Shown: piece after piece, positions 1-60,422 of the stretch
How the letters are laid out: each line of letters begins with the position of its first letter
Position numbering within the stretch: the first letter of the stretch is position 1
Source: Vreelandella subglaciescola
GTDB lineage: Bacteria; Pseudomonadota; Gammaproteobacteria; Pseudomonadales; Halomonadaceae
DNA length: 60,422 nt
Assembly: GCA_030454225.1 (NCBI GenBank)
Contig: JAKDRW010000006.1
Coordinates: 1-60,422 of the forward strand
Direction of reading: 5' to 3'
Translations under genes and position numbers: made by a program
The notes under the pieces: generated by a model
The model's database searches: none
Told to the model about the DNA's origin: nothing
Seen by the model: the letters and a program-made list of their open reading frames with translations, nothing else

Positions 1-710
1 CCCACAGGTCCGATGCCGCGCGTCACCTGGAAGCCGGCGCCAGGCGCGTATTGATTTCTGCGCCTAGCCCTGATGCCGACGCTACCGTGGTGTACGGCGT
101 CAACGAAAAGGTGCTGTCCGCTCGGCACAAGGTCGTATCCAACGCTTCCTGCACGACCAACTGCCTGGCTCCCGTTGCCCAGATTCTCAACGACGCGGTG
201 GGCATCGAAAACGGTCTGATGACCACGACACACGCCTACACCAACGACCAGAACCTGTCTGACGTTTACCACAAGGACCCCTACCGCGCACGCAGCGCTA
301 CCCACTCAATGATTCCCACCCAGACCGGTGCCGCCGCCGCGGTCAGCCGGGTACTGCCGGAGCTGGCGGGCAAACTCGACGGGCTGGCTGTGCGCGTGCC
401 AGTGATCAACGTCTCTTTGGTAGACCTGACCTTCACCGCCGGCCGCGAGACCAGCAAAGAAGAGATCAACGCCATCATGGCGAGGGCAGCCGAGACGTCA
501 CCGGTAGTATCGCTCAATGCCCTACCGCTGGTTTCCATCGACTTCAATCACGATCCCAGCTCCGCCGTTTTCGACACCAATCACACGCGCGTCAGCGGCC
601 GCCTGGTAAAAGTCATGGCCTGGTATGACAACGAGTGGGGGTTTTCCAATCGCATGCTGGATACCGCGCTCGCCATGCAAGCGGCCGACAGCAGCGCCGC
701 CGTCGCATAA
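1..710 (+). CDS. gap: Glyceraldehyde-3-phosphate dehydrogenase, type I (5' end outside window)
   Basis: This is the C-terminal two thirds of a phosphorylating GAPDH, which oxidises glyceraldehyde 3-phosphate to 1,3-bisphosphoglycerate in the cytoplasm. The frame is open from base 3 to the left edge, so the gene begins outside the window; the TTG at 51 is an internal leucine in the conserved stretch LISAPS, not a start. The catalytic cysteine lies in SNASCTTN, followed by the substrate loop THAYTNDQ, the [11 protein letters not shown] segment and the terminal [12 protein letters not shown] signature. All features of an active enzyme in the visible part are present. It lies upstream of glucokinase and the galactose cluster, whose aldolase makes its substrate. 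Which gap paralogue this is cannot be told. Confidence 0.95.
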
Positions 711-1022
711 TAAACCGGCCCCCCCTTGGCCGCATTGCTCCGAACCGGCAAGCCTAGCCCCCCTGATTTCTTGGCGCTTAGCTATCAGAGGGGCAGTAGC
801 GCCCCATATCTCTTGCTAAGTTTACGAATATTTATGCCTATCGTTGCCGGCTAATGCCTCCCAAGTCACTGCCAGGCGTATCGTCCTCTTGCCCGTCATA
901 ATGTTCGCCGGCGCTAGCCGCAGGTGCCGCACAGATAGCCAGCGCCTGCGGTCGCTTTGAGGCGAATAATTTGCCGGTGTAAGATACTTCGATTTGCGCA
1001 GTTAAATGCCCGAGGCCCGCTT
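711..1022. other. Intergenic region between gap and glk
   Basis: About 310 bases without a credible gene. It contains AT-richer stretches and a possible minus-10 element (TAAGAT near 980) ahead of glk, but no clear terminator or operator. A short imperfect hairpin (GGGGCAGTAGCGCCCC near 793) has no T-run. Confidence 0.4.
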
Positions 1023-2051
1023 ATGTCACGCCCCGCGCTGCTTGGTGATATCGGCGGCACTAACGCGCGCTTCGCGCTGACGACGCCGGGCGCCATTGCC
1101 CCGCATGCGATCCACAGTCTGCCCTGCGCGGATTATTCCGGCCCGGTAGCCGCCATCCGCGACTACCTGACCCGAGTCGGCATAGACGGCGCCAACCTCG
1201 ACGACAGCCGATATCCTCGGGAAATCTGCCTGGCCTTCGCCTGCCCGGTTCATAACGAGCGCATCGCCATGACCAACAACCCCTGGAGCTTCACCCGCCA
1301 AGAGGTCCGCGAGGCGCTGGGGCTGACGCTGTTCAAAGTCATCAACGACTTCGAGGCCCAGGCGCTCGGCGTGCCCCACGTCGCCGAGCACGAGCTGGTC
1401 ACGCTGCAGCCCGGCATAACCGCGCCCCATGCGACCCGCCTGGTCATCGGTCCGGGCACCGGGCTTGGCATGGCCGGCGTCTTTCCCGGCAAACACGGCT
1501 GGATTCCCCTGCCCACCGAAGGCGGCCACGTCAGCTTCGCTCCTACGGATCAACAGGAGCTGGCATTACTCGACTACTTTCGTCGCCGCTGTTTTCGTCA
1601 CGACTGCTTTCATCACGACGGCTGTCCTCACCACGACGGGCGTATCTCCGTGGAACGGCTACTGTGCGGCCAGGGCATGCTGAATCTGTATTTCGCCCAC
1701 TGCGCCCTTGGCGGCGCCACGCCGAGCTGCGACTCTCCCGCCGCCGTCACCCGAGCGGCGGCAAACGGGGATGCCCTGGCCAGAGACACGATTTTGCGCT
1801 TTCTGAAAATTCTCGGCGACGTCAGCGGCGATGCGGCCCTCACGCTGGGCGCCCGCGGCGGCGTCTACCTGTGTGGCGGCATTCTGCCGCGCCTGCTCGA
1901 CTGGCTACCCGAGAGCCGCTTTCTGGAAGCCTTTACTCACAAGGGCCGCATGCAGCGCTATACCGCCGACATTCCCGTAAAGGTCGTCACGGCTCCCTGG
2001 ACCGGCCTGCTGGGGGCGGCCGAAGCGCTGTATAACGAAGAGGTCGATTAA
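1023..2051 (+). CDS. glk: Glucokinase with His/Cys-rich insertion
   Basis: Glucokinase phosphorylates glucose with ATP to glucose 6-phosphate. The predicted protein has 342 residues. The N-terminal phosphate-binding motif GDIGGTNARFAL, the NNPW and ND-F-EA motifs, the GPGTGLG loop and the EGGH segment are all those of the bacterial Glk family rather than the ROK family. ATG 1023 is chosen because the conserved GDIGGTN motif follows at residue 8; the frame extends further upstream without homology. Residues 190-206 form an unusual insertion rich in His, Cys and Asp, encoded by degenerate 15-base repeats, just before the usual ISVERLL-GQG motif; relatives join these parts directly. Whether the insert binds metal or is neutral slippage is unknown. 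Confidence 0.93.
   Translation: MSRPALLGDIGGTNARFALTTPGAIAPHAIHSLPCADYSGPVAAIRDYLTRVGIDGANLDDSRYPREICLAFACPVHNERIAMTNNPWSFTRQEVREALGLTLFKVINDFEAQALGVPHVAEHELVTLQPGITAPHATRLVIGPGTGLGMAGVFPGKHGWIPLPTEGGHVSFAPTDQQELALLDYFRRRCFRHDCFHHDGCPHHDGRISVERLLCGQGMLNLYFAHCALGGATPSCDSPAAVTRAAANGDALARDTILRFLKILGDVSGDAALTLGARGGVYLCGGILPRLLDWLPESRFLEAFTHKGRMQRYTADIPVKVVTAPWTGLLGAAEALYNEEVD
1590..1640 (+). repeat. Degenerate 15-base tandem repeat inside glk
   Basis: The sequence reads TGTTTTCGTCACGAC, TGCTTTCATCACGAC, then a third diverged unit GGCTGTCCTCACCACGAC. It keeps the reading frame and encodes a His/Cys/Asp-rich stretch. The pattern suggests expansion by replication slippage. Confidence 0.75.
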
Positions 2052-2087
2052 GCTCCCCCTATCGCCCGGGCGCCTCAGCACGCTTGC

Positions 2088-2106
2088 ATATATGTCTGAC
2101 ATATAT
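2088..2106. promoter_or_regulatory. Perfect 19-base palindrome, probable DgoR-type operator
   Basis: The sequence ATATATGTCTGACATATAT is a perfect inverted repeat around one central T. It lies about 45 bases before the regulator start and has the GT-N3-AC core typical of FadR-subfamily GntR operators. The same core, TATGTC-N-GACATA, lies upstream of the paralogous regulator at 10168-10180, which supports specific binding and probably autoregulation. Confidence 0.75.
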
Positions 2107-2150
2107 AAAATAAGGTCAGATGTATGCTTAAAGCATGCTGGAGCATGGCC

Positions 2151-2915
2151 ATGAATACCCTATCAAACATTCCCCTTCCCTCTGACGCCGGTGGCGCCGA
2201 GGCGCTTGCGACAACGCTTGCGCATGCCGTCCTCTCGGGTCATTGGACGCCGGATGGTACCTTCCCGCGCGAGCTGGACCTGTGCCGCCACTTCGGCGCC
2301 AGCCGCAACCGGGTGCGCAATGCGCTGGCAACGCTGGTCAGCGCCGGACTCATCGAGCGTACCGCCGGCCGCGGCACCGTCGTTCGCGACATCGCCGACT
2401 GGCATTTGCTCGACCCGCAGATAAGCGACTGGATGGGCGGCCTTGAAACGCCCCACCCGCAGCTGGTGCGCGAAGTTTATGCTTTCCGGCTGTCCACCGA
2501 GCCCTATGTCACCGAGCTCGCTGCCCTGCACGCGACCGCCCAGGATCTTGCACACCTCGAGACCGCCTTTGACGGCATGCGCGAAAGCGCCGGAGACCCT
2601 TTGCGTCGCGAGGAACACGCCGGCTACGACGTCGCCTTTCACCAGGCGATTTATCGCGCCAGCCACAATCTGGTCTGGCATCAGATGGGGCATTTGCTGC
2701 GCCCGTCGATCATGCAGCTCATCACCTTTTCGCACCATCAGGCCGGCAGCCTGGACGACAGCCTTGAGCGCCACCGCGGGGTGATGGAAGCGATTCGTCT
2801 GCGTCAGCCCGACGCCGCCCACAAAGCCGCCGAGCGAGTGCTCGCACGCACCGCCGCCGACTTGGGCGTCGAGCTCAGAGGCCGCTCACTCAAGGCCACT
2901 GCTTTACCGGTATAG
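2151..2915 (+). CDS. dgoR: FadR-family (GntR) transcriptional regulator of the galactonate cluster
   Basis: A DNA-binding repressor or activator of 254 residues. The N-terminal winged helix-turn-helix includes [24 protein letters not shown], and the C-terminal FCD ligand domain includes the [10 protein letters not shown] helix with metal-ligand histidines and [14 protein letters not shown]. Three in-frame ATGs occur (2124, 2145, 2151); the last is chosen because GGAG lies seven bases before it. The gene heads a run of same-strand galactonate genes and follows a perfect palindrome at 2088-2106. Escherichia coli DgoR, of the same family, responds to D-galactonate, which is the likely effector here by context. 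It is paralogous to the protein at 9346-10128, sharing the EWHLLDP-SDWM-like linker and the NDSLERHR helix. The effector assignment is inference. Confidence 0.85.
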
Positions 2916-2958
2916 CCCGCTGCCCTTCTTTTCCACCGGCTCACCCAAGGATTACCCC

Positions 2959-4107
2959 ATGAAAATTACCCGACTCAAAACCTGGCAGGTACCGCCGCGC
3001 TGGCTGTTTCTCAAAATCGAAACCGACGAAGGCTGTTACGGCTGGGGCGAGCCGGTCATCGAAGGCCGCGCTGCTACCGTCGAAGCGGCCGTGCATGAGC
3101 TGTCTGACTATCTGGTGGGACAGGATCCGCGCAACATCGAGCATCTGTGGAACGTGATGTATCGCGGCGGCTTCTATCGCGGCGGCCCGATTCTGATGTC
3201 GGCCATCGCCGGCATCGACCAGGCGCTGTGGGATCTCAAGGGCCGCGATCTGGGCGTGCCGGTACACCAGCTGCTCGGTGGGCCGGTGCGCGACAAGATG
3301 CGCATGTACGCCTGGACCGGCGGAGACCGCCCGTCTGACGTCGGAGCAGGCGCCAAAGCGCTGGTCGATCAGGGCTTTACCGCTTTCAAGATGAACGGCA
3401 CGCCGGAGCTGCAGATCGTCGATTCGCACAAGAAGATCGACGACGCCGTCGCCCGCGTCGCCGAAGCGCGCGACGTGGTCGGCCCGGCTGTGGGTATCGG
3501 CATCGATTTCCACGGCCGCGTACACCGCCCCATGGCCAAGGTGCTGCTGCGCGAACTCGAGCAATTCAACCCGATGTTCGTCGAGGAGCCGGTATTGTCA
3601 GAGCATCTGCCGAGCCTTAGGCATATCGCCGGAGGGCTGAGCTACCCGCTGGCCACCGGCGAACGGCTGCACACCCGCTTCCAGTTCCGCGACCTGCTCG
3701 CGGACGGCATGGTCGACATCGTCCAGCCGGATCTCTCCCATTGCGGCGGTATCAGTGAAGGTTTCAAAATCGCTACGCTGGCCTCGGCCTACGATGTCGC
3801 GCTAGCGCCGCATTGCCCACTCGGCCCGCTAACGCTGGCCGCCTCTCTGCAGCTTGACGCGGTGTGTCACAACGCCTTCATTCAGGAACAGAGCATGGGC
3901 ATCCACTACAACAAGGACAACGACGTTCTCGACTACTTGGTCGACAAGGATGCGCTGTCGATCGAAAACGGTTTCTGCGCCATTCCGCAGGGGCCGGGGC
4001 TTGGCGTCGAAATCAACGAGGCGTTCGTCGAAGAGCGCGCCCAGGTCGGCCACCGCTGGCGCAACCCGGTATGGACCCACGAAGACGGCTCCGTTGCCGA
4101 ATGGTAG
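2959..4107 (+). CDS. dgoD: D-galactonate dehydratase
   Basis: Enolase-superfamily enzyme (mandelate racemase subgroup) that dehydrates D-galactonate to 2-keto-3-deoxygalactonate using magnesium. At 382 residues it has the same length as the E. coli enzyme, and the key residues fall at the same numbers: D183 and H185 in GIDFHGR, E209 in VEEPV, E235 in TGERLHTR, and H285 in [12 protein letters not shown] 2959 follows AAGGA at a good distance. It is the first enzyme gene after the regulator, with the rest of the De Ley-Doudoroff pathway downstream on the same strand, so galactonate rather than another aldonate is the likely substrate. Confidence 0.95.
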
Positions 4108-4187
4108 GTCTTTAGCCTCTCTAGCTACCCCCTTGAAACGTCAGGGCCACTTTATGGTGGCCCGCCCCGATGAAAGATGGAGTTCCC

Positions 4188-4982
4188 ATGTCAGCTGCCA
4201 ACACTGCTTCCCAGACGCCCGCCTTCGCCGATTTCCGCTACCCCGATCTCGCCGGCGCCAGCGTCTTCATCACCGGCGGAGGCTCCGGTATCGGCGCCGC
4301 GCTGGCCGAGGGTTTTCTCGCTCAGGGCGCCAAGGTCGCCTTTGTCGGCCGGTCCGATGCCACGCCCTTCTGCGATGCCATGGAGGAGAAGTACGCCAAC
4401 CGCCCGCTGTTCATCAGCTGCAATATCCAGGACATCGCCGCGCTGCAGGCGGCTGTCGCCCAGGCGCGCAAAGCCCACGGCCCCATCGGCGTGCTGGTCA
4501 ACAATGCCGCCCGCGATACCCGCCATACCCTGGAAGACTGGACCGTCGAGCAGTGGGACGAGTCCATCGCCACCAATCTGCGCCCGCAGTTCTTCACCGC
4601 CCAGGCGGTAGCCGCCGACATGCGCGGCCTCGGCGGCGGCGCCATCATCAACCTGTCGTCCAACAGCTATATGCTGGGCCTCGACGGCTATCCGAGCTAT
4701 GTCACCGCCAAGGCCGGCATCATGGGCCTGACCAAGGCATTGGCCCGCGAGCTGGGCCCCGATGCCATTCGCGTCAACTGTTTGATTCCCGGCTGGGTAA
4801 TGACCGAGCGCCAGCGCGAGCTGTGGGTCAACGACAAGGATCTCAGCGATTGCATCGACCAGCAGTGCCTCAAAGAAGCGATTCCGGTCGAAGACATGAT
4901 CAACCCCTGCCTGTTCCTCGCTTCCAGCGCCTCGCGCATGATGACCGGTCAGCCCATGGTGGTTGACGGAGGCCGGGTGTGA
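4188..4982 (+). CDS. SDR-family aldose 1-dehydrogenase (probable galactose dehydrogenase)
   Basis: A short-chain dehydrogenase of 264 residues. It has the Rossmann motif TGGGSGIG, the NNAA motif, the catalytic Ser in NLSSNSY, the Tyr-Lys pair in YPSYVTAKAG, and the terminal GQPMVVDGG. It most resembles XylB-type D-xylose or L-arabinose dehydrogenases of oxidative sugar pathways. Because it lies between dgoD and dgoK, the likely reaction is NAD(P)-dependent oxidation of D-galactose to galactonolactone. ATG 4188 is preferred over the in-frame ATG at 4170 since GGAG lies just upstream of it. Its TGA overlaps the GTG start of dgoK (GTGA), indicating translational coupling. D-fucose or L-arabinose are possible alternative substrates. 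Confidence 0.82.
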   Translation: MSAANTASQTPAFADFRYPDLAGASVFITGGGSGIGAALAEGFLAQGAKVAFVGRSDATPFCDAMEEKYANRPLFISCNIQDIAALQAAVAQARKAHGPIGVLVNNAARDTRHTLEDWTVEQWDESIATNLRPQFFTAQAVAADMRGLGGGAIINLSSNSYMLGLDGYPSYVTAKAGIMGLTKALARELGPDAIRVNCLIPGWVMTERQRELWVNDKDLSDCIDQQCLKEAIPVEDMINPCLFLASSASRMMTGQPMVVDGGRV

Positions 4983-5968
4983 GCAAGGTCGCCCACTGGA
5001 TCGCCGTCGACTGGGGTTCCAGCAACCTGCGCGCCTGGGCGCTTGACGCCGAGGACACGGTTATCGCAACGGCCAGCCGTCCACGCGGCATGCTCGGCCT
5101 GGCGCCAGATGAGTTCGAAGGCGTGCTGCTGGAGGTGATCGCCGACTGGCTGCCGGCACGGAGCGCGACGCCGGTGCCGGTACTCATCTGCGGCATGGCA
5201 GGCGCGCGCCAGGGCTGGGTCGAAGCCGCTTACCTGGCGCTGGAGGACGGCGATAATGCACTTGGCCGCCTGGGTAGCCAGCGGACGCCGGTCACCACTC
5301 AGGATAGCCGCCTTGAGGTTCGCATTGTGCCGGGGCTATGTCAGCGCCGTGCCGCTGATACGACCGATGCCTTCGACGTAATGCGCGGCGAAGAAACCCA
5401 GCTCGCGGGTCTTGTCGCCACACAGCCGAACTTCAGCGGCGCGGTATGCCTGCCGGGCACCCATTCGAAATGGGCCCGGCTGAACCACGGCAACATCGAA
5501 GGCTTCACTACCTTCATGAGCGGCGAGCTGTTCAATCTACTCAGCCAGGACTCGGTGCTCAAGCACTCTCTCCGGCACCCTGTCAGCAGCGATGATCTGA
5601 GCCAGGGCGCCCAGCGGGCGGCCTATCTGGCCGGCATCGATACCGCCCTTGCCGCCCCGGCACGCCTGAGCGCCGAGCTGTTCGGCATTCGTGCCCGGGA
5701 TTTGCTCGACGCCCGCCTGCCGGAGGGCGACGCTCGCCGCGGCGAGCTGAGTGCGCGGCTTTCCGGGCTGATCCTCGGCCTCGAGCTGGCAGGCGCGACG
5801 GCCGGCCTGCCAGCCGGCAGCCGGGTGGTGCTGATTGGCGCCGAGGCGCTCTGCCAGCGCTACCGGATCGCGCTTGAGCACCTTGGCTTCGCCGTCAGCC
5901 TGGCGGCAAATGCCGACATGATTCTGGCCGGATTGGGGCGTATTCAGCGCGCCGCGACCGCCGTGTAA
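4979..5968 (+). CDS. dgoK: 2-dehydro-3-deoxygalactonokinase
   Basis: Sugar-acid kinase of 329 residues that phosphorylates 2-keto-3-deoxygalactonate at O6. The N-terminal ATP-phosphate loop DWGSSNLRAW, the ICGMAGARQGWVEA motif, the LPGTHSKWA motif and a terminal sugar-kinase-like GAEALC segment match the DgoK family (about 290-340 residues). The GTG start overlaps the stop of the preceding dehydrogenase by four bases, so the two are coupled. A 15-base palindrome (CCCTGCC-C-GGCAGGG, 5973-5987) follows the stop codon, before dgoA. Confidence 0.93.
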   Translation: MSKVAHWIAVDWGSSNLRAWALDAEDTVIATASRPRGMLGLAPDEFEGVLLEVIADWLPARSATPVPVLICGMAGARQGWVEAAYLALEDGDNALGRLGSQRTPVTTQDSRLEVRIVPGLCQRRAADTTDAFDVMRGEETQLAGLVATQPNFSGAVCLPGTHSKWARLNHGNIEGFTTFMSGELFNLLSQDSVLKHSLRHPVSSDDLSQGAQRAAYLAGIDTALAAPARLSAELFGIRARDLLDARLPEGDARRGELSARLSGLILGLELAGATAGLPAGSRVVLIGAEALCQRYRIALEHLGFAVSLAANADMILAGLGRIQRAATAV

Positions 5969-5972
5969 CACT

Positions 5973-5987
5973 CCCTGCCCGGCAGGG
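5973..5987 (+). other. Short palindrome between dgoK and dgoA
   Basis: CCCTGCC, one C, GGCAGGG form a perfect inverted repeat in the 40-base gap. No T-run follows, so it is more likely an mRNA processing or stability hairpin than a terminator; its role is unknown. Confidence 0.4.
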
Positions 5988-6008
5988 TCCGACACCTTAG
6001 GAGTTCAC

Positions 6009-6638
6009 ATGAGTCTGCCACTGGTTGCCATCCTGCGCGGCGTCGCGCCGCATGAAATTATCGCCATCGCCGATGAAATCATCGCCGCCGGCATTACCCG
6101 CATCGAAGTGCCGCTCAATTCACCCGAGCCGCTGTCAAGCATCGAGGCGCTGGTGCAGCACTGCGCCGATCATCATGACGGCACGATCCTGATCGGTGCC
6201 GGCACCGTGTTGACGCCTCAGCAGGTTCGCGACGTCCACGCTGCCGGTGGCCGCCTAATCGTCTCGCCCAACATGAACGCAGACGTCATCCGCGAGAGCC
6301 GGCGCCTCGAGCTGGTGTCCATGCCCGGCATTGTCACCCCGACCGAGGCTTTTTCCGCCCTTGCCGCCGGCGCTTCCGGCCTCAAGCTGTTCCCCGCCAC
6401 CCAGGTCGGCATCGTCAACATGAAGGCCATGCTCGCGGTGCTGCCCGAGGGGGCCGAGCTCTACGCCGTGGGCGGTATCGGCGTGGACAACTTCGCCGAA
6501 TGGCGCGCCGCCGGCGTGCACGGGGCCGGCCTCGGCACCGCCATCTATACGCCGGGCCTGACCGCCGAGCAGGTGGGCGAACGCGCGCGCGCTTTGGTAG
6601 CGGCCTGGCAGGCAGCAGCGGGCGAACACCGTGAGTGA
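6009..6638 (+). CDS. dgoA: 2-dehydro-3-deoxy-6-phosphogalactonate aldolase
   Basis: Class I aldolase of 209 residues, with the TIM-barrel fold of the KDPG/KDPGal family, which splits 2-keto-3-deoxy-6-phosphogalactonate into pyruvate and glyceraldehyde 3-phosphate. The N-terminal LVAILRG motif, the GAGTVLT turn and the Schiff-base lysine K126 in GLKLFPA are present, as in E. coli KDPGal aldolase. The ATG follows AGGAG by five bases. The 3' end overlaps the next gene by eight bases. Its product feeds the glyceraldehyde-3-phosphate dehydrogenase at the start of the window. KDPG activity cannot be ruled out, but the dgoD and dgoK neighbours favour the galactonate route. Confidence 0.93.
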   Translation: MSLPLVAILRGVAPHEIIAIADEIIAAGITRIEVPLNSPEPLSSIEALVQHCADHHDGTILIGAGTVLTPQQVRDVHAAGGRLIVSPNMNADVIRESRRLELVSMPGIVTPTEAFSALAAGASGLKLFPATQVGIVNMKAMLAVLPEGAELYAVGGIGVDNFAEWRAAGVHGAGLGTAIYTPGLTAEQVGERARALVAAWQAAAGEHRE

Positions 6639-7554
6639 TGCCGGCGTAACATCCCCCTGCCTTGGCCATGCCCGGGTCAGCATCGCGGCGGCCTGCGAAC
6701 TGGGCGAAGGCCCGGGCTGGGACGCCGCCCGCGGTGAGGTGCGCTGGGTGAACATTCTCAAGGGCGAGCTGCACCGCGCCAACGCCGATGGCAGCCGACA
6801 CCGGGTCACCACGCTTACGCGCAAGACCTCCTACGCGGCCCTGACCACCGCCGGCGACTATCTGCTGGTGGCTGAAAATCAGCTGTCGCGCTTCGATCCG
6901 CACAGCGATGAGCTAAGCGATTTCCTGCCCTTTGAGGCCGACAACCTCCTAACCCAAACCCGCAGCAACGATGCGCGCGTCGATACCCACGGCAGCCTGT
7001 GGCTTTCGACCATGGGGCTTGCCGCCGAAAAAGGCGCAGGCAGCCTCTACCGCCTGCACCGCGGTAAGCTGACCCGCCTGCTGAGCGGCTTGAGCATTCC
7101 CAATGCGCTGTGCTTCTCACAGGACGGTCAATACGCCTACTTCACCGACACGCCGACCGGCCGGATAATGCGCTGGCCGCTCGATGTCGAGGGTTGGCCG
7201 AAAAGGGCCGGCAGTGGCTATGCAGCGCCGCACATGTGGGCCGACCTGCGTGACGCCGGCGGCAATCCGGACGGCGCCGTGATCGACAGCGAGGGCTGTA
7301 TGTGGGTCGCGCTATGGGGCGCCGGACGCGTGATACGCCTCGACCAGAATGGACGGGAAACAGGCCACGTAGCGCTACCCGCCAGCCAGCCTTCCTGCCC
7401 GCTGTTTGGCGGTCAGACGCTTGGCACCCTGTATATCACCACGGCCCGCGAAGGGCTGGATACACCCGGCGAGGCAGACGGCAGCCTGTATGCTATTGAC
7501 CTCTCAACGCAAGGTATTGGCGGTGTAGAAGAGCCGCGGCTCGTACTTGATTAA
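6631..7554 (+). CDS. SMP-30/gluconolactonase-family sugar lactonase (probable galactonolactonase)
   Basis: Six-bladed beta-propeller lactonase of 307 residues that opens aldonolactones with a divalent metal ion. Signature residues are the metal-ligand Glu in ELGEGPGWD, the substrate-side Asn in RSNDARVD, the metal-ligand Asn in IPNALCFS, and the Asp in NPDGAVIDSEG. The GTG start lies inside the 3' end of dgoA, suggesting coupling. It supplies the step between the sugar dehydrogenase and DgoD. It is the last gene of the forward dgo operon; a hairpin at 7565-7591 separates it from the convergent symporter. Confidence 0.88.
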   Translation: MSDAGVTSPCLGHARVSIAAACELGEGPGWDAARGEVRWVNILKGELHRANADGSRHRVTTLTRKTSYAALTTAGDYLLVAENQLSRFDPHSDELSDFLPFEADNLLTQTRSNDARVDTHGSLWLSTMGLAAEKGAGSLYRLHRGKLTRLLSGLSIPNALCFSQDGQYAYFTDTPTGRIMRWPLDVEGWPKRAGSGYAAPHMWADLRDAGGNPDGAVIDSEGCMWVALWGAGRVIRLDQNGRETGHVALPASQPSCPLFGGQTLGTLYITTAREGLDTPGEADGSLYAIDLSTQGIGGVEEPRLVLD

Positions 7555-7564
7555 AGGGTGTCAA

Positions 7565-7591
7565 AACCCCAGCCGCCAGGCGGCTGGGGTT
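7565..7591 (-). terminator. Intrinsic terminator between converging lactonase and symporter genes
   Basis: A 13-base-pair perfect stem, AACCCCAGCCGCC with GGCGGCTGGGGTT, encloses one base. Read on the minus strand it ends in GGGGTTTTG, fitting a terminator for the symporter; it may also act on the forward dgo operon. Confidence 0.8.
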
Positions 7592-7614
7592 CAGCGCTGT
7601 GCAGGATCCCGTCT

Positions 7615-9210
7615 TTAGCCAGCGAAGGCGGCGTAGATGGCGATAACCAGCACCACCAGCACGGCGCCCGCGGGAATCGCCCCTTTCCACGGCGTAAGAT
7701 CGACCGCACCCACATCCTGATGCGTCCAGGCCTCGCGGCGCGGCCGCAGCTTACCGACCAGCAGCATCATCGCCACCAGCAACACAAAAATCAGCGTCAC
7801 GAAGTGGAATTCGTGCATGATTTCCGGCAGCTTGTTGAAAGGCGGAATAAAGTAGCCCGCAAAGATCAGCAGGCAGCCGCCGACCAGCGCGATTTTGGCT
7901 GCCATCGCCGGAACACGGCGAGTCAGCAGGCCCACCAGTACCACCGCCAGAATGGGGATGAAGTAGATCGCGTTCATTTTCTGCAAGTAGCCGAAAAGAC
8001 TATCCTGGCCGGCCAGCAACGGGGCGAGAATCATGGCAAAAACGGCCATGATCCAGCCAAAAACCTTGCTCGACTTTACCACTTCCTCTTCGCTGGCGTC
8101 CTTCTTGAGCACTGACTTGTACATTCCCAGGCTGAACAACGTGGTGGTGGAATTTAGCGCCGAGTTAAACGACGACAGGATGGCACCCACCATCACCGCG
8201 GCGAAGAAACCGGTCAGCGGCGCGGGAAGCACGTTGAACACCAGATGGCCGTAGGCCTCATCCGCCTTGATCCCCTGGTCGGCGTAGAGATGGTAGGCAA
8301 TGATGCCGGGTAGCACGAGATACAGTGGCCCGAGCAGCTTGAACAGGCCGGTCAGCAGTACGCCCTTCTGGCCTTCTGCCAGATTTTTAGCGGCGAAAGT
8401 ACGCTGGATGATTTGCTGGTTGGTCGTCCAGTAGAAGACGTTAATCAGCAGCACCCCGGTAAATAGAGTGAAAAACGGCACCTGCTGGTCGGAGCCGCCG
8501 ATGGAGTTGAGCTTATCGGGGTTACTGTCTTTCAGAATATCCCAGCCGGCCAGTACGCCGCCGCTGTCGCTCACCGCCTGAAGGCCGAAGTAAACAACCA
8601 CAAAGCCACCGATCAGCAAACCGATACAGTTCAACGTATCGGAGACGGCGACGGTACGCAGACCGCCGAACAGGGCATAGATAGAGCCGATGATGCCGAC
8701 AATCCATACCGTCAGCCACAGCAAGACGGTATCGGACTGGATCCCCGTCAGGCTTTGCAAATCGAGCATACCCTGAAGCCCAATGGCCCCCGAATACAGG
8801 ATGATCGGCAGCAGGATTACCGCATAGGCAATTAGAAAAATAATGTTACATATCAGCTGTGTCCCCCTGTCAAAGCGGATTTCCAGAAGCTGGGGAACGG
8901 TCGCTATACCGCTGCGCAAGAAACGCGGCAGAAAAAAAAGCGCCAGTGCCACCAGCGCAATCACCGCCACGACTTCCCAGGCCATCACGCTCAACCCATC
9001 GCTAAAGGCCGACCCGTTCAGCCCCACCATCTGCTCGGTAGACAGGTTGGTCATCAGCAGTGAACCGGCGATCAGCGGGAAGGTCAGGCTGCGCCCGGCC
9101 AAAAAGAAGCCGCTGGTGCTGCTGTGATCGTCGCGCCGGGTAATTCGCCAGGTGATCAGGGCGACCAACCCCGTGAAGAACAGAAAAGACAGCAAAGTGA
9201 GAGTATGCAT
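7615..9210 (-). CDS. Sodium:solute (SSS) family sugar symporter
   Basis: Inner-membrane sodium-coupled transporter of 531 residues with about 14 hydrophobic helices. The N-terminal SGFFLAGRSL and the unwound first-helix region NLSTEQMVGLNG, then the internal FVVVYFGLQAV and SSFNSALNSTTTLFS segments, match the SSS/SGLT family, closest in outline to E. coli YidK and vSGLT-like proteins. It faces the dgo operon tail to tail and is flanked by a dgoR paralogue, so galactose or a related sugar is the inferred substrate. The start is the ATG at 9210, with a weak GGTAGGAGCAT ribosome site. Confidence 0.88.
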   Translation of the reverse strand: MHTLTLLSFLFFTGLVALITWRITRRDDHSSTSGFFLAGRSLTFPLIAGSLLMTNLSTEQMVGLNGSAFSDGLSVMAWEVVAVIALVALALFFLPRFLRSGIATVPQLLEIRFDRGTQLICNIIFLIAYAVILLPIILYSGAIGLQGMLDLQSLTGIQSDTVLLWLTVWIVGIIGSIYALFGGLRTVAVSDTLNCIGLLIGGFVVVYFGLQAVSDSGGVLAGWDILKDSNPDKLNSIGGSDQQVPFFTLFTGVLLINVFYWTTNQQIIQRTFAAKNLAEGQKGVLLTGLFKLLGPLYLVLPGIIAYHLYADQGIKADEAYGHLVFNVLPAPLTGFFAAVMVGAILSSFNSALNSTTTLFSLGMYKSVLKKDASEEEVVKSSKVFGWIMAVFAMILAPLLAGQDSLFGYLQKMNAIYFIPILAVVLVGLLTRRVPAMAAKIALVGGCLLIFAGYFIPPFNKLPEIMHEFHFVTLIFVLLVAMMLLVGKLRPRREAWTHQDVGAVDLTPWKGAIPAGAVLVVLVIAIYAAFAG

Positions 9211-9345
9211 GCTCCTACCTCTTGTTGTTTTTGAAAGGTATCTTCTTAATGAGGAAAGACCAGAGAGGATTCACGGGAACGGCTATTCAAGAGTAGCGGC
9301 AGTTAATAGCGCGAGCAGGACATGGGCCGGCATAGCGAAACCTCC

Positions 9346-10128
9346 TTAGCCTTTTGTCAGAGAGCGCAGGGTGGGAAACTGGCGAAAGGTATCTTTCAGG
9401 TCTAAATCGCGACTCGTGCGATCCAGCACCGCAAGTGCCGCCTGGGCCGCTGGCTCGGGCTGGCGCAACCGAATTGCTTCCATCACATGGCGATGCCGCT
9501 CCAGACTGTCGTTTAGTTCGCCGGCGTTGCGGTTGGATTTTTCTACCAGCATCGCAATGGCCGGCTTAAGCACATGGCTGATCTGTGACCAGATTAAATT
9601 ATGCGACGCCGCGAAAATTGCCTCATGAAACGCTACATCATATTGATCATGGGTCTGCCCCTGCCAGCACAGGTCATCATGCTCAAGTGTGCGAATCATG
9701 CCCTCGTAAGCATTTTCAATGACGAGGAGGTCCGCCGCCGTAGCATGCCGCGCCGCGAGGCTCGCCACAAAGGGCTCCACCGCTACGCGAAAGGAAAAAA
9801 TCTCCTTTTGGATCAATGCATTGGATCTGGCAAAGCGTGCCATCCAGTCGCTTACCCGGGGGTCAAGCAGATGCCACTCCTGAAGCTCTCGCACCCGGGT
9901 GCCTTGCCCTGAAATACGGGTCAGCAGTCCTGCTGCTACCAGCGTCTGAAAGGCACTGCGTACCGTGCTACGGCTAACGCCAAACTGCGCGCACAAATCC
10001 AGCTCTTTAGGCACAAAGCTCCCAGGAGCGTACTGCCCGCTGAAGATAGCCTCTGCTAAATAGTCGGCAATATCAGCGCACGGCTGGCACGCTGAGCGTT
10101 GCTGAAAACTGGCCGAAGAATGACTCAT
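9346..10128 (-). CDS. Second FadR-family (GntR) regulator of the sugar cluster
   Basis: A 260-residue regulator with the winged helix PKELDLCAQFGVSRSTVRSAFQTL and a C-terminal FCD domain with HEAIFAASHN. It is clearly paralogous to the regulator at 2151-2915. The frame is open to 10191, but the start is placed at ATG 10128: AGGA lies seven bases upstream of it, and the longer version would run through the operator palindrome at 10168-10180. It is upstream of and co-directional with the symporter gene, so control of uptake is the likely role, possibly by cross-binding the dgoR operator. Effector unknown. Confidence 0.83.
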   Translation of the reverse strand: MSHSSASFQQRSACQPCADIADYLAEAIFSGQYAPGSFVPKELDLCAQFGVSRSTVRSAFQTLVAAGLLTRISGQGTRVRELQEWHLLDPRVSDWMARFARSNALIQKEIFSFRVAVEPFVASLAARHATAADLLVIENAYEGMIRTLEHDDLCWQGQTHDQYDVAFHEAIFAASHNLIWSQISHVLKPAIAMLVEKSNRNAGELNDSLERHRHVMEAIRLRQPEPAAQAALAVLDRTSRDLDLKDTFRQFPTLRSLTKG

Positions 10129-10167
10129 AAATAGTCCTGAAGCGTGTAAGGCCACATAGCTTGTGCT

Positions 10168-10180
10168 TATGTCGGACATA
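10168..10180. promoter_or_regulatory. Palindrome TATGTC-G-GACATA, operator of the second FadR-type regulator
   Basis: A perfect 13-base inverted repeat about 40 bases upstream of the chosen start at 10128. It has the same arms as the 19-base palindrome before dgoR, implying that the two paralogous regulators recognise the same or overlapping sites. Confidence 0.7.
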
Positions 10181-10335
10181 GTATCAGGCAAGAAAAGTCA
10201 TACTGCCGTTAATCTTTCGTCTACCCATCTATACAGTTGACTGATGAACAACAGGAAGGATTACGAAAACAGGAGAAGAGGCACGGATAAGGGTAGCGCA
10301 ATGATCAGCGCCGCGCGGCTTTCTAGGCTGTAAAT

Positions 10336-11436
10336 TTAAGTTAATGAGTCGCAACAGGATTCCAAGGGCGTTTTGCCCGACTCCTGGAACTTGACCCAGC
10401 GTCCGTGATAATCGCTGTCGAGCCCTTTTTCGAGCAGCAGCATGACCTCAATCGCCTCGCTGGGCGTTACCGGAGACGGCGTACCTTTTTGCAAGGCCGC
10501 GGCAATGCCGGCATAAAAAGCGCAATAATCGCCGGGTATTGCCGTTACCGCTCGATCAACCAGCGTGTTTTTCCCCTCATCAAGCCGTAAGCCGCCAGGG
10601 GAAGGATCCAGGCCCCAATAGGGCGTTGGCGCGCGGCCCTGCCTGAGCCAGGCTTCTTGAGGGTCGAGTCCGTAGGTGACATAGCTACCTCGAGTGCCGT
10701 GGACGCGAAAGCGCGGCGTCGGTTCAGCGACTAAAGAGCCCGCTGAGAGTGAGACGCGCAAACGATCGTATTTCAGCAAGACAAAGAAATGATCGTCCAC
10801 CTCGGCACCGTCGCGCATAGTTACCAGATCCAGCAGGATTTCCCGAGGCATGCCGAATAGCGCGCGCGCTTGATCCAGCAAATGAGGCCCCAAGTCGTAC
10901 CATATGCCAGCGCCCGGCTGGCTCTGGTCGCGCCACTGATCGGTAACACTCGGCCAGAAGCGATCGAAGCGCGACTCCAGCGACACCACTCGCCCTAATG
11001 TCTCTGCCTCGAGCATGGCTTTGAGCGTCAAAAAATCGCTGTCCCAGCGGCGATTGTGAAACACGCTAAGTAGCCGACGCGCCGCACTCGCTTGCGCTTC
11101 AAGCTGGCGGGCCTCGGCAAGCGTTAGCGTAAAAGGCTTGTCCACGACGACGTGCTTGCCCGCCTCGATAGCTGCCTGCGCAGTGTCAAAGTGGGTAGCG
11201 TTAGGGGTCGCAATCACCACCAGATCGATAGCATCGCGTTCCAGCAGGTCTTCCAGACGGCGCAACACCTCCACGCCGGGTAAATCGCGCAACACACGTT
11301 CGGCATTGCGACTCACCACGGCGGTGAGATCGAGCTCCGTACACGCCTGAATAAGCGGCGCATGGAAGGTACGTCCGGCCATCCCGTAGCCGATCAGCCC
11401 TACGTTGAGTTTTTCAGAGCCTGACGCTGATGGCAC
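10336..11436 (-). CDS. Gfo/Idh/MocA-family NAD(P)-dependent oxidoreductase
   Basis: Soluble two-domain dehydrogenase of about 366 residues. The Rossmann motif VGLIGYGMAGRTFHAPLI is followed by ATPNATHFD, the catalytic-lysine motif VVVDKPF, and HNRRWDSDF and GPHLLDQA in the C-terminal domain. This pattern matches E. coli YdgJ-type oxidoreductases acting on sugars or inositols. The frame extends to a TTG at 11505, but that stretch encodes only a short tandem repeat; the GTG at 11436, with AGGAG ten bases upstream, gives the family length, and GTG 11445 is an alternative. Placement beside the galactose genes suggests a sugar substrate, but the reaction is unknown; it could be a second aldose dehydrogenase. 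Confidence 0.85.
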   Translation of the reverse strand: MPSASGSEKLNVGLIGYGMAGRTFHAPLIQACTELDLTAVVSRNAERVLRDLPGVEVLRRLEDLLERDAIDLVVIATPNATHFDTAQAAIEAGKHVVVDKPFTLTLAEARQLEAQASAARRLLSVFHNRRWDSDFLTLKAMLEAETLGRVVSLESRFDRFWPSVTDQWRDQSQPGAGIWYDLGPHLLDQARALFGMPREILLDLVTMRDGAEVDDHFFVLLKYDRLRVSLSAGSLVAEPTPRFRVHGTRGSYVTYGLDPQEAWLRQGRAPTPYWGLDPSPGGLRLDEGKNTLVDRAVTAIPGDYCAFYAGIAAALQKGTPSPVTPSEAIEVMLLLEKGLDSDYHGRWVKFQESGKTPLESCCDSLT

Positions 11437-11449
11437 TTTTGGCACGCTC

Positions 11450-11485
11450 CTTTTATCCGCCCTGTTTATCCGCCTGTTTATCCGC
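11450..11485. repeat. Three tandem copies of a 12-base repeat upstream of the Gfo/Idh gene
   Basis: The plus strand reads CTTTTATCCGC, then CTGTTTATCCGC twice. The array ends just before the chosen ribosome-binding site of the oxidoreductase (minus strand). It may tune translation or bind a regulator. Confidence 0.6.
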
Positions 11486-11552
11486 CACACTACGTTAAAT
11501 GACAAGATCGACGCAGAAAATGCCCCAAGTGTCTTTTCAACGGTCCCGTAGG

Positions 11553-11753
11553 CTATTCTGACGACTTATAAAACTCATCCACTTCTTTCTGGGCTTCTTC
11601 GCGTGCCAGGCCGTGGCGCTCCTGCACTTTGCCGATCAACTTGTCGCGCTCGCCGGCGACAACGTCAAGGTCGTCATCGGTCAGCTTGCCCCAACGCTTT
11701 CTGGCTTCACCCTTTAGCTGTTTCCAATTGCCTTTTACCTGATCATCATTCAT
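11553..11753 (-). CDS. CsbD-family stress protein
   Basis: A 66-residue, highly charged, hydrophilic protein of the CsbD/YjbJ family. The signature is the N-terminal NDDQVKGNWKQLKGEARKRWGKLTDDDL, ending in a helix EEAQKEVDEFY. Members accumulate in general stress or osmotic stress; the molecular role is not known. ATG 11753 follows a good AGGAG site. It stands alone between the Gfo/Idh gene and a divergent aldo-keto reductase. Confidence 0.9.
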   Translation of the reverse strand: MNDDQVKGNWKQLKGEARKRWGKLTDDDLDVVAGERDKLIGKVQERHGLAREEAQKEVDEFYKSSE

Positions 11754-11955
11754 GGCGTACTCCTAGTTGTGTGACTAGCCGGATATTTACCAGTCTACCG
11801 CTATCAAACTAGCAGCAAGCCTCGCAGTTTGCATAGTCCGACGTTGGTCCCTTGCGCCAGCTCAGGTATCAGGCGGCAGCGGCGTACGGTTTTTTCTCTG
11901 CTGCCCTCGGCGCATAATGCAGTCAATATACCCCCAAACGGCCAGGAGACACGCC

Positions 11956-12984
11956 ATGCGCTATACGCCCAGCGAACAACGCTACGAACAGATGCCCTAC
12001 CGTCGCTGCGGCAACAGCGGGCTGAAGCTGCCAGCGATTTCGCTCGGCCTGTGGCAGAACTTCGGCGAGAACGCGCACCCCGATAACGCCCGGGCGATTT
12101 GCCGCACCGCCTTTGACCACGGCATTACCCACTTTGATCTGGCCAATAACTATGGCCCGCCGCCGGGCAGCGCCGAGGCACTGTTTGGGCGCATCCTCAA
12201 AACCGATTTTGCCGGCCTGCGCGACGAAATGGTGATTTCCACCAAAGCGGGTTACTACATGCATCCCGGCCCCTACGGCGAATGGGGTAGCCGCAAGTAT
12301 CTGCTTTCAAGCCTCGACCGCAGCCTTGAGCGGCTGGGTACCGACTATGTGGATATCTTTTATTCCCACCGCTTTGACCCGGAGACGCCGCTGGAAGAAA
12401 CCATGGGCGCGCTCGATCAGGCCGTGCGTCAGGGCAAGGCGCTGTACGCGGGGATTTCTTCCTATAACACCCAACGCACCCGCGAGGCGGTAGCTATTCT
12501 GCGTGAGCTGGGCACGCCGTGTTTGATTCACCAGCCGAGCTATTCGCTGGTCAACCGCTGGATAGAAGACGACGGGCTGCTGGACACGCTGGACGAGCTG
12601 GGCATGGGTTCGATTGTGTTCTCGCCGCTGGCGCAAGGGCTTTTGACCGGCAAGTATTTGCAGGGCATTCCCGAGGGCAGCCGCGCCGACTGGAGCCAAA
12701 GCATCCACGACGGGCACCTTTCCGCCGAGAACCTGGAAAACGTGCGTGCCTTGAACGCCATTGCCGAACGCCGCGGCCAGAGCCTTGCACAAATGGCCAT
12801 TGCCTGGGTACTACGCAGCGGGCGGGTAACGTCAGCGCTGATCGGCGCCAGCCGCCCGGAACAGGTGATCGACTGCGTCGGCGCGCTAAACACCCCGGAC
12901 TTTACTGCCGACGAGCTGGCCGAGATCGACCATTATGCGGTAGAAGGCGGGGTTAACCTCTGGGCGCCGTCGTCGCAGGCGTAA
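11956..12984 (+). CDS. YghZ-like aldo-keto reductase (L-glyceraldehyde 3-phosphate reductase type)
   Basis: Cytoplasmic NADPH-dependent reductase of 342 residues. The aldo-keto reductase tetrad is visible: Asp and Tyr in FDLANNYG, Lys in STKAGYYMHPGPYGE, and His in IFYSHRFDP. The C-terminal GASRPEQV segment binds the 2'-phosphate. The family (AKR14, E. coli YghZ, 346 residues) detoxifies methylglyoxal and reduces L-glyceraldehyde 3-phosphate. ATG 11956 has AGGAG eight bases upstream; an upstream ATG at 11917 lacks one. A DUF3565 gene follows 13 bases later and is probably cotranscribed. Confidence 0.9.
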   Translation: MRYTPSEQRYEQMPYRRCGNSGLKLPAISLGLWQNFGENAHPDNARAICRTAFDHGITHFDLANNYGPPPGSAEALFGRILKTDFAGLRDEMVISTKAGYYMHPGPYGEWGSRKYLLSSLDRSLERLGTDYVDIFYSHRFDPETPLEETMGALDQAVRQGKALYAGISSYNTQRTREAVAILRELGTPCLIHQPSYSLVNRWIEDDGLLDTLDELGMGSIVFSPLAQGLLTGKYLQGIPEGSRADWSQSIHDGHLSAENLENVRALNAIAERRGQSLAQMAIAWVLRSGRVTSALIGASRPEQVIDCVGALNTPDFTADELAEIDHYAVEGGVNLWAPSSQA

Positions 12985-12997
12985 GCAAGAGGTTTTC

Positions 12998-13216
12998 ATG
13001 CAGCAACCGATTGTCGGCTACCATAAGGATGAGGAAGACCACTGGGTGGCCGAACTTGCCTGCGGGCATAACCAGCACGTGCGCCACCAGCCGCCGTGGA
13101 CCGAGCGGCCCTGGGTGATGACCGAAGCCGGCCGCCGCTCGCGGCTGGGGCTCGAACTTGGCTGTGTAAAGTGTGATCGCGGCGAGCCCCGCGACTGGCA
13201 CGCTTCCGACACCTGA
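12998..13216 (+). CDS. DUF3565 family protein
   Basis: A small 72-residue cytoplasmic protein. It carries a conserved HKDEEDHWVAELACGHNQHVRH stretch (read in two parts: HKDEEDHWVAELACGH and NQHVRH), the PPWTERPWV segment and a C-terminal CVKC pair, together suggesting a metal-binding fold. The family has no known function. It follows the aldo-keto reductase by 13 bases and converges on arsB. Confidence 0.85.
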   Translation: MQQPIVGYHKDEEDHWVAELACGHNQHVRHQPPWTERPWVMTEAGRRSRLGLELGCVKCDRGEPRDWHASDT

Positions 13217-13219
13217 CGG

Positions 13220-14533
13220 CTATCCCGCCGGCGTCACCGCCGGCAGCCAGAATGCCAGCGCCAGCAGAGTGGCCAGCAATACCGGCGTGGTGATGACCAC
13301 GCCGACCTTCATGTACTGCCCCCAGCTGATGCGATAGCCCTTGCCCGCCAGCACGTGCAGCCACAATAGCGTGGCGAGGCTGCCGATGGGGGTAAACTTG
13401 GGCCCCAGATCATTGCCGACAACGTTGGCGTAGACCATCAGCTCCCGGGTCAACGCCGGCACCTGCGCCTGATCGATCGCCAGCGCGCCGATCAGCGTGG
13501 CCGGCATGTTATTCATGATGGACGCCAGCAGCGCAGCGGCAAACCCCGTGCCCAGCGTGGCGATGATGTCGCCCTGGCGTGACAGCCATTCCAGCATGCC
13601 CGACGTTGATGCCGTCAGCCAGGCGTTGCCCAGCCCGTACACCACCAGATACATCCCCAATGAAAACAGCACGATCTGCCACGGGGCATTTTTCACTACC
13701 CTGCCCAACGCGATCACACGCGGCCTGCCCGGTGCCCAGACGCGTCCGGCAATGGCGATCAACACCAGCGCCGCCGCGCCCATGGTGACGCTGAACGGCA
13801 GTGGCCAGCGGGCAGTCATAAACAGCGCAGCCAGCAACAGGCCCAACAGCGGAAACGCCGCGCGAAACACGTAGTGATCGCGGATGGCGCTGGCCGGTGC
13901 TTCCAGCCGGGTGACGTCGTAGCGCGGCGGAATATCGTGGCGAAAGTAGACGCCCAGCACCGCAAGCGTAGCGCCAAGCGACACCAGGTTCACCGGCACC
14001 ATCACTTGGGCGTAGCGATCGAAACCGATGTCAAAGTAGTTCGCGCTGACGATGTTGACGAGGTTGGAAATCACCAGCGGCAGGCTGGTGGTATCGGCCA
14101 CAAAGCCGGTCGCAATAATGAACGCCAGCGCCGCAGCGGGGGTGAACGACAGCCGCAGCAGAATCGCCACCACAATGGGCGTGAGCAGAAGTGCGGCGCC
14201 GTCGTTGGCAAACGTCGAGGCAATCAGCGCACCCAGCAACACAATCAGCGGAAACAGCAGCCGCCCGCGTCCGTTGCCCCAGCGGGCAATATGCAGCGCC
14301 GCCCAGGCGAAAAAACCGGCCTCATCGAGTATCAGCGAGATAATGATCAGCGCGACAAAGGTAAAGGTGGCGTCCCAGACGATGCCCCACACCACGGCCA
14401 CGTCTGCCCAGCTGACCACGCCGGCAGCCAGCGCCACCGCCGCGCCGCCCAGCGCGCTGACTCCGATACCCAGCCCCCGGGGCTGCCAGATCACCAGCGT
14501 TAACGTGGCTACAAATATCGCCAGCGCGAGCAT
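13220..14533 (-). CDS. arsB: Arsenite efflux pump ArsB
   Basis: Inner-membrane protein of 437 residues, close to the 429 of E. coli ArsB, with about 12 hydrophobic segments. It extrudes arsenite or antimonite. Family landmarks are the N-terminal IWQPRGLGIG, STFANDGAALLLTPIV, the SLPLVISNLVNIVSANYF segment and NNMPATLIGALAI, with NVVGNDLGPKFTPIGSLATLLWLH near the end (quoted here in part: GNDLGPKFTPIGS). A ribosome site AGGA lies nine bases before the ATG. It is the last gene of arsRC-arsH-arsB on the minus strand. Confidence 0.94.
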   Translation of the reverse strand: MLALAIFVATLTLVIWQPRGLGIGVSALGGAAVALAAGVVSWADVAVVWGIVWDATFTFVALIIISLILDEAGFFAWAALHIARWGNGRGRLLFPLIVLLGALIASTFANDGAALLLTPIVVAILLRLSFTPAAALAFIIATGFVADTTSLPLVISNLVNIVSANYFDIGFDRYAQVMVPVNLVSLGATLAVLGVYFRHDIPPRYDVTRLEAPASAIRDHYVFRAAFPLLGLLLAALFMTARWPLPFSVTMGAAALVLIAIAGRVWAPGRPRVIALGRVVKNAPWQIVLFSLGMYLVVYGLGNAWLTASTSGMLEWLSRQGDIIATLGTGFAAALLASIMNNMPATLIGALAIDQAQVPALTRELMVYANVVGNDLGPKFTPIGSLATLLWLHVLAGKGYRISWGQYMKVGVVITTPVLLATLLALAFWLPAVTPAG

Positions 14534-14584
14534 ACGGTCTTGTCCTTTTATCCGTTGCGGGAAAAACGTGAGCTAAGCGGCATC

Positions 14585-15301
14585 TTAGTGTGCGGTCTGG
14601 TTAACGCGCCGGGACACTTCCTCGGCGCTTTCCACGCGCTCGGAGTAGCGGTCGGTCAGGTAGGCCGCGCGCCCGCGGGTCAGCCAGGTGAATTTCACCA
14701 GTTCTTCGCAGACGTCGACGATGCGATGATAAAGCGGTGACGGCTTCATTCTGCCGGCGTCATCGAACTCGTTAAACGCCTTGGGTACCGACGACTGGTT
14801 GGGAATCGTCAACATCCGCATCCAGCGCCCCAACAGCCGCAGCTGGTTAACCGCGTTAAAGCTCTGGCTGCCGCCGCATACCTGCATCACGGCCAGCGTT
14901 TTGCCCTGGGTCGGTCGCACGCCGCCCAGCGCCAGCGGTATCCAGTCAATCTGGGCTTTCATCACGCTGGTCATCGCGCCGTGACGCTCGGGGCTGACCC
15001 AAACCATGCCTTCGCTCCACTCGGCCAGCTCGCGCAGCTCTTGCACCTTGGCGTGTTCAGCGCTGGTGTCATCGGGCAGCGGCAGGCCCGCGGGATCAAA
15101 GGTGCGCACTTCGCAGCCCAGATGATGCAGCAGCCGTCCCGCTTCTTCCGCCACCAGGCGCGAATACGAGCGCTCGCGCAAGGAGCCGTAAAGCACCAGA
15201 ATGCGCGGCGAATGGCGGGGATCGCCCTCGGCGGCCAGACGATCGATATCCAGCGGCTGAAACTGGTCGGGCTCGACGTGGTACAGCTCGTTAGCGCTCA
15301 T
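14585..15301 (-). CDS. arsH: Arsenical resistance flavoprotein ArsH
   Basis: An NADPH-dependent FMN reductase of 238 residues; ArsH enzymes oxidise trivalent organoarsenicals and reduce quinones. The flavodoxin-like FMN-binding motif [11 protein letters not shown], the [20 protein letters not shown] segment and the [13 protein letters not shown] tail are characteristic. Its ATG overlaps the stop of the arsC part by four bases (ATGA), so it is translationally coupled to it; arsB follows 51 bases downstream. Confidence 0.95.
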
Positions 15302-16068
15302 TGGGCCTCCTGCTCGCCGCGTTTTTCAGCCAAGCTGACGGTCTCGCCGTTTTCCTTGGTGAAGGTTTCAACCGGCGTTGCCAGCAGCCCAAGCACCGCC
15401 TCGGAGGGACGGCACAGGCGCGTGCCTTTGGGCGTCACCACGATCGGGCGGTTGATCAGCAGCGGATGCTCGAACATGGCGGCGATCAGCGCGTCATCGT
15501 CGAGCGCGGGAACGTCCAGCTTCAGCTCGTCAAACGGCGTGCCCTTGCAGCGCAGCAGCTCGCGCGGCGAGATCTGCATGGCCGCCATCAGCTCGACCAG
15601 CTTCTGCCGCGACGGCGGCGTTTTCAGATACTCGATGACGTGGGGCTCTTCGCCGGACTGGCGCATCATCGCCAGCGTATTGCGCGAGGTGCCGCAAGCG
15701 GGGTTGTGGTATATAACGCTGGTCATGGGCGTGTCTCCTTGCAAGGGCGCCGGGCCGGAAACGTCCGGCGCACAGCGCTGCGGGTCACCGGCGCAGCAGT
15801 CGCGCACCAGAAAATCGAGGGTCTCGTTGAGACCTTCCAGCCGAGCGCGATAGATAATCGAGCGGCTTTGGCGTCGGGAGATAACCAGCCCGGCGCGCTG
15901 CAGCGTGGCCAGGTGCGCCGACATCGTATTATGGGGCACACCCTGCTGACGGGCGATGTCGCCTGCCGATAGCCCGTCGGGCTCATGGCGCACCAGCAGG
16001 CGAAACGCATCAAGCCGCGTGGGCTGCGAAAGCGCGGCGAGAACGTCGAGGGTTTTTATTTTGTCCAT
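15298..16068 (-). CDS. ArsR-ArsC fusion: arsenite-responsive repressor joined to arsenate reductase
   Basis: A single 256-residue frame. Residues 1-114 are an ArsR/SmtB winged-helix repressor (HTH around [17 protein letters not shown]) whose likely As(III) ligands are Cys91, Cys92 and Cys99 in [11 protein letters not shown], the C-terminal ligand type seen in Acidithiobacillus ferrooxidans ArsR rather than the E. coli helix-3 type. Residues 115-256 are a complete 142-residue glutaredoxin-dependent ArsC with the catalytic Cys in [11 protein letters not shown]. No stop separates them. ATG 16068 opens the repressor homology; upstream codons show none. A strong internal ribosome site before the ArsC ATG (15726) could yield free ArsC as well. 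ArsRC fusions are known in a few other bacteria. A sequencing error cannot explain the frame, since both halves are full length. Confidence 0.88.
15735..15740 (-). promoter_or_regulatory. Internal ribosome-binding site for free ArsC
   Basis: AAGGAG on the minus strand lies eight bases before the ATG at 15726, the first codon of the ArsC half. It allows a separate 142-residue ArsC to be made in addition to the fusion. Confidence 0.7.
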
Positions 16069-16069
16069 C

Positions 16070-16087
16070 TGTCTAGAATTACAGACA
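16070..16087. promoter_or_regulatory. Inverted repeat upstream of arsRC, possible ArsR operator
   Basis: TGTCT and AGACA are separated by eight bases, immediately upstream of the arsRC ATG. Autoregulatory ArsR sites are usually imperfect dyads in this position; the assignment is tentative. Confidence 0.4.
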
Positions 16088-16182
16088 CATAAACAAAACG
16101 CAATGCTTCCACGGCAAGCCACCGGCCGTGGCGAATGCTATGATACGCGCCCTGCTACTCCGTATACCGCAAGAATAGGCAC

Positions 16183-16428
16183 TTGAACCGTACTGACCTG
16201 CTCCGCGTGGCTGTTCAGCAAGCCAACCAGAACATCCGGGAGCCGCTTGCCGCTACCACCACGGCGACCCAGCACGTCAAGGCCGGCGTTGATGCCGCCA
16301 ACATTCTGGGTCACAGCGCGGCAATGACCGAAACCACCTTTGCCCTGATGCAAAATACCCAGCATAAGGCCGAGCTGCCCGTGACCGACCACAACCTTGC
16401 CAGTCCCGAGCAGCCGACCGACAGGTAA
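16183..16428 (+). CDS. Small protein of unknown family
   Basis: I do not recognise this 81-residue protein. It appears real because its third codon positions are consistently G or C like the neighbours, and a strong terminator follows 56 bases after the stop. The start would be a TTG with AATAGG just upstream; no in-frame ATG exists. It is mostly hydrophilic and helical, without signal peptide or membrane segment, with a central AGVDAANILGHSAAMTETTFALMQNT (quoted parts: AGVDAANILGH, TFALMQNT). It is divergent from arsRC, but nothing ties it to arsenic. Confidence 0.55.
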   Translation: MNRTDLLRVAVQQANQNIREPLAATTTATQHVKAGVDAANILGHSAAMTETTFALMQNTQHKAELPVTDHNLASPEQPTDR

Positions 16429-16483
16429 GCCATCTGCGCTAACCGTGCTCGCTGATCAACGCGAGTTGTCATGAAGCGCGAAA

Positions 16484-16524
16484 AAAAGCCCCGCCCTGCA
16501 GGTGATACGCAGGGCGGGGCTTTT
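16484..16524. terminator. Bidirectional intrinsic terminator
   Basis: A GC-rich stem, AAAAGCCCCGCCCTGC with GCAGGGCGGGGCTTTT, is flanked by an A-run on the left and a T-run on the right. It can end transcription of the small forward gene and of the reverse-strand dehydrogenase, whose stop is 24 bases away. Confidence 0.9.
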
Positions 16525-16547
16525 GCGTCCAGCGCACCATCATCGGT

Positions 16548-17561
16548 TCAAGCAAAGGTTTCAAGCACCACTTTGCCCTTGGCCGTGCCGGTCTCAATCA
16601 GCGCGTGGGCCTTGCGCATATTCTCTGCGTTAATCGGGCTTAGCACCGTGTTGAGCGTGGTGCGAATACGCCCGGCGTCGACTTCACCCGCCACGTAGTC
16701 AAGCAGCCGATGCTGTTCGATCATGTCCGGCGTCTTGAACATCGCGCGGGTAAACATGAACTCCCAATGCAGACTGGCCGCCTTGGTCTTCATGCCGGCC
16801 ATGGGCATCGGCAGCGTCGCGTCATCGATACTGACAATACCGCCCTGCGGGCGAATCAGCTCAACGGCGGCGTCCCAGTGGCGCATGTCGTTGAAAATCG
16901 CGATATGGTCAACGTGCTCGAATCCCAGCGCGCGCACCTGTTCCACCATGGGCTCGCGGTGGTTGACCACGTGATCGGCACCCAGTTCTTTAACCCAACG
17001 GGTGGTTTCGTCCCGCGAGGCGGTAGCGATAACGTCGAGCCCGGCCGCCTTGGCCAGCTGAATGCCGATGGAGCCCACGCCGCCGCCGGCGCCGATGATC
17101 AACAGGCTCTGGCCCTGATTCGCGCCGTCGCGATCAATGCCCAGCCGCTCGAAGAATGCTTCGTAGGCGGTGATCGTGGTCAGCGGCAGCGCGGCGGCCT
17201 CGGCAAAGCTCAGCGTCTTGGGCTTATTCCCGACAATACGCTCATCTACCCGCTGAAACTCGGCGTTGGAACCGGCGCGGGTCACATCACCGGCGTAGTA
17301 GACCTCATCACCGGGTTTGAACAGCGTCACCTCAGGGCCCACGGCCTCGACCACGCCGCTGGCGTCAAACCCCAGCACCCGGGGCGGATCTTCCACCTGC
17401 TCCTTGGGGCCACGGAGCTTGGTATCGACGGGATTGACCGACACGGCCTTGACCGCCACGAGCAAGTCCTGCCCCAGTGGCTCGGGCGTGGGGAGATCCA
17501 CATCCAAAAACGCCTCGGGATTCTCCACGGGAAGATAATGCGTCAACGCAACGGCTTTCAT
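16548..17561 (-). CDS. Zinc-type alcohol dehydrogenase-like / quinone oxidoreductase family protein
   Basis: A medium-chain dehydrogenase/reductase of 337 residues. It has a GroES-like N-terminal half (SVNPVDTKLRG, LGFDASGVVEAVG) and a Rossmann half with the NADPH motif IGAGGGVGSIGIQLAK and the ELGADHVVNH strand end. The structural-zinc cysteines are lacking, so it resembles the zinc-independent quinone-oxidoreductase branch (adh_fam_1 type). Substrate unknown; likely aldehydes or enones. Upstream is a 490-base AT-rich intergenic region. Confidence 0.88.
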   Translation of the reverse strand: MKAVALTHYLPVENPEAFLDVDLPTPEPLGQDLLVAVKAVSVNPVDTKLRGPKEQVEDPPRVLGFDASGVVEAVGPEVTLFKPGDEVYYAGDVTRAGSNAEFQRVDERIVGNKPKTLSFAEAAALPLTTITAYEAFFERLGIDRDGANQGQSLLIIGAGGGVGSIGIQLAKAAGLDVIATASRDETTRWVKELGADHVVNHREPMVEQVRALGFEHVDHIAIFNDMRHWDAAVELIRPQGGIVSIDDATLPMPMAGMKTKAASLHWEFMFTRAMFKTPDMIEQHRLLDYVAGEVDAGRIRTTLNTVLSPINAENMRKAHALIETGTAKGKVVLETFA

Positions 17562-18051
17562 TTGTCACCTTTAACACTGTATAAACATTGACTTACACGA
17601 TGTGCTAGCCAGCGCTCGAGCGACGCTGGATGCGGCTCCATTGTGCGCTGTTTCCCTGGATAAGTTAAATCGCCGCCGGTCATCGGCCGCTACACGCGTA
17701 ACGCTCCATGCAATACCGCTGATTAATGCTCCCCGGCGGCAGAAAACGAGTGCAACCATGTTTTTATATAATGCTATTCAATCGTTTTAATAACGCTATT
17801 TAATAGTTGTTTTAAACATTCACTAAACACCGATTTACGCCTTAAACGACTTCGTTTTATGGGTTTTTTATGGGATAATCACACCGTGTACCGCACATTA
17901 TAGTCTTCTCAATAAGACACATCCGCAAACCTGGCTTTAACCATCAGACTTTCGTAAATTTTATTTTCAAAGACTTAGATAAAGCTTAAAAATAGCTTCA
18001 AAAGACCGGGAACGTCCCTGGCTTTTCGAGCACCTTTCGTCAGGAGGCATC
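17562..18051. other. AT-rich intergenic region before the small secreted peptide gene
   Basis: A 490-base gap, clearly richer in A+T than its surroundings. It holds a TATAAT-like element near 17767, two 15-base direct repeats 22 bases apart (17768-17782 and 17790-17804), and a small hairpin (CCGGGA-ACG-TCCCTGG, about 18006-18021) followed by CTTTT, perhaps a leader attenuator. No gene was found in it apart from the peptide that follows. Confidence 0.5.
17768..17804. repeat. Two 15-base direct repeats spaced two helical turns apart
   Basis: ATAATGCTATTCAAT (17768) and ATAACGCTATTTAAT (17790) match at 13 of 15 positions with a 22-base period, so they face the same side of the helix. This is the geometry of a cooperative protein-binding site; the binder is unknown. 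Confidence 0.5.
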
Positions 18052-18225
18052 ATGCTACGCGCCGCAATTCTTACACTACTGTTTGCAACGACTCTTACCC
18101 TTGTAGGGCTGGCTCAGGCTCAAACCACGACTCAGTTTGATAGTCAGGCGAGCGCTGTGTCCGGTACGACGTCGACCGTGAATATGGTAGTGCATGATGC
18201 GCGAACGCAACGCCTCGCGGAATGA
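18052..18225 (+). CDS. Small secreted or periplasmic peptide of unknown function
   Basis: A 57-residue frame starting with ATG five bases after a strong AGGAGG. Residues 1-22 look like a signal peptide (basic MLR, hydrophobic ILTLLFATTLTLVGL, cleavage after AQA), leaving about 35 residues rich in Thr, Ser and Gln with no cysteine. Its third positions are much less GC-biased than the neighbours, which may reflect transfer or weak selection. It lies upstream of the norEF-type unit on the same strand, but the FNR and NsrR-like boxes lie after it, so it is probably a separate transcript. I do not recognise the family. Confidence 0.55.
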   Translation: MLRAAILTLLFATTLTLVGLAQAQTTTQFDSQASAVSGTTSTVNMVVHDARTQRLAE

Positions 18226-18284
18226 AAAACGTCTCCTCTGACGCTTCAACCTGCGCAGGCACCCTGCGTTCGGCACGCTAAACA

Positions 18285-18298
18285 TTGATCCAGGCCAA
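18285..18298 (+). promoter_or_regulatory. FNR/Dnr-type box upstream of the norEF unit
   Basis: TTGAT-CCAG-GCCAA matches the Dnr/FNR consensus TTGAT-N4-GTCAA at nine of ten defined positions. If centred at minus 41.5, transcription would start near 18333, inside the NsrR-like site. Confidence 0.65.
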
Positions 18299-18322
18299 CT
18301 TTTACGACGGCATATCGCGCTA

Positions 18323-18345
18323 GAGTAGTATGTGACATACATCTT
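18323..18345. promoter_or_regulatory. NsrR-like site upstream of the norEF unit
   Basis: Read on the minus strand, the left half AAGATGTATGT matches the NsrR half-site (AAGATGYATTT) at 10 of 11 positions; the other half is weaker. It contains a perfect 13-base palindrome GTATGTGACATAC. Its position over the predicted start fits NO-relieved repression, as at norC. Confidence 0.6.
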
Positions 18346-18386
18346 TGGGCCGGCACCCCGCCGGCCACTACTTTCGCGAGGTGCCC

Positions 18387-18827
18387 ATGGCCACTGCACT
18401 CGACCCCCGCTACGCCGAGCCCCTGGATAAACAGACGCCAGGGCGCGGCGCCGCCATCATTGTTTATATGCTGCTTTTGGGCAGCGTCATGACGGTTATC
18501 ACCGCGCCGGCCGGCGCGCTCGTCGCTCATCTAAAATATCAAAAAGCCGCGCCCTGGGTGCAAAGCCACCTGCAATTTCAGCTGCGTACGTTCTGGCTGG
18601 GCGTGCTTGGCGGCGCCCTGTTTGCGGTTGCCTGGCAGCTGCTGGGCGTTGCCGGCATTTCCCCCATGGCGCCCTGGGCAATGGGCTATGTGTTCTTTAC
18701 CACCTGCCTGATCTGGCTGGTCGGCCGCTGCGGCGTGGGCATTTCCCGGATCATCGCCAACCGGCCCGTGCCTGATCCACGCAGCCTGGCCTTCGGCGGC
18801 GCTGATATTACGCTTCGCGACGCATGA
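18387..18827 (+). CDS. DUF4870-like membrane protein of the norEF unit
   Basis: A 146-residue inner-membrane protein with three or four hydrophobic segments. The SHLQFQLRTFWLGVLGG segment and the C-terminal RCGVGISRIIANRPVPDP resemble DUF4870-type proteins. ATG 18387 follows GAGGTG. Its TGA overlaps the norE ATG (ATGA), so it is made with NorE and NorF. An accessory role in NO reductase assembly is only inferred from position. Confidence 0.7.
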   Translation: MATALDPRYAEPLDKQTPGRGAAIIVYMLLLGSVMTVITAPAGALVAHLKYQKAAPWVQSHLQFQLRTFWLGVLGGALFAVAWQLLGVAGISPMAPWAMGYVFFTTCLIWLVGRCGVGISRIIANRPVPDPRSLAFGGADITLRDA

Positions 18828-19393
18828 GTTCCCGCGCGCTGCCCAATCCCGGCTGGGGGCCGCTTTCCGCCTTGCCCGGCAATCCGCTGATGTGGGTCCT
18901 GATCCTCAGTGAACTGCTGGTGTTCATGGCCTTTTTCGTCCTCTACATCACCGAACGCGCCGCGCAGGTGGCGCTGTTCGATGCGTCCCAACAGCACCTT
19001 GACCCGCTAATGGGCGGGCTCAACACCATGGTACTGCTGACCAGCGGGCTGTTTGTCGCCTTTGCCGTTGAAGCCATTGCGGCGGGAAAAGTACGCCGCA
19101 CGCGCCAATGGTTGGGCGCCGCTGCGGGGCTGGGCGTGCTGTTTGGCCTGATCAAGCTCGTCGAGTACGCGAGCAAGTTTGCCGCCGGCATCACCCCCGA
19201 AACCAACACCTTTTTCGGCTTTTATTTCGGGCTGACCGCCTTTCACTTCGCCCACGTGCTGTTTGGCCTGATCCTGCTGGGTCTGGTGAGCTGGCGGACC
19301 AACGTGGAAAACGTCGAAACCGCCGCGGCGTTCTGGCACATGGTCGACCTGATCTGGATTCTGCTCTACCCGCTGCTGTATTTGCTGCGCTAA
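18824..19393 (+). CDS. norE: NorE, cytochrome c oxidase subunit III-like protein
   Basis: A membrane protein of 189 residues with five hydrophobic helices, homologous to heme-copper oxidase subunit III. Landmarks are PGNPLMWVLILSELLVF near the N terminus, the GLTAFHFAHVLFGLILL helix and the terminal FWHMVDLIWILLYPLLYLL (in part: FWHMVDLIWILLYPLL). NorE supports full activity of cytochrome c-dependent NO reductase. It overlaps the preceding DUF4870-like gene by four bases and norF follows after 29 bases. Confidence 0.9.
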   Translation: MSSRALPNPGWGPLSALPGNPLMWVLILSELLVFMAFFVLYITERAAQVALFDASQQHLDPLMGGLNTMVLLTSGLFVAFAVEAIAAGKVRRTRQWLGAAAGLGVLFGLIKLVEYASKFAAGITPETNTFFGFYFGLTAFHFAHVLFGLILLGLVSWRTNVENVETAAAFWHMVDLIWILLYPLLYLLR

Positions 19394-19422
19394 CGCCGCC
19401 ATCGCTTACAAGGAGAGACGTC

Positions 19423-19713
19423 ATGACCCTGCTGCCCGGCCAGCGCCGCCTGCTCATCACCTGGGCCATGTTGATGGTGCTCACTCTGGTATCAATGGCT
19501 TCAGCGAGGCTGGATCAAACCAGCTGGGAGGCCTTGCCGCTCTGGTCGGCGGCGCTAGTGCTGGTGGTTACCGGTTTCAAGGCGCAGCGGCTGCTGATGG
19601 TGTATTTGAACCTGCGCCAGTCAAGCGGCGCCTGGAAAGGCGCCTTTGTGGGGATCATCACGTTGACGCTTGTGTTGATCAGCGCGGGCTACCTGTATGC
19701 CCGCCTGATGTAA
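19423..19713 (+). CDS. norF: NorF, cytochrome c oxidase subunit IV-like small membrane protein
   Basis: A 96-residue membrane protein with three hydrophobic stretches, of the COX4/NorF type: an N-terminal helix LLITWAMLMVLTLVSMASA, then GFKAQRLLMVYLNLRQ and a last helix. ATG 19423 has AAGGAG just upstream, and the frame upstream of it overlaps norE without homology. It accompanies NorE. It converges with the norCBQD operon on the opposite strand. Confidence 0.82.
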   Translation: MTLLPGQRRLLITWAMLMVLTLVSMASARLDQTSWEALPLWSAALVLVVTGFKAQRLLMVYLNLRQSSGAWKGAFVGIITLTLVLISAGYLYARLM

Positions 19714-19747
19714 TACGCCCGCCTGATGTCATTTTTTTCCCTGCCGG

Positions 19748-19966
19748 CTAATGCGTCGGCGCTCGGGCCCAGCGCTCCAGGCGACGGCCAAGACGCATCA
19801 GGCCGTACACTACAGCGGGCATGATCAGCATCAGCGCCACGCCCCAGTCGCGGTTGTTGATCAGCCACACCAGCGGCAGCACGAGCACAACCGCGCAGGC
19901 AAGCCATACCGCCACGCCAAGGTACAGGCGGGAATGCTGAAACGGCTGAGCCCATGAACGATGCAT
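19748..19966 (-). CDS. Small membrane protein downstream of norD
   Basis: A 72-residue protein with two hydrophobic helices (VAVWLACAVVLVLPLVWLI and VALMLIMPAVVYGLMRL) and basic termini. The ribosome site AAGGAGGT lies seven bases before ATG 19966, which makes the call credible. It follows norD by 43 bases on the same strand, so it is the last gene of the norCBQD operon. I do not recognise the family. Confidence 0.7.
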   Translation of the reverse strand: MHRSWAQPFQHSRLYLGVAVWLACAVVLVLPLVWLINNRDWGVALMLIMPAVVYGLMRLGRRLERWARAPTH

Positions 19967-20009
19967 AACGCATACCTCCTTTTATCAAGCCGCGGCGCAT
20001 TAACGGTGG

Positions 20010-21956
20010 CTAGGTGGCGATAATCTGGCGATAAATCCCCGGCAGCGCGAGCGATAAATGCTCGGGGCGCTGGACGATGGCATAGCTGCCGCGGCCAAAC
20101 AGCCGCGGAATGTATTGCCCGGCCTGACGGTCGATGGTGACGCCAAACACGCGAACGTCCTCGCGCCGCGCTTCCAGCACCGCCTTGCGGGTATCTTCAA
20201 TGCCGTAACGGCCTTCGTAGTAGTCGTTGTCGTTGGGCTTGCCGTCGGTGAGCATCAACAACAATCGATGGCGGTTGGGGCGTTTGGCCAACTCGGCGGT
20301 CAGATGCCGAATGGCCGGGCCCATGCGCGTATAGCTGCCGGGTTTAAGCGCTGAAATGCGTCGCGTCACCCGCTCGTTCATGGGCTCATCAAACTCCTTC
20401 AACGTATTCACCCAGACCTTGTGACGCCGCTGGGAAGTAAAACTGTGAATGGAATAGTCATCGCCGCAGCCGGCCAGCCCGTGGCCCAGTACCAGCAGCG
20501 CTTCCTTGGCCACATCCAGCACTCGACGGTCGTCGAGCCAGGCTTCGGTCGACAGCGACACATCCACCAAAATCGATACCGCCAGATCCCGCGCCTGAGT
20601 GCGGCTATCGATATAGAGCCGGTCGCTGGACTCGCCGGTTGCGGCCAGATCGCAGCGCGCGCGAATCACCGCGTCCATGTCCAGATCGCTGCCGTCGAGC
20701 TGGCCGCGCAGCATTTCCCGCCGAGGCCTGAGCGCTTCAAACTCGCGGCGCACCCGGCGTATGCGCCGGCGCGTGATTGCATCGGGCGTCCAGTTTTCGC
20801 CTTCTTCGCTTTGCACATCGCTGAGTACCACGCAGTGGTCGGGCAGGTAGGCCTGTTTGCGGTGGTTCCATTCGGGGTAAACGTGGCGGCCTTTCAGCCG
20901 CGTGCCGGCAGCGGCGTCGGGCGCCAGATCCAGATCGAGCTTGAGCTTTGACGAGGCCTTCTTGCGGTTGGGCGAAAGCACGATCTCGTCCATCTGGTCA
21001 GCCGCCTGTCGGGCATCGTCTTCTTCGTCATCCACGTGGCGGTTGAGGTTGACCATCTCGGCCCAGGAGAGCATTTTTTCCGAGGCGTTGAGCATCAGCG
21101 GGTCGTCGCGGTCGGCCTGATCCTGCTCGCGCCGATCGGCCTGACGCTTACCCTGATCGTCCTCTGCGTCGTCGCGGGTGGTCAGCGCGGCGTCATCGTC
21201 GTCGTCTTCAACGGTTTCCTGCGTGGCATCGCGAATGCCGAGGCTCATCGCCTGCCCCCAGAGCGGCACCGGCAGCGGCGGGCGATAGCCGTGCGGGGCA
21301 GAAAACTCCTCCAGCGGGTAGTCGGGATCGCGGAGGGCGCGCTGCAGGACAAACGCCAACCCGCTTGCGGGATCGGGCGCGCCCAGCTCGGCGCACAGCG
21401 CCGCTTCCAGCGCGGCTTCCACCGGCGGTAACCGCCGGCGCCGTGGGCGTATGGCCAGCAGCCCGGCACACAGCGCAACGTAGCGCGCCTGCAGGCCGGG
21501 AAACCGCTCCAGCGCACGGCGCAGCGTACAGCGCGCGTTCTGCAGCAGGCGGATATCCGCCTGCAGCGGGTCCTCGGGCAGCACCAGCGGGCGCGCCTCG
21601 GCCAGATACGCGGTGAGCCACAGGTACAGATCGCGGTTCAGCGTCACCTCGGGAAACAATCCCAGCCGCGGCGGCAGCAGCAGATGCTCTTCGTCGCGGC
21701 GCGCCTGATCCAGCGCTTCTTCGTCCAGCCCCAGCCGCTGGCGCAGGCTCAGCCGATGGCGCGAGCCGCGGCGCTTGATGGCCGCCACTTCAACGTCGGC
21801 TTCGCCGCCGGCGGCGCGGAAAAACACGCTCAGCACGGGCAGCAGGCTTTCCAGCGTTACCGCCGCGTCGGGGTGATCGGGGTAACTTTCCGCACTCGAT
21901 GCCCAGCGGTGCCAGTGGCGGCCAACAAACTCTTCAACCTCAAGAAAATCCAGCAT
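20010..21956 (-). CDS. norD: NorD, VWA-domain NO reductase activation protein
   Basis: A 648-residue cytoplasmic protein needed for maturation of NO reductase together with the NorQ ATPase. The C-terminal von Willebrand factor A domain shows the metal-ion site DVSLSTE, then RTQARDLAVSILVDVSLS context, the SYTRMGPAIRHL threonine loop and LLLMLTDGKPNDNDYYEGRYGIEDT (in part: LTDGKPNDNDYYEGRYG). The middle is acidic and low in complexity. ATG 21956 follows GAGGGGA; the longer TTG start at 21974 would overlap norQ. It is directly downstream of norQ. Confidence 0.92.
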   Translation of the reverse strand: MLDFLEVEEFVGRHWHRWASSAESYPDHPDAAVTLESLLPVLSVFFRAAGGEADVEVAAIKRRGSRHRLSLRQRLGLDEEALDQARRDEEHLLLPPRLGLFPEVTLNRDLYLWLTAYLAEARPLVLPEDPLQADIRLLQNARCTLRRALERFPGLQARYVALCAGLLAIRPRRRRLPPVEAALEAALCAELGAPDPASGLAFVLQRALRDPDYPLEEFSAPHGYRPPLPVPLWGQAMSLGIRDATQETVEDDDDDAALTTRDDAEDDQGKRQADRREQDQADRDDPLMLNASEKMLSWAEMVNLNRHVDDEEDDARQAADQMDEIVLSPNRKKASSKLKLDLDLAPDAAAGTRLKGRHVYPEWNHRKQAYLPDHCVVLSDVQSEEGENWTPDAITRRRIRRVRREFEALRPRREMLRGQLDGSDLDMDAVIRARCDLAATGESSDRLYIDSRTQARDLAVSILVDVSLSTEAWLDDRRVLDVAKEALLVLGHGLAGCGDDYSIHSFTSQRRHKVWVNTLKEFDEPMNERVTRRISALKPGSYTRMGPAIRHLTAELAKRPNRHRLLLMLTDGKPNDNDYYEGRYGIEDTRKAVLEARREDVRVFGVTIDRQAGQYIPRLFGRGSYAIVQRPEHLSLALPGIYRQIIAT

Positions 21957-21966
21957 GACAATCCCC

Positions 21967-22794
21967 TCAGCCAAAGGTCGCGCGAACGGCTTCCATCAGC
22001 CCTTCCTGCACGTCGGCGTCGTCGGAAAGCGGCTCCACCAGCGTGGCGCGGGCGGCTTCCAGAATCGGCATGCCGGCGCGAATCAGCGTGGCGCAGTAGA
22101 CCAGCAGGCGGGTAGATATGCCCTCTTCCAGGTCTTGGCCTTTCATTGCGCGCAGGCTGGCGGCGAGGTTAACCAGCGCCGCACAGCGCTCGGCGGGCAG
22201 GCCGCTTTCCCGGGCGACAATCTCGCGCTCCACCGCGGGCGGCGGAAAATCAAACGACATGGCGACAAAACGCTGACGCGTGCTGGGCTTGAGCGATTTC
22301 AGAATATGCTGGTAGCCGGGGTTGTACGACACCACCAGCATGAAGTCGTCCGGCGCTTCGAGCAGCTCGCCGGTACGCTCAAGGGGCAGCACGCGGCGGT
22401 CATCGGTCAGCGGGTGCAGCACCACGGTGACGTCCTTGCGCGCCTCCACCACTTCGTCGAGGTAGCAAATGCCGCCCTCGCGCACCGCGCGGGTCAGCGG
22501 GCCATCGACCCACTGGGTTTCGCCGCCTTTGAGCAGGTAGCGGCCGGTCAGGTCGGCGGCGGTCAGGTCGTCGTGGCAGGATACCGTATGCAGCGGCTTG
22601 CCCAGTTTGGCCGCCATGTGGCTGATAAAGCGGGTTTTACCGCAGCCAGTGGGGCCTTTCAGCAGCAGCGGCAGGCGCTGGGCATATGCCTGCTCGAACA
22701 TCTCGCATTCGTTGCCCACGCTTTGATAATAAGGCACCGACGCGCCCAGCGCGGGTGTCGAGTCGGCAGGTTGGGTCAGGGTTGATAAGGACAT
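21967..22794 (-). CDS. norQ: NorQ, MoxR-type AAA+ ATPase
   Basis: A 275-residue AAA+ ATPase of the MoxR/CbbQ/NorQ group that remodels NO reductase during metal or cofactor insertion. Walker A is GPTGCGKT at residues 47-54, Walker B is ICYLDEV, and the sensor and arginine-finger region is VVSYNPGYQHILKSLKPSTRQRF (in part: YNPGYQHILKSLKPSTRQRF). It lies between norB and norD on the same strand. A GC-rich hairpin (22838-22860) separates it from norB. Confidence 0.94.
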   Translation of the reverse strand: MSLSTLTQPADSTPALGASVPYYQSVGNECEMFEQAYAQRLPLLLKGPTGCGKTRFISHMAAKLGKPLHTVSCHDDLTAADLTGRYLLKGGETQWVDGPLTRAVREGGICYLDEVVEARKDVTVVLHPLTDDRRVLPLERTGELLEAPDDFMLVVSYNPGYQHILKSLKPSTRQRFVAMSFDFPPPAVEREIVARESGLPAERCAALVNLAASLRAMKGQDLEEGISTRLLVYCATLIRAGMPILEAARATLVEPLSDDADVQEGLMEAVRATFG

Positions 22795-22837
22795 AAAGCA
22801 CTCCCGGCAACATGAATAGAAAAGGCAACCGGCCCAA

Positions 22838-22860
22838 TGGGCCCCGCGCTGCGGGGCCCT
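22838..22860 (-). other. GC-rich hairpin between norB and norQ
   Basis: GGGCCCCGC and GCGGGGCCC pair around a three-base loop. There is no following T-run, so it more likely lowers or stabilises expression of norQD relative to norCB than ends transcription. Confidence 0.5.
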
Positions 22861-22866
22861 TGAGCA

Positions 22867-24222
22867 TCAAGCGCTTGCGGCGCCTGCGGTGAGCTGTGTA
22901 CCGCCAGCCGGCACCTGAACCCGCCGGGGGCCAAAGAAGGAATAAAGCAACAGCCCGACGCCAATCGCGACGGCCACGCCGGCACCCAGGCGCATGGCGT
23001 AGAACAGTCCCAGCTGACCCTGCACTTCCATGTAATTCATGCCCAGCACGCGCTGCAGGTGGGTTTGCACCACGCCGGCAAAGGTCAGCGTGAAGGTCAT
23101 GAAGCACATCGCGCCGGTCGTGATCCAGAAGCCCCACATGTTCATCACCTGGTTATACGGCTGGCTGCGGCGCAGCGACGGCATGGCAAAGGTAATCACG
23201 CCCAGAATGATCATCACGTAGGCGCCGTAGAAGGCCAGGTGCCCGTGGGCGGCGGTTACCTGGGTGCCGTGGCTGTAGTAGTTGACCCAGTGCAGCGTGT
23301 GCATGAAGCCCCACACGCCGGCGCCGAAGAAGGCTACGGTCGGGCAGCCCAGCGTCCACAGCATGGCGGCCTTGTTGGGATGGTTGCGGGTGCCTTTCCA
23401 GAACATGGTGAAGGCGAACATCACCATGGTGAAGAACGGCGCCACTTCAAGCGTCGAGAAAATGCTGCCGATGGGCTGCCAGTAGCTCGGCGCACCAATC
23501 CAGTAGTAGTGGTGGCCGGTGCCCAGCAGGCCCGAAAACAGCGCCAGCCCGACGATCACGTAGAGCCACTTTTCGATCACTTCGCGGTCGACCCCGGTCA
23601 TCTTGATCACCAGGTAGCCCAGCAGCGCCGCCATGATCAGCTCCCACACGCCCTCGACCCACAGGTGAACGACCCACCACCAGTAAAGCTTGTCGACGGC
23701 AAGGTTGGAGGGGTTGTAGAAGGCAAACAGCCAGAACACCGCCGCGAGCCACAGCCCCAGCATCAGCACCATGTTGATGGCCGTCTTGCGGCCTTTGGCC
23801 AGCGTCATGCTGGTATTGAACAAAAAGATCAGGAACGAAATGGTGATCAGCACCTTGACCCAGAACGGCTGCTCCAGAAACTCGCGCCCTTCGTGAATCC
23901 CGAACTGGTAGCCCACCAGCGCGGCCGCCCCGGCAAAGGCAAAAATTGCCAGCTGCAGGTAGGCCAGCCCCGGGCTGTGGATCTCGCGCTCAGCCTCTTC
24001 GGGCATCAGGTAGTAGGTGCAGCCCATAAAGCCGATCAGTAGCCACACGATCAAAAGGTTGGTGTGGCTCGCGCGCATAATGTTGAACGGCATCACGCTG
24101 GCCATGAACTCAGGCCAGGCATAGACCGTAGCGGCCAGCAGGCCGAAGACAATCTGCAAGGCGAATAGCGCCATGGCGACCATAAAAAACGGCAGCGCCA
24201 CCTTTTGCGTTTCGTATTTCAT
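22867..24222 (-). CDS. norB: Nitric oxide reductase subunit B (cytochrome c-type)
   Basis: Catalytic subunit of cNOR, reducing two NO to N2O at a heme b3-FeB centre in the inner membrane. The 451-residue protein has about 12 helices. Conserved ligands and signatures include the low-spin heme His in RASHTNLLIVWLLIG, the VVHLWVEGVWE helix with FeB ligands and catalytic Glu, the GTGHHYYWIG di-histidine, and the GFMHTLHWVNYYSHGTQVTAAHGHLAFYG region (in part: HTLHWVNYYSHGTQVTAAHG). No quinol-type N-terminal extension is present. It follows norC by 18 bases. Confidence 0.97.
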   Translation of the reverse strand: MKYETQKVALPFFMVAMALFALQIVFGLLAATVYAWPEFMASVMPFNIMRASHTNLLIVWLLIGFMGCTYYLMPEEAEREIHSPGLAYLQLAIFAFAGAAALVGYQFGIHEGREFLEQPFWVKVLITISFLIFLFNTSMTLAKGRKTAINMVLMLGLWLAAVFWLFAFYNPSNLAVDKLYWWWVVHLWVEGVWELIMAALLGYLVIKMTGVDREVIEKWLYVIVGLALFSGLLGTGHHYYWIGAPSYWQPIGSIFSTLEVAPFFTMVMFAFTMFWKGTRNHPNKAAMLWTLGCPTVAFFGAGVWGFMHTLHWVNYYSHGTQVTAAHGHLAFYGAYVMIILGVITFAMPSLRRSQPYNQVMNMWGFWITTGAMCFMTFTLTFAGVVQTHLQRVLGMNYMEVQGQLGLFYAMRLGAGVAVAIGVGLLLYSFFGPRRVQVPAGGTQLTAGAASA

Positions 24223-24240
24223 TGGTGTGTTCTCCTTGCG

Positions 24241-24693
24241 TTAACCGGCGGGAAACGGCGGCCAGTCTTGCGCGTCTATGCCATCGGTCCATTCGAGAAA
24301 ATCAATCAGCGACTGCATCTCATCTTCGCTGAAGTCGTAGGCCGGCATCTGGCGCCGTCCGGGCACGTTCAGCGGCTGGGCCCGTATCCACGCGGCAATG
24401 CCATTGCGCGCCGCATCGGCGTTTTCATGCCCGCCGTAGCGCTCCCAGACATTGGATAGCTCCGGTGCAAAGTAGGCCCCCTCGCCCAACAGGCTGTGGC
24501 AGTTGATGCACATGTTCTTTTCCCACACCTCTTTGCCGTGCTTGACCGAGTCGGTCAGCCCCGCGCTGTCGGTAGAGACATTCACCATGTACCAGTGGCT
24601 ATGCGCCGTTAGCGCCGCAAACAGCAGAAAGAAGAACAGCGACCCGCCATAGAAGATATTGCGGGCCGCCGACTTGGTGAGACCTTCGGCCAT
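24241..24693 (-). CDS. norC: Nitric oxide reductase subunit C (c-type cytochrome)
   Basis: A 150-residue membrane-anchored monoheme cytochrome c, electron donor to NorB. One N-terminal helix (about residues 15-31) is followed by the heme site CINCH (C62, C65, H66) and the distal methionine M116 in RRQMPAYDFS. It leads norCBQD. The 150-base region upstream carries an NsrR-type box and a perfect FNR/Dnr box. Confidence 0.97.
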   Translation of the reverse strand: MAEGLTKSAARNIFYGGSLFFFLLFAALTAHSHWYMVNVSTDSAGLTDSVKHGKEVWEKNMCINCHSLLGEGAYFAPELSNVWERYGGHENADAARNGIAAWIRAQPLNVPGRRQMPAYDFSEDEMQSLIDFLEWTDGIDAQDWPPFPAG

Positions 24694-24757
24694 GAGTTAC
24701 CCCCTTTTTTGCTCGCCTGGCAGGCGGCAACTGGGCACGCCGACCTGCGGTTTTTAT

Positions 24758-24780
24758 AAGATGCAATTAATATGCATCTT
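24758..24780. promoter_or_regulatory. NsrR-type box in the norCB promoter
   Basis: AAGATGCA and TGCATCTT flank seven A/T bases, giving the 23-base dyad known for NO-sensing NsrR repressors. On the minus strand it overlaps the start predicted from the FNR box, placing repression at the initiation site. Confidence 0.82.
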
Positions 24781-24810
24781 TATTGTAAAGCACCTGTCCC
24801 GTCACAAACG

Positions 24811-24824
24811 TTGATGGGGATCAA
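24811..24824. promoter_or_regulatory. Perfect FNR/Dnr box in the norCB promoter
   Basis: TTGAT-GGGG-ATCAA is a perfect palindrome. On the minus strand, a TACAAT minus-10 element (24787-24782) stands at the spacing expected for class II activation centred at minus 41.5. Confidence 0.88.
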
Positions 24825-24846
24825 GAAGACCCGAGAAAACGCCGCG

Positions 24847-26001
24847 TTAGCGGCATACATGCAGCGGTACGTGGGCGTAACCGCCGGCGGGATAACAGGC
24901 GCGCACGGCAGGCTCGTCGGGAAGCGTACGAAGGCTACGAGTGGCACTAAGCAGCGCCTGCATAAAGTCCAGCAGCTCCATGCGCGCCAGCGGCGCACCG
25001 GGGCAGACATGAATGCCGGCGCCATACAGCAGGTTGCTGTCAGGGTTACGGTCCAGACGCACCGTGTCCGGTTCGGCAAATACCTCGGGATCGCGGTTGG
25101 CCGCGCCCCACAGAAGCGTCAGCCGCTCGCCTGCGGCAATATGGCGCCCGCCGACGTCGACCGGGCAGGTGGCCACCCGCCGGTTGGACATCAGCGGCGC
25201 ATCCAAACGCAGTATTTCGTCGATCACCTCGGGCAATATGCCGGGCTCGTCGCGCAGGCGCTGCTGCCAGTCGGGGTTAGCCGCCAGAAACTGCATCAGG
25301 CTACCGATGCTCGCGGAAATAGTGCCCAGCTCGCCCACCGTCCAGTTACGCATCAGGCTGACCAGCTCTGCATCGGTCAGCGGCCGGCCGTCGACCGTTT
25401 CGTTCATCAGGCGGGTGGTGACGTCATCGGGCGGTGCAGGCATCGCGCGGCGCACTTTCAGGCGTTCGCGAATCACGCCGTCAAATTCCAGCGCCAGCCC
25501 GCTCAGCGCCTCACGGTCGCCGGCCAGGGTCGCTGCCTGCTGGCGTTTGACCCAGTCGCGCAGCGGTTCGTGCAGGCTGTCCGGCCAGCCCATGAAGGCA
25601 CACTGGATTTCCAGGGCGAAGTTCTGGCCCATTTCGGCCATGGCCTCAACCGGGCCGTCGTGGGGCAGGCGGCTAACTACGCCTTCGGCAATGGCGCGGC
25701 AGCGGGGGGCAAACTCGGCCATCGCCGCGGCGTTGAAGTACGGCTCGATAATCCGCCGAAAGCGGGTATGTTCGGGCGGATCCATGGCGTTGGGCACGGA
25801 TAAATGTCGGCTCGCCGCGTTGCTGAACGTTGCGTGGTCGTTGAGCACGCGCACCACGTCCGCGTGGCGCAGCAGCGACCACTGCAGGTAGTCGCTGAAG
25901 GCGACCGGGCAGCGGCCGCGCAGCTCGTCATAGGCGTGAAGCTGGTCGTCCTGAATGCTTGGCGCGCGGGGGTCCCAGTCGGCCTGGCAGGTATCGCTCA
26001 T
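24847..26001 (-). CDS. Cytochrome P450 in the NO-reductase cluster
   Basis: A soluble bacterial P450 of 384 residues. The heme-binding Cys333 lies in YGAGIHVCPGAPLAR, and the K-helix ExxR is E262-ILR. In the I-helix, the usual A-G-x-D/E-T-T/S stretch reads V-G-E-L-G-T-I (residues 222-228), so the acid-alcohol pair used for oxygen activation is replaced by Leu-Gly; fungal NO-reducing P450nor also lacks the acid. ATG 26001 follows AGGAGG by five bases. The gene lies directly upstream of norCB on the same strand and has its own perfect FNR/Dnr box at 26066-26079. A role in NO or nitrosative-stress chemistry is inferred from context; no ferredoxin partner is nearby. Confidence 0.9.
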   Translation of the reverse strand: MSDTCQADWDPRAPSIQDDQLHAYDELRGRCPVAFSDYLQWSLLRHADVVRVLNDHATFSNAASRHLSVPNAMDPPEHTRFRRIIEPYFNAAAMAEFAPRCRAIAEGVVSRLPHDGPVEAMAEMGQNFALEIQCAFMGWPDSLHEPLRDWVKRQQAATLAGDREALSGLALEFDGVIRERLKVRRAMPAPPDDVTTRLMNETVDGRPLTDAELVSLMRNWTVGELGTISASIGSLMQFLAANPDWQQRLRDEPGILPEVIDEILRLDAPLMSNRRVATCPVDVGGRHIAAGERLTLLWGAANRDPEVFAEPDTVRLDRNPDSNLLYGAGIHVCPGAPLARMELLDFMQALLSATRSLRTLPDEPAVRACYPAGGYAHVPLHVCR

Positions 26002-26065
26002 GTTGCCTCCTAAGCAAGTGAGGAGAGACAACACTCAGGGAAGCACAGCCCGGCGGCAGCGCGTA

Positions 26066-26079
26066 TTGATACAGGTCAA
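26066..26079. promoter_or_regulatory. FNR/Dnr box upstream of the P450 gene
   Basis: TTGAT-ACAG-GTCAA fits the Dnr/FNR consensus exactly. It is centred about 71 bases before the P450 start codon, in the gap after the marR stop. No strong minus-10 element is evident at the ideal spacing. Confidence 0.78.
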
Positions 26080-26114
26080 GCCGCGAGCTGGCTATCGACA
26101 CAACCTGTCAGAGG

Positions 26115-26558
26115 TCAGGAGAGCGCCGGATAGTCAGACAAACAAAAGGTTTCCTTGAACTGGCGCAGCTCCGGCTGGTGCAGCGTGGCGATGCACCGGG
26201 CGAGCTCGGCGCCGCGTGCCAGCAGGTGCACTTCGCTGCGGCGGCGGTCTTCGCGCCCCTGCACGCGCTGTACAAACCCCGACTGCTCGCAGCGGTCCAC
26301 CAGCATGACCGTACCGTGGTGCTTGGCCTGCAGCCGCTCAGCAAGCTCGCCTACCGTGGCCCACTGGCGCGCCTCGCCCCCCAGCAGATGCAAGAGCAGC
26401 TGATATTGCAGCGGCGTTACGCCGTAACGGCGGCAAATGTCCTCGCTGTGGCGTAAAAAACAGCGTAGCTGGTAGCGAAACTGCGACAGCTCCTGAAAAT
26501 CCTGCGGGCCAAGTTCCTGGTGGTCAGGTTCCTGCCGGGTAAGAGAAGCATCACACAT
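26115..26558 (-). CDS. MarR-family transcriptional regulator
   Basis: A winged-helix regulator of about 147 residues. The core reads YGVTPLQYQLLLHLLGGE, then ATVGELAERLQAKHHGTVMLVDRCEQSG (in part: VGELAERLQAKHHGTVMLVD) and the wing RVQGREDRRRSEVHLLARG. ATG 26558 is chosen over GTG 26570; neither has a strong ribosome site. It lies upstream of the P450 gene and diverges from the Yip1-family gene, with a long palindrome between. Effector unknown; MarR proteins often sense phenolics or oxidants. Confidence 0.85.
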   Translation of the reverse strand: MCDASLTRQEPDHQELGPQDFQELSQFRYQLRCFLRHSEDICRRYGVTPLQYQLLLHLLGGEARQWATVGELAERLQAKHHGTVMLVDRCEQSGFVQRVQGREDRRRSEVHLLARGAELARCIATLHQPELRQFKETFCLSDYPALS

Positions 26559-26633
26559 GACATCGTCCACGGTTGCCGCACCCGGCGCCTGCTATATTGA
26601 CAAGCTACCCAGTACGACCTAAGGGTTAAACAT

Positions 26634-26656
26634 AAAACATCATAGTATGATATTTT
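26634..26656. promoter_or_regulatory. Long palindrome in the marR-yip1 divergent promoter
   Basis: A perfect 13-base core ATCATAGTATGAT is extended by AAAAC and ATTTT to a 23-base dyad with a single mismatched pair. It lies between two divergent genes and is the best candidate for the MarR operator. It does not fit the NsrR or FNR consensus. Confidence 0.65.
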
Positions 26657-26711
26657 CGTTTACCTGACGAGTTTGCCCGATCCGTTGCCTCCCACCTTTG
26701 AGGACACCGCC

Positions 26712-27278
26712 ATGAATCCCACCACCGTGATCAAGCTGCCCTTCACCCGTCAGGCAGGCTGGAAAGAACTGCAGCGCCGCCGGCCATCCATTGCCAAGCT
26801 GGCCTTTTGTCTGGTGCTGCCCATGTCGCTGATTCCGCCGGTGCTGTTGTATTACGCCGGCACCCACTACGGCGATGCGTTCGTCGCCGGCTTTGGTGAC
26901 CGGCAGTGGCGTTTTATCACCACCATCCTGTTCTTGTCCGAACTACTGACGTTTTTCGTCATGGGCTGGCTGATCCACACCGTGGTCAACATCGCCGACG
27001 AGATGACGCTGGATTATCAGGACGCCTATTTACTCGCCGCGCTCGCCCCGCTGCCGCTGTGGTCATCGGCGCTTGTGCTGCTGATTCCCAGCCTGCTGCT
27101 GAACGTATTCGCCGTGCTGGTGGCGCTGGGCATTTCCTGCAGCCTGGTGTACCAGGGCCTCGGGGCGCTGTGTGAGCGCCGAGGGCAGGACATGACGACC
27201 ATGTCGGCCACCTACACCGTCATGGCCGCCGGCGTACTGGCCTGGGGGCTGTTAATGGCTATTATCTGGTCATATTGA
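26712..27278 (+). CDS. Yip1-family inner-membrane protein
   Basis: A 188-residue protein with five hydrophobic helices after a soluble N-terminal 30 residues that includes KELQRRRPSIAKLAF. Helix spacing and the ADEMTLDYQDAYLLAALAPLPLW segment (in part: TLDYQDAYLLAALAPLPLW) fit the Yip1/YIPF-type family, whose bacterial function is unknown. ATG 26712 follows GAGGACA. It is divergent from the MarR gene and is followed 55 bases later by a chemoreceptor. Confidence 0.8.
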   Translation: MNPTTVIKLPFTRQAGWKELQRRRPSIAKLAFCLVLPMSLIPPVLLYYAGTHYGDAFVAGFGDRQWRFITTILFLSELLTFFVMGWLIHTVVNIADEMTLDYQDAYLLAALAPLPLWSSALVLLIPSLLLNVFAVLVALGISCSLVYQGLGALCERRGQDMTTMSATYTVMAAGVLAWGLLMAIIWSY

Positions 27279-27333
27279 GTACTGCAGCATGAACAAGGAA
27301 CGCTTAAGAAAGCACTAGTGAGAAGGAATGATC

Positions 27334-28455
27334 ATGCCCTTATGGAAACGCTCTCGCCCGCTGCCGAAATCGCCCGTAGCGGAGGACGTCGATAACCTGC
27401 GCACTGAGCGAAATCGCCTGCAGGCGCGTGTTACCGCGCTGGAAACCGAACAGCGCCTGCATCAGCATCTATTTACCAACCTGACCGGCTTCGGCGATTC
27501 AGTGATCGCCCTGCGCGAATCCTTTACCGATTTGTCATCACTGCTGCTCGGCAACCAGCGAGCCACCGCGTTCACCAGCGATGAATCTCAACGCAGCCAG
27601 CAGGCGCTCAACGCCATGCTGAAAGATTTGCAGACACTTAACCAGCAGATCAGCAGCGCAGCGGAAGAGGTCACGATATTGCACAAGGATGCCGAGCACA
27701 TTGACAACTTTGTTCAGGCTATCGACAAGATTTCGCTGCAGTCCACGCTGCTCGCCTTTAACGCCAGTATCGAAGCCGCGCGCGCCGGCGAGGCCGGTCG
27801 AGGGTTTTCCGTAGTCGCGACCGAAGTTCGCCAGCTAGCGACCCAGACTCACAGCGCGACCGGCGAAATTGGCGAGCTTAATCGCAGTATCCTGCAACAG
27901 GCAGGGCACGTTGACGACACCATGGTCGATAACGCACACAAAGCCGAACACCTCAGCACTGAGGCGAGCCACGTCATGCAGCGTACCGAACAGCTGCTCA
28001 CGCTCACCCGCGAAAGCAGCAAGGCGCTGTCGTTCTCCGCCATGCTCAGCGAGGTTGAGTTGGCCAACCTGGAAGAGCTCGAAATCAAGCTGGACGTTTA
28101 TCGCATATTCATGGGCCTGTCCGAGAAAACCGCCGCCGATATCCCCGATGAAACCCAGTGCGCGCTAGGCCAATGGTATTACCAAGGCACCGGCAGCCAG
28201 CAGTTTAATGATGATCAGGATTTTCAGGCGCTGGAAGTCCCACACCGCGAGGTACACCAGCAGGCCATCGCTGCGATTGAGCACCGCCAGTCAGGCGACG
28301 CCGAGGCCGCCATGGCAGCGCTTTCGCGCATGGAAGCGGCTAATTTGAACGTCATGGAACGGCTGCGCTATATCATGCGCAAATACCGCCCGGCGGCGTC
28401 AACGTCGCTGCCGACAGAAGCCGATTCCCAGCCGACGGCGTTGGCGCTCGCCTAG
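27334..28455 (+). CDS. Soluble methyl-accepting chemotaxis protein with CZB domain
   Basis: A 373-residue cytoplasmic chemoreceptor without membrane helices: an N-terminal coiled coil (about residues 20-50), a short MCP signalling domain with the hairpin tip [22 protein letters not shown] (in part: [18 protein letters not shown]), and a C-terminal chemoreceptor zinc-binding (CZB) domain. CZB ligands normally are His, Cys, His, His; here Cys276 (CALGQWYY), His304 and His308 are present, but the first His position reads Glu248 ([13 protein letters not shown]). ATG 27334 is chosen because AAGGA lies six bases upstream. The stop shares a CTAG with the converging nnrS stop. CZB sensors respond to zinc, hypochlorite or pH; the Glu variant may change this. 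Confidence 0.88.
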
Positions 28456-29618
28456 CGCCCCACTCTGGCGGCGGCGATCCAGTGCACCAGCCGCCAGGCC
28501 ACTAACAGCCAGGCCATGCTCCAGCACAGTGCCGCGCCCCACAGCGCGGCCTGACCGCCGCCCCAAGCCACCGCGAGCCGCAATACCGCGGCGGCGGCAA
28601 ACAGCAGTACCAGCGGGATAAACGCGCGTTCGCTGTCAGGCGGAGCCTTGGCGCGCGATACCGCCTGACGCAGCATCACCGTGCTGGACAGCGTGCCCAG
28701 CGCCCCGATGGTAAACGCATGCAGCGCGGTACTCGTACCCATGCTCCTGGGCCCGGCGCCTTGCCACTGCGCACCGGCGAACAGCCAGAGCCCCGCCGCC
28801 AGCCAGGCGTAGCCCGCCATCAGAGCCAGCAAGTCCGCCCGCGTGCGGCACTGCCAGGGCGCAAACCCCCACAGCCGATAGGCCACCAATGCTCCGGCCG
28901 CCAGCGCCAGCAGCGCGGCGAGATAGCGCCCCCAAGGCAGCCACAGAGTAAAAGGCAGCATACCCAGCAGGATAATCAGCGCCGCCTCAAGCCGTGGCTG
29001 CACGCCGGCACCGCTTTTGTTGAGGTAGCGCTTGAAGTAGCCGTTGACCGCCGGAGCAATCAGGCGCCCGCCCATAAACGTCATCAGCAGTACCCACCAC
29101 AGCACACCCTGCTCAAGCAGCGAAAACGCCGACCAGCCGCTGCTATAGCGCGCTCCCAGGCTCATCACGGCGACCAGACAAATCATCCCGATCAGCGGCC
29201 CCAGCACGCGGTTGCGCCATTTTTTCGCGGCAAAAAACCGCGGCACCACCCACCACGCTATCAACACGGCAAACAGCGCGTCGGCCAGACTTGCCGCCAC
29301 CAGCCAGGCACCGCCCAACAGCCCTAGCCGACCCACACCCCATAGCGCTACCAGCAGTATCAGCCGCTGTCGGCTCAGCGGCCCCAGCAGGTAACCCGCC
29401 ATGACCGCCAGCGCAAAGCCGAACAGCAGCTCGCGGGCGTGCCCGGCAGGCGTTGCCAACGGTGTTGCCCATGGCAACACCGCGTACATCGCCGCCAGCG
29501 ACAGCGGCACAAACAGCGCAGCATGAAGCGCCGCCAGCGGAAAAAACACCTGCCACGCCTGGGTGCGGCCGCGCCCGGCCCGCGCCCGGTAAGCGGTGAG
29601 AAAAGTAAACATTCTCAT
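28452..29618 (-). CDS. nnrS: NnrS-family heme-copper membrane protein
   Basis: A 388-residue inner-membrane protein with about 12 helices, of a family that relieves nitrosative stress and is widespread in denitrifiers. Landmarks are [40 protein letters not shown], the [11 protein letters not shown] motif and [13 protein letters not shown], with histidines proposed to bind heme or copper. It lies within the NO-related block but has no FNR or NsrR box visible upstream. Its 3' end overlaps that of the chemoreceptor gene by four bases. Confidence 0.9.
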
Positions 29619-29748
29619 AACGTACGATTTTTATAGCGCAGATACCATCACCACCTGCTGCCAACACTTGCCGCCTCTCTTCGGGTCACTCAAACTATCC
29701 ATCGGTGGCTCCGATCAGCGCTCTACACGACATTTTATGGAGATTGCC

Positions 29749-30132
29749 ATGGCTAACACGGCTCAACGCGTCTTGATTTTGGTGGTCAGCGGCCCGAACA
29801 CGCCGGCGCGCTGCGCGGCACCTTTTCACATTGCCACTCTGCTTGCCTGCCTCGACGCTGACGTGACGCTTTACCTGACCGGCGAAGCCACCGACCTGGC
29901 ACTCCCGGGCGTTGCCGAGGCGCTTTACGCCGAGCCCGGAGGCGTGCCGGTGATCCACTTCATGCGTCAGGCCAAACAGGCCGGCGTCGAGCTGTGTTTA
30001 TGCCGCAAGCCGCCGGCGCCGAAACAGCCACCGATAGCCCTGGATGCGCTGATCGAGGAAGTCAGCGACTACGGCAGCGGCGGCGAGCTGGCCGCCATGA
30101 TTCTGGAATATGACAAGGTGCTTTCCCTGTGA
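29749..30132 (+). CDS. DsrE-family protein
   Basis: A 127-residue cytoplasmic protein with a DsrE/DsrF-like fold: an N-terminal strand VLILVVSGPNTPARCAAPFHIATLL (in part: VLILVVSGPNTPARCAAPF), then DADVTLYLTGEATDLA and a cysteine-containing ELCLCRKPPAPKQ, the place of the sulfur-carrying cysteine in DsrE-type proteins. ATG 29749 follows GGAG by seven bases. The stop overlaps the GTG of the following GcvH-like gene (GTGA), so both are coupled. A sulfur-transfer role is suggested by family only. Confidence 0.82.
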   Translation: MANTAQRVLILVVSGPNTPARCAAPFHIATLLACLDADVTLYLTGEATDLALPGVAEALYAEPGGVPVIHFMRQAKQAGVELCLCRKPPAPKQPPIALDALIEEVSDYGSGGELAAMILEYDKVLSL

Positions 30133-30593
30133 GACTCGACGGCTTGACCTTTCCCGACGACCGCCTGTACGCCCCCGCACACAGCCTGTGGCTGCGCGAA
30201 GAGAGCGACGGCCAAATCACCCTCGGCCTCAGTGCCTACGGCGTAGCACTTTTCGGCGACATCTTCGCCTTTACGCCCAAGCGTGTGGGTATGCGCATAG
30301 AGGCCGAGCGAAGCTTTGGCGTGGTCGAGTTTGCCAAGGCCGCCGCGGCGGCAAAAACGCCGCTGGCCGGCACCGTTAGCGCGCACAATCCGCAGCTGGA
30401 AAAGCGCCCCGCGCTGATTCACCTCGACCCTTACGGCGAAGGCTGGATGATACGTCTGACGCCGAAAGACTGGCCCCAGGTCAGCGCGCGGTTGATCAGC
30501 GGGCAGGCAGCCGCTGGCGCCTTTGCCCAAGAAGCAAAGCGTGACGGCTTTGACCCCGATGACAGCAGCGTACAGGCGTTCAAACGCCGCTGA
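30129..30593 (+). CDS. GcvH-like lipoyl-domain protein
   Basis: A 154-residue protein resembling glycine cleavage H protein and lipoate-binding proteins. The LGLSAYGVALFGDIFAFTPKRVG segment (in part: GLSAYGVALFGDIFAF) and the beta-turn EFAKAAAAAKTPLAGTV match the H-protein fold, with Lys70 in the lipoylation position of the usual ESVKA motif. It is longer at the C terminus than typical GcvH. No gcvT or gcvP is nearby, so glycine cleavage is unlikely; with the coupled DsrE-like gene it resembles the pairing of sulfur carriers with lipoate-binding proteins, but no hdr genes are present. Function unknown. Confidence 0.8.
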   Translation: MRLDGLTFPDDRLYAPAHSLWLREESDGQITLGLSAYGVALFGDIFAFTPKRVGMRIEAERSFGVVEFAKAAAAAKTPLAGTVSAHNPQLEKRPALIHLDPYGEGWMIRLTPKDWPQVSARLISGQAAAGAFAQEAKRDGFDPDDSSVQAFKRR

Positions 30594-30638
30594 TAAAAGA
30601 GGCGACAAGAAAGAAGCAACAAGAAGAAGGGAAAACAG

Positions 30639-30734
30639 TGGCGGAAGGCAGTGGGAGTCGAACCCACCCAGGGACGGCTGCCGCCCCCAACCGGATTTGA
30701 AGTCCGGCCGCACCACCGGATGCGATTGCCTTCC
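30639..30734 (-). tRNA. selC: tRNA-Sec (anticodon UCA), with encoded CCA
   Basis: Read on the minus strand the 5' end is GGAAGGCA and the 3' end is TGCCTTCCGCCA, giving an eight-pair acceptor stem. The anticodon arm contains GGACTTCAAATCC with the UCA anticodon, and there is a long variable arm and a T arm with GGTTCGACTCC. Length is about 96 bases, one more than E. coli selC. It lies 30 bases downstream of selB, completing selA, selB, selC in one block. Confidence 0.96.
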
Positions 30735-30764
30735 ACGCTTGCCTACGATACAGGCAGGATGATT

Positions 30765-32690
30765 TTACGTTGTTTTGAGCCGCTGGGCTACGCTGCTTTC
30801 TTGACGCACGTAACGACTATTACCCCGCCGGCGGGTGACGCCAATGTGGTCGAGGTATTCCAGCAGCTGAATGCAGCGCTTACGCCCCAGCCCCAACGTA
30901 TTACGAAACGCCACCACGCTCACTCCGTCATCGCGCTCGGCAAGCGCCACGGCCACCGCCGCCAGCGACTCCACGGTAGCACGCGGGTAGAACAGGTCAC
31001 GCACCACCTGATGCAGTTCGCCCATTCGCGAAAGCTTGCGCAGCAGCGCGCGCACCTGCGCTTCATCGATATTTTCATGACGAGCTAGACCGCGCACCCA
31101 CAGCGGATCGTTGCCGCCGGCTTCGAGCAGCGGCCACAGACGTGCCTTGAGCGCCTCCTCTGCCGCGCTCAGACGCACGCGGTGGTGCGACATATGCAGC
31201 CAGGGACCCGTCGCGCACATAGCTTCGATTGCCAGCGCTTCGTCGACCAGCGCGGTATACACCGCAGGCTCCAGGTGCGCCATACCGAAGCGGCGCAGGC
31301 GCGCGCGATCCGCTCCCGGCTCGTCGGGCTGCGCCTGGTGAAAGCGCTCGAGCGTCTGCGTTATTGCCTCGCCAAGTTGGCGCCAGCGTGACGTGGAAAA
31401 CAGCCGTTGGCCGCGCCGTGTAGGCACCTGCTGCACTTTCTCGGGCAGCTGCCAAAACGCCTGCGGACGATTGTACTGGCGCTCGAGCGCCTCGGGGGCC
31501 AGCCCGTTGACGGCGCTTTCCAACCGCTCGGCAAGCGTAGTTTCCAGCCCGCCACGCGCCAGCGTAGCCAGTTCAGCCAACCGTGCCAGCGTGCGCCGCC
31601 CGCGCGCCGGCGCTTGGGGGTCAAGCACGCGCCCGCCGCCAAGCGTAAACCAGGCCGACTGGTCGCGCAGCACGATGGCATCGCCGTGTACCGCATGGGC
31701 GTGGTCGTCCAGCACCAGCTGTGCCAAGGCTTCATCGCCCGGCGCCAGTACGCTACCTTCGAGCAGCGCTACGCGCCCCATTAGCCGCTGCGCGCCAAGA
31801 TGAACGTGCACCGGCGTCCAGTGCACCAGCGAGCGCGGCGCGTCGTTTAACAGCCGCAGCTGAATATCGACCCGTTTGCTGGTGCCCCGCAGCGCCTCGG
31901 CCACCAGCCAGCTGCCGCGCGCTACGTGCTCGGGTTTAAGGCGCTCACCCGCCAGGTTAAGTGCCACCCGCTGGCCGGCGTGAGCGGCGTCGGCGGGCCG
32001 GTTTTGCGCGTGCAACCCGCGTACGCGCAGCCGCCGGCACTGGCCTTTTTCACCTTCGCTCCACAGGCTGTCACCAACGCTTACGCGCCCGGCCAGCGCC
32101 GTTCCAGTGACCACCACGCCAGCGCCCGACACGCTAAAGGCACGGTCAACGGAGAGGCGAAAATGGCCGTCGGCGGCGCGCTCAGACAGCGCCTGCGCTT
32201 CGTCGGTCAGCGCGGTTTTCAGCGCGGCAACGCCGTCGCCGGTATAGCTCGACAGCGCAAAGCACGGCGCTTCCCGGTAGCCGGTGCCCTCCAGCAGCGT
32301 CTGTATTTCTACCTCGACAGCGGCGTGGCGCGCGGCGTCAACGCGGTCGATCTTGCTCAGCGCTATCCACAGCCGGGGGATACCCAGCAGGCCAAGAATC
32401 GCCAGATGCTCGCGGGTTTGTGGCATCACGCCGTCATCAGCAGCCACGACCAGCAAGGCGACGTCGACGCCGGCCGCGCCGGCCAGCATGTTGTGGACAA
32501 ATCGTTCGTGCCCCGGTACGTCGATAAACCCCAGCGTGGTAGCAGCGTCTACCACGATATAGCGGTAACCCAAGTCGATAGTGATACCACGATCGCGCTC
32601 TTCGCGACGGTGATCGCCGGCCGCGCCGGTGAGCGCTTCCAAAAGCGCTGTCTTGCCGTGGTCAATGTGTCCGGCGGTCGCCACAATCAT
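30765..32690 (-). CDS. selB: Selenocysteine-specific elongation factor SelB
   Basis: A GTPase of 641 residues that carries Sec-tRNA to UGA codons next to a SECIS hairpin. GTP motifs are [27 protein letters not shown] and SKID; the C-terminal third holds winged helices that bind the SECIS (ending in [19 protein letters not shown], quoted as [18 protein letters not shown]). The frame is open upstream to 32906, but ATG 32690 gives the family N terminus [12 protein letters not shown] and overlaps the selA stop (ATGA), showing coupling. Confidence 0.95.
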
Positions 32691-34129
32691 GGGGCCAATG
32701 CCTCCTGAGCCACCTGCGACGCACGCCGCGGGTACTCCGTTAGCTGATGCAGAAAAGCCGCTTCGTCGTCCAGCTGGCGTAGATCCAGCCACAGTGCCCC
32801 CGCATCGATACGTCCTACCACGGGAATCGGCAGGTCGCGCAGCGCCTCGCTCAGCGCGCTGAGCGCTCGGCCGGCATCGCGCCGCGAGCCCTGCGGCGAC
32901 AGGCACAGCGCCGCGCTGGGAAGTCGCGCCACCGGCTGCGCGCCGCTACCTACCATACCCAGCGCCGGCTCGGCCTCCACGCACCAGCCGTCTCCCAGCC
33001 AGGCGCGCACGCGGGGCGCCAGCCGCTTGGCCTGAGCGGCAATCTCGTCGGTCGGCCGGCTTAGCAGGCGCAGGCTGGTCAGGCGTTCGGCCAGTCGGTC
33101 GGGATCGCGGTACAGCCCGAGTACAGCCTCAAGGGCGGCCAGCGTCAGTTTATCGACTCGTAGCGCGCGCTTTAACGGGTGACGCTTGATGCGCTCGATC
33201 AGCTCGCGCCGCCCGACGATAATTCCCGCCTGGGGGCCGCCCAGCAGTTTGTCGCCGCTAAAAGTGACGATATCAGCACCCGCGGCGAGCGACTCCTGCA
33301 CCAGCGGCTCGCGGGGCAACCCAAAACGCGACAGGTCCACCAGGCTGCCGCTGCCCAGATCTTCCACCAGCGGCACGCCGTGCGCGTGCGCAAGTTGCGA
33401 CAGCTCGTCGGTCGGCACGCTCGCGGTAAAGCCTTCGATACGGTAATTGCTGGGATGAACCCGGGCAATAAGCCCCGTGTGCTCGCCCAGCGCATTGGCG
33501 TAGTCGTGGGGGTGGGTGCGGTTGGTGGTGCCCACCTCGTGCAGCGTCATGCCGGCCTGTTCCATGATATCGGGAATGCGAAACGCGCCGCCGATCTCGA
33601 CCAGCTCGCCGCGGGAAATCACACCTTCGCGCCCGCTGCCCAGCGCGCTGAGCACCAACAGCACCGCCGCGGCGTTATTATTGACCACGGTCGCCGCCTC
33701 GGCGCCGGTCAGCTCGCACACCAGCTCGGCTATCAGGTCGTCGCGATCACCGCGCCGCCCATTGGCCAGATCAAACTCCACGTTTATCGGGTAGCGCGCC
33801 GCCAACGCCACCGCGTCGACCGCCTCTTCGGGCAACAACGCGCGCCCCAGGTTGGTGTGCAGCACCGTGCCGGTGAGGTTGAAAAGGCGCCGAACCCGCG
33901 GCCGATGATGTACCTCAAGGCGCGACGCGAGCGCCGCTACCAGCGCTTCGGTGGCTACCACAGGCGCCTCAAGCCGACCCTCGCGAAAGGCTTCGCTGAG
34001 CGCGCCAAGCTCGGCTCGCGCAACGGCAAGCACGGCCTTGCGCCCGTAGCGCGCCTCAAGCGCATCGACGCCCGGAGCGCCAAGCAGGCGCTCGACCGAC
34101 GGCGGACGCTTCACCAGCGGATCGGTCAT
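32687..34129 (-). CDS. selA: L-seryl-tRNA(Sec) selenium transferase
   Basis: A PLP enzyme of 480 residues that converts Ser-tRNA(Sec) to Sec-tRNA(Sec) with selenophosphate. The PLP lysine lies in [15 protein letters not shown]; other landmarks are [30 protein letters not shown] and [14 protein letters not shown] 34129 has GAGGAG seven bases upstream and lies five bases from the fdhE stop. The selenophosphate synthetase gene selD is not in the window. Confidence 0.95.
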
Positions 34130-34133
34130 GGCG

Positions 34134-35066
34134 CTACTCCTCGTCACCGCCACCGGGCGCCAGCAGCAGGTTAGGGGCCAGCCGGTGATAGCCCTGCTGG
34201 TCAAGGCGCACATCCAGATCGAGGCTGGCCAGATCGGCGGTTAACGGCTCGCCCTCGGGCGTCTGCTCTAGATACAGCTGCTTTAAATAGGTATGGCACT
34301 CGGGGCAGCCTTCGGCTTTGATGCCGTGCGGCGTCTCTTCAAAGTGCAGGTAATCAAGCTCGCGGGTGCTCAGGCAATGGCTGCACTTGAGGCGTACATA
34401 GTGCCATTCGGCCGCGCATAGCGAGCACACCAGATAGCGCACCCCGTCGATGGGGCGACGATGACGAATCACCCCGGCCACCGGCAGCGAGCCGCAGCAG
34501 GGGCACAGCGCCTGATCTTCACGTTCACGAATCCCTTGCGGGTCAACCTGGCCGAGCCAATAGTGCCAAGCCAGCTGCAGCGCCGCGCCCAAAAACGGCG
34601 CAATGGCCGCGGGCACATCGCCAAAACGCCCGCCCAATAGCGCAATGGCCCAGCGCTTGCGCGTTTCGCTACCGGCTTCGCGCAGGGCGTTAGCCGCCTG
34701 GATAACGGCGTCGGGTAGCGCTGGAACGTCGGCAGTAAAGGCGTCAAGCCAGGCCTCCAGCAGCGTTTGCCAGCCGCCGTTCTGCACCAGCGTATCTACC
34801 GCCAACGGCGGCATATCGTGCTGGTAGGCGGCGTTTAAATGCTCGATGGAGAGCACGGGCAGCTCGGGGGGAGCCTCCAGCACGCGCTGCTGGGCGCAGG
34901 CGACTCTAGCCATCAACAGCAGGTAATCGCCCATCGCGTGGCCCTCGGCCAGCTCGGTGAAGCGTTCAGCCCGGTGGCGGAAAAGCGCTGCCGGCGGCAG
35001 CTGGACAAACGGCGGGGTCATCGCCGAGGCTTCAATCTGCCCCGGTTCCAGAATATTGGAAGACAC
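34134..35066 (-). CDS. fdhE: Formate dehydrogenase accessory protein FdhE
   Basis: A 310-residue cytoplasmic rubredoxin-like protein that helps assemble respiratory formate dehydrogenases. Four CxxC motifs are visible: CPCC, CSLC, CSHC and CPEC, the iron-binding sites of the family. The GTG start at 35066, preceded by AGGAG, gives MSSNILEPG and the usual family length (309 in E. coli). It lies between the fdh operon terminator and selA. Confidence 0.94.
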
Positions 35067-35096
35067 GGGCGCACTCCTTATTTGGTCAACGACGGC

Positions 35097-35137
35097 AAAA
35101 GCGCCGGCAGCGCTTGTCAGCACGCTACCGGCGCTTT
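35097..35137 (-). terminator. Terminator after the formate dehydrogenase operon
   Basis: AAAGCGCCGG pairs with CCGGCGCTTT around a 20-base apical part that itself contains AGCG/CGCT. Read on the minus strand it ends in GCTTTTGCC. It separates the fdh structural genes from fdhE-selA-selB. Confidence 0.7.
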
Positions 35138-35154
35138 GCGTTACACACCCAGCA

Positions 35155-35224
35155 CCTTTTCAAGTACTGCTTCCCAAGTGCTTATTTTCAAGCACTGGCT
35201 CTCAAGTGCTAGTTCTCAAGTGCT
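35155..35224. repeat. Five tandem copies of a 14-base repeat after the fdh gamma gene
   Basis: On the minus strand, five exact-length units follow one another from 35224 to 35155: AGCACTTGAGAACT, AGCACTTGAGAGCC, AGTGCTTGAAAATA, AGCACTTGGGAAGC and AGTACTTGAAAAGG, with consensus AGYRCTTGRRAA plus two free bases. The array begins three bases after the stop codon of the gamma subunit and precedes the terminator, so it is in the 3' part of the fdh mRNA. Function unknown. Confidence 0.85.
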
Positions 35225-35227
35225 TTG

Positions 35228-35851
35228 CTAGCGCTCTTTCTTGCGTACTTCGTCATACCACAGGCCGTGGTGTTTGCGCGCCCAAGCATGGCTTACCTTG
35301 CCATAAAGCATCGCGCCCACCGAGCCTTTTACCCAGATCGCCGCGTAGATGTGCACGATAATGCTCGAGATCAGCACAAAGGCAGCAAAGGCGTGCAGCA
35401 GGCTGGCAAAGCGGATCAGGCCAACGGCAAACGCGCCGCTGAAATATGCGCGCCAGATCACGATCCCGGTCAACAACAGAACCAGCATGCTGACAATCAG
35501 GGTCCAGAACAACAGCTTCTGGCCGGCGTTGTATTTGCCCACGCGCGGCAAGTCATCCTCGCGATTGGTCACCACATCGCGCCACTGGGCCAGCCACTGC
35601 CGGTCGTGGGCCTTGATCCGGTTACGCCCGGCAAAGCGCCATGCCATTAGCGCAAACAGCAGGCCCATCGCCACCCCGATAAACGGGTGGAGAATACGCG
35701 TCCAGGGGCCGCCGCCGAACAGGTGAGAGAGCCAGAAAAGCGCCGGATGAAACAGCGCCAGCCCCGACAGCGCCGCCAGAATGAACAGCAACGCGACGCC
35801 CCAGTGGCTGGAGCGCTCATTGGCCGTATATCGCTGAATGTCACGTTTCAT
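35228..35851 (-). CDS. fdnI: Formate dehydrogenase gamma subunit (cytochrome b556)
   Basis: A 207-residue inner-membrane diheme cytochrome b that passes electrons from the FdhB subunit to quinone. Four hydrophobic helices and heme-ligand histidines appear in ANERSSHWGVALLFILAALSGL (in part: SSHWGVALLFILAALSGL), RILHPFIGV, LLHAFAAFVLISSIIVHIY (second and third ligands) and the basic C-terminal tail. ATG 35851 is one base from the beta-subunit stop. It belongs to the E. coli FdnI/FdoI family; whether the operon is the Fdn or the Fdo type cannot be told. Confidence 0.94.
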   Translation of the reverse strand: MKRDIQRYTANERSSHWGVALLFILAALSGLALFHPALFWLSHLFGGGPWTRILHPFIGVAMGLLFALMAWRFAGRNRIKAHDRQWLAQWRDVVTNREDDLPRVGKYNAGQKLLFWTLIVSMLVLLLTGIVIWRAYFSGAFAVGLIRFASLLHAFAAFVLISSIIVHIYAAIWVKGSVGAMLYGKVSHAWARKHHGLWYDEVRKKER

Positions 35852-35852
35852 A

Positions 35853-36779
35853 TCACTGCCCTCCTCTATCGGCGTCGTGGTGATCGTCACGCTCATCGAC
35901 CGGCGGCAACACCTCCTCAACGTCATCAGCGTCTTCTTCGGTGCGGTTGGGTCCGACCCGCACGTAGTGGAAGAAGCCGGCCAACGCTGTCGCGCCCATT
36001 GCCAGCATGGCCAACGGCTTGGTCAGCCCTTTCCACGCGCCCACCAGCGGGCTGATACTGGGGTTTTGGGGCAGGCCGCTGTAAAGCCGAGCCTTGTCGG
36101 CGTGGTGCAGCACGTACATGACGTGGGTGCCGCCAACGCCGTCGGGATCATACAGCCCTGCGTTATCAAAGCCGCGCGAACGCAGGTCGGTAATGCGCCC
36201 GTCGGCGTGCTCTTTCATGGCGTCCTTGGAGCCAAACACGATCGCGCCTGTGGGGCAGGTCTTGACGCAGGCCGGCTCGAGCCCCACGTTCACCCGGTCA
36301 GAACACAAGGTGCACTTGTAGGCCTTGTTGTCCTTGTCGGAAATACGCGGCACGTCAAACGGGCAGCCGGTAATGCAATAGCCGCAGCCAATGCAGTCAT
36401 CCTGATTGAAATCGACGATACCGTTGGCGTACTGGATAATTGCCCCGGGACTCGGGCACGCCTCCAGGCACCCGGGCTCGGCACAGTGCATGCAGCCGTC
36501 CTTGCGGATCAGCCATTCCAGATCGCCTTCGGCGTTTTCGTGCTCAGCAAAGCGCATCACCGTCCATGAGTCGGCCGACAGATCGTCGGGGTTGTCGTAC
36601 ACCCCGACGGTGCTGCCGATCTCGTCGCGGACTTCGTTCCATTCCATGCACGCCACCTGACACGCCTTGCAGCCAATACACAGCGAGGTGTCGATCAGCT
36701 TGGCCACGTCCTCTTGCTGGCGTACCGACGGGCTTGGCGTGGTGGTGGCTGAGCGTGCGATAACGTCTTGAGTCGCCAT
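35853..36779 (-). CDS. fdnH: Formate dehydrogenase beta subunit (iron-sulfur)
   Basis: A 308-residue periplasm-facing protein with four [4Fe-4S] clusters bound by cysteine groups: [44 protein letters not shown] and [21 protein letters not shown]. One C-terminal membrane helix (around [17 protein letters not shown]) anchors it. It lies one base from the alpha-subunit stop and one base from the gamma start, a tight operon. Confidence 0.96.
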
Positions 36780-36780
36780 A

Positions 36781-39700
36781 TCAAACCCTCTCCACGTTCA
36801 CCAGAAACGACTTGAATTCCGGCGTCTGGGTATTCCCGTCGCCCACGAAGGGGGTCAGGGTGTTGGTGACATAGCCGTTCTTGGCCAGCCCCACATAGCC
36901 CCAGTGCAGCGGAATGCCAACGTGGTGTACCGTTTTGCCGTCAACCTGCAGCGGCTTGAGGCGCTTGGTAACCACCGCCACCGCTTCGATATAGCCGCGG
37001 TTAGACGACACCCGCACCCGGTCACCGGCCTTGATCCCCAGCTCATTGCCCATGGCCTCGCCGATCTCCACAAACTGCTGGGGCTGCAAAATCGCATTGA
37101 TCCGGCAGTGCTTGGTCCAGAAGTGGAAATGCTCGGTCAGCCGGTAGGTGGTCGCCGCGTGCGGGAACTCGTCGGCGTCGCCAAACAGCTCCATGTCGTT
37201 GCGGAACACGCGCGCCGCCGGGTTGCTGGTCACTTCCGGCTTGTCCGGGTGCAGCGGGTTGCGCCCGATGGGCGTTTCAAACGGCTCGTAGTGCTCGGGG
37301 AATGGTCCTTCGACCAGGTTATCCCGGGCAAAAAAGCGCGCCACGCCCTCGGGGTTCATGATGAACGGGCTCATGCCGTCATCCGGTGCCGAGCCGGCGT
37401 CAAAGTCCGGCACGTCGGTGCCCGTCCATTTGCTGCCGTCCCACCACACCAGCCGCTTATCCTTGCTATCCCACGGCTGTCCGGCGGGGTCCGCCGAGGC
37501 GCGGTTATAGAGGATCCGGCGGTTGGCCGGCCACGACCACGCCCAGCCCAACGTTTGCCCCATGTTATAGGGGTCGGCGTTGTCGCGCCGCGCCATCTGG
37601 TTGCCCTCGGGCGTCCACGAGCCGCAGAACAGCCAGCAGCCGCTCGCCGTCGAGCCGTCGTCGCGCAGCTGGCTAAAGCCCGATAGCTGCTCGCCTTTGC
37701 GCACCTGAAGCTCACCGCTGTCGTCGTCGCGCAAGTCGCTCAGCGCTTTACCGTTGAACTCCTTGGCAATTTCCTCCGGCGCCGGCTCATCGGGGCGCTG
37801 ATACGACCAGTCCAGATTGAGGATCGGCTCGGGGAAGGCCCCGCCTTCGCGCTGATAAAGGTTACGCAGACGGTGGAACAGCCCGCCCATGATGGCGATA
37901 TCCGGCCGCGCTTCGCCCGGCGGCTCGCCACCCTTCCAATGCCACTGCAGCCAGCGGCCGCTGTTGACCAGCGAGCCGTCTTCTTCGGCAAAGCAGGTGG
38001 TTGGCAGACGAAATACTGTGGTCTGGATATTGGCGGTATCGACGTCGTTGTACTCATCGATGTTTTTCCAGAACTCCGAGGTCTCGGTCATCAACGGATC
38101 CATCACCACCAGATACTTCAGCCGTGACAGGCCCGCGCTGATCTTGGCCTTGTTGGGGAAAGAGGCAATGGGGTTGAACCCCTGGCAGAAATAGCCGTTA
38201 ACCTTGCCCTCATACATCATGTCGAAGTACTTGAGCACGTCATAAAGCGGCTCGTCGAGCTTGGGCAGCCAGTCGTAGCCCCAGTTGTTATCGGCGCTAA
38301 CGGCGTCGCCGTACCAGGATTTCATCAGGCTGACGTGAAAGCGCTCGTAGTGCTGCCAGTAGGACATCTGTCCGGGGCGCAGCGCCTGCGGGGCACGCTT
38401 GGCGATGTAATCCGCGTAGCTTTGCTCTTCGTCCCGCGGCAGGGTCAGATAGCCCGGCAGCAGATTGGAGAGCAGCCCCAGATCGGTCAGCCCCTGGATA
38501 TTGGAGTGGCCACGCAGCGCGTTGACCCCGCCCCCCGGCATGCCGATATTGCCCAGCAAAAGCTGCAGCATGGCGCCGGCGCGGATCATCTGCGAACCCA
38601 CCGAATGCTGGGTCCAGCCAAGCGCGTAGAGAATGGTCATGGTTTTGCCGGGTACCGAGGTCTCGGCAATGGTGTCCCAGACTTCCATCATGCGTTTGAG
38701 CGGCGTGCCGCAAATACTACTGACCATCTCGGGCGTGTAGCGGCTGTAATGCGTTTTCATCAGCTGATACACGCAGCGCGGGTGCTCAAGGGTCATGTCC
38801 ACGCGGGCATAACCGTTGTCGTCGAGCTCATAGTCCCAGGCACTTTTATCGGGATAGCTGCGCGACTCGGCGTCATAGTCGTTAAACAGGCCGTCCTTAA
38901 AGGTATAGCCACGCTTAACGATAAACGGCATATCGGTGTAGTTGCGCACGTATTCGTGCTGAATACGGCCATTTTTCAGCAGATAGTGAATTAACCCGCC
39001 AAGAAAAGCGATATCCGTGCCGGTACGGATCGGCGCGTAGGTATCAGCAACCGAAGCGGTACGGGTAAAGCGCGGATCAACCACCAGCAGCTTGGCCTGG
39101 TTATGCGCCTTGGCTTCGGTCACCCACTTGAAGCCGCAGGGGTGCGCTTCGGCGGCGTTGCCGCCCATGACCAACACCAGGTTGGCGTTTTTGATGTCGC
39201 ACCAGTGGTTTGTCATGGCACCACGGCCAAACGTCGGGGCAAGACCTGCCACCGTCGGGCCGTGTCAAACGCGGGCTTGGTTATCGAAGCCTAAAATACC
39301 CAGCGAGCGCACCACTTTATGCGTCATGTAACCGGCTTCGTTAGACGAAGCCGAGGCGGCGAGAAAACCGGTGGAAAGCCAGCGGTTGACGGTATCGCCG
39401 CTTTCGTTTTTTTCGATGAAGTTGGCGTCGCGGTCGTCTTTGACCAGCCGCGCAATGCGCCCAAACGCTTCATCCCAGCTGATGCGCGTCCACTCGTTGC
39501 TGCCCGGTTCGCGCACCTGCGGGTAGTGCAAGCGGTTAGGGCTTTGAATAAAGTCAACAAGCCCGGCGCCCTTGGGGCAAAGCGTGCCGCGGTTGACGGG
39601 ATGATCGGCATCGCCCTCGACGTGAAAAATGTCCTGACTGACATTTTTACCGCCGCTGCCGCGGCTATACAAAATAATGCCGCAGCCTACCGAGCAGTAG

Positions 39701-39855
39701 GGGCATGTATTACGCGCTTCTTTAGTGTTGGCCAGTTTGAAATGGCGGATGGTCTCGGCGTAAGCCGGCTCCGGGGCCATTCCCAGTGCGGCGAGACTCG
39801 ACGCCCCGATCCCCGCACCGCAAAACTTGAAAAACTGCCGACGGTTCATTTCCAT
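36781..39855 (-). CDS. fdnG: Formate dehydrogenase alpha subunit, selenocysteine-containing
   Basis: A periplasmic molybdopterin enzyme of about 1024 residues (E. coli FdnG 1015) oxidising formate to CO2. It begins with a Tat signal ([12 protein letters not shown]) and a [4Fe-4S] site CPYCSVGC. The in-frame TGA at 39265-39267 encodes selenocysteine, about residue 197, in the context DNQARV[18 protein letters not shown], which matches E. coli FdnG on both sides; a SECIS hairpin follows. A conventional reading would split the gene in two. ATG 39855 has GAGGAGA upstream. The three subunits are cotranscribed with tight spacing, and selA, selB, selC and fdhE lie downstream. Confidence 0.97.
39228..39267 (-). 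promoter_or_regulatory. Bacterial SECIS element with its UGA codon
   Basis: The UGA (39267-39265) is followed by a stem-loop whose apex is GGCA-GGUCU-UGCC (39250-39238 on the minus strand), with the GGUCU loop and a bulged U below it. These are the features that SelB recognises in E. coli fdhF and fdnG. Confidence 0.88.
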
Positions 39856-39926
39856 CACGGCTTCTCCTCTCGCGACTCGCGCCGACGTAGCACGCGGACG
39901 TCTTATCGTTAGCTTGCCCGGTTATT

Positions 39927-39940
39927 TTAGCAGCTGCTAA
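39927..39940. promoter_or_regulatory. Palindrome upstream of the formate dehydrogenase operon
   Basis: TTAGCAGCTGCTAA is a perfect 14-base inverted repeat about 75 bases before the fdnG start codon and 145 bases before modA. It does not fit FNR, NarL or ModE consensus; it may be an operator of an unknown regulator. Confidence 0.45.
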
Positions 39941-40045
39941 CCCTTCCAACATGACAGTTTATGCCCACCTTACTATCCATTCGTCTAAGGTTGCGTAGTT
40001 TTACCCGCGTCGATCGTTGCAACCTGCTGAGCGGCATTATAATCT

Positions 40046-40069
40046 CGCTATATACACTCCTACATAACG
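40046..40069. promoter_or_regulatory. ModE-binding site upstream of modA
   Basis: CGCTATATA, six bases, TACATAACG fits the molybdate-dependent ModE operator (CGNTATATA-N6-TACATAACG-like) almost exactly as in E. coli modA. It lies 15 bases before the modA ATG, and overlaps TATAAT-like sequence, so ModE with molybdate would repress modABC and, if cotranscribed, modE. Confidence 0.88.
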
Positions 40070-40084
40070 GTTTTATTCCCCCCC

Positions 40085-40900
40085 ATGCTCAAAACTGCTT
40101 CGACTGCGGCTCCCGCTTGGCCGCTGCGCCTGACGATTACCCTTGCCGCACTAGGTGCCGCTGGCCTGACGCACGCCGATACGCTGCACGTCGCCGCGGC
40201 CGCCTCGATGACCGACGCCATGAACGAGGCCATCGCCGCCTATACCGCCGAACACGACGACGTCGAGATCGTGCCGGTGTACGCCTCTTCCTCGACGCTT
40301 GCCCGCCAGATCGCCAACGGCTCGCCGGCCGAGGTGTTCATTTCTGCCAACCAGAAGTGGATGGACTGGCTGGACGACGAAGGCGTAAGCGTTCAACAGC
40401 GCGTGGACCTGTTGCAAAATAGCCTGGCGCTAGTGGCTCCCGCCGATGAAGCCGAGGGCGACTTTACCCCCGGTGAAAGCGGCGAGCTTACAAGCCTGCT
40501 GGATGACGGCGAGCGGCTGGCCGTGGGCGACCCCGACCACGTGCCCGCGGGCATCTACGCCAGGCAGGCATTTGAAGCCCTTGGCGAGTGGGACGCCCTT
40601 GAACCCCGCCTGGCGCGGGCAAGCGATGTGCGCAGCGCTCTTGCGCTGGTCGAGCGTGGCGAAACGCCGGCGGGCGTGGTCTACCAGACCGATGCCCGCG
40701 CCAGCAACGGCGTCACCACCCTGGGGCTGTTTCCGCTCGACACCCACGACCCCATCGTTTATCCGGCCGCGCTGATCGACGCCGAGGGCAACGATGAAGC
40801 CGCGGCCTTCCGTGCCTGGCTTGAAGGCGAAGCGGCCACGGCCATTTTTGAAGATCACGGCTTCTCCTCGGCGCTGGATCACCCGGCGCACGCTCAATAG
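40085..40900 (+). CDS. modA: Molybdate ABC transporter, periplasmic binding protein
   Basis: A 271-residue secreted protein that binds molybdate. A signal peptide (about residues 1-31, cleaved after THA) precedes LHVAAAASMTDAMNE, followed by PVYASSSTLARQIANGSPAEVF (in part: SSSTLARQIANGSPAEVF), whose serines bind the oxyanion, and the family motif GDPDHVPAGIYARQAFEALG. It leads modABC-modE and is divergent from the formate dehydrogenase operon that needs molybdenum. Confidence 0.96.
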   Translation: MLKTASTAAPAWPLRLTITLAALGAAGLTHADTLHVAAAASMTDAMNEAIAAYTAEHDDVEIVPVYASSSTLARQIANGSPAEVFISANQKWMDWLDDEGVSVQQRVDLLQNSLALVAPADEAEGDFTPGESGELTSLLDDGERLAVGDPDHVPAGIYARQAFEALGEWDALEPRLARASDVRSALALVERGETPAGVVYQTDARASNGVTTLGLFPLDTHDPIVYPAALIDAEGNDEAAAFRAWLEGEAATAIFEDHGFSSALDHPAHAQ

Positions 40901-40911
40901 AGGCAAGCCCT

Positions 40912-41622
40912 ATGCTGTCAGCGGCGGAATGGGACGCCATCCAGCTCAGCCTGCGCATTGCGCTAAGCGCGGTGGGCTGGATTTTGCTTCCCGGCATTGC
41001 CGTGGCCTGGCTTTTGGCCCGGCGCGAGTTTCCCGGCAAGGCACTGCTCGACGGCGTGGTCCACCTGCCGCTGGTGCTGCCGCCGGTGGTGATCGGCTAT
41101 CTGCTGCTGGTCTCCATGGGCCGGCGCGGCGTTATCGGCCAGTGGCTTTACGACGTAGCCGGCATCGCCCTGCCGTTTACCTGGCAGGGGGCCGCCGTGG
41201 CCAGCGGCGTGATGGCATTCCCGCTGTTTGTGCGCGCGGTGCGTCTCTCGCTCGAGGCGGTGGACCCCAAGCTTGAGGCCGCCGCCTACACCCTGGGCGC
41301 CAGCCGCTGGCGGATTTTTCTCACCGTTACCCTGCCCCTTTCGCTGCCCGGGCTAGTGACCGGCACCATGCTGGCCTTTGCCCGGGCGCTGTCGGAGTTT
41401 GGCGCCACCATCACCTTTGCCTCCAACATCCCCGGCGAAACCCGCACCCTGCCGCTGGCGCTGTACAGCCTGATTCAGACCCCCGGGCAAGAGGCCGCCG
41501 CCGCGCGGCTGTGCGTGATTTCGGTGATTATCGCCATGATCTCGCTGGTCGCCTCCGAGTGGCTTGCGCGCAACGCCCGTAGGCGCATGAGCGAACGCGA
41601 CGGCAAGGGAGCAGCGGCATGA
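40912..41622 (+). CDS. modB: Molybdate ABC transporter, permease
   Basis: A 236-residue inner-membrane permease with five or six helices. It has the LPLVLPPVVIGYLLL segment and the ABC-permease EAA loop EAAAYTLGASRWRIFLTVTLPLS (in part: AAYTLGASRWRIFLTVTLPL), then ALSEFGATITFASNIPGETRT, characteristic of ModB. Its stop overlaps the modC ATG (ATGA). Confidence 0.95.
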   Translation: MLSAAEWDAIQLSLRIALSAVGWILLPGIAVAWLLARREFPGKALLDGVVHLPLVLPPVVIGYLLLVSMGRRGVIGQWLYDVAGIALPFTWQGAAVASGVMAFPLFVRAVRLSLEAVDPKLEAAAYTLGASRWRIFLTVTLPLSLPGLVTGTMLAFARALSEFGATITFASNIPGETRTLPLALYSLIQTPGQEAAAARLCVISVIIAMISLVASEWLARNARRRMSERDGKGAAA

Positions 41623-42734
41623 AAACCCCAGACCTGGCAAGCGGGACAAGCCTGGCTATCGACGTAAAAAAGCGCCTGGGGCGCTTTGCGCTGGACGCCG
41701 ACATTAGCCTGCCGGCACAGGGCGTCAGCGCGCTGTTCGGCGCCTCGGGCAGCGGCAAGACCAGCCTGCTGCGGCTGATCGCCGGGCTCGACAGGCCCGA
41801 CGCCGGGCGCATTGCCTTGGGCGAACGCACGCTTGCAAACGTCGAGAACAAGACCTTTGTGCCGCCCAACCGGCGGCGTATCGGCGTGGTGTTTCAGGAG
41901 CCTCGGCTGTTCCCCCACTACCGGGTGCGCAAAAACCTCGCCTACGGCATGCCGGCCTCCGCACGCCCGCGGTTTGACACCGTCGTTGGGCTGCTGGGCA
42001 TCAAGCCTCTGCTGGAGCGTATGCCCGGCACGCTCTCCGGCGGCGAGGCCCAGCGGGTTTCCATCGGCCGGGCCTTATTGACCGACCCGGAGCTTCTGCT
42101 GATGGACGAGCCGCTGTCCGGGCTCGACGGCGCGCGCAAACGCGAGCTTCTGCAGTTTATCCGGCGGCTGGTGGATGAGATCAACATCCCCGTGGTTTAC
42201 GTGAGCCACGACCCGGCGGAAATCACCGCCATTGCCGACCACCTGACGGTGCTGGAAAACGGCCGCATACTGGCAAGCGATACGCTGGAAAACGTGCTGC
42301 TGCGGGTAGACCTCACCGAGCAGCTGGGCGGCTTTGACGCCGCCTCGACGCTTAGCGCACGCGTCACCGGCCACGACGCCGACTACGGCCTGACCGAGCT
42401 TGCCGTGGACGGCGAGCGCCGCCTGAGCGTACCGCTTTATGATGCGCCGGTAGGCACCCGCCTGCGCATACGCATCCCCGCCCGGGACGTGGCGCTGGCG
42501 GTAAAGCCCCCCGAGGGCACCAGCTACCGCAACCGCCTGGCCGCCCGCATCGAGGCGCTAATCCCGCTGCCCGGCGACAACACCGCGCTAGAAGCGGTAT
42601 TGTCCCTTGGCGATCAGCGCCTGCGCGCCCGGCTGACGCGCAAGTCACGCGACGACATGGCGCTGGCCGAAGGCCAAAGCGTCACCGCGTTGATTAGAAG
42701 CGTGGCGTTTGATACCCGCTGGCACCGGGATTGA
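41619..42734 (+). CDS. modC: Molybdate ABC transporter, ATP-binding protein
   Basis: A 371-residue ATPase. Walker A is GASGSGKTS, the Q-loop VVFQEPRLFPHY, the signature LSGGEAQRVSIGRAL, Walker B LLLMDEPLSGLD and the H-loop YVSHD. A C-terminal Mop/TOBE domain that can sense molybdate covers roughly residues 290-370. It is coupled to modB. Confidence 0.95.
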   Translation: MKTPDLASGTSLAIDVKKRLGRFALDADISLPAQGVSALFGASGSGKTSLLRLIAGLDRPDAGRIALGERTLANVENKTFVPPNRRRIGVVFQEPRLFPHYRVRKNLAYGMPASARPRFDTVVGLLGIKPLLERMPGTLSGGEAQRVSIGRALLTDPELLLMDEPLSGLDGARKRELLQFIRRLVDEINIPVVYVSHDPAEITAIADHLTVLENGRILASDTLENVLLRVDLTEQLGGFDAASTLSARVTGHDADYGLTELAVDGERRLSVPLYDAPVGTRLRIRIPARDVALAVKPPEGTSYRNRLAARIEALIPLPGDNTALEAVLSLGDQRLRARLTRKSRDDMALAEGQSVTALIRSVAFDTRWHRD

Positions 42735-42783
42735 CGCCCGCCTCAGCCTATCCATCACACCGCATCCGCCTCGGGAGCCCGCC

Positions 42784-43608
42784 ATGGCCAACACGCCCCA
42801 CCCAGACACCGCCGCGCCGCTGACCCTTGAAGGCCAGCTGTGGCTTACCGCCGGCGAACAGCGCTTCGCCAGCCACGGGCGCATACAGCTGCTGGCCGCC
42901 ATCGCCGAGACCGGTTCGATTTCCGCCGCCGCCCGGGCAATCTCCATGAGCTACAAGGCCGCCTGGGACGCCGTGGACCAGATGAACAATCTCGCAGACG
43001 AGGCGCTGGTCACCAGAAGCGCCGGCGGCAAGGGCGGCGGCACCACACAGCTAACGCCCGCCGGCCTGCGGCTGATCGAGCATTTTCACACCCTGGAAGC
43101 CCTGCATCAGGACTTCGTCAAGCGGCTCAACCAAGAGGCCGACGGTCTCAGCCAGAGCCTGCCACTATTAAGGAAACTCACTATGAAAAGCAGCGCTCGC
43201 AACCAGTTTAGCGGCGTCGTGTCTGCCGTTCGCCAAGGGTCGGTTAACGATGAAATCGAGCTGACGCTTCCCGGCGGACAGCACATTGCCGCCATTATCA
43301 CCCGCGAAAGCGCCGAGTCGCTCGGGCTTGCCCAGGGCAGCGAAGCGTTTGCGCTGATCAAGGCCTCCAGCGTGATTATCGCCGTGGACACCGACGGCGC
43401 CAACGTCTCCGCGCGCAACTGCCTCACCGGCACTGTCGAGCGGCTGGTACCCGGGGCCGTCAACAGCGAAGTGGTGCTTGCGCTTGACGGCGGCGAGCGC
43501 CTGGCGGCGATTATCACCAATTCAAGCGTCGAGCATCTGGGACTTGCCCAGGGCATGCCGGCGAGCGCGCTGTTCAAGGCCTCCAGCGTGATTGTGGGGA
43601 CGCACTAA
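42784..43608 (+). CDS. modE: Molybdate-responsive regulator ModE
   Basis: A 274-residue regulator. The N-terminal LysR-like winged helix includes LLAAIAETGSISAAARAISMSYKAAWDAVDQMNN (in part: ETGSISAAARAISMSYKAAW), followed by two Mop-type molybdate domains, each beginning RNxxxG-V and ending LGLAQG-ALIKASSVI. ATG 42784 fits the homology; upstream codons overlap nothing conserved. It is the last gene of the mod operon, and the ModE box at 40046-40069 indicates autoregulation. Confidence 0.93.
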   Translation: MANTPHPDTAAPLTLEGQLWLTAGEQRFASHGRIQLLAAIAETGSISAAARAISMSYKAAWDAVDQMNNLADEALVTRSAGGKGGGTTQLTPAGLRLIEHFHTLEALHQDFVKRLNQEADGLSQSLPLLRKLTMKSSARNQFSGVVSAVRQGSVNDEIELTLPGGQHIAAIITRESAESLGLAQGSEAFALIKASSVIIAVDTDGANVSARNCLTGTVERLVPGAVNSEVVLALDGGERLAAIITNSSVEHLGLAQGMPASALFKASSVIVGTH

Positions 43609-43635
43609 GCGGATAAAACACGGTGGCCGGGGGTG

Positions 43636-43654
43636 AATAATATTGAATATCATT
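43636..43654. promoter_or_regulatory. Possible Fur box upstream of the imelysin operon
   Basis: The 19 bases AATAATATTGAATATCATT match the Fur consensus at about 12 positions, lying 80 bases before the first imelysin gene in an AT-rich patch. The match is moderate; the role of the downstream genes in iron uptake makes it plausible. Confidence 0.5.
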
Positions 43655-43733
43655 TCCCCGTTGTTGTAACGTACGTTCCTCAACGGCGCTATTGTCCTGG
43701 CGTCATTTCTTCGCCTGCCCCCAAGGAACCCGC

Positions 43734-45002
43734 ATGACCCGACACCCGCTCGTTGCTACCATCTCGCTTGCCGCGCTTATGCCGCTGGCCGCCCAGGCCG
43801 CAGGCGATGCCACCCCGGATGACGTGGTCGCCAACTACGCCGACATCGCCCATGCCACCTACCAGGACTCGCTAATTGCGGCGAAAACGCTCAACGAGCG
43901 CATCGACGCGCTGCTGGAAAACCCCACCGCCGAGACCCTGGCCGCCGCTCAACAGGCCTGGATACAGGCGCGGGTTCCCTACCAGCAGTCCGAAGTGTTT
44001 CGCTTCGGCAACGCCGTGGTCGACGACTGGGAAGGCCAGCTCAACGCCTGGCCGCTGGATGAAGGCATGATTGACTACGTCGAAGCCGACGACTACCAGC
44101 ACGAGCTGGGCAACGAAGGCGCGACCGCCAACATCGTCGCCAACGAGTCCATCACCGTGGGCGGCAACGACGTCGACGTTAGCGACATCACCCCCGAGGG
44201 GCTGGCTGATTTAAACGAAATCGGCGGCTCCGAGGCCAACGTCGCCACCGGCTACCACGCCATCGAGTTTCTGCTCTGGGGCCAGGACCTCAACGGCTTT
44301 GAAGCCGGCAACGGCGAACGCCCGGCGAGCGACTACGCCACCGGCGAAGACTGCACCCACGCCAACTGCGACCGCCGGGGCGAATACCTCGACGCCGTCT
44401 CCGACCTGCTGGTCGATGACCTTGAGTGGATGACCGAGCAGTGGGCTGACGGCAGCGACGACAACTACCGCGCCGAGCTGCTGGCCGAAAACGATCAGGA
44501 AGGCCTGCGCCGCATGCTCTTCGGCATGGGCTCGCTGTCGCTGGGGGAGCTTGCCGGCGAACGCATGAAAGTGGCGCTTGAAGCCAACTCCTTTGAGGAC
44601 GAGCACGACTGCTTCAGCGACAACACCCACAACTCGCACTACTACAACGGCCAGGGCATTCAAAACGTCTACACCGGCACCTACGAGCGCATCGACGGCA
44701 GCGTCGTCTCCGGCCCGGCCGTTGCCGACCTGGTGGAAAAGGAAAACCCCGAGCTTGCCACCACCCTGCGCGGCCAGCTGGAAACCAGCATGGACAAGCT
44801 TGGCGTGATCAAGCAGGCCGCCGAGGCCGAGCAGTCGCCCATGGCGTTCGACATGATGATCGCCCCGGGCAACGAGGAAGGCAGCGCCATGATCAACGAC
44901 GCGATTCTTGCGCTGGTGGCCCAGACCGCCTCCATCGAGCAAGCCGCCGGCGAGCTGGACGTGACCTCGCTGCAGCCCGACACCGCCGGCCACAGCTTCT
45001 AA
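43734..45002 (+). CDS. Imelysin-family iron-regulated protein, HxxE-containing
   Basis: A periplasmic protein of 422 residues with a signal peptide (about 1-22, after AQA) and two imelysin repeats. The conserved GxHxxE motif, thought to bind metal, is present in GYHAIEFLLWGQDLNG. Acidic composition fits a halophile's periplasm. ATG 43734 has AAGGAA upstream. It opens a four-gene run with a di-heme protein, a second imelysin and a DUF1513 protein, a set known from other proteobacteria to be iron-regulated. A strong terminator directly after this gene suggests partial read-through to the rest. Confidence 0.9.
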   Translation: MTRHPLVATISLAALMPLAAQAAGDATPDDVVANYADIAHATYQDSLIAAKTLNERIDALLENPTAETLAAAQQAWIQARVPYQQSEVFRFGNAVVDDWEGQLNAWPLDEGMIDYVEADDYQHELGNEGATANIVANESITVGGNDVDVSDITPEGLADLNEIGGSEANVATGYHAIEFLLWGQDLNGFEAGNGERPASDYATGEDCTHANCDRRGEYLDAVSDLLVDDLEWMTEQWADGSDDNYRAELLAENDQEGLRRMLFGMGSLSLGELAGERMKVALEANSFEDEHDCFSDNTHNSHYYNGQGIQNVYTGTYERIDGSVVSGPAVADLVEKENPELATTLRGQLETSMDKLGVIKQAAEAEQSPMAFDMMIAPGNEEGSAMINDAILALVAQTASIEQAAGELDVTSLQPDTAGHSF

Positions 45003-45028
45003 ACGCCGCTCGCCGCTGCACCATGCAC

Positions 45029-45063
45029 AACCGCCCTGTGGCTCGGCCGCACGGGCGGTTTTT
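45029..45063 (+). terminator. Intrinsic terminator after the first imelysin gene
   Basis: AACCGCCCTGTG pairs with CGCACGGGCGGTT (with a small internal mismatch) and is followed by TTT. It lies inside an otherwise co-directional gene run, so it may act as a partial attenuator. Confidence 0.8.
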
Positions 45064-45097
45064 GCCGTCAAGACCGCTAACTTCCACGAGACAGCCC

Positions 45098-46525
45098 ATG
45101 ACACCGTCTTCTCTGACGCTTCTGGCCGGGGTTACGCTATCCGGCCTGACTCTCACCGCCCCCGCTTTTGCCGCCGACGCCAGCACCACCGGCGGCTTTC
45201 CCCTGCAGGCTACTCGGCTCACCGGCGGCGCGGGCTCCGTTGAGCAGATCGACCACAACGCCTATTCGCTGCCGCTGGACAACATGGCCATGACCAAGCG
45301 GCTGGACTTCAGCGTGGGTAACAGTTTCTTTCGCAACCCCTGGGTCGTGGCGCCCGCAAGCACCGCCGCCCGGGACGGCCTCGGCCCCTTGTTCAACACC
45401 AACAGCTGCCAGGGCTGCCACCTGAAAGACGGCCGCGGCCACCCACCCGAAGGCGACGAGACGCCCATTGCGCTATTTTTGCGCCTCTCATTGCCCGCCG
45501 AACAGGGCGACGAGGAAACGCTCAAACAGCTCGGCGTGGTGCCGGTACCCCGCTACGGCCGCCAGCTGCAGACCGCCGCCATCCCCGGCGCCAAGCCCGA
45601 AGGTAAAATGGTCATCGAGCACGAAGAACGTGAAGTCAGCCTTGCCGGCGGCGACACGGTCACGCTGGCAAAGCCCCGTTACCGCATCGAAAGCCCGGCC
45701 TACGGCGCGCTGCCCGAAGATCTGGAAACCTCGCCAAGGCTCGCCCCGCCGATGATCGGGCTGGGCCTTCTGGCCGCGATCCCTGAAGACGACCTGCGCG
45801 AGGCCGCCGACCCTGACGACGCCGACGGCGACGGCATTTCCGGGCGCCTCAACCACGTCTGGGACGAGCGCCGCCAGCGCACCGTGGTCGGCCGGTTCGG
45901 CTGGAAAGCCGGCGAGCCCAGCGTCGAGCAGCAGGGCATGCACGCCTTCGCCGGCGACATGGGGCTCACCTCAAGCCTTGCGCCGGGAACCGACTGCACC
46001 GCCGCGCAAAACTGCGATAAGTTCGAACACGGCGGCGAGCCGGAAGTCAGCGACAAGATCGCGGGCTTCGTGACCTTCTACGCCGAAAGCCTGGCCGTGC
46101 CCATGCGCCGCGACATGGACGACGAAACCATTGTGCAGGGCGCGCGGCAGTTCAACCGCCTGGGCTGTGCATCCTGCCATACGCCGCGCCAGCAAACCGC
46201 CGACGACACCCCGCGCCCGGCGCTTGCCGGCCAGACCATCTGGCCCTATACCGACCTGTTGATTCACGATATGGGCGAGGGCCTGGCGGATAACCGCGCC
46301 GAGTTCGAGGCCAGCGGACAAGAATGGCGCACTCCGCCGCTGTGGGGCATCGGTCTGGCGCAAAAGGTCAACCCGCGCGCGCGCTTTTTACACGACGGCC
46401 GCGCCGGAACCCTGGAAGAAGCAATCCTGTGGCACGGCGGTGAAGCCGAGCCGGCGCGGAAGCGCTACCGCCAGCTGCCCAAAGACAAGCGCCAAAGCCT
46501 GCTGCGCTTTCTTGACTCCCTGTAA
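45098..46525 (+). CDS. Di-heme c-type oxidoreductase (DUF1111 family)
   Basis: A secreted protein of 475 residues with a signal peptide ending AFA-ADA. Two heme sites are visible: CQGCH near residue 107 and CASCH in the C-terminal third. Other family motifs are RDGLGPLFNTNSCQGCHLKDGRG (in part: GLGPLFNTNSCQGCHLKDGR), DADGDGISGRLN and RTPPLWGIGL. DUF1111 proteins are related to MauG and cytochrome c peroxidases and travel with imelysins; a role in iron redox chemistry at uptake is proposed, not proven. ATG 45098 is chosen for the signal peptide. Confidence 0.9.
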   Translation: MTPSSLTLLAGVTLSGLTLTAPAFAADASTTGGFPLQATRLTGGAGSVEQIDHNAYSLPLDNMAMTKRLDFSVGNSFFRNPWVVAPASTAARDGLGPLFNTNSCQGCHLKDGRGHPPEGDETPIALFLRLSLPAEQGDEETLKQLGVVPVPRYGRQLQTAAIPGAKPEGKMVIEHEEREVSLAGGDTVTLAKPRYRIESPAYGALPEDLETSPRLAPPMIGLGLLAAIPEDDLREAADPDDADGDGISGRLNHVWDERRQRTVVGRFGWKAGEPSVEQQGMHAFAGDMGLTSSLAPGTDCTAAQNCDKFEHGGEPEVSDKIAGFVTFYAESLAVPMRRDMDDETIVQGARQFNRLGCASCHTPRQQTADDTPRPALAGQTIWPYTDLLIHDMGEGLADNRAEFEASGQEWRTPPLWGIGLAQKVNPRARFLHDGRAGTLEEAILWHGGEAEPARKRYRQLPKDKRQSLLRFLDSL

Positions 46526-46554
46526 TGCATTTCCCCTTGATAAAGGAGCCCGTC

Positions 46555-47622
46555 ATGCCTACACGAACGCCCTTTCAGCGCACCGCCCGCGCCGGGCTTG
46601 CGGCCGCCTCGCTGGCGTTGACGCTTAGCGCAAGCGCTGACGACCCTGCCCCGCGCGAGCAGTGGCATCAGGCGGCGGCGCAGCAGTACGCCGCCTTGGC
46701 CGACGCCACCCAAGCCCTTGAACACAGCGCCGCCGCCTACTGCGAGTCTCCCGATAAGGCCGCGCGCGCCGGACTCGAGGCCGACTGGCTTTCCGCCTAC
46801 CAGCGCTGGCAGGCGGTGCGCTATATCCAGTTCGGGCCGATCGAACAGCAAAGCCGCGGCTGGCAGCTGCAGTTCTGGCCGGACGCTAAGAATCTGGTCG
46901 GTCGCAAGGTCACAACCCAGCTCAAGGCCGACGCGCCGGCAACCCTTGAAATAGTGAAACAGGCCGGCGTCGCGCTGCAGGGCTTTCCCGCGCTGGAGTA
47001 TCTTTTATACGACGACGCCATGGACGACGTCTCGCTGGTTGAACCCGGTGCCTGCGCGCTGGCGCAAAACATCAGCACCCATATCCGCCAGACAACCCAA
47101 GCGCTTGAGTCCGACTGGCAGGCCTTTGAAGAGCACTTTGAAACCACCGACGGCTACACCCATACGCTGCTGCAAAGCGCCATTCAAAGCGTCGAGCTAC
47201 TCGAAGAAAAACGCCTGGCAACGCCGTTGGGGCTTGCCGGCAAGCCGGCCAACAGCTACCGCGCCGAGGCTTGGCGCAGCGGTGAAAGCGTGGCGCTAAT
47301 GCAGGCAAGCCTTGAAGGCCTACAGGAAGGCGTGATGCCGGGCCTGACGGCACTGCTGCACAGCCGCGGCCACCCAGCGCTTGTGGATAAGCTGGAAAAA
47401 CAGCTGGACGAGGTGATCGCCCGAGCAAAAGCGCTGCCCGACGGCATGGTCCGCGCGATAGAAACCCGGGCCACTGATGCCCAAAAAGCCGGAAAAGTCG
47501 CTGTTTTCGCCGATCTGCAGGGCTTTTACGTGCAGGTAAGCCAGCTGCGCCGGCTGCTGGCAAGCGACGTGGCCGCCGCCACCGGCCTGCGTCGGGGCTT
47601 CAACTCAAGCGACGGAGACTAG
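46555..47622 (+). CDS. Second imelysin-family protein lacking the HxxE histidine
   Basis: A 355-residue protein with a signal peptide (to about residue 28) and an imelysin-like fold. The segment that holds GxHxxE in classical imelysins reads GFPALEYLLYDD, so the His is replaced, as in the partner-type imelysin of this operon class. The SYRAEAWRSGESVALMQASLEGL segment (in part: YRAEAWRSGESVALMQASL) marks the second repeat. ATG 46555 follows AAAGGAG. It is 29 bases from the di-heme gene and 3 bases from the next, so all are cotranscribed. Confidence 0.88.
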   Translation: MPTRTPFQRTARAGLAAASLALTLSASADDPAPREQWHQAAAQQYAALADATQALEHSAAAYCESPDKAARAGLEADWLSAYQRWQAVRYIQFGPIEQQSRGWQLQFWPDAKNLVGRKVTTQLKADAPATLEIVKQAGVALQGFPALEYLLYDDAMDDVSLVEPGACALAQNISTHIRQTTQALESDWQAFEEHFETTDGYTHTLLQSAIQSVELLEEKRLATPLGLAGKPANSYRAEAWRSGESVALMQASLEGLQEGVMPGLTALLHSRGHPALVDKLEKQLDEVIARAKALPDGMVRAIETRATDAQKAGKVAVFADLQGFYVQVSQLRRLLASDVAAATGLRRGFNSSDGD

Positions 47623-47625
47623 CCC

Positions 47626-48738
47626 ATGGTCGTCAACCAGACTCGCCGCCGCCTGCTCGCCGCCGGGGCCGGGGCGCTGGCCCTGCCCGCCCTGACCACG
47701 GTGCCCTCGATGGCCTGGGCGCTGCCGGGGCGAGAAAACGCCACATGGCTTTACAGCGCGGTGGACGACGCCGAGGGCAACCACTGCATCGCCGGCATTA
47801 CCCCCAGCGGCAAGCGCCATTTTACCCTGACCATTCCCGAGCGCTGCCACGGCGGCTGCCTGTCGCCTGCGGCGTCCCGGGCGGTGGTCTTTGCCCGCCG
47901 CCCGGGGCAGCATTTCTACGTGGTCGACGGCGGCAAGCGCCAGATCACCCACCGCGTGGCCGCCGGCGAGGGCTACCATTTTTACGGCCACGGCGTGTTC
48001 GAGCCCGACGGGCGCTACCTCTACGTCACCGCCAACCGACTGCATGACGCCATGGGGCTGGTGCGGGTGTACGACGCCGACAGCGACTATGCGCACGTCA
48101 ATGACATCGAGCTTGGCGGCATCGGCCCCCACGAGATCCGCCTGATGCCCGACGGCAAAACGCTGGCCGTGGGGCTTGGCGGCATCAAAACGCACCCGGA
48201 CTACGGCCGCGTCAAACTCAACCTTGACGACATGGACCCGGCGCTTTTGCTGGTTGACCGCCACAGCGGCGACGTGACCGCGCGCCACCGGCCGTCGCAC
48301 CACCAGCTTAGCTGCCGGCACCTGGACGTGGCCGAAGACGGCACGGTGGTGGCGGGCTACCAGTTTCAAGGGCCGGAATGGGAAACCCACCCGCTGCTCT
48401 GCCGGCTGGGGCCGGACGGCGCCTTCTCCGAGCTTGCGCTGGGAGACGACCTCACCGCAAGCCTGCAGCAGTACACCGCAAGCGTCGCGGTCAGCCGCCG
48501 CCGTCCACTTATGCTGGTTACCGCGCCGCGCGGGCAGAAAGTCCTTCTGCTCAACCACCGGAGTGGCGAACTGCTGGCCCAATACGCCCTGGCCGACGCC
48601 GCCGGCGCGCGCTGCGACGGCCAAGGCGGCTTTGTGGTGTCGTCCGGGCGCGGCGGGCTTTACCGCATCGCGCCGGGCCAGACTGCCCCCGTCGCGCTGG
48701 CAGATTTAGCCCTGCGCTGGGACAACCACCTCACCTGA
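47626..48738 (+). CDS. DUF1513 family periplasmic protein
   Basis: A 370-residue protein with a Tat-like signal (RRRLLAAGAGALALPAL) and a predicted beta-propeller body; motifs include IPERCHGG, HFYGHGVFEPDGRYLYVTAN (read as GHGVFEPDGRYLYVT), GPHEIRLMPDG and SRHHQLSCRHLDV-like HHQLSCRHLD. The family is found next to imelysins and di-heme DUF1111 proteins and is of unknown activity. It begins three bases after the second imelysin and ends the operon. Confidence 0.88.
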   Translation: MVVNQTRRRLLAAGAGALALPALTTVPSMAWALPGRENATWLYSAVDDAEGNHCIAGITPSGKRHFTLTIPERCHGGCLSPAASRAVVFARRPGQHFYVVDGGKRQITHRVAAGEGYHFYGHGVFEPDGRYLYVTANRLHDAMGLVRVYDADSDYAHVNDIELGGIGPHEIRLMPDGKTLAVGLGGIKTHPDYGRVKLNLDDMDPALLLVDRHSGDVTARHRPSHHQLSCRHLDVAEDGTVVAGYQFQGPEWETHPLLCRLGPDGAFSELALGDDLTASLQQYTASVAVSRRRPLMLVTAPRGQKVLLLNHRSGELLAQYALADAAGARCDGQGGFVVSSGRGGLYRIAPGQTAPVALADLALRWDNHLT

Positions 48739-48757
48739 GCGCTATGTCACAAAGAGG

Positions 48758-49627
48758 TTAATCCGCCGCCGGCGCGGCCAGCTGGCGGCGGATCAAATCC
48801 CCCAGCCGCCGCGCCGGCTCTGACGGCCGGTGCGGCGCCCAGTGCAGCGCCAACTCGATGCTCGGCAGCGCCGGCAGCCCGCTGGTTTCGTCCAGCGGTT
48901 TGAGCATCGGCGTGAGCATGCTGCGGGTAATCACCACGATGGCCAACCCCGCAATCACCACCGGCGTCAGCCCGCTCATGGACTGGCTGGTGTAGGCCAC
49001 CTGCCATTGCCGCCCGGCGGACGCCAGCGCCTGCTCGGCCACCTCACGAAACACGTCCGCCCCGCGTGAATACAGCGCCAGCGGCAGCGGGTCGCGCAGC
49101 AGCGGCTGGTGCTGCAGCCCCACCGCCCACAGCAGCGGCTCGCGGCGGATCACCTCGCCCCCCGGCGAGCGCCGCTGACGCGTCACCAGCGCCAGCTCCA
49201 GCTCGTCCTTTTTCACTCGCTCGGCCAGATCAGCGCTGGTGCCGCAAATGACCTCCAGCGACACGCCGGGATACAGCTGGTGGAAATAGGTCAGCACCGC
49301 GGGCAGCAGCAGCGCATAGTCCTCAGGGATCCCTAAGCGCAGCGCACCGCTGACCTGACGCGCCTGCATGTCCTGCCAGGCGTCGTCGTTCACCGCCAAC
49401 AGCCGGCGCGCGTGGGTCAGCAAACGTTCGCCGTCGGCGGTGATCTGCAGCTTGCGCCCGACGCGCTCGTGCAGCGACGTTTCCAGCTGCTCTTCCAGGC
49501 GCTTTAACTGCATGCTGACCGTCGACTGGGTATACGACAATCGCTTGGCGGCGGCGGTCACGCTGCCGTTGTCAGCTACCGCCACGAGCGTGCGCAGCAG
49601 CGTCAGGTCAAACGTGGGGGCGCGCAT
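48758..49627 (-). CDS. LysR-family transcriptional regulator
   Basis: A 289-residue regulator with the N-terminal HTH in LLRTLVAVADNGSVTAAAKRLSYTQSTVSMQLKRLE (in part: GSVTAAAKRLSYTQSTVSMQ) and a substrate domain resembling the LrhA/HexA group. The ATG follows AGGAG. It is divergent from a drug/metabolite exporter, with a dyad in the shared promoter region, so it probably controls that gene and itself. The ligand is unknown. Confidence 0.9.
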   Translation of the reverse strand: MRAPTFDLTLLRTLVAVADNGSVTAAAKRLSYTQSTVSMQLKRLEEQLETSLHERVGRKLQITADGERLLTHARRLLAVNDDAWQDMQARQVSGALRLGIPEDYALLLPAVLTYFHQLYPGVSLEVICGTSADLAERVKKDELELALVTRQRRSPGGEVIRREPLLWAVGLQHQPLLRDPLPLALYSRGADVFREVAEQALASAGRQWQVAYTSQSMSGLTPVVIAGLAIVVITRSMLTPMLKPLDETSGLPALPSIELALHWAPHRPSEPARRLGDLIRRQLAAPAAD

Positions 49628-49735
49628 AATTCTCCTTTTTCACTGGCTTTTTTGTCGAGCCAGGGGGCTAAAACACAACGCTAAACCACCCCGGCCACCA
49701 CGACGAAAAATAGTAGTCAACCGAGAATAGCCTAT

Positions 49736-49754
49736 TTATCACCAATTTTGATAA
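49736..49754. promoter_or_regulatory. Inverted repeat in the lysR-exporter divergent promoter
   Basis: TTATCA, seven bases, TGATAA form a LysR-type dyad (T-N11-A class) in the 209-base gap between the two divergent genes. It is the likely regulator site. Confidence 0.6.
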
Positions 49755-49836
49755 GTAACATCAATAAGCATTGTTTTTATGATGCGTGACGGAGGGCTAT
49801 GCTGCGAGAGTGAACTTCAAGGCAAGGAGCCAACGT

Positions 49837-50709
49837 ATGCATAACATTCATCTTATTTCGCCCCGCTATTTCAGTATTGCCGCTGCGTTGGTCGCTGTCG
49901 TGCTATGGAGTGCAGCCCCGCTGCTCGCCGAACAGGCGCGCGATGTTTCCCCGCTTCCGCTGGCCTCGCTTACGCTGCTGGCGGGTTCGCTGGTGACCAT
50001 GCCGCTGAGCCGGCGCGAGCCTACCCATCACCTGAGCGCGGGCTGGCGGCTGGCTATCTGGATGGGATTACCGCTCCTCACCACCGGCGCGGTCAGCAGC
50101 TACTTTATCGGCATGCGGCTGGCACCGGCCTCGGACGCCGCCTTGATTACCTACACTTGGCCGGTGCTGTTCATTCTATTAAGTCAGTGGATTACTTTTG
50201 GCCGCGTGCGGTTTGCCAGCGTGCTGGGCGCCATGATCGCCTTTGCCGGCGCAGCCCTGCTGATGGTGCCCGAAGCCGGCGGCGGCAGCGAAGGCTCGCT
50301 GGCGGGCTACGGCTTTGCCCTGCTGGCAGCGGTATGCTGGGCGCTGTATTCGTGGCTGTGCCAGGCGGCTCCCGCGTCGCTGACGCCGCTGATGCCGCGT
50401 CTCCTGCTGATCGCCTCGGCCATCACCGCGGCGGCCTCGCTACCGCTTGCCGACTCGCTCGTGCTGCCCAGCCAGAACGCCCTGCTGGCCGGCATTGCCA
50501 TCGGCCTGGGGCCGTTCGGGATCGCCATGGTGGCGTGGGACAAAGCGCTGCGGCTGGGCAAAGCCAGCGTTATCGGCAGCCTGGCCTACGGCGTGCCGGT
50601 ACTCGCCGCGGCGTTTCTGGTGCTCGCCGGCATGAGCGTGCTGGACTGGCGCCTTCCGATCGCCGGCGCGCTGGTGGTCGGCGGCTGCCTGCAGGCCAGC
50701 CGCCGCTAA
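49837..50709 (+). CDS. EamA/DMT-family exporter (YddG-like)
   Basis: An inner-membrane protein of 290 residues with ten predicted helices in two EamA halves. The STYF-like motifs SSYFIGMRLAPASDAALITYTWP (in part: SYFIGMRLAPASDAALITY), the LGAMIAFAGAALLM and the WALYSWLCQ segments resemble YddG and related aromatic amino acid exporters. ATG 49837 follows AAGGAG. Divergent LysR regulator and dyad suggest inducible export of an amino acid or metabolite; substrate is unknown. Confidence 0.85.
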   Translation: MHNIHLISPRYFSIAAALVAVVLWSAAPLLAEQARDVSPLPLASLTLLAGSLVTMPLSRREPTHHLSAGWRLAIWMGLPLLTTGAVSSYFIGMRLAPASDAALITYTWPVLFILLSQWITFGRVRFASVLGAMIAFAGAALLMVPEAGGGSEGSLAGYGFALLAAVCWALYSWLCQAAPASLTPLMPRLLLIASAITAAASLPLADSLVLPSQNALLAGIAIGLGPFGIAMVAWDKALRLGKASVIGSLAYGVPVLAAAFLVLAGMSVLDWRLPIAGALVVGGCLQASRR

Positions 50710-50722
50710 GATCGCTTCCTCT

Positions 50723-51388
50723 TCAGCGTTTGGCATAGCGGCGCAGGGCATATAGCAGCGCCGCCCCCACGGCCAGCCCGCCCAGCGCCCACAGCGTCTC
50801 GGCGTAGCCGCCGGCGGTGGCCAGCGCGCCCAGCTGGCTACCCAGCAGCGTTACCCCGGCAAGCCCCGGCACGATGCCCAGCGTCGAGCCAACCATGTAG
50901 TCACGAAAGCGCAGATGAAAGGCGCCCGCCAGCATGTTGGTCAGGGTAAAGGGCGCCAGCGGCAGCAAATTGACGATCACCATGGAGCGCACCCCGCGTC
51001 CGGCCAGATAGCGCGACAGGCCGTTCAGACGACGGCCGCCGTAGCTGAGTAGCGCCTCGTGCCCCAGCCGTTTTCCCACCGCGTAAGACACCATCGACGA
51101 GCACAGCGTGCCCAGCGTGGCGTAAACAAAACCCCACAGCGGACCAAAAACCAGCCCCGTCACCGCCACCAGTATGCTCAGCGGAAACATCACTGCCAGA
51201 GCGGCCACGTAGATGCCCCCCACCGCGGCAAAGGCCCAGGGCGCCTCGCGCCACTGCGGCGCGGTGGCTACCCACTGGCGTACGCGCTCGACGGTGAGCA
51301 CGTCGTTAAGCGTCAGCCACTGCCACAGCCCGCCCAGCGCCAGCAGCAATAAAAGCGCGCCCAGCGCGATATAAAGCGAACGTGTCAT
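50723..51388 (-). CDS. TVP38/TMEM64 (VTT) family membrane protein
   Basis: A 221-residue inner-membrane protein with about six helices. The VTT-domain landmarks are FPLSILVAVTGLVFGPLWGFVYATLG (in part: AVTGLVFGPLWGFVYATLG), the SYAVGKRLG turn, and NLLPLAPFTLTNMLAGAFHLRFRDY (in part: LLPLAPFTLTNMLAGAFHLR). The bacterial relatives, including DedA-like proteins, are implicated in lipid transport. ATG 51388 follows AGGA. It is divergent from a glycosyltransferase gene. Confidence 0.9.
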   Translation of the reverse strand: MTRSLYIALGALLLLLALGGLWQWLTLNDVLTVERVRQWVATAPQWREAPWAFAAVGGIYVAALAVMFPLSILVAVTGLVFGPLWGFVYATLGTLCSSMVSYAVGKRLGHEALLSYGGRRLNGLSRYLAGRGVRSMVIVNLLPLAPFTLTNMLAGAFHLRFRDYMVGSTLGIVPGLAGVTLLGSQLGALATAGGYAETLWALGGLAVGAALLYALRRYAKR

Positions 51389-51487
51389 GCGAGTTTTCCT
51401 CAACGTTTTCGTGGCGTAGAAGCGATGGTATACCGTGCTATGTTGATAGCATCATATATCCGACCCCGCCCGAGGAGTGTCACGCGC

Positions 51488-53722
51488 GTGCACCGCCAGC
51501 GACTTATCCCATGGATTTTTTACCTTACCCTGACGCTGATTGCCGCCCTTTTGGGCTATAAGGTCTACCTCAACTTTTTTAAGCAGGATTTTGCCGCCGA
51601 CCACGCCGTCCAGGTCAAGCACATAGAAACGCTGCTGGAACAAAAAGAGCACTACCGCTTCGCGGTGCTGGGCAATATCAACAACTCGGTGGGGATTTTC
51701 GAACGCAAGATCATCCCGCTGCTGAACGAGGGCGACTACGACTTTGTGATTTCAGCGGGCAACGCCGTATCGAGCGGCGGCGAGGATAAGTACCGGGCGC
51801 TGTTCGGCACGCTATCGCGCCTCGAGATTCCCTACCTGCTGACCTTTGGCCCGCTGGAAGAAAGCCGCATCGGCGGGCACCGCTTTTACGACCACTTCGG
51901 CCCCTACCACTTCAGCTTTACCGCCGGGCGCACGCGCTTCACCTTTCTCGACAGCACCGGCACCACCGACTACGGCTGGCAGCTGCGCTGGCTCGATGAG
52001 ATCGTCCAGGCCTCAACGGCTGGCAGCCACTTTGTGTTCAGCGCCAACCCGCTGTACCCGGTCGACTATACGGGCCTGTTGCGCCTCGATGACGACTACC
52101 TGTTTCCCGATGCTTCCCGCCGGGCGTTTACCACGCTGATTGAAGAGGCCGGCGTCGACGCGGTGTTTTCCGCCGAGCTTGCGCTGTTTGACCGCCAGAC
52201 CCACGGCGCCACCGACTACGTGGTAACCGGCGGCGCCGGCGGGCTGGTGCTCAACCGCGGGCGCAGCCGCTATCATTTTGTTGCGGTCGACGTCGACGGC
52301 GACAGCGTTACGCTGGAAGAAAAGCCGCTGGATATCGGCCAGCACCCGTTCTGGCGCACCGCGGAAAGCCTGTGGTTTTTCATCTACTCGCTGTTTTACG
52401 TGGGCTATCTCAACTTCATTTTGCTGGTGGCGATCTTTATTGCCCTCGCCCTCTGGCTGCACCGAAAAATTTTCACCGACCCCCACTACTACCCGGATTT
52501 TGACATCGATCCCGACGCCGACGACGGCACGCCGCTGCGTACGGCCATGTTTACCAACAACTATCTGCCGTTTATCGGCGGCGTGCCGATTTCTATCGAG
52601 CGCCTGAAACGCGGGCTGAGCGCGCTGGATCATCCGGTGATGGTCATCGCCCCACGCTATAGCCGGCAAAACATAGCGGAAGAAGACGACGTGCTGCGCC
52701 TGCCCTCGCTTTTGCCGCTGGGCAAGCATCGGGAGTTTCGGCTGGCCAATATTTTCAGCTGGCGGATGCTGTCGCGCGTGCGCGCCTTTGCCCCGCATAT
52801 CATCCACGTGCATCACCCGTTCTGGATCGGCCGCGCCGGTAAGCTGTTGGGCCGGATGTTAGGCGTGCCGGTGGTGTACACCTACCACACTCGGCTTGAG
52901 CACTACGCCCACTACGTGCCGCTGCCGGGGCCGCTGTTTCGCAACTTTATCTCTCACGCGCTGGTCAAGCGCTTTGCCAACGGCTGCGACGTCATCATCG
53001 TGCCGACTAGCTCGGTGGAGGAGTACCTGCGCATTATCGGGGTCAAAAAGCCGATTTTCGTCCAGCCGACCGGCATTGAATACGCGCGCTTTGCCGACGT
53101 CGACGACCACGCCGTCGAGGCGCTGAAGGCGCGCTACGCGCTTGCCGGCAAGCGCGTGCTGGTGTCGATTTCGCGGCTGAGCCGCGAGAAGAACATCGAT
53201 TTCATGCTCGACGGGCTGCGCCTTTTGCACGACGGCGGAGAGCACGACGCCCACCTGCTGCTGGTGGGCGAAGGCCAGGACCGCCAGCGCCTTGAGACCA
53301 GAGTCGAAGCGCTGGGGCTTGGCCCGCACGTCACGCTGGCCGGCGCCGTGGCACCCGAGGAGATCCCCGCCTACTGCCACACCGCCGAGCTGTTCGTGTT
53401 TGCCTCGCGCTCGGAAACCCAGGGCATGGTGGTGCTTGAGGCCATGGCCGCCGGGCTGCCGGTGGTGGTCATCCGCTCCAGCGGCATCGAGGATATCGTC
53501 ACCCAGGGGCACAACGGCTATAAAACCGCGCCCGACGTGCAGGCGTGGAGCGGCGCCATCGCTGCGCTGCTGAACAATGCGGACGAGCGCCAGCGCATAG
53601 GCCGCCAGGCGGCTACGTTCGCCGCCGGCCACGGCATTGAGCCGTTCTCCCACAGCGTGCTGCGTGCCTATCGCTACGCGCGGGCCGTCAGGCAAAAGCA
53701 GCGCACGGATTCAACGACATAA
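51488..53722 (+). CDS. Membrane-linked GT4 glycosyltransferase fused to a degenerate metallophosphoesterase domain
   Basis: A protein of about 744 residues. After an N-terminal helix (about residues 8-25), a calcineurin-like domain (about 50-280) follows, but its metal motifs are ruined: the D-x-H place reads LGNINN, GDxxD reads AGNAVSSG, GNHE reads FGPLEE. A second hydrophobic segment (about 295-325) leads to a GT4 glycosyltransferase (about 355-735) with FTNNYLPFIGGV, the donor motif SRLSREKN and the E-x7-E motif SETQGMVVLEAMAAGLPVV. The GT half resembles diacylglycerol glucosyltransferases. GTG 51488 is chosen since GAGGAG lies ten bases upstream; ATG 51425 is possible. Lipid glycosylation is inferred. 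Confidence 0.82.
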   Translation: MHRQRLIPWIFYLTLTLIAALLGYKVYLNFFKQDFAADHAVQVKHIETLLEQKEHYRFAVLGNINNSVGIFERKIIPLLNEGDYDFVISAGNAVSSGGEDKYRALFGTLSRLEIPYLLTFGPLEESRIGGHRFYDHFGPYHFSFTAGRTRFTFLDSTGTTDYGWQLRWLDEIVQASTAGSHFVFSANPLYPVDYTGLLRLDDDYLFPDASRRAFTTLIEEAGVDAVFSAELALFDRQTHGATDYVVTGGAGGLVLNRGRSRYHFVAVDVDGDSVTLEEKPLDIGQHPFWRTAESLWFFIYSLFYVGYLNFILLVAIFIALALWLHRKIFTDPHYYPDFDIDPDADDGTPLRTAMFTNNYLPFIGGVPISIERLKRGLSALDHPVMVIAPRYSRQNIAEEDDVLRLPSLLPLGKHREFRLANIFSWRMLSRVRAFAPHIIHVHHPFWIGRAGKLLGRMLGVPVVYTYHTRLEHYAHYVPLPGPLFRNFISHALVKRFANGCDVIIVPTSSVEEYLRIIGVKKPIFVQPTGIEYARFADVDDHAVEALKARYALAGKRVLVSISRLSREKNIDFMLDGLRLLHDGGEHDAHLLLVGEGQDRQRLETRVEALGLGPHVTLAGAVAPEEIPAYCHTAELFVFASRSETQGMVVLEAMAAGLPVVVIRSSGIEDIVTQGHNGYKTAPDVQAWSGAIAALLNNADERQRIGRQAATFAAGHGIEPFSHSVLRAYRYARAVRQKQRTDSTT

Positions 53723-53729
53723 ACACCCG

Positions 53730-56700
53730 CTACTCGGGCGCCTTTGCAGCAATACGAAACCACAGCGCGTAAAGCGCGGGCACAAACAGCAGCGTAATCA
53801 GCGTGCCCGCGGCCACTCCGCCAATCAGCACAAAGGCCAGCGGCCCCCAGAAGCTGTCCATGGTCAGCGGGATAAAGGCAAAAATGGCGGCCAGCGCGGT
53901 CAGCACCACGGGGCGTGCGCGCTGCACGCCGGCCTCGACCACCGCCTCGCGCAGGGGCATGCCGTGGCTCTGGTTGTCGGCCACCTGCTGGGTCAGAATC
54001 AGCGTGTTGCGCATCAAAATACCCGCCAGCCCGATCAGCCCCAGCATGGCCACAAAGCCGAACGGCTGGCCAAACAGCAGCAGCGCCGCGACCGCGCCGA
54101 TCAGCCCCAGCGGCGCGGTCGCCAGCACGATCACGGTGCCGGCAAACGAGCGCATCTGCAGCATGATAAAGGTCAGCATCAGAATCACCATCAGCGGCTG
54201 CAGCGCGGCAATCGAGGCCTCGGCCTTTTCCGACTGCTCCACCGAGCCGCCGATGTCCATCCGGTAGCCGTCGGGCAGGTTCTTGCGCAGCTCGGCAAGC
54301 GCCTCCCACACCTCACCGCTGACGCCCTTGGCCTGCGCGCCCTCCACCTCGGCATAGACGGCCAGAAACGGCTCGCGGTTATAGCGTTTGACCACCGGCT
54401 GCTCAAAGCGCGTTTCCAACTGGCCCAGCTGGGCAAGCGGTACGCGCTTGCCGTCTTGGGTCTGCACCTCAAGGCCTTCGAGCGTTTCGATATCGCTTGC
54501 CGCCGCGCGGCCCACGGCCGGCGCCAGGCGAATGCCGTCGCGCAGCTGGGTAATGGTGACGCCGTCGAGCTGGAACTGCAGCTGGCGGGCGACATCATCC
54601 GGGGAAAGCCCTAAAAGGCTCAGGCGGTGGCTGTCCATGACCAGACGCACCGCGGGCACCTTGCCGTCCCAGGCCAGGTGCGAGTCGCGGGTGTGCGGGT
54701 TTTGCGCAAACGTCTCGCGCACGTCGTGGGCGATATCGCGCAGGCGGTCAGGGTCCGGCCCCAGCACCCGCACGCTGACCGGCCATTCCACCGGCGGGCC
54801 GTAAAGCAGGGTTTGCACCCGCACCCGGGCTTCGGGGAATTCGCCGCTGTCGACGTGCCCATTGAGCGTCTCGATCAGCGCATCCCGGGCGTCAACGTCG
54901 TCGGCCACGGCGATCAGCTCGGCAAAGGCGGGGTTGGGTTGCTCGGGGCTTGCGGAGATGAAAAACCGCGGCGCGCCGCGTCCCACGTAGGCGGAAAGCG
55001 AGGCCACGCCCTCGGCCTCGTCGATCAGCGCTTCCAGCCGCCGGGCGGTGGCGTCGGTGGCCTCAATCGAGGTGCCGTCGGGGTGATTGACGGTCACCAA
55101 CACCTCAAGGCGGTCCGAACTGGGAAAAAACTGCTGCTCCACCGGCCCGGCCATGCCCGCCACGGCCAGCAATAAAAGCGCAAGCGTCAGCCCCACCACG
55201 GTTTTGCGGTAGCGCACGCAGGCGCTGACGCCCCGCCGCAGGCGGCGGTAGTGGCCAGACTGGTAGGCGTTTTCTTCGCTAGTCGCGTTTTTACGCTGGG
55301 CCGGCATCAGCTTGACGCCCAAATACGGCGTAAACACCACCGCCACCAGCCAGGACAGCGGCAGCGAAATCGCCAGCACCCAGAAGATATTGCCGGCGTA
55401 TTCGCCGACGTTGGAGCGGGCAAAGCCGATGGGCACAAACCCCGCCACCGTCACCAGAGTACCGAACAGCATCGGCGCGGCGGTGACTTTCCAGGCGTGG
55501 CCGGCCGCACTCACTCGGTCCCAGCCCTGCTCCATCTTCACGATCATCATCTCGATGGCGATGATCGCGTCATCCACCAGCAGCCCCAGCGCGATGATCA
55601 GCGCGCCAAGGCTGACCCGGTCGAGATTGATGTTCATGGCCTTCATCACCACAAACGTCATAGCCAGCGTCACCGGAATGGCAATGCCCACTACAATACC
55701 GGCGCGCAGCCCCACCGCGAGCATGGTCACCAGCATCACCACCACCACCGCGACGAAGAACTTGACCTGAAAGAGGTTGACCGCCCCGGCGATGGCGTCG
55801 GCCTGGTTGGTCATTTCGTCAAGCGCTATGCCCAGCGGCAGGCGCGCACGCTCGTCGGCCCAGAAATCGTCCAGCCGCTCGCCGAGCTCAAGGCCGTTTT
55901 CGCCGTCGCGCATGACCACGCCCAGCAGCAGCGCGTCCTTCTCGAAGGCGCGCACCATGAAGTCCGGCGGGTCTTCATAGCCGCGCGAAACCTTGGCGAT
56001 ATCGCCCAGGCGGATCAGCTCATCGTCAATGCGTAGCGGTACGTCGGCCAACGCCTCGGGGTTGGAAATATCGTTGTCCAGGCGCAGGTAGACCCGCGGT
56101 CCGGCGGTTTCCAAAAAACCCGCGGGCAGCAGCTTGTTATGCGCCTCGATGGCGTCAAACACGTCCTGCGGGGCAACACCTAGGCTTTGCAGCTTGCCCA
56201 TGTCAAAGTCGATCTGCACCCGCGCGTCGCGCTCGCCCAGCACGTCGGCGCGGTTGACGCCTGCCACTCGCTGCAGCCGGTCGCGGATGCCCTCGGCTTC
56301 GTGCAAAAGCTCGCGCATGGAAAGCTCAGGGGCGCTCAGCGCGACCAGTGAAAAATACACGTCGCCGAAGTCTTCGTTGATAATCGGCCCGATTACCCCG
56401 TCGGGCAGGCTACCGGAAGCGTCCTGCATGCGCCGGCGCACCTGATAAAAGCGCTCGGGCACCGCCTCGCTCGGAGTGGATTCCTCAAATTCAACCTGCA
56501 TATCGACCCGCCCGGGGCGAATGGTGGTTTCTATCCGGTCCAGGTTGTCCACCGCCTGGATCTGCTTTTCCAGCGGGTCGGCCACGTGGTTCTGTATCTC
56601 TTCTGGCGTGGCCCCCGGCCATACCGCCGAAACCATCATCACGCGCATGGTGAAGTCAGGGTCCTCGGCGCGCCCCATGGAGGCAAAGGCATAAATACCC

Positions 56701-56780
56701 GAGGCCAGGGCAATCAGCAGAAAGAACAGCGTGACCGAGCGCTCGCGCACGGCCAGCGCCGAGAGGTTGGGAAAGCTCAT
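53730..56780 (-). CDS. RND-family efflux pump permease
   Basis: An inner-membrane proton-driven exporter of 1016 residues with 12 helices and two large periplasmic loops. The GRAEDPDF segment after helix 1, the helix-4 aspartate pair in GLLVDDAIIAIEMM, and the repeated VLATAPLGLIGAVAALL block fit the acriflavin/heavy-metal-like RND branch that pairs with short adaptors. Its ATG overlaps the adaptor stop by four bases (ATGA). No outer-membrane channel gene is nearby. Substrate unknown. Confidence 0.93.
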   Translation of the reverse strand: MSFPNLSALAVRERSVTLFFLLIALASGIYAFASMGRAEDPDFTMRVMMVSAVWPGATPEEIQNHVADPLEKQIQAVDNLDRIETTIRPGRVDMQVEFEESTPSEAVPERFYQVRRRMQDASGSLPDGVIGPIINEDFGDVYFSLVALSAPELSMRELLHEAEGIRDRLQRVAGVNRADVLGERDARVQIDFDMGKLQSLGVAPQDVFDAIEAHNKLLPAGFLETAGPRVYLRLDNDISNPEALADVPLRIDDELIRLGDIAKVSRGYEDPPDFMVRAFEKDALLLGVVMRDGENGLELGERLDDFWADERARLPLGIALDEMTNQADAIAGAVNLFQVKFFVAVVVVMLVTMLAVGLRAGIVVGIAIPVTLAMTFVVMKAMNINLDRVSLGALIIALGLLVDDAIIAIEMMIVKMEQGWDRVSAAGHAWKVTAAPMLFGTLVTVAGFVPIGFARSNVGEYAGNIFWVLAISLPLSWLVAVVFTPYLGVKLMPAQRKNATSEENAYQSGHYRRLRRGVSACVRYRKTVVGLTLALLLLAVAGMAGPVEQQFFPSSDRLEVLVTVNHPDGTSIEATDATARRLEALIDEAEGVASLSAYVGRGAPRFFISASPEQPNPAFAELIAVADDVDARDALIETLNGHVDSGEFPEARVRVQTLLYGPPVEWPVSVRVLGPDPDRLRDIAHDVRETFAQNPHTRDSHLAWDGKVPAVRLVMDSHRLSLLGLSPDDVARQLQFQLDGVTITQLRDGIRLAPAVGRAAASDIETLEGLEVQTQDGKRVPLAQLGQLETRFEQPVVKRYNREPFLAVYAEVEGAQAKGVSGEVWEALAELRKNLPDGYRMDIGGSVEQSEKAEASIAALQPLMVILMLTFIMLQMRSFAGTVIVLATAPLGLIGAVAALLLFGQPFGFVAMLGLIGLAGILMRNTLILTQQVADNQSHGMPLREAVVEAGVQRARPVVLTALAAIFAFIPLTMDSFWGPLAFVLIGGVAAGTLITLLFVPALYALWFRIAAKAPE

Positions 56781-57883
56781 GACGACGGCTCCTCGCGGCC
56801 CTGCGCCAGCGCCTTCACCGCCATGCCATCGGTCAGCAGGTGCGTGCCCAGCGCAATCACGCGCATGCCCGCCTGCAGCTTATCCCCGGTTATCAGCGAC
56901 CGGTCGCGCTCGATTCGCGCAACGCTGACCTCCACCGCCTGCGCACGGCCGTCGACGATATGCCAGACCTGCGCGCCCTCGCCGCGCTCGTCCACGGCGG
57001 CCACCGGCACGCGATACAGCACGGTGCTTTCGCCGCTCGCCGCCAGGCCTTCCGGCGTCGTTGCAAAGCGCGCCTTGACCACCTCGCCCAGCCCCAGCCG
57101 CTCGGGCAGCTCCTCGGCTATCCGGTAGCGCGCCTGCCAGGTGCGGCTGGCCGGGTCGACGGAGCCCGATACCTGCCGGCGCTCAAGCGCCAGCGTACCG
57201 TTATCCAACATTCCGTTATCCAACAACAGCTCGCCGGTCGGCGGCGGGCGGACGCTCGAGGGAAACGCTACCTCAACCTCGCGGGGGCCGGCCTCGGCCA
57301 GCTGGGCAACCGGCTTACCGGCTTCTACCACCTGCCCCGGTTCCCCGCTGACGTCAATCAGCAGGCCATCGCTTTCGGCGCGCAGCGTGGCGTGCCCAAG
57401 CGCGGTTTTGGCCTGCTCGACCTGCGCCCGGGCAGACGTCTGCTGGCTGTCGCGCTGCGCCGCTTCAAGCTTGGCGCGATCAAAGGCCTGCTGGCTGAGA
57501 TAGTCGCGCTTGAACAGCTTGCGGTCGCGCGCCAGGTCCGAGCGGGCCACCGCCGCCGAGGCGCTGGCTGACGCCAGCTCGGCCTTGGCTGATGCCAGCG
57601 ACTGGCGCAGGTCGCTGTCGTCGAGGGTAAACAGCACCTCGCCCTGTTCCACGCGCTGCCCGGCATCCACGCGCCGTGTGGCAATCTGGCCGCTGACCTG
57701 AAACGCCTGGGGCGTTTCGTAGCGCGCGCGAACGGTGCCGGTCAGGCGCACGGCCGGCGCCGTCACTGCCTGAACGGCGGCTGTCCTGACGCGCTGTGAC
57801 GGCGCGGCGTCGCCGTCTTCCGGCGAGTTGCCGCAGCCCGCCAGCAGCAGCGCGGCGCATAAAAAGGCAGCTAGTTTACGCAT
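56777..57883 (-). CDS. RND efflux periplasmic adaptor lipoprotein
   Basis: A 368-residue membrane fusion protein. The lipobox LLAGCGN directs lipidation at Cys17. The barrel-sandwich halves are seen in VRARYETPQAFQVSGQIATRRVDAGQRVEQGEVLF (in part: SGQIATRRVDAGQRVEQGEV) and ATLRAESDGLLIDVSGEPGQVVEAGKP (in part: LRAESDGLLIDVSGEPGQVV), with a coiled coil between. It leads the two-gene pump operon, behind a possible TetR-type operator. Confidence 0.92.
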   Translation of the reverse strand: MRKLAAFLCAALLLAGCGNSPEDGDAAPSQRVRTAAVQAVTAPAVRLTGTVRARYETPQAFQVSGQIATRRVDAGQRVEQGEVLFTLDDSDLRQSLASAKAELASASASAAVARSDLARDRKLFKRDYLSQQAFDRAKLEAAQRDSQQTSARAQVEQAKTALGHATLRAESDGLLIDVSGEPGQVVEAGKPVAQLAEAGPREVEVAFPSSVRPPPTGELLLDNGMLDNGTLALERRQVSGSVDPASRTWQARYRIAEELPERLGLGEVVKARFATTPEGLAASGESTVLYRVPVAAVDERGEGAQVWHIVDGRAQAVEVSVARIERDRSLITGDKLQAGMRVIALGTHLLTDGMAVKALAQGREEPSS

Positions 57884-57939
57884 GATTCGTCTCTTGTCGC
57901 AGGCTTGGTCGCATGAACGATGGTACGCCTGCCACGATA

Positions 57940-57955
57940 AAACAAACGATTGTTT
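57940..57955. promoter_or_regulatory. Inverted repeat upstream of the RND operon, possible TetR-type operator
   Basis: AAACAA-ACGA-TTGTTT is a perfect dyad 57-72 bases before the adaptor start, in an AT-rich patch. The form resembles operators of TetR/AcrR-like repressors of efflux pumps; no such regulator gene is next to it. Confidence 0.55.
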
Positions 57956-57969
57956 ATTAACACCGCCAT

Positions 57970-58417
57970 TTATGCGTCCCGCCGAGCCAGCCAGGCGTAA
58001 GCCTGCTGGCGCGAATAGCCGCTAAACCCGGCCCGCTGATAAAGCCGGCAGGCGGGCGCCTTGGTGGTATCAACCGAGAGCAGCACGCGCGTGCGGCCGC
58101 CACAGCTGGGCCATGTTGCCGGGCAGCGCCTGCACCCACAGCGCGGCCTTGAGCGTGTCGCCGTGCATGGCCACCCAAAGCCCGTCCCAGCTATGCTCGG
58201 GGGCTTCAAGGTGAGCATCAACCGCCTGGGCAAGTTCATGGCGCCCGGCGGGATATTGCGCGCCGGCCAGCTGTAAAATAGCCTGACGGCGTAGCGTCAG
58301 GGGGCTCGTTATGACCGCATCAAAAACGGTATCGGACGTTGGCATTGCGCGGGCGTCTCCTGAATCCACCAGCAAGGTTTTCTCCCGCGCCTTGAATACC
58401 GGCGGGGTCGCCTGCAT
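57970..58417 (-). pseudogene. GNAT-family acetyltransferase pseudogene (internal deletion and frameshift)
   Basis: Two pieces of one acetyltransferase lie in different frames. The N-terminal part (58417 to about 58090) contains LTLRRQAILQLAGAQ and DGLWVAMHGDTLKAALWVQ; the C-terminal part, about 58095 to 57970, reads VLLSVDTTKAPACRLYQRAGFSGYSRQ, a typical GNAT end. The switch occurs near 58085-58105. The acetyl-CoA loop (R/Q-x-x-G-x-G/A) normally found between these parts is missing, so about 20-30 codons are also gone. It lies between the RND operon and the divergent ybbN. Confidence 0.8.
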
Positions 58418-58454
58418 ATCTTAGCTAAATTTCCTGTTCCTATAGAAGGTTGCC

Positions 58455-59468
58455 ATGCCGATTATTGACCCGCGTACCGGCGAAGCGCTGACCGCACCGC
58501 TCGAGCAGAACGCTGCGCCGCACGATGCCCTGACTCCGCCGCCGGCTCAAGGCGCTGACGCCGGCGCCGATGCGCCGGGCCAGGCAGGTCACAAAGAAGC
58601 ACCTCGCGAAGAGGTACGCCGCGAAGACGTGATCCTTGACGCGGATGCCAGCAACATTCAGCAGATCCTCGAAGCCTCCATGCAGGTCCCGTTTTTGCTC
58701 GACTGCTGGGCGCCCGGATCCGAGCAGTGCCAGACGCTGATGCCGGTGCTGGAAAAACTCGCGCTGGAATACCGCGGCGCGTTTGTGCTGGCCAGGCTCG
58801 ACGTCGAGGCCAACCCCGAGATTGCCGCCCAGCTGGGCGTCGCCTCGGTGCCGGACGTGAAGCTGGTCAGCCAGGGCGGGCTGGTCGACGGCTTTCAGGG
58901 GGCGCTGCCGGAAAAAGCGCTGCGCGACTGGCTGGGCCGCTACTTTCCGGCGCCGGAAGACGCCCCGGCAAGCCCCGAGGAGCTGGCCGAGGCCGCGTTT
59001 GAGGCCGGCGACGTGGCTACCGCCCGCGAAATTTATCAAACGCTGGTGGAGCAGTATCCCCAGCATTACGCCTACCAGATTGGCCTGGCGCGCACGCTGG
59101 TGGCTGAAGGTTTGGGCGACGACGCCCGCAGCGTGCTCGACAACCTGCCGCCCGAAGAGCGCGACGCCGCCCCGGCACGGGGCGTGCGCGCCAGCATCGA
59201 GTTTGGCGAACGCGCCCTGCCCCAGGCCGAGATCGATGCGCTGGGCGAGCGCGACGACAGCGACGCGCAGTTTCAGCGCGCGCTGCGCCATCTCGCCGAC
59301 GCCAGCTACGAAGCCGGGCTTGAAAGCCTGCTGCGCCTGATGCAAAGCGACCGCGCGTACGGCGACGACGCCGCGCGTAAAACGCTGCTGCAGGTATTCG
59401 ACGCGCTGGGCGCCGACCACCCGCTCACCGTGACCTACCGCCGCAGGCTGTTTGCCCAGCTGTACTAA
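58455..59468 (+). CDS. YbbN/CnoX-like thioredoxin-fold co-chaperone
   Basis: A 337-residue cytoplasmic protein. An N-terminal extension rich in Ala, Glu and Pro (about 1-55) precedes a thioredoxin fold (about 60-165), then TPR repeats to the end. The redox motif reads WAPGSEQC, so the first Cys of the usual WCGPC is Ser, giving SxxC as in E. coli YbbN (CnoX), which protects substrates from overoxidation and hands them to chaperones. ATG 58455 has AAGG upstream. Confidence 0.88.
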   Translation: MPIIDPRTGEALTAPLEQNAAPHDALTPPPAQGADAGADAPGQAGHKEAPREEVRREDVILDADASNIQQILEASMQVPFLLDCWAPGSEQCQTLMPVLEKLALEYRGAFVLARLDVEANPEIAAQLGVASVPDVKLVSQGGLVDGFQGALPEKALRDWLGRYFPAPEDAPASPEELAEAAFEAGDVATAREIYQTLVEQYPQHYAYQIGLARTLVAEGLGDDARSVLDNLPPEERDAAPARGVRASIEFGERALPQAEIDALGERDDSDAQFQRALRHLADASYEAGLESLLRLMQSDRAYGDDAARKTLLQVFDALGADHPLTVTYRRRLFAQLY

Positions 59469-59484
59469 ACGCGCTTGCGCCTTG

Positions 59485-60381
59485 TTACCCGCTCTTGAGC
59501 AGCGTATCCATGCGCTCAAGGGCGGCGTCTAGCTGGGTGGCCGTGGTGCCGAAATTAAGCCGCACGAAGCCGGGGTAGCCGAAATCGGCGCCGTCGGACA
59601 GCGCGACGCCGGCCTGCTCCAGCAGCGCTTTTTGGGGCGTGTCGCCCAGCCCGGCGTCGCGCATGTCCAGCCAGGCCAGATAGGTCGACTCAGGCGCGCT
59701 CATGCTCACCCCCGGCCATTGTGCGACCTGTTCGACCAGGCGCTGGCGATGGCCGCGCAGCGTTTCCAGCAGCGCCTGACGCCACGGCTCGCCCGCGCCG
59801 TAGGCGGCCTCGGCGGCGGTTAGCCCCAGCACGTTGCATTCGGGCAACAGCCCTTTGGTCGCCGCCTGAAAGCGCTGGCGCAGCGCGGGGTCGGCAATCA
59901 CCGTGCAGGCGGTAGAAAGCCCGGCCAGATTGAAGGTTTTCGACGGTGCCCAGAGCGTGATGGTGCGAGCCAGCAGCTCGGGGAAAGCCGCCGCCAGCGG
60001 CCGGTGGCGAGCGCCCTGATCCAACAATAGATCGCAGTGCAACTCGTCCGAGACCACGTATAAATCGTGGCGCACCACCAGCTCGGCAAGCCCTGAAAGT
60101 TCGTCGTCGCGCCACACCCGCCCGGTGGGGTTATGCGGCTGACACCACAACAGCAGGCGCGTTTCAGGGGTAATCGCGGCTTCAAGCGCGCCAAGGTCAA
60201 GGCGCCAGTCGTCGCCCGGCGCTTGCGGCGGGGCCAGCGCGGCCTGCTGGGCAATCCGGCCGGTATGCCGGGCGACGCTTAAAAACGGCGGGTAGATCGG
60301 TGTGACGGTCAGCACGCCGTCGCCGGGGTTGGTCAGCGCCAGGCTGGCCACGTGCAGCGCCGGCACTACGGTAGATGTCAA
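59485..60381 (-). CDS. PatB/MalY-like PLP aminotransferase (C-S lyase), 5' part missing
   Basis: A fold-type I PLP enzyme of the MalY/PatB family, usually cystathionine beta-lyases or C-S lyases of about 390 residues. The visible 298 residues start at the middle of the large domain: VVPALHVASLAL, PIYPPFL, the CQPHNPTGRVW loop, the VVSDELHCDLLL aspartate, and the PLP lysine in APSKTFNLAG. Some 90 N-terminal residues expected before VVPALH are absent: the frame meets a TGA at 60402-60400 and the upstream bases do not encode the family sequence. The TTG at 60381 is only the first possible start. Truncation by an insertion or rearrangement is likely; the edge of the window prevents a decision. 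Confidence 0.8.
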   Translation of the reverse strand: MTSTVVPALHVASLALTNPGDGVLTVTPIYPPFLSVARHTGRIAQQAALAPPQAPGDDWRLDLGALEAAITPETRLLLWCQPHNPTGRVWRDDELSGLAELVVRHDLYVVSDELHCDLLLDQGARHRPLAAAFPELLARTITLWAPSKTFNLAGLSTACTVIADPALRQRFQAATKGLLPECNVLGLTAAEAAYGAGEPWRQALLETLRGHRQRLVEQVAQWPGVSMSAPESTYLAWLDMRDAGLGDTPQKALLEQAGVALSDGADFGYPGFVRLNFGTTATQLDAALERMDTLLKSG

Positions 60382-60422
60382 GCAAGTTGTCGTGTCTGAT
60401 CATTGTCACGCCGCCTGTTTTT

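What the first reader, a model, noticed from the sequence alone, without database searches (positions are those of the whole stretch)
24811..26079. A P450 embedded in the NO-reductase regulon with an atypical I-helix
The P450 gene (24847-26001) lies directly upstream of norCB on the same strand and is flanked by two perfect FNR/Dnr boxes: TTGATACAGGTCAA upstream of itself (26066-26079) and TTGATGGGGATCAA (24811-24824) for norCB. Its I-helix reads VGELGTI where typical P450s have A-G-x-D/E-T-T/S, so the acid-alcohol pair for O2 activation is gone, while the heme Cys333 and ExxR are intact. Fungal P450nor, the only P450 known to reduce NO, also lacks the I-helix acid. A bacterial P450 acting on NO, nitrated or nitrosated compounds is a plausible, little-described part of NO metabolism. 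Sites and residues are read directly; function is inference.
Basis: partly seen in the sequence, partly recalled or inferred. Interest (0 to 1): 0.78.

Follow-up and report, generated by a model that had tools for sequence, protein, structure and literature searches.

The report
Denitrifier P450 with P450nor-like helix
Next to the nitric-oxide-reductase genes lies a gene for an apparently undescribed kind of cytochrome P450, found in various bacteria, often beside nitric-oxide genes, and lacking the acid that oxygen-using P450s need, so it may handle nitric oxide instead; no activity has been shown.

Summary
The gene is real: a 384-aa P450 directly upstream of norCB. One FNR box is perfect (24811-24824); the other (26066-26079) has 9 of 10 consensus bases. 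The I-helix claim needs correction. Profile alignments show only the acid lost (Gly226; Gly/Ala/Ser in 76 of 76 covering family sequences) and the catalytic threonine kept (Thr227, 76 of 76). P450nor has the same pattern (A-G-N-A-T), but its Ser286 is not matched and it is not a near relative, so this is an analogue at most. The protein belongs to a distinct family (50-82% identity, distant kin 40%) in Proteobacteria and some MAGs. Of 85 family loci, 44 carry nor, nir, nnrS, hmp or ytfE within 8.5 kb; of 76 control stretches, none. In the window's family 29 of 31 carriers have norB, against 57 of 201 genomes. Six carriers have NirK or NirS-sized proteins but no NorB match. Against: 41 of 85 loci show no such gene nearby, and most norB genomes lack the P450. 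I rate an NO-consuming function most likely, at about 0.4; unproven.

The parts
24847..26001 (-). P450 gene, 384 aa (ATG at 26001)
25318..25350 (-). I-helix signature R218-N-W-T-V-G-E-L-G-T-I228; Gly226 at the acid position, Thr227 at the alcohol position, Glu224 invariant
   Evidence: residues 218-221, 223, 224, 227 and 228 identical in the 76 of 78 sequences that cover them
25207..25218 (-). ExxR motif, Glu262-Arg265
24997..25026 (-). haem-binding loop Y326-GAGIHVCPG, Cys333 thiolate ligand
26066..26079 (.). FNR/Dnr-like box 65-78 bases upstream of the P450 start codon, 9 of 10 consensus positions
   Evidence: core TGA-N6-TCA upstream of 22 of 26 Halomonas-type relatives
24811..24824 (.). 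perfect FNR/Dnr box between the P450 stop and norC
24760..24778 (.). NsrR-like palindrome upstream of norC, 16 of 18 positions of a recalled consensus
24241..24693 (-). norC (cytochrome c)
   Evidence: name from context and recall
22867..24222 (-). norB
   Evidence: weak haem-copper oxidase match (ccoN model, 32 bits, below cut-off); name from context and recall
21967..22794 (-). norQ (AAA ATPase)
   Evidence: GvpN-type ATPase model 65 bits, below cut-off; name from context and recall
20010..21974 (-). norD (VWA domain)
   Evidence: name from context and recall
26115..26570 (-). MarR-family regulator upstream of the P450; conserved at that place in most Halomonas-type relatives
26712..27278 (+). 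Yip1-domain membrane protein, frequent neighbour in Halomonas-type loci
28452..29618 (-). NnrS
   Evidence: PF05940, 167.5 bits

Best explanation
The gene encodes a soluble haem-thiolate (P450-fold) enzyme of a family that lives mainly in denitrifying or NO-exposed bacteria. In the window it is probably switched on with norCB by an FNR/Dnr-type regulator when oxygen is low and NO is present. Its I-helix lacks the acid used to activate O2 but keeps the threonine. I therefore think it most likely binds NO and removes it reductively in the cytoplasm, as fungal P450nor does, complementing the membrane NO reductase or, in some genomes, standing in for it. Shown by sequence: the gene, the boxes, the conserved acid-less helix, the genomic association. 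Inferred: regulation, NO as substrate, the reductive chemistry, the electron donor (unknown: NAD(P)H directly, or an iron-sulfur protein such as the SdhB-like protein encoded beside it in four Marinobacter loci).
For: I-helix: Gly/Ala/Ser226 and Thr227 in all 76 covering sequences of 78, lining up with P450nor Ala242-Thr243 (P450nor fragment confirmed against the PDB). NO or denitrification core genes lie within 8.5 kb in 44 of 85 loci against 0 of 76 control stretches. norB is present in 29 of 31 full-length carriers and 28 of 170 other genomes of the window's family (Fisher p 6e-17); of the 29, 28 have both genes on one contig and 23 within 26 kb. NnrS is in 8 of 9 carrier genomes examined, within 5 kb of the P450 in 7. 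NorB-like proteins are in 45 of 57 carriers. Of the 12 without one, 2 have NirK over the cut-off and 4 have a NirS-sized cytochrome d1 protein. The core TGA-N6-TCA lies upstream in 38 of 76 loci against 133 of 751 other conserved ORFs of the same loci.
Against: 41 of 85 loci have no NO core gene within 8.5 kb, including every named Halopseudomonas, Stutzerimonas and Pseudogulbenkiania locus (some other loci lie on short contigs). The P450 is absent from 28 of 57 norB genomes in the family sample and from 75 of 78 in the class sample. In that class sample only 3 of 7 carriers have NorB at E 1e-40. Nor is usually present already, so the reaction would be partly redundant. P450nor's NADH-contact residue Ser286 lines up with Pro269, next to a one-residue insertion, and the B-C segment is 4-15 residues shorter than in the solved P450s shown. 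No ferredoxin or reductase gene adjoins it in the window. Half of the loci (38 of 76) lack the FNR core. Related genomes are not independent samples.
Confidence: 0.4

Rival explanations
1. It is an oxygenase or peroxygenase for an unknown organic substrate that is useful at low oxygen (for example a lipid or quinone-related compound). It is placed in the anaerobic/denitrification region only because it is needed under the same conditions.
For: P450 fold with nearest solved relatives CYP125, CYP113 and CYP109, all substrate oxidases by name. Thr227 is kept. FNR-like boxes occur without any NO gene nearby in Halopseudomonas. ubiT, ubiU or ubiV homologues (oxygen-independent ubiquinone synthesis; names recalled from Pfam domains) lie within 8.5 kb in 19 of 85 loci.
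Against: The acid is absent in all 76 covering sequences. NO core genes are found more often than the ubi genes (44 against 19 of 85), with 0 of 76 controls for either. No reductase or ferredoxin gene adjoins it in the window.
Confidence: 0.3
2. It uses NO in another way: NO-dependent nitration or nitrosation (TxtE-like), removal of nitrosated metabolites, or NO sensing by a haem-thiolate protein without catalysis.
For: Same association with NO genes. NO-dependent nitration by bacterial P450s is known (passages of PMC9500659).
Against: The TxtE family model scores 96 bits against a cut-off of 500. No product pathway shows among the Pfam-labelled neighbours; NO synthase was not searched for.
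Confidence: 0.15
3. The neighbourhood is incidental: an accessory P450 carried along in a transferable denitrification region, with no role in NO metabolism.
For: Patchy distribution (31 of 201 full-length in the family sample, 7 of 369 in the class sample); fragments in G039, G155, G188, G053, G100, G001 and G041 and an incomplete copy in G466; Alpha-, Beta- and Gammaproteobacterial sequences are intermixed in the tree, with weak deep support.
Against: Linkage to different NO genes in different orders in Halomonas, Marinobacter, Azoarcus-type, Microvirga and Rhodoblastus genomes, with invariant active-site residues.
Confidence: 0.15

Closest known systems
Fungal P450nor (CYP55A1)
   Same: P450 fold; I-helix acid replaced by a small residue with the threonine kept (P450nor A242-T243, window G226-T227); NO setting
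   Different: Not among the 60 shown of 430, the 60 shown of 376 or the 50 structural matches shown of 1,687. Ser286 lines up with Pro269. The B-C segment is short, although the B' helix sets NAD(P)H specificity in P450nor (title of a reference seen). Glu224 stands at the kink-glycine position.
Bacterial class I P450 oxidases (CYP125, CYP113, CYP109, CYP107)
   Same: Overall fold (TM by query length 0.78-0.87 in the 50 shown), ExxR, Cys loop, conserved Thr
   Different: 20-29% identity; no acid; short B-C segment; FNR-like promoter and NO-gene context
Putative P450 NO reductases of Nitrosocosmicus oleophilus (ammonia-oxidising archaeon)
   Same: Earlier proposal of a prokaryotic P450 acting as NO reductase (abstract and passages of PMC6775971)
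   Different: Different organisms; proposed from N2O isotopes and expression at low pH; sequences not compared here
TxtE / RufO NO-dependent nitrating P450s
   Same: Bacterial P450s whose chemistry needs NO (passages of PMC9500659)
   Different: TxtE model 96 bits against a cut-off of 500; those act in natural-product pathways

Membership tests
Cytochrome P450 superfamily | P450 domain, ExxR, Cys haem loop, P450 fold | tested here: met
   PF00067 71.3 bits against 22.8; residues; model mean pLDDT 89.8 and PDB P450 matches
O2-activating P450 monooxygenase (acid-alcohol type) | Asp/Glu before the I-helix Thr | tested here: not met
   Position 226 is G 62, A 10, S 4 in the 76 covering sequences of 78 (register)
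O2-activating P450 monooxygenase (acid-alcohol type) | I-helix Thr/Ser | tested here: met
   Thr227 in all 76; register the same in the five profile alignments shown; a one-residue shifted alternative exists
P450nor (CYP55) | I-helix small residue + Thr (A242-T243) | tested here: met
P450nor (CYP55) | Ser286 contact to the NADH amide (with Thr243 and Ala239; passage of PMC4030948) | tested here: not met
   Lines up with Pro269, invariant in the family; a one-residue insertion beside it makes the local placement less sure
P450nor (CYP55) | B' helix that sets NADH/NADPH specificity | tested here: inconclusive
   B-C segment 4-15 residues shorter than in the P450s shown; model weak there (residues 61-70, mean pLDDT 58); not compared with P450nor itself
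P450nor (CYP55) | Closest sequence relationship to CYP55 | tested here: not met
   CYP55 not among the 60 matches shown; no tree with CYP55 was built
P450nor (CYP55) | NAD(P)H-dependent reduction of NO to N2O | not testable with these tools
   needs protein
TxtE-type nitrating P450 | NCBIfam TIGR04458 above its cut-off | tested here: not met
   96.1 of 500 bits
CYP152 peroxygenase | Arg-Pro in place of the acid-alcohol pair (recalled) | tested here: not met
   Gly-Thr at these positions
FNR/Dnr regulon | FNR/Dnr box upstream of the gene | tested here: met
   9 of 10 consensus positions in the window; core in 38 of 76 loci; binding not tested
NsrR regulon | NsrR palindrome upstream of the P450 | tested here: not met
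   best score 10 of 18 in the window, recalled consensus

The most novel reading that the evidence does not exclude
A bacterial counterpart of P450nor: a P450 family of Proteobacteria that reduces NO to N2O in the cytoplasm, evolved separately from fungal CYP55 with the same loss of the I-helix acid. In some NirK- or NirS-bearing bacteria without NorB it would be the main NO sink, and so an unrecognised source of N2O.
Probability: 0.3. Interest if true: 0.87.

Novelty: new variant of a known kind. Interest (0 to 1): 0.62.

Why it matters
Bacterial N2O production is normally predicted from norB (general knowledge). If this P450 reduces NO, genomes now read as truncated denitrifiers (NirK or NirS without Nor) would be misread, and the site-preference isotope signature used to tell fungal from bacterial N2O might also come from bacteria (the link between high site preference and fungal denitrification is in passages of PMC6775971). 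If it does not, it is still an unusual acid-less P450 family tied to low-oxygen gene regions, whose chemistry would be informative.

Tried and rejected
First I took the register from a MAFFT alignment with actinobacterial P450s, which put the acid on Leu225 and the alcohol on Gly226; rejected because it needs a compensating gap, while the profile alignments and the P450nor alignment agree on the other register.

NsrR control of the P450: no site in the window.

The SdhB-like iron-sulfur protein as dedicated electron donor: 18 of 31 carriers against 13 of 170 other genomes, directly next to the P450 in four Marinobacter loci (L038, L043, L051, L072) and in G019, but only weakly linked among norB genomes (16 of 29 against 8 of 28, p 0.04). 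In the window's genome (72% complete) and in G138 and G146 only one match, at 68% identity, was found, which I take for canonical SdhB; so not a general partner. HTHP haem protein: 18 of 31 against 8 of 170, and 18 of 29 against 5 of 28 among norB genomes (p 0.0007); linked, but not found in the window's genome.

Obligatory pairing with NorB: rejected. In the class sample 3 of 7 carriers, the window's genome included, have NorB at E 1e-40; two more (G229, G487) have weak matches in frames of 769-774 aa that I take for qNor.

Literature: eight searches bear on this question (two searches asked about HTHP and P450nor residues). I saw the listings and abstract starts and opened only some papers. 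None seen describes this P450 in denitrifiers. In the Bradyrhizobium NnrR paper P450 occurs only in a reference; a Hyphomicrobium paper describes a P450 gene of a sulfur-oxidation locus (passages); a survey of denitrification genes in Halomonas has no occurrence of 'cytochrome P' in its main text (passages).

Full report
Observation. The P450 gene 24847-26001 (-) is real and directly precedes norC-norB-norQ-norD on the same strand (nor names rest on domains, gene order and recall). The 153-base gap before norC holds a perfect FNR/Dnr box at 24811-24824 and an NsrR-like palindrome at 24760-24778 (16 of 18 positions of a consensus I recalled), so norCB probably has its own regulated promoter. 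The box upstream of the P450 (26066-26079) has one mismatch. These two are the best FNR-type sites in the 60 kb, but two sites with up to one mismatch also arise in 9 of 100 shuffles. A sigma-70 consensus scan of 24600-26700 found no promoter.

I-helix. The profile of 31 family members aligned to solved P450s has one gap-free register around the helix in all five alignments shown (four distinct proteins). In four of the five, G223-E224-L225-G226-T227 lies on A-G-N-E-T; in AryC on A-G-Y-L-P. So the acid is lost and the threonine is kept. Of 78 sequences (window plus 77 relatives), 76 cover the region: position 226 is Gly 62, Ala 10, Ser 4; Thr227 and Glu224 are invariant. Of the further relatives fetched later, L103, L104, L105, L107, L108 and L109 read G-E-V/L-G-T, while two distant ones (40-43% identity, L102 and L106) read A-G-H-G-T, one residue shorter. 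None has the acid. Alignments to actinobacterial P450s and to CYP107P2 give a shifted register with compensating gaps; a structure would settle it.

Family. A scan of a collection of 84,980 species genomes gave 168 relatives, of which the best 80 were kept, so the distribution seen is partial. 77 of the 80 are family members (50-82% identity; L076 and L078 cut by contig ends, L070 apparently broken) and 3 are actinobacterial P450s at 30-33%. Record titles include Halomonas, Vreelandella, Billgrantia, Marinobacter, Stutzerimonas, Halopseudomonas, Halovibrio, Halospina, Bowmanella, Pseudogulbenkiania, Thauera, Cognatazoarcus, Acidovorax, Microvirga and Rhodoblastus, and MAGs, two of them labelled Bryobacterales. 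The tree separates the family from the outgroup by a long branch; deep support is weak. The predicted structure is confident (mean pLDDT 89.8); the structural matches shown are bacterial P450s such as CYP125, CYP113 and CYP109 at 20-29% identity. P450nor is not among the matches shown.

Genomic context. Names of neighbours are from Pfam domains and recall. In 20 of 27 Halomonas-type loci (L002-L024, L028, L064, L069, L070) nirF or nirS lies within 4 kb of the P450, usually with MarR and Yip1 on the other side; in the window's nearest relatives nor takes that place. Within 8.5 kb, 25 of 26 Halomonas-type loci and 19 of 59 others carry norB/C, nirS/F, nnrS, hmp or ytfE (there L028, a Billgrantia, is counted among the others; several loci end early on short contigs; ytfE matches in three Marinobacter loci are only 28-32% identical, and the norB match in Bowmanella is 25%). 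As control I asked for 100 stretches of about 17 kb from carrier genomes, at positions picked by me without sight of their content: 20 did not exist because the contig was short, 80 came, 4 under 6 kb were dropped. The same search found none of these genes, no ubiT/U/V and no HTHP in the remaining 76, and one weak Crp/Fnr match. One control genome, G155, has only a broken P450. In Marinobacter persicus (L059) and genome G402, nnrS directly follows the P450; in genome G019, ubiT, P450, an SdhB-like gene and nnrS lie in a row on one strand.

Co-occurrence. In 201 genomes of the window's family (unnamed; Halomonadaceae to judge from the named relatives), 31 carry the full-length P450 (58-100% identity; 7 genomes with fragments only are counted as non-carriers) and 57 carry norB; 29 carry both (Fisher p 6e-17; 28 on the same contig, 23 within 26 kb). 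Related genomes are not independent. In a sample of 369 class genomes, 7 carry the P450 (one, G466, incomplete) and 78 carry NorB at E 1e-40; 3 carry both. Of 57 carrier genomes tested at E 1e-20, 45 have a NorB-like match: 41 of 49 named genomes and 4 of 8 taken by handle; five of these matches are weak (1e-21 to 1e-33; one, in G610, is a short fragment). The Halomonas-type loci were left out of that call. Of the 12 without a match, 2 (G019, G355) have NirK over the cut-off, G466 a partial match below it, and 4 (G579, G594, G606, G612) have a cytochrome d1 protein in a frame of 583-620 aa, NirS-sized. Three of those four are MAGs, and other NOR types were not searched. NnrS is in 8 of 9 carriers examined, within 5 kb of the P450 in 7.

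Regulation. The core TGA-N6-TCA lies within 250 bases upstream in 38 of 76 loci: 22 of 26 Halomonas-type (here L002-L024, L028, L064, L069) and 16 of 50 others. For comparison it lies upstream of 133 of 751 other conserved ORFs in the same loci, whose starts are approximate (Fisher p 2e-9), and in 304 of 3,478 random stretches. Halopseudomonas and related Pseudomonas loci have boxes with 9 or 10 of 10 consensus bases without NO genes nearby. Several Marinobacter loci have no canonical box, only a TTGA-containing element at a similar place.

Mechanism. Loss of the acid argues against ordinary O2 activation; retention of the threonine and the NO-gene setting suggest NO chemistry as in P450nor. 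P450nor's NADH-contact Ser286 (passage of PMC4030948) lines up with Pro269, and the B-C segment is short, so the electron donor or its binding should differ. A cytoplasmic NO consumer would complement cNor, which acts at the membrane (general knowledge). An oxidase or peroxygenase with an unknown substrate under low oxygen remains a serious rival, especially given the 41 of 85 loci without a nearby NO core gene.

Prior knowledge. A P450 NO reductase was proposed for an ammonia-oxidising archaeon (abstract and passages of PMC6775971). I found no description of this denitrifier family in eight searches of the open-access library, of which I saw listings and opened only some papers; subscription papers are mostly not held.

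Verdict. A genuine, well-conserved and apparently undescribed P450 family, associated with NO and low-oxygen gene regions; function unproven; new variant of a known kind.

Noticed in passing
window 36781-39855 (-), 30639-30734 (-), 30765-32906 (-), 32687-35123 (-): Selenocysteine system: a formate dehydrogenase catalytic subunit with an in-frame TGA (residue 212 of the translation), tRNA-Sec, an elongation-factor ORF that I take for SelB by eye, SelA and FdhE clustered here.
   Followed up: partly
L007:4740-5447, L038, L043, L051, L072, L108: An SdhB-like iron-sulfur protein (Fer2_3 and Fer4 domains), distinct from the copy present in nearly all genomes, next to the P450 or near HTHP and hmp in Halomonas and Marinobacter; no SdhA-like neighbour shows in the listing, but SdhA was not searched for. 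A possible electron donor.
   Followed up: partly
L069:3755-4186 and loci L009, L010, L014, L029, L033, L034, L038, L072, L104: HTHP (hexameric tyrosine-coordinated haem protein, PF11534) repeatedly near this P450; 18 of 31 carriers against 8 of 170 other genomes in the family sample.
   Followed up: partly
L041, L043, L044, L060, L061, L072 and other Marinobacter loci, about 70-100 bases upstream of the P450: Conserved TTGA-containing element (such as TTGATTTATCTTCAA or TTGATATTTCTCCAA) where an FNR box would be expected; regulator unknown.
   Followed up: no
window 15298-16122 (-): An ORF combining a helix-turn-helix domain and an ArsC domain, beside arsB and an FMN reductase.
   Followed up: no
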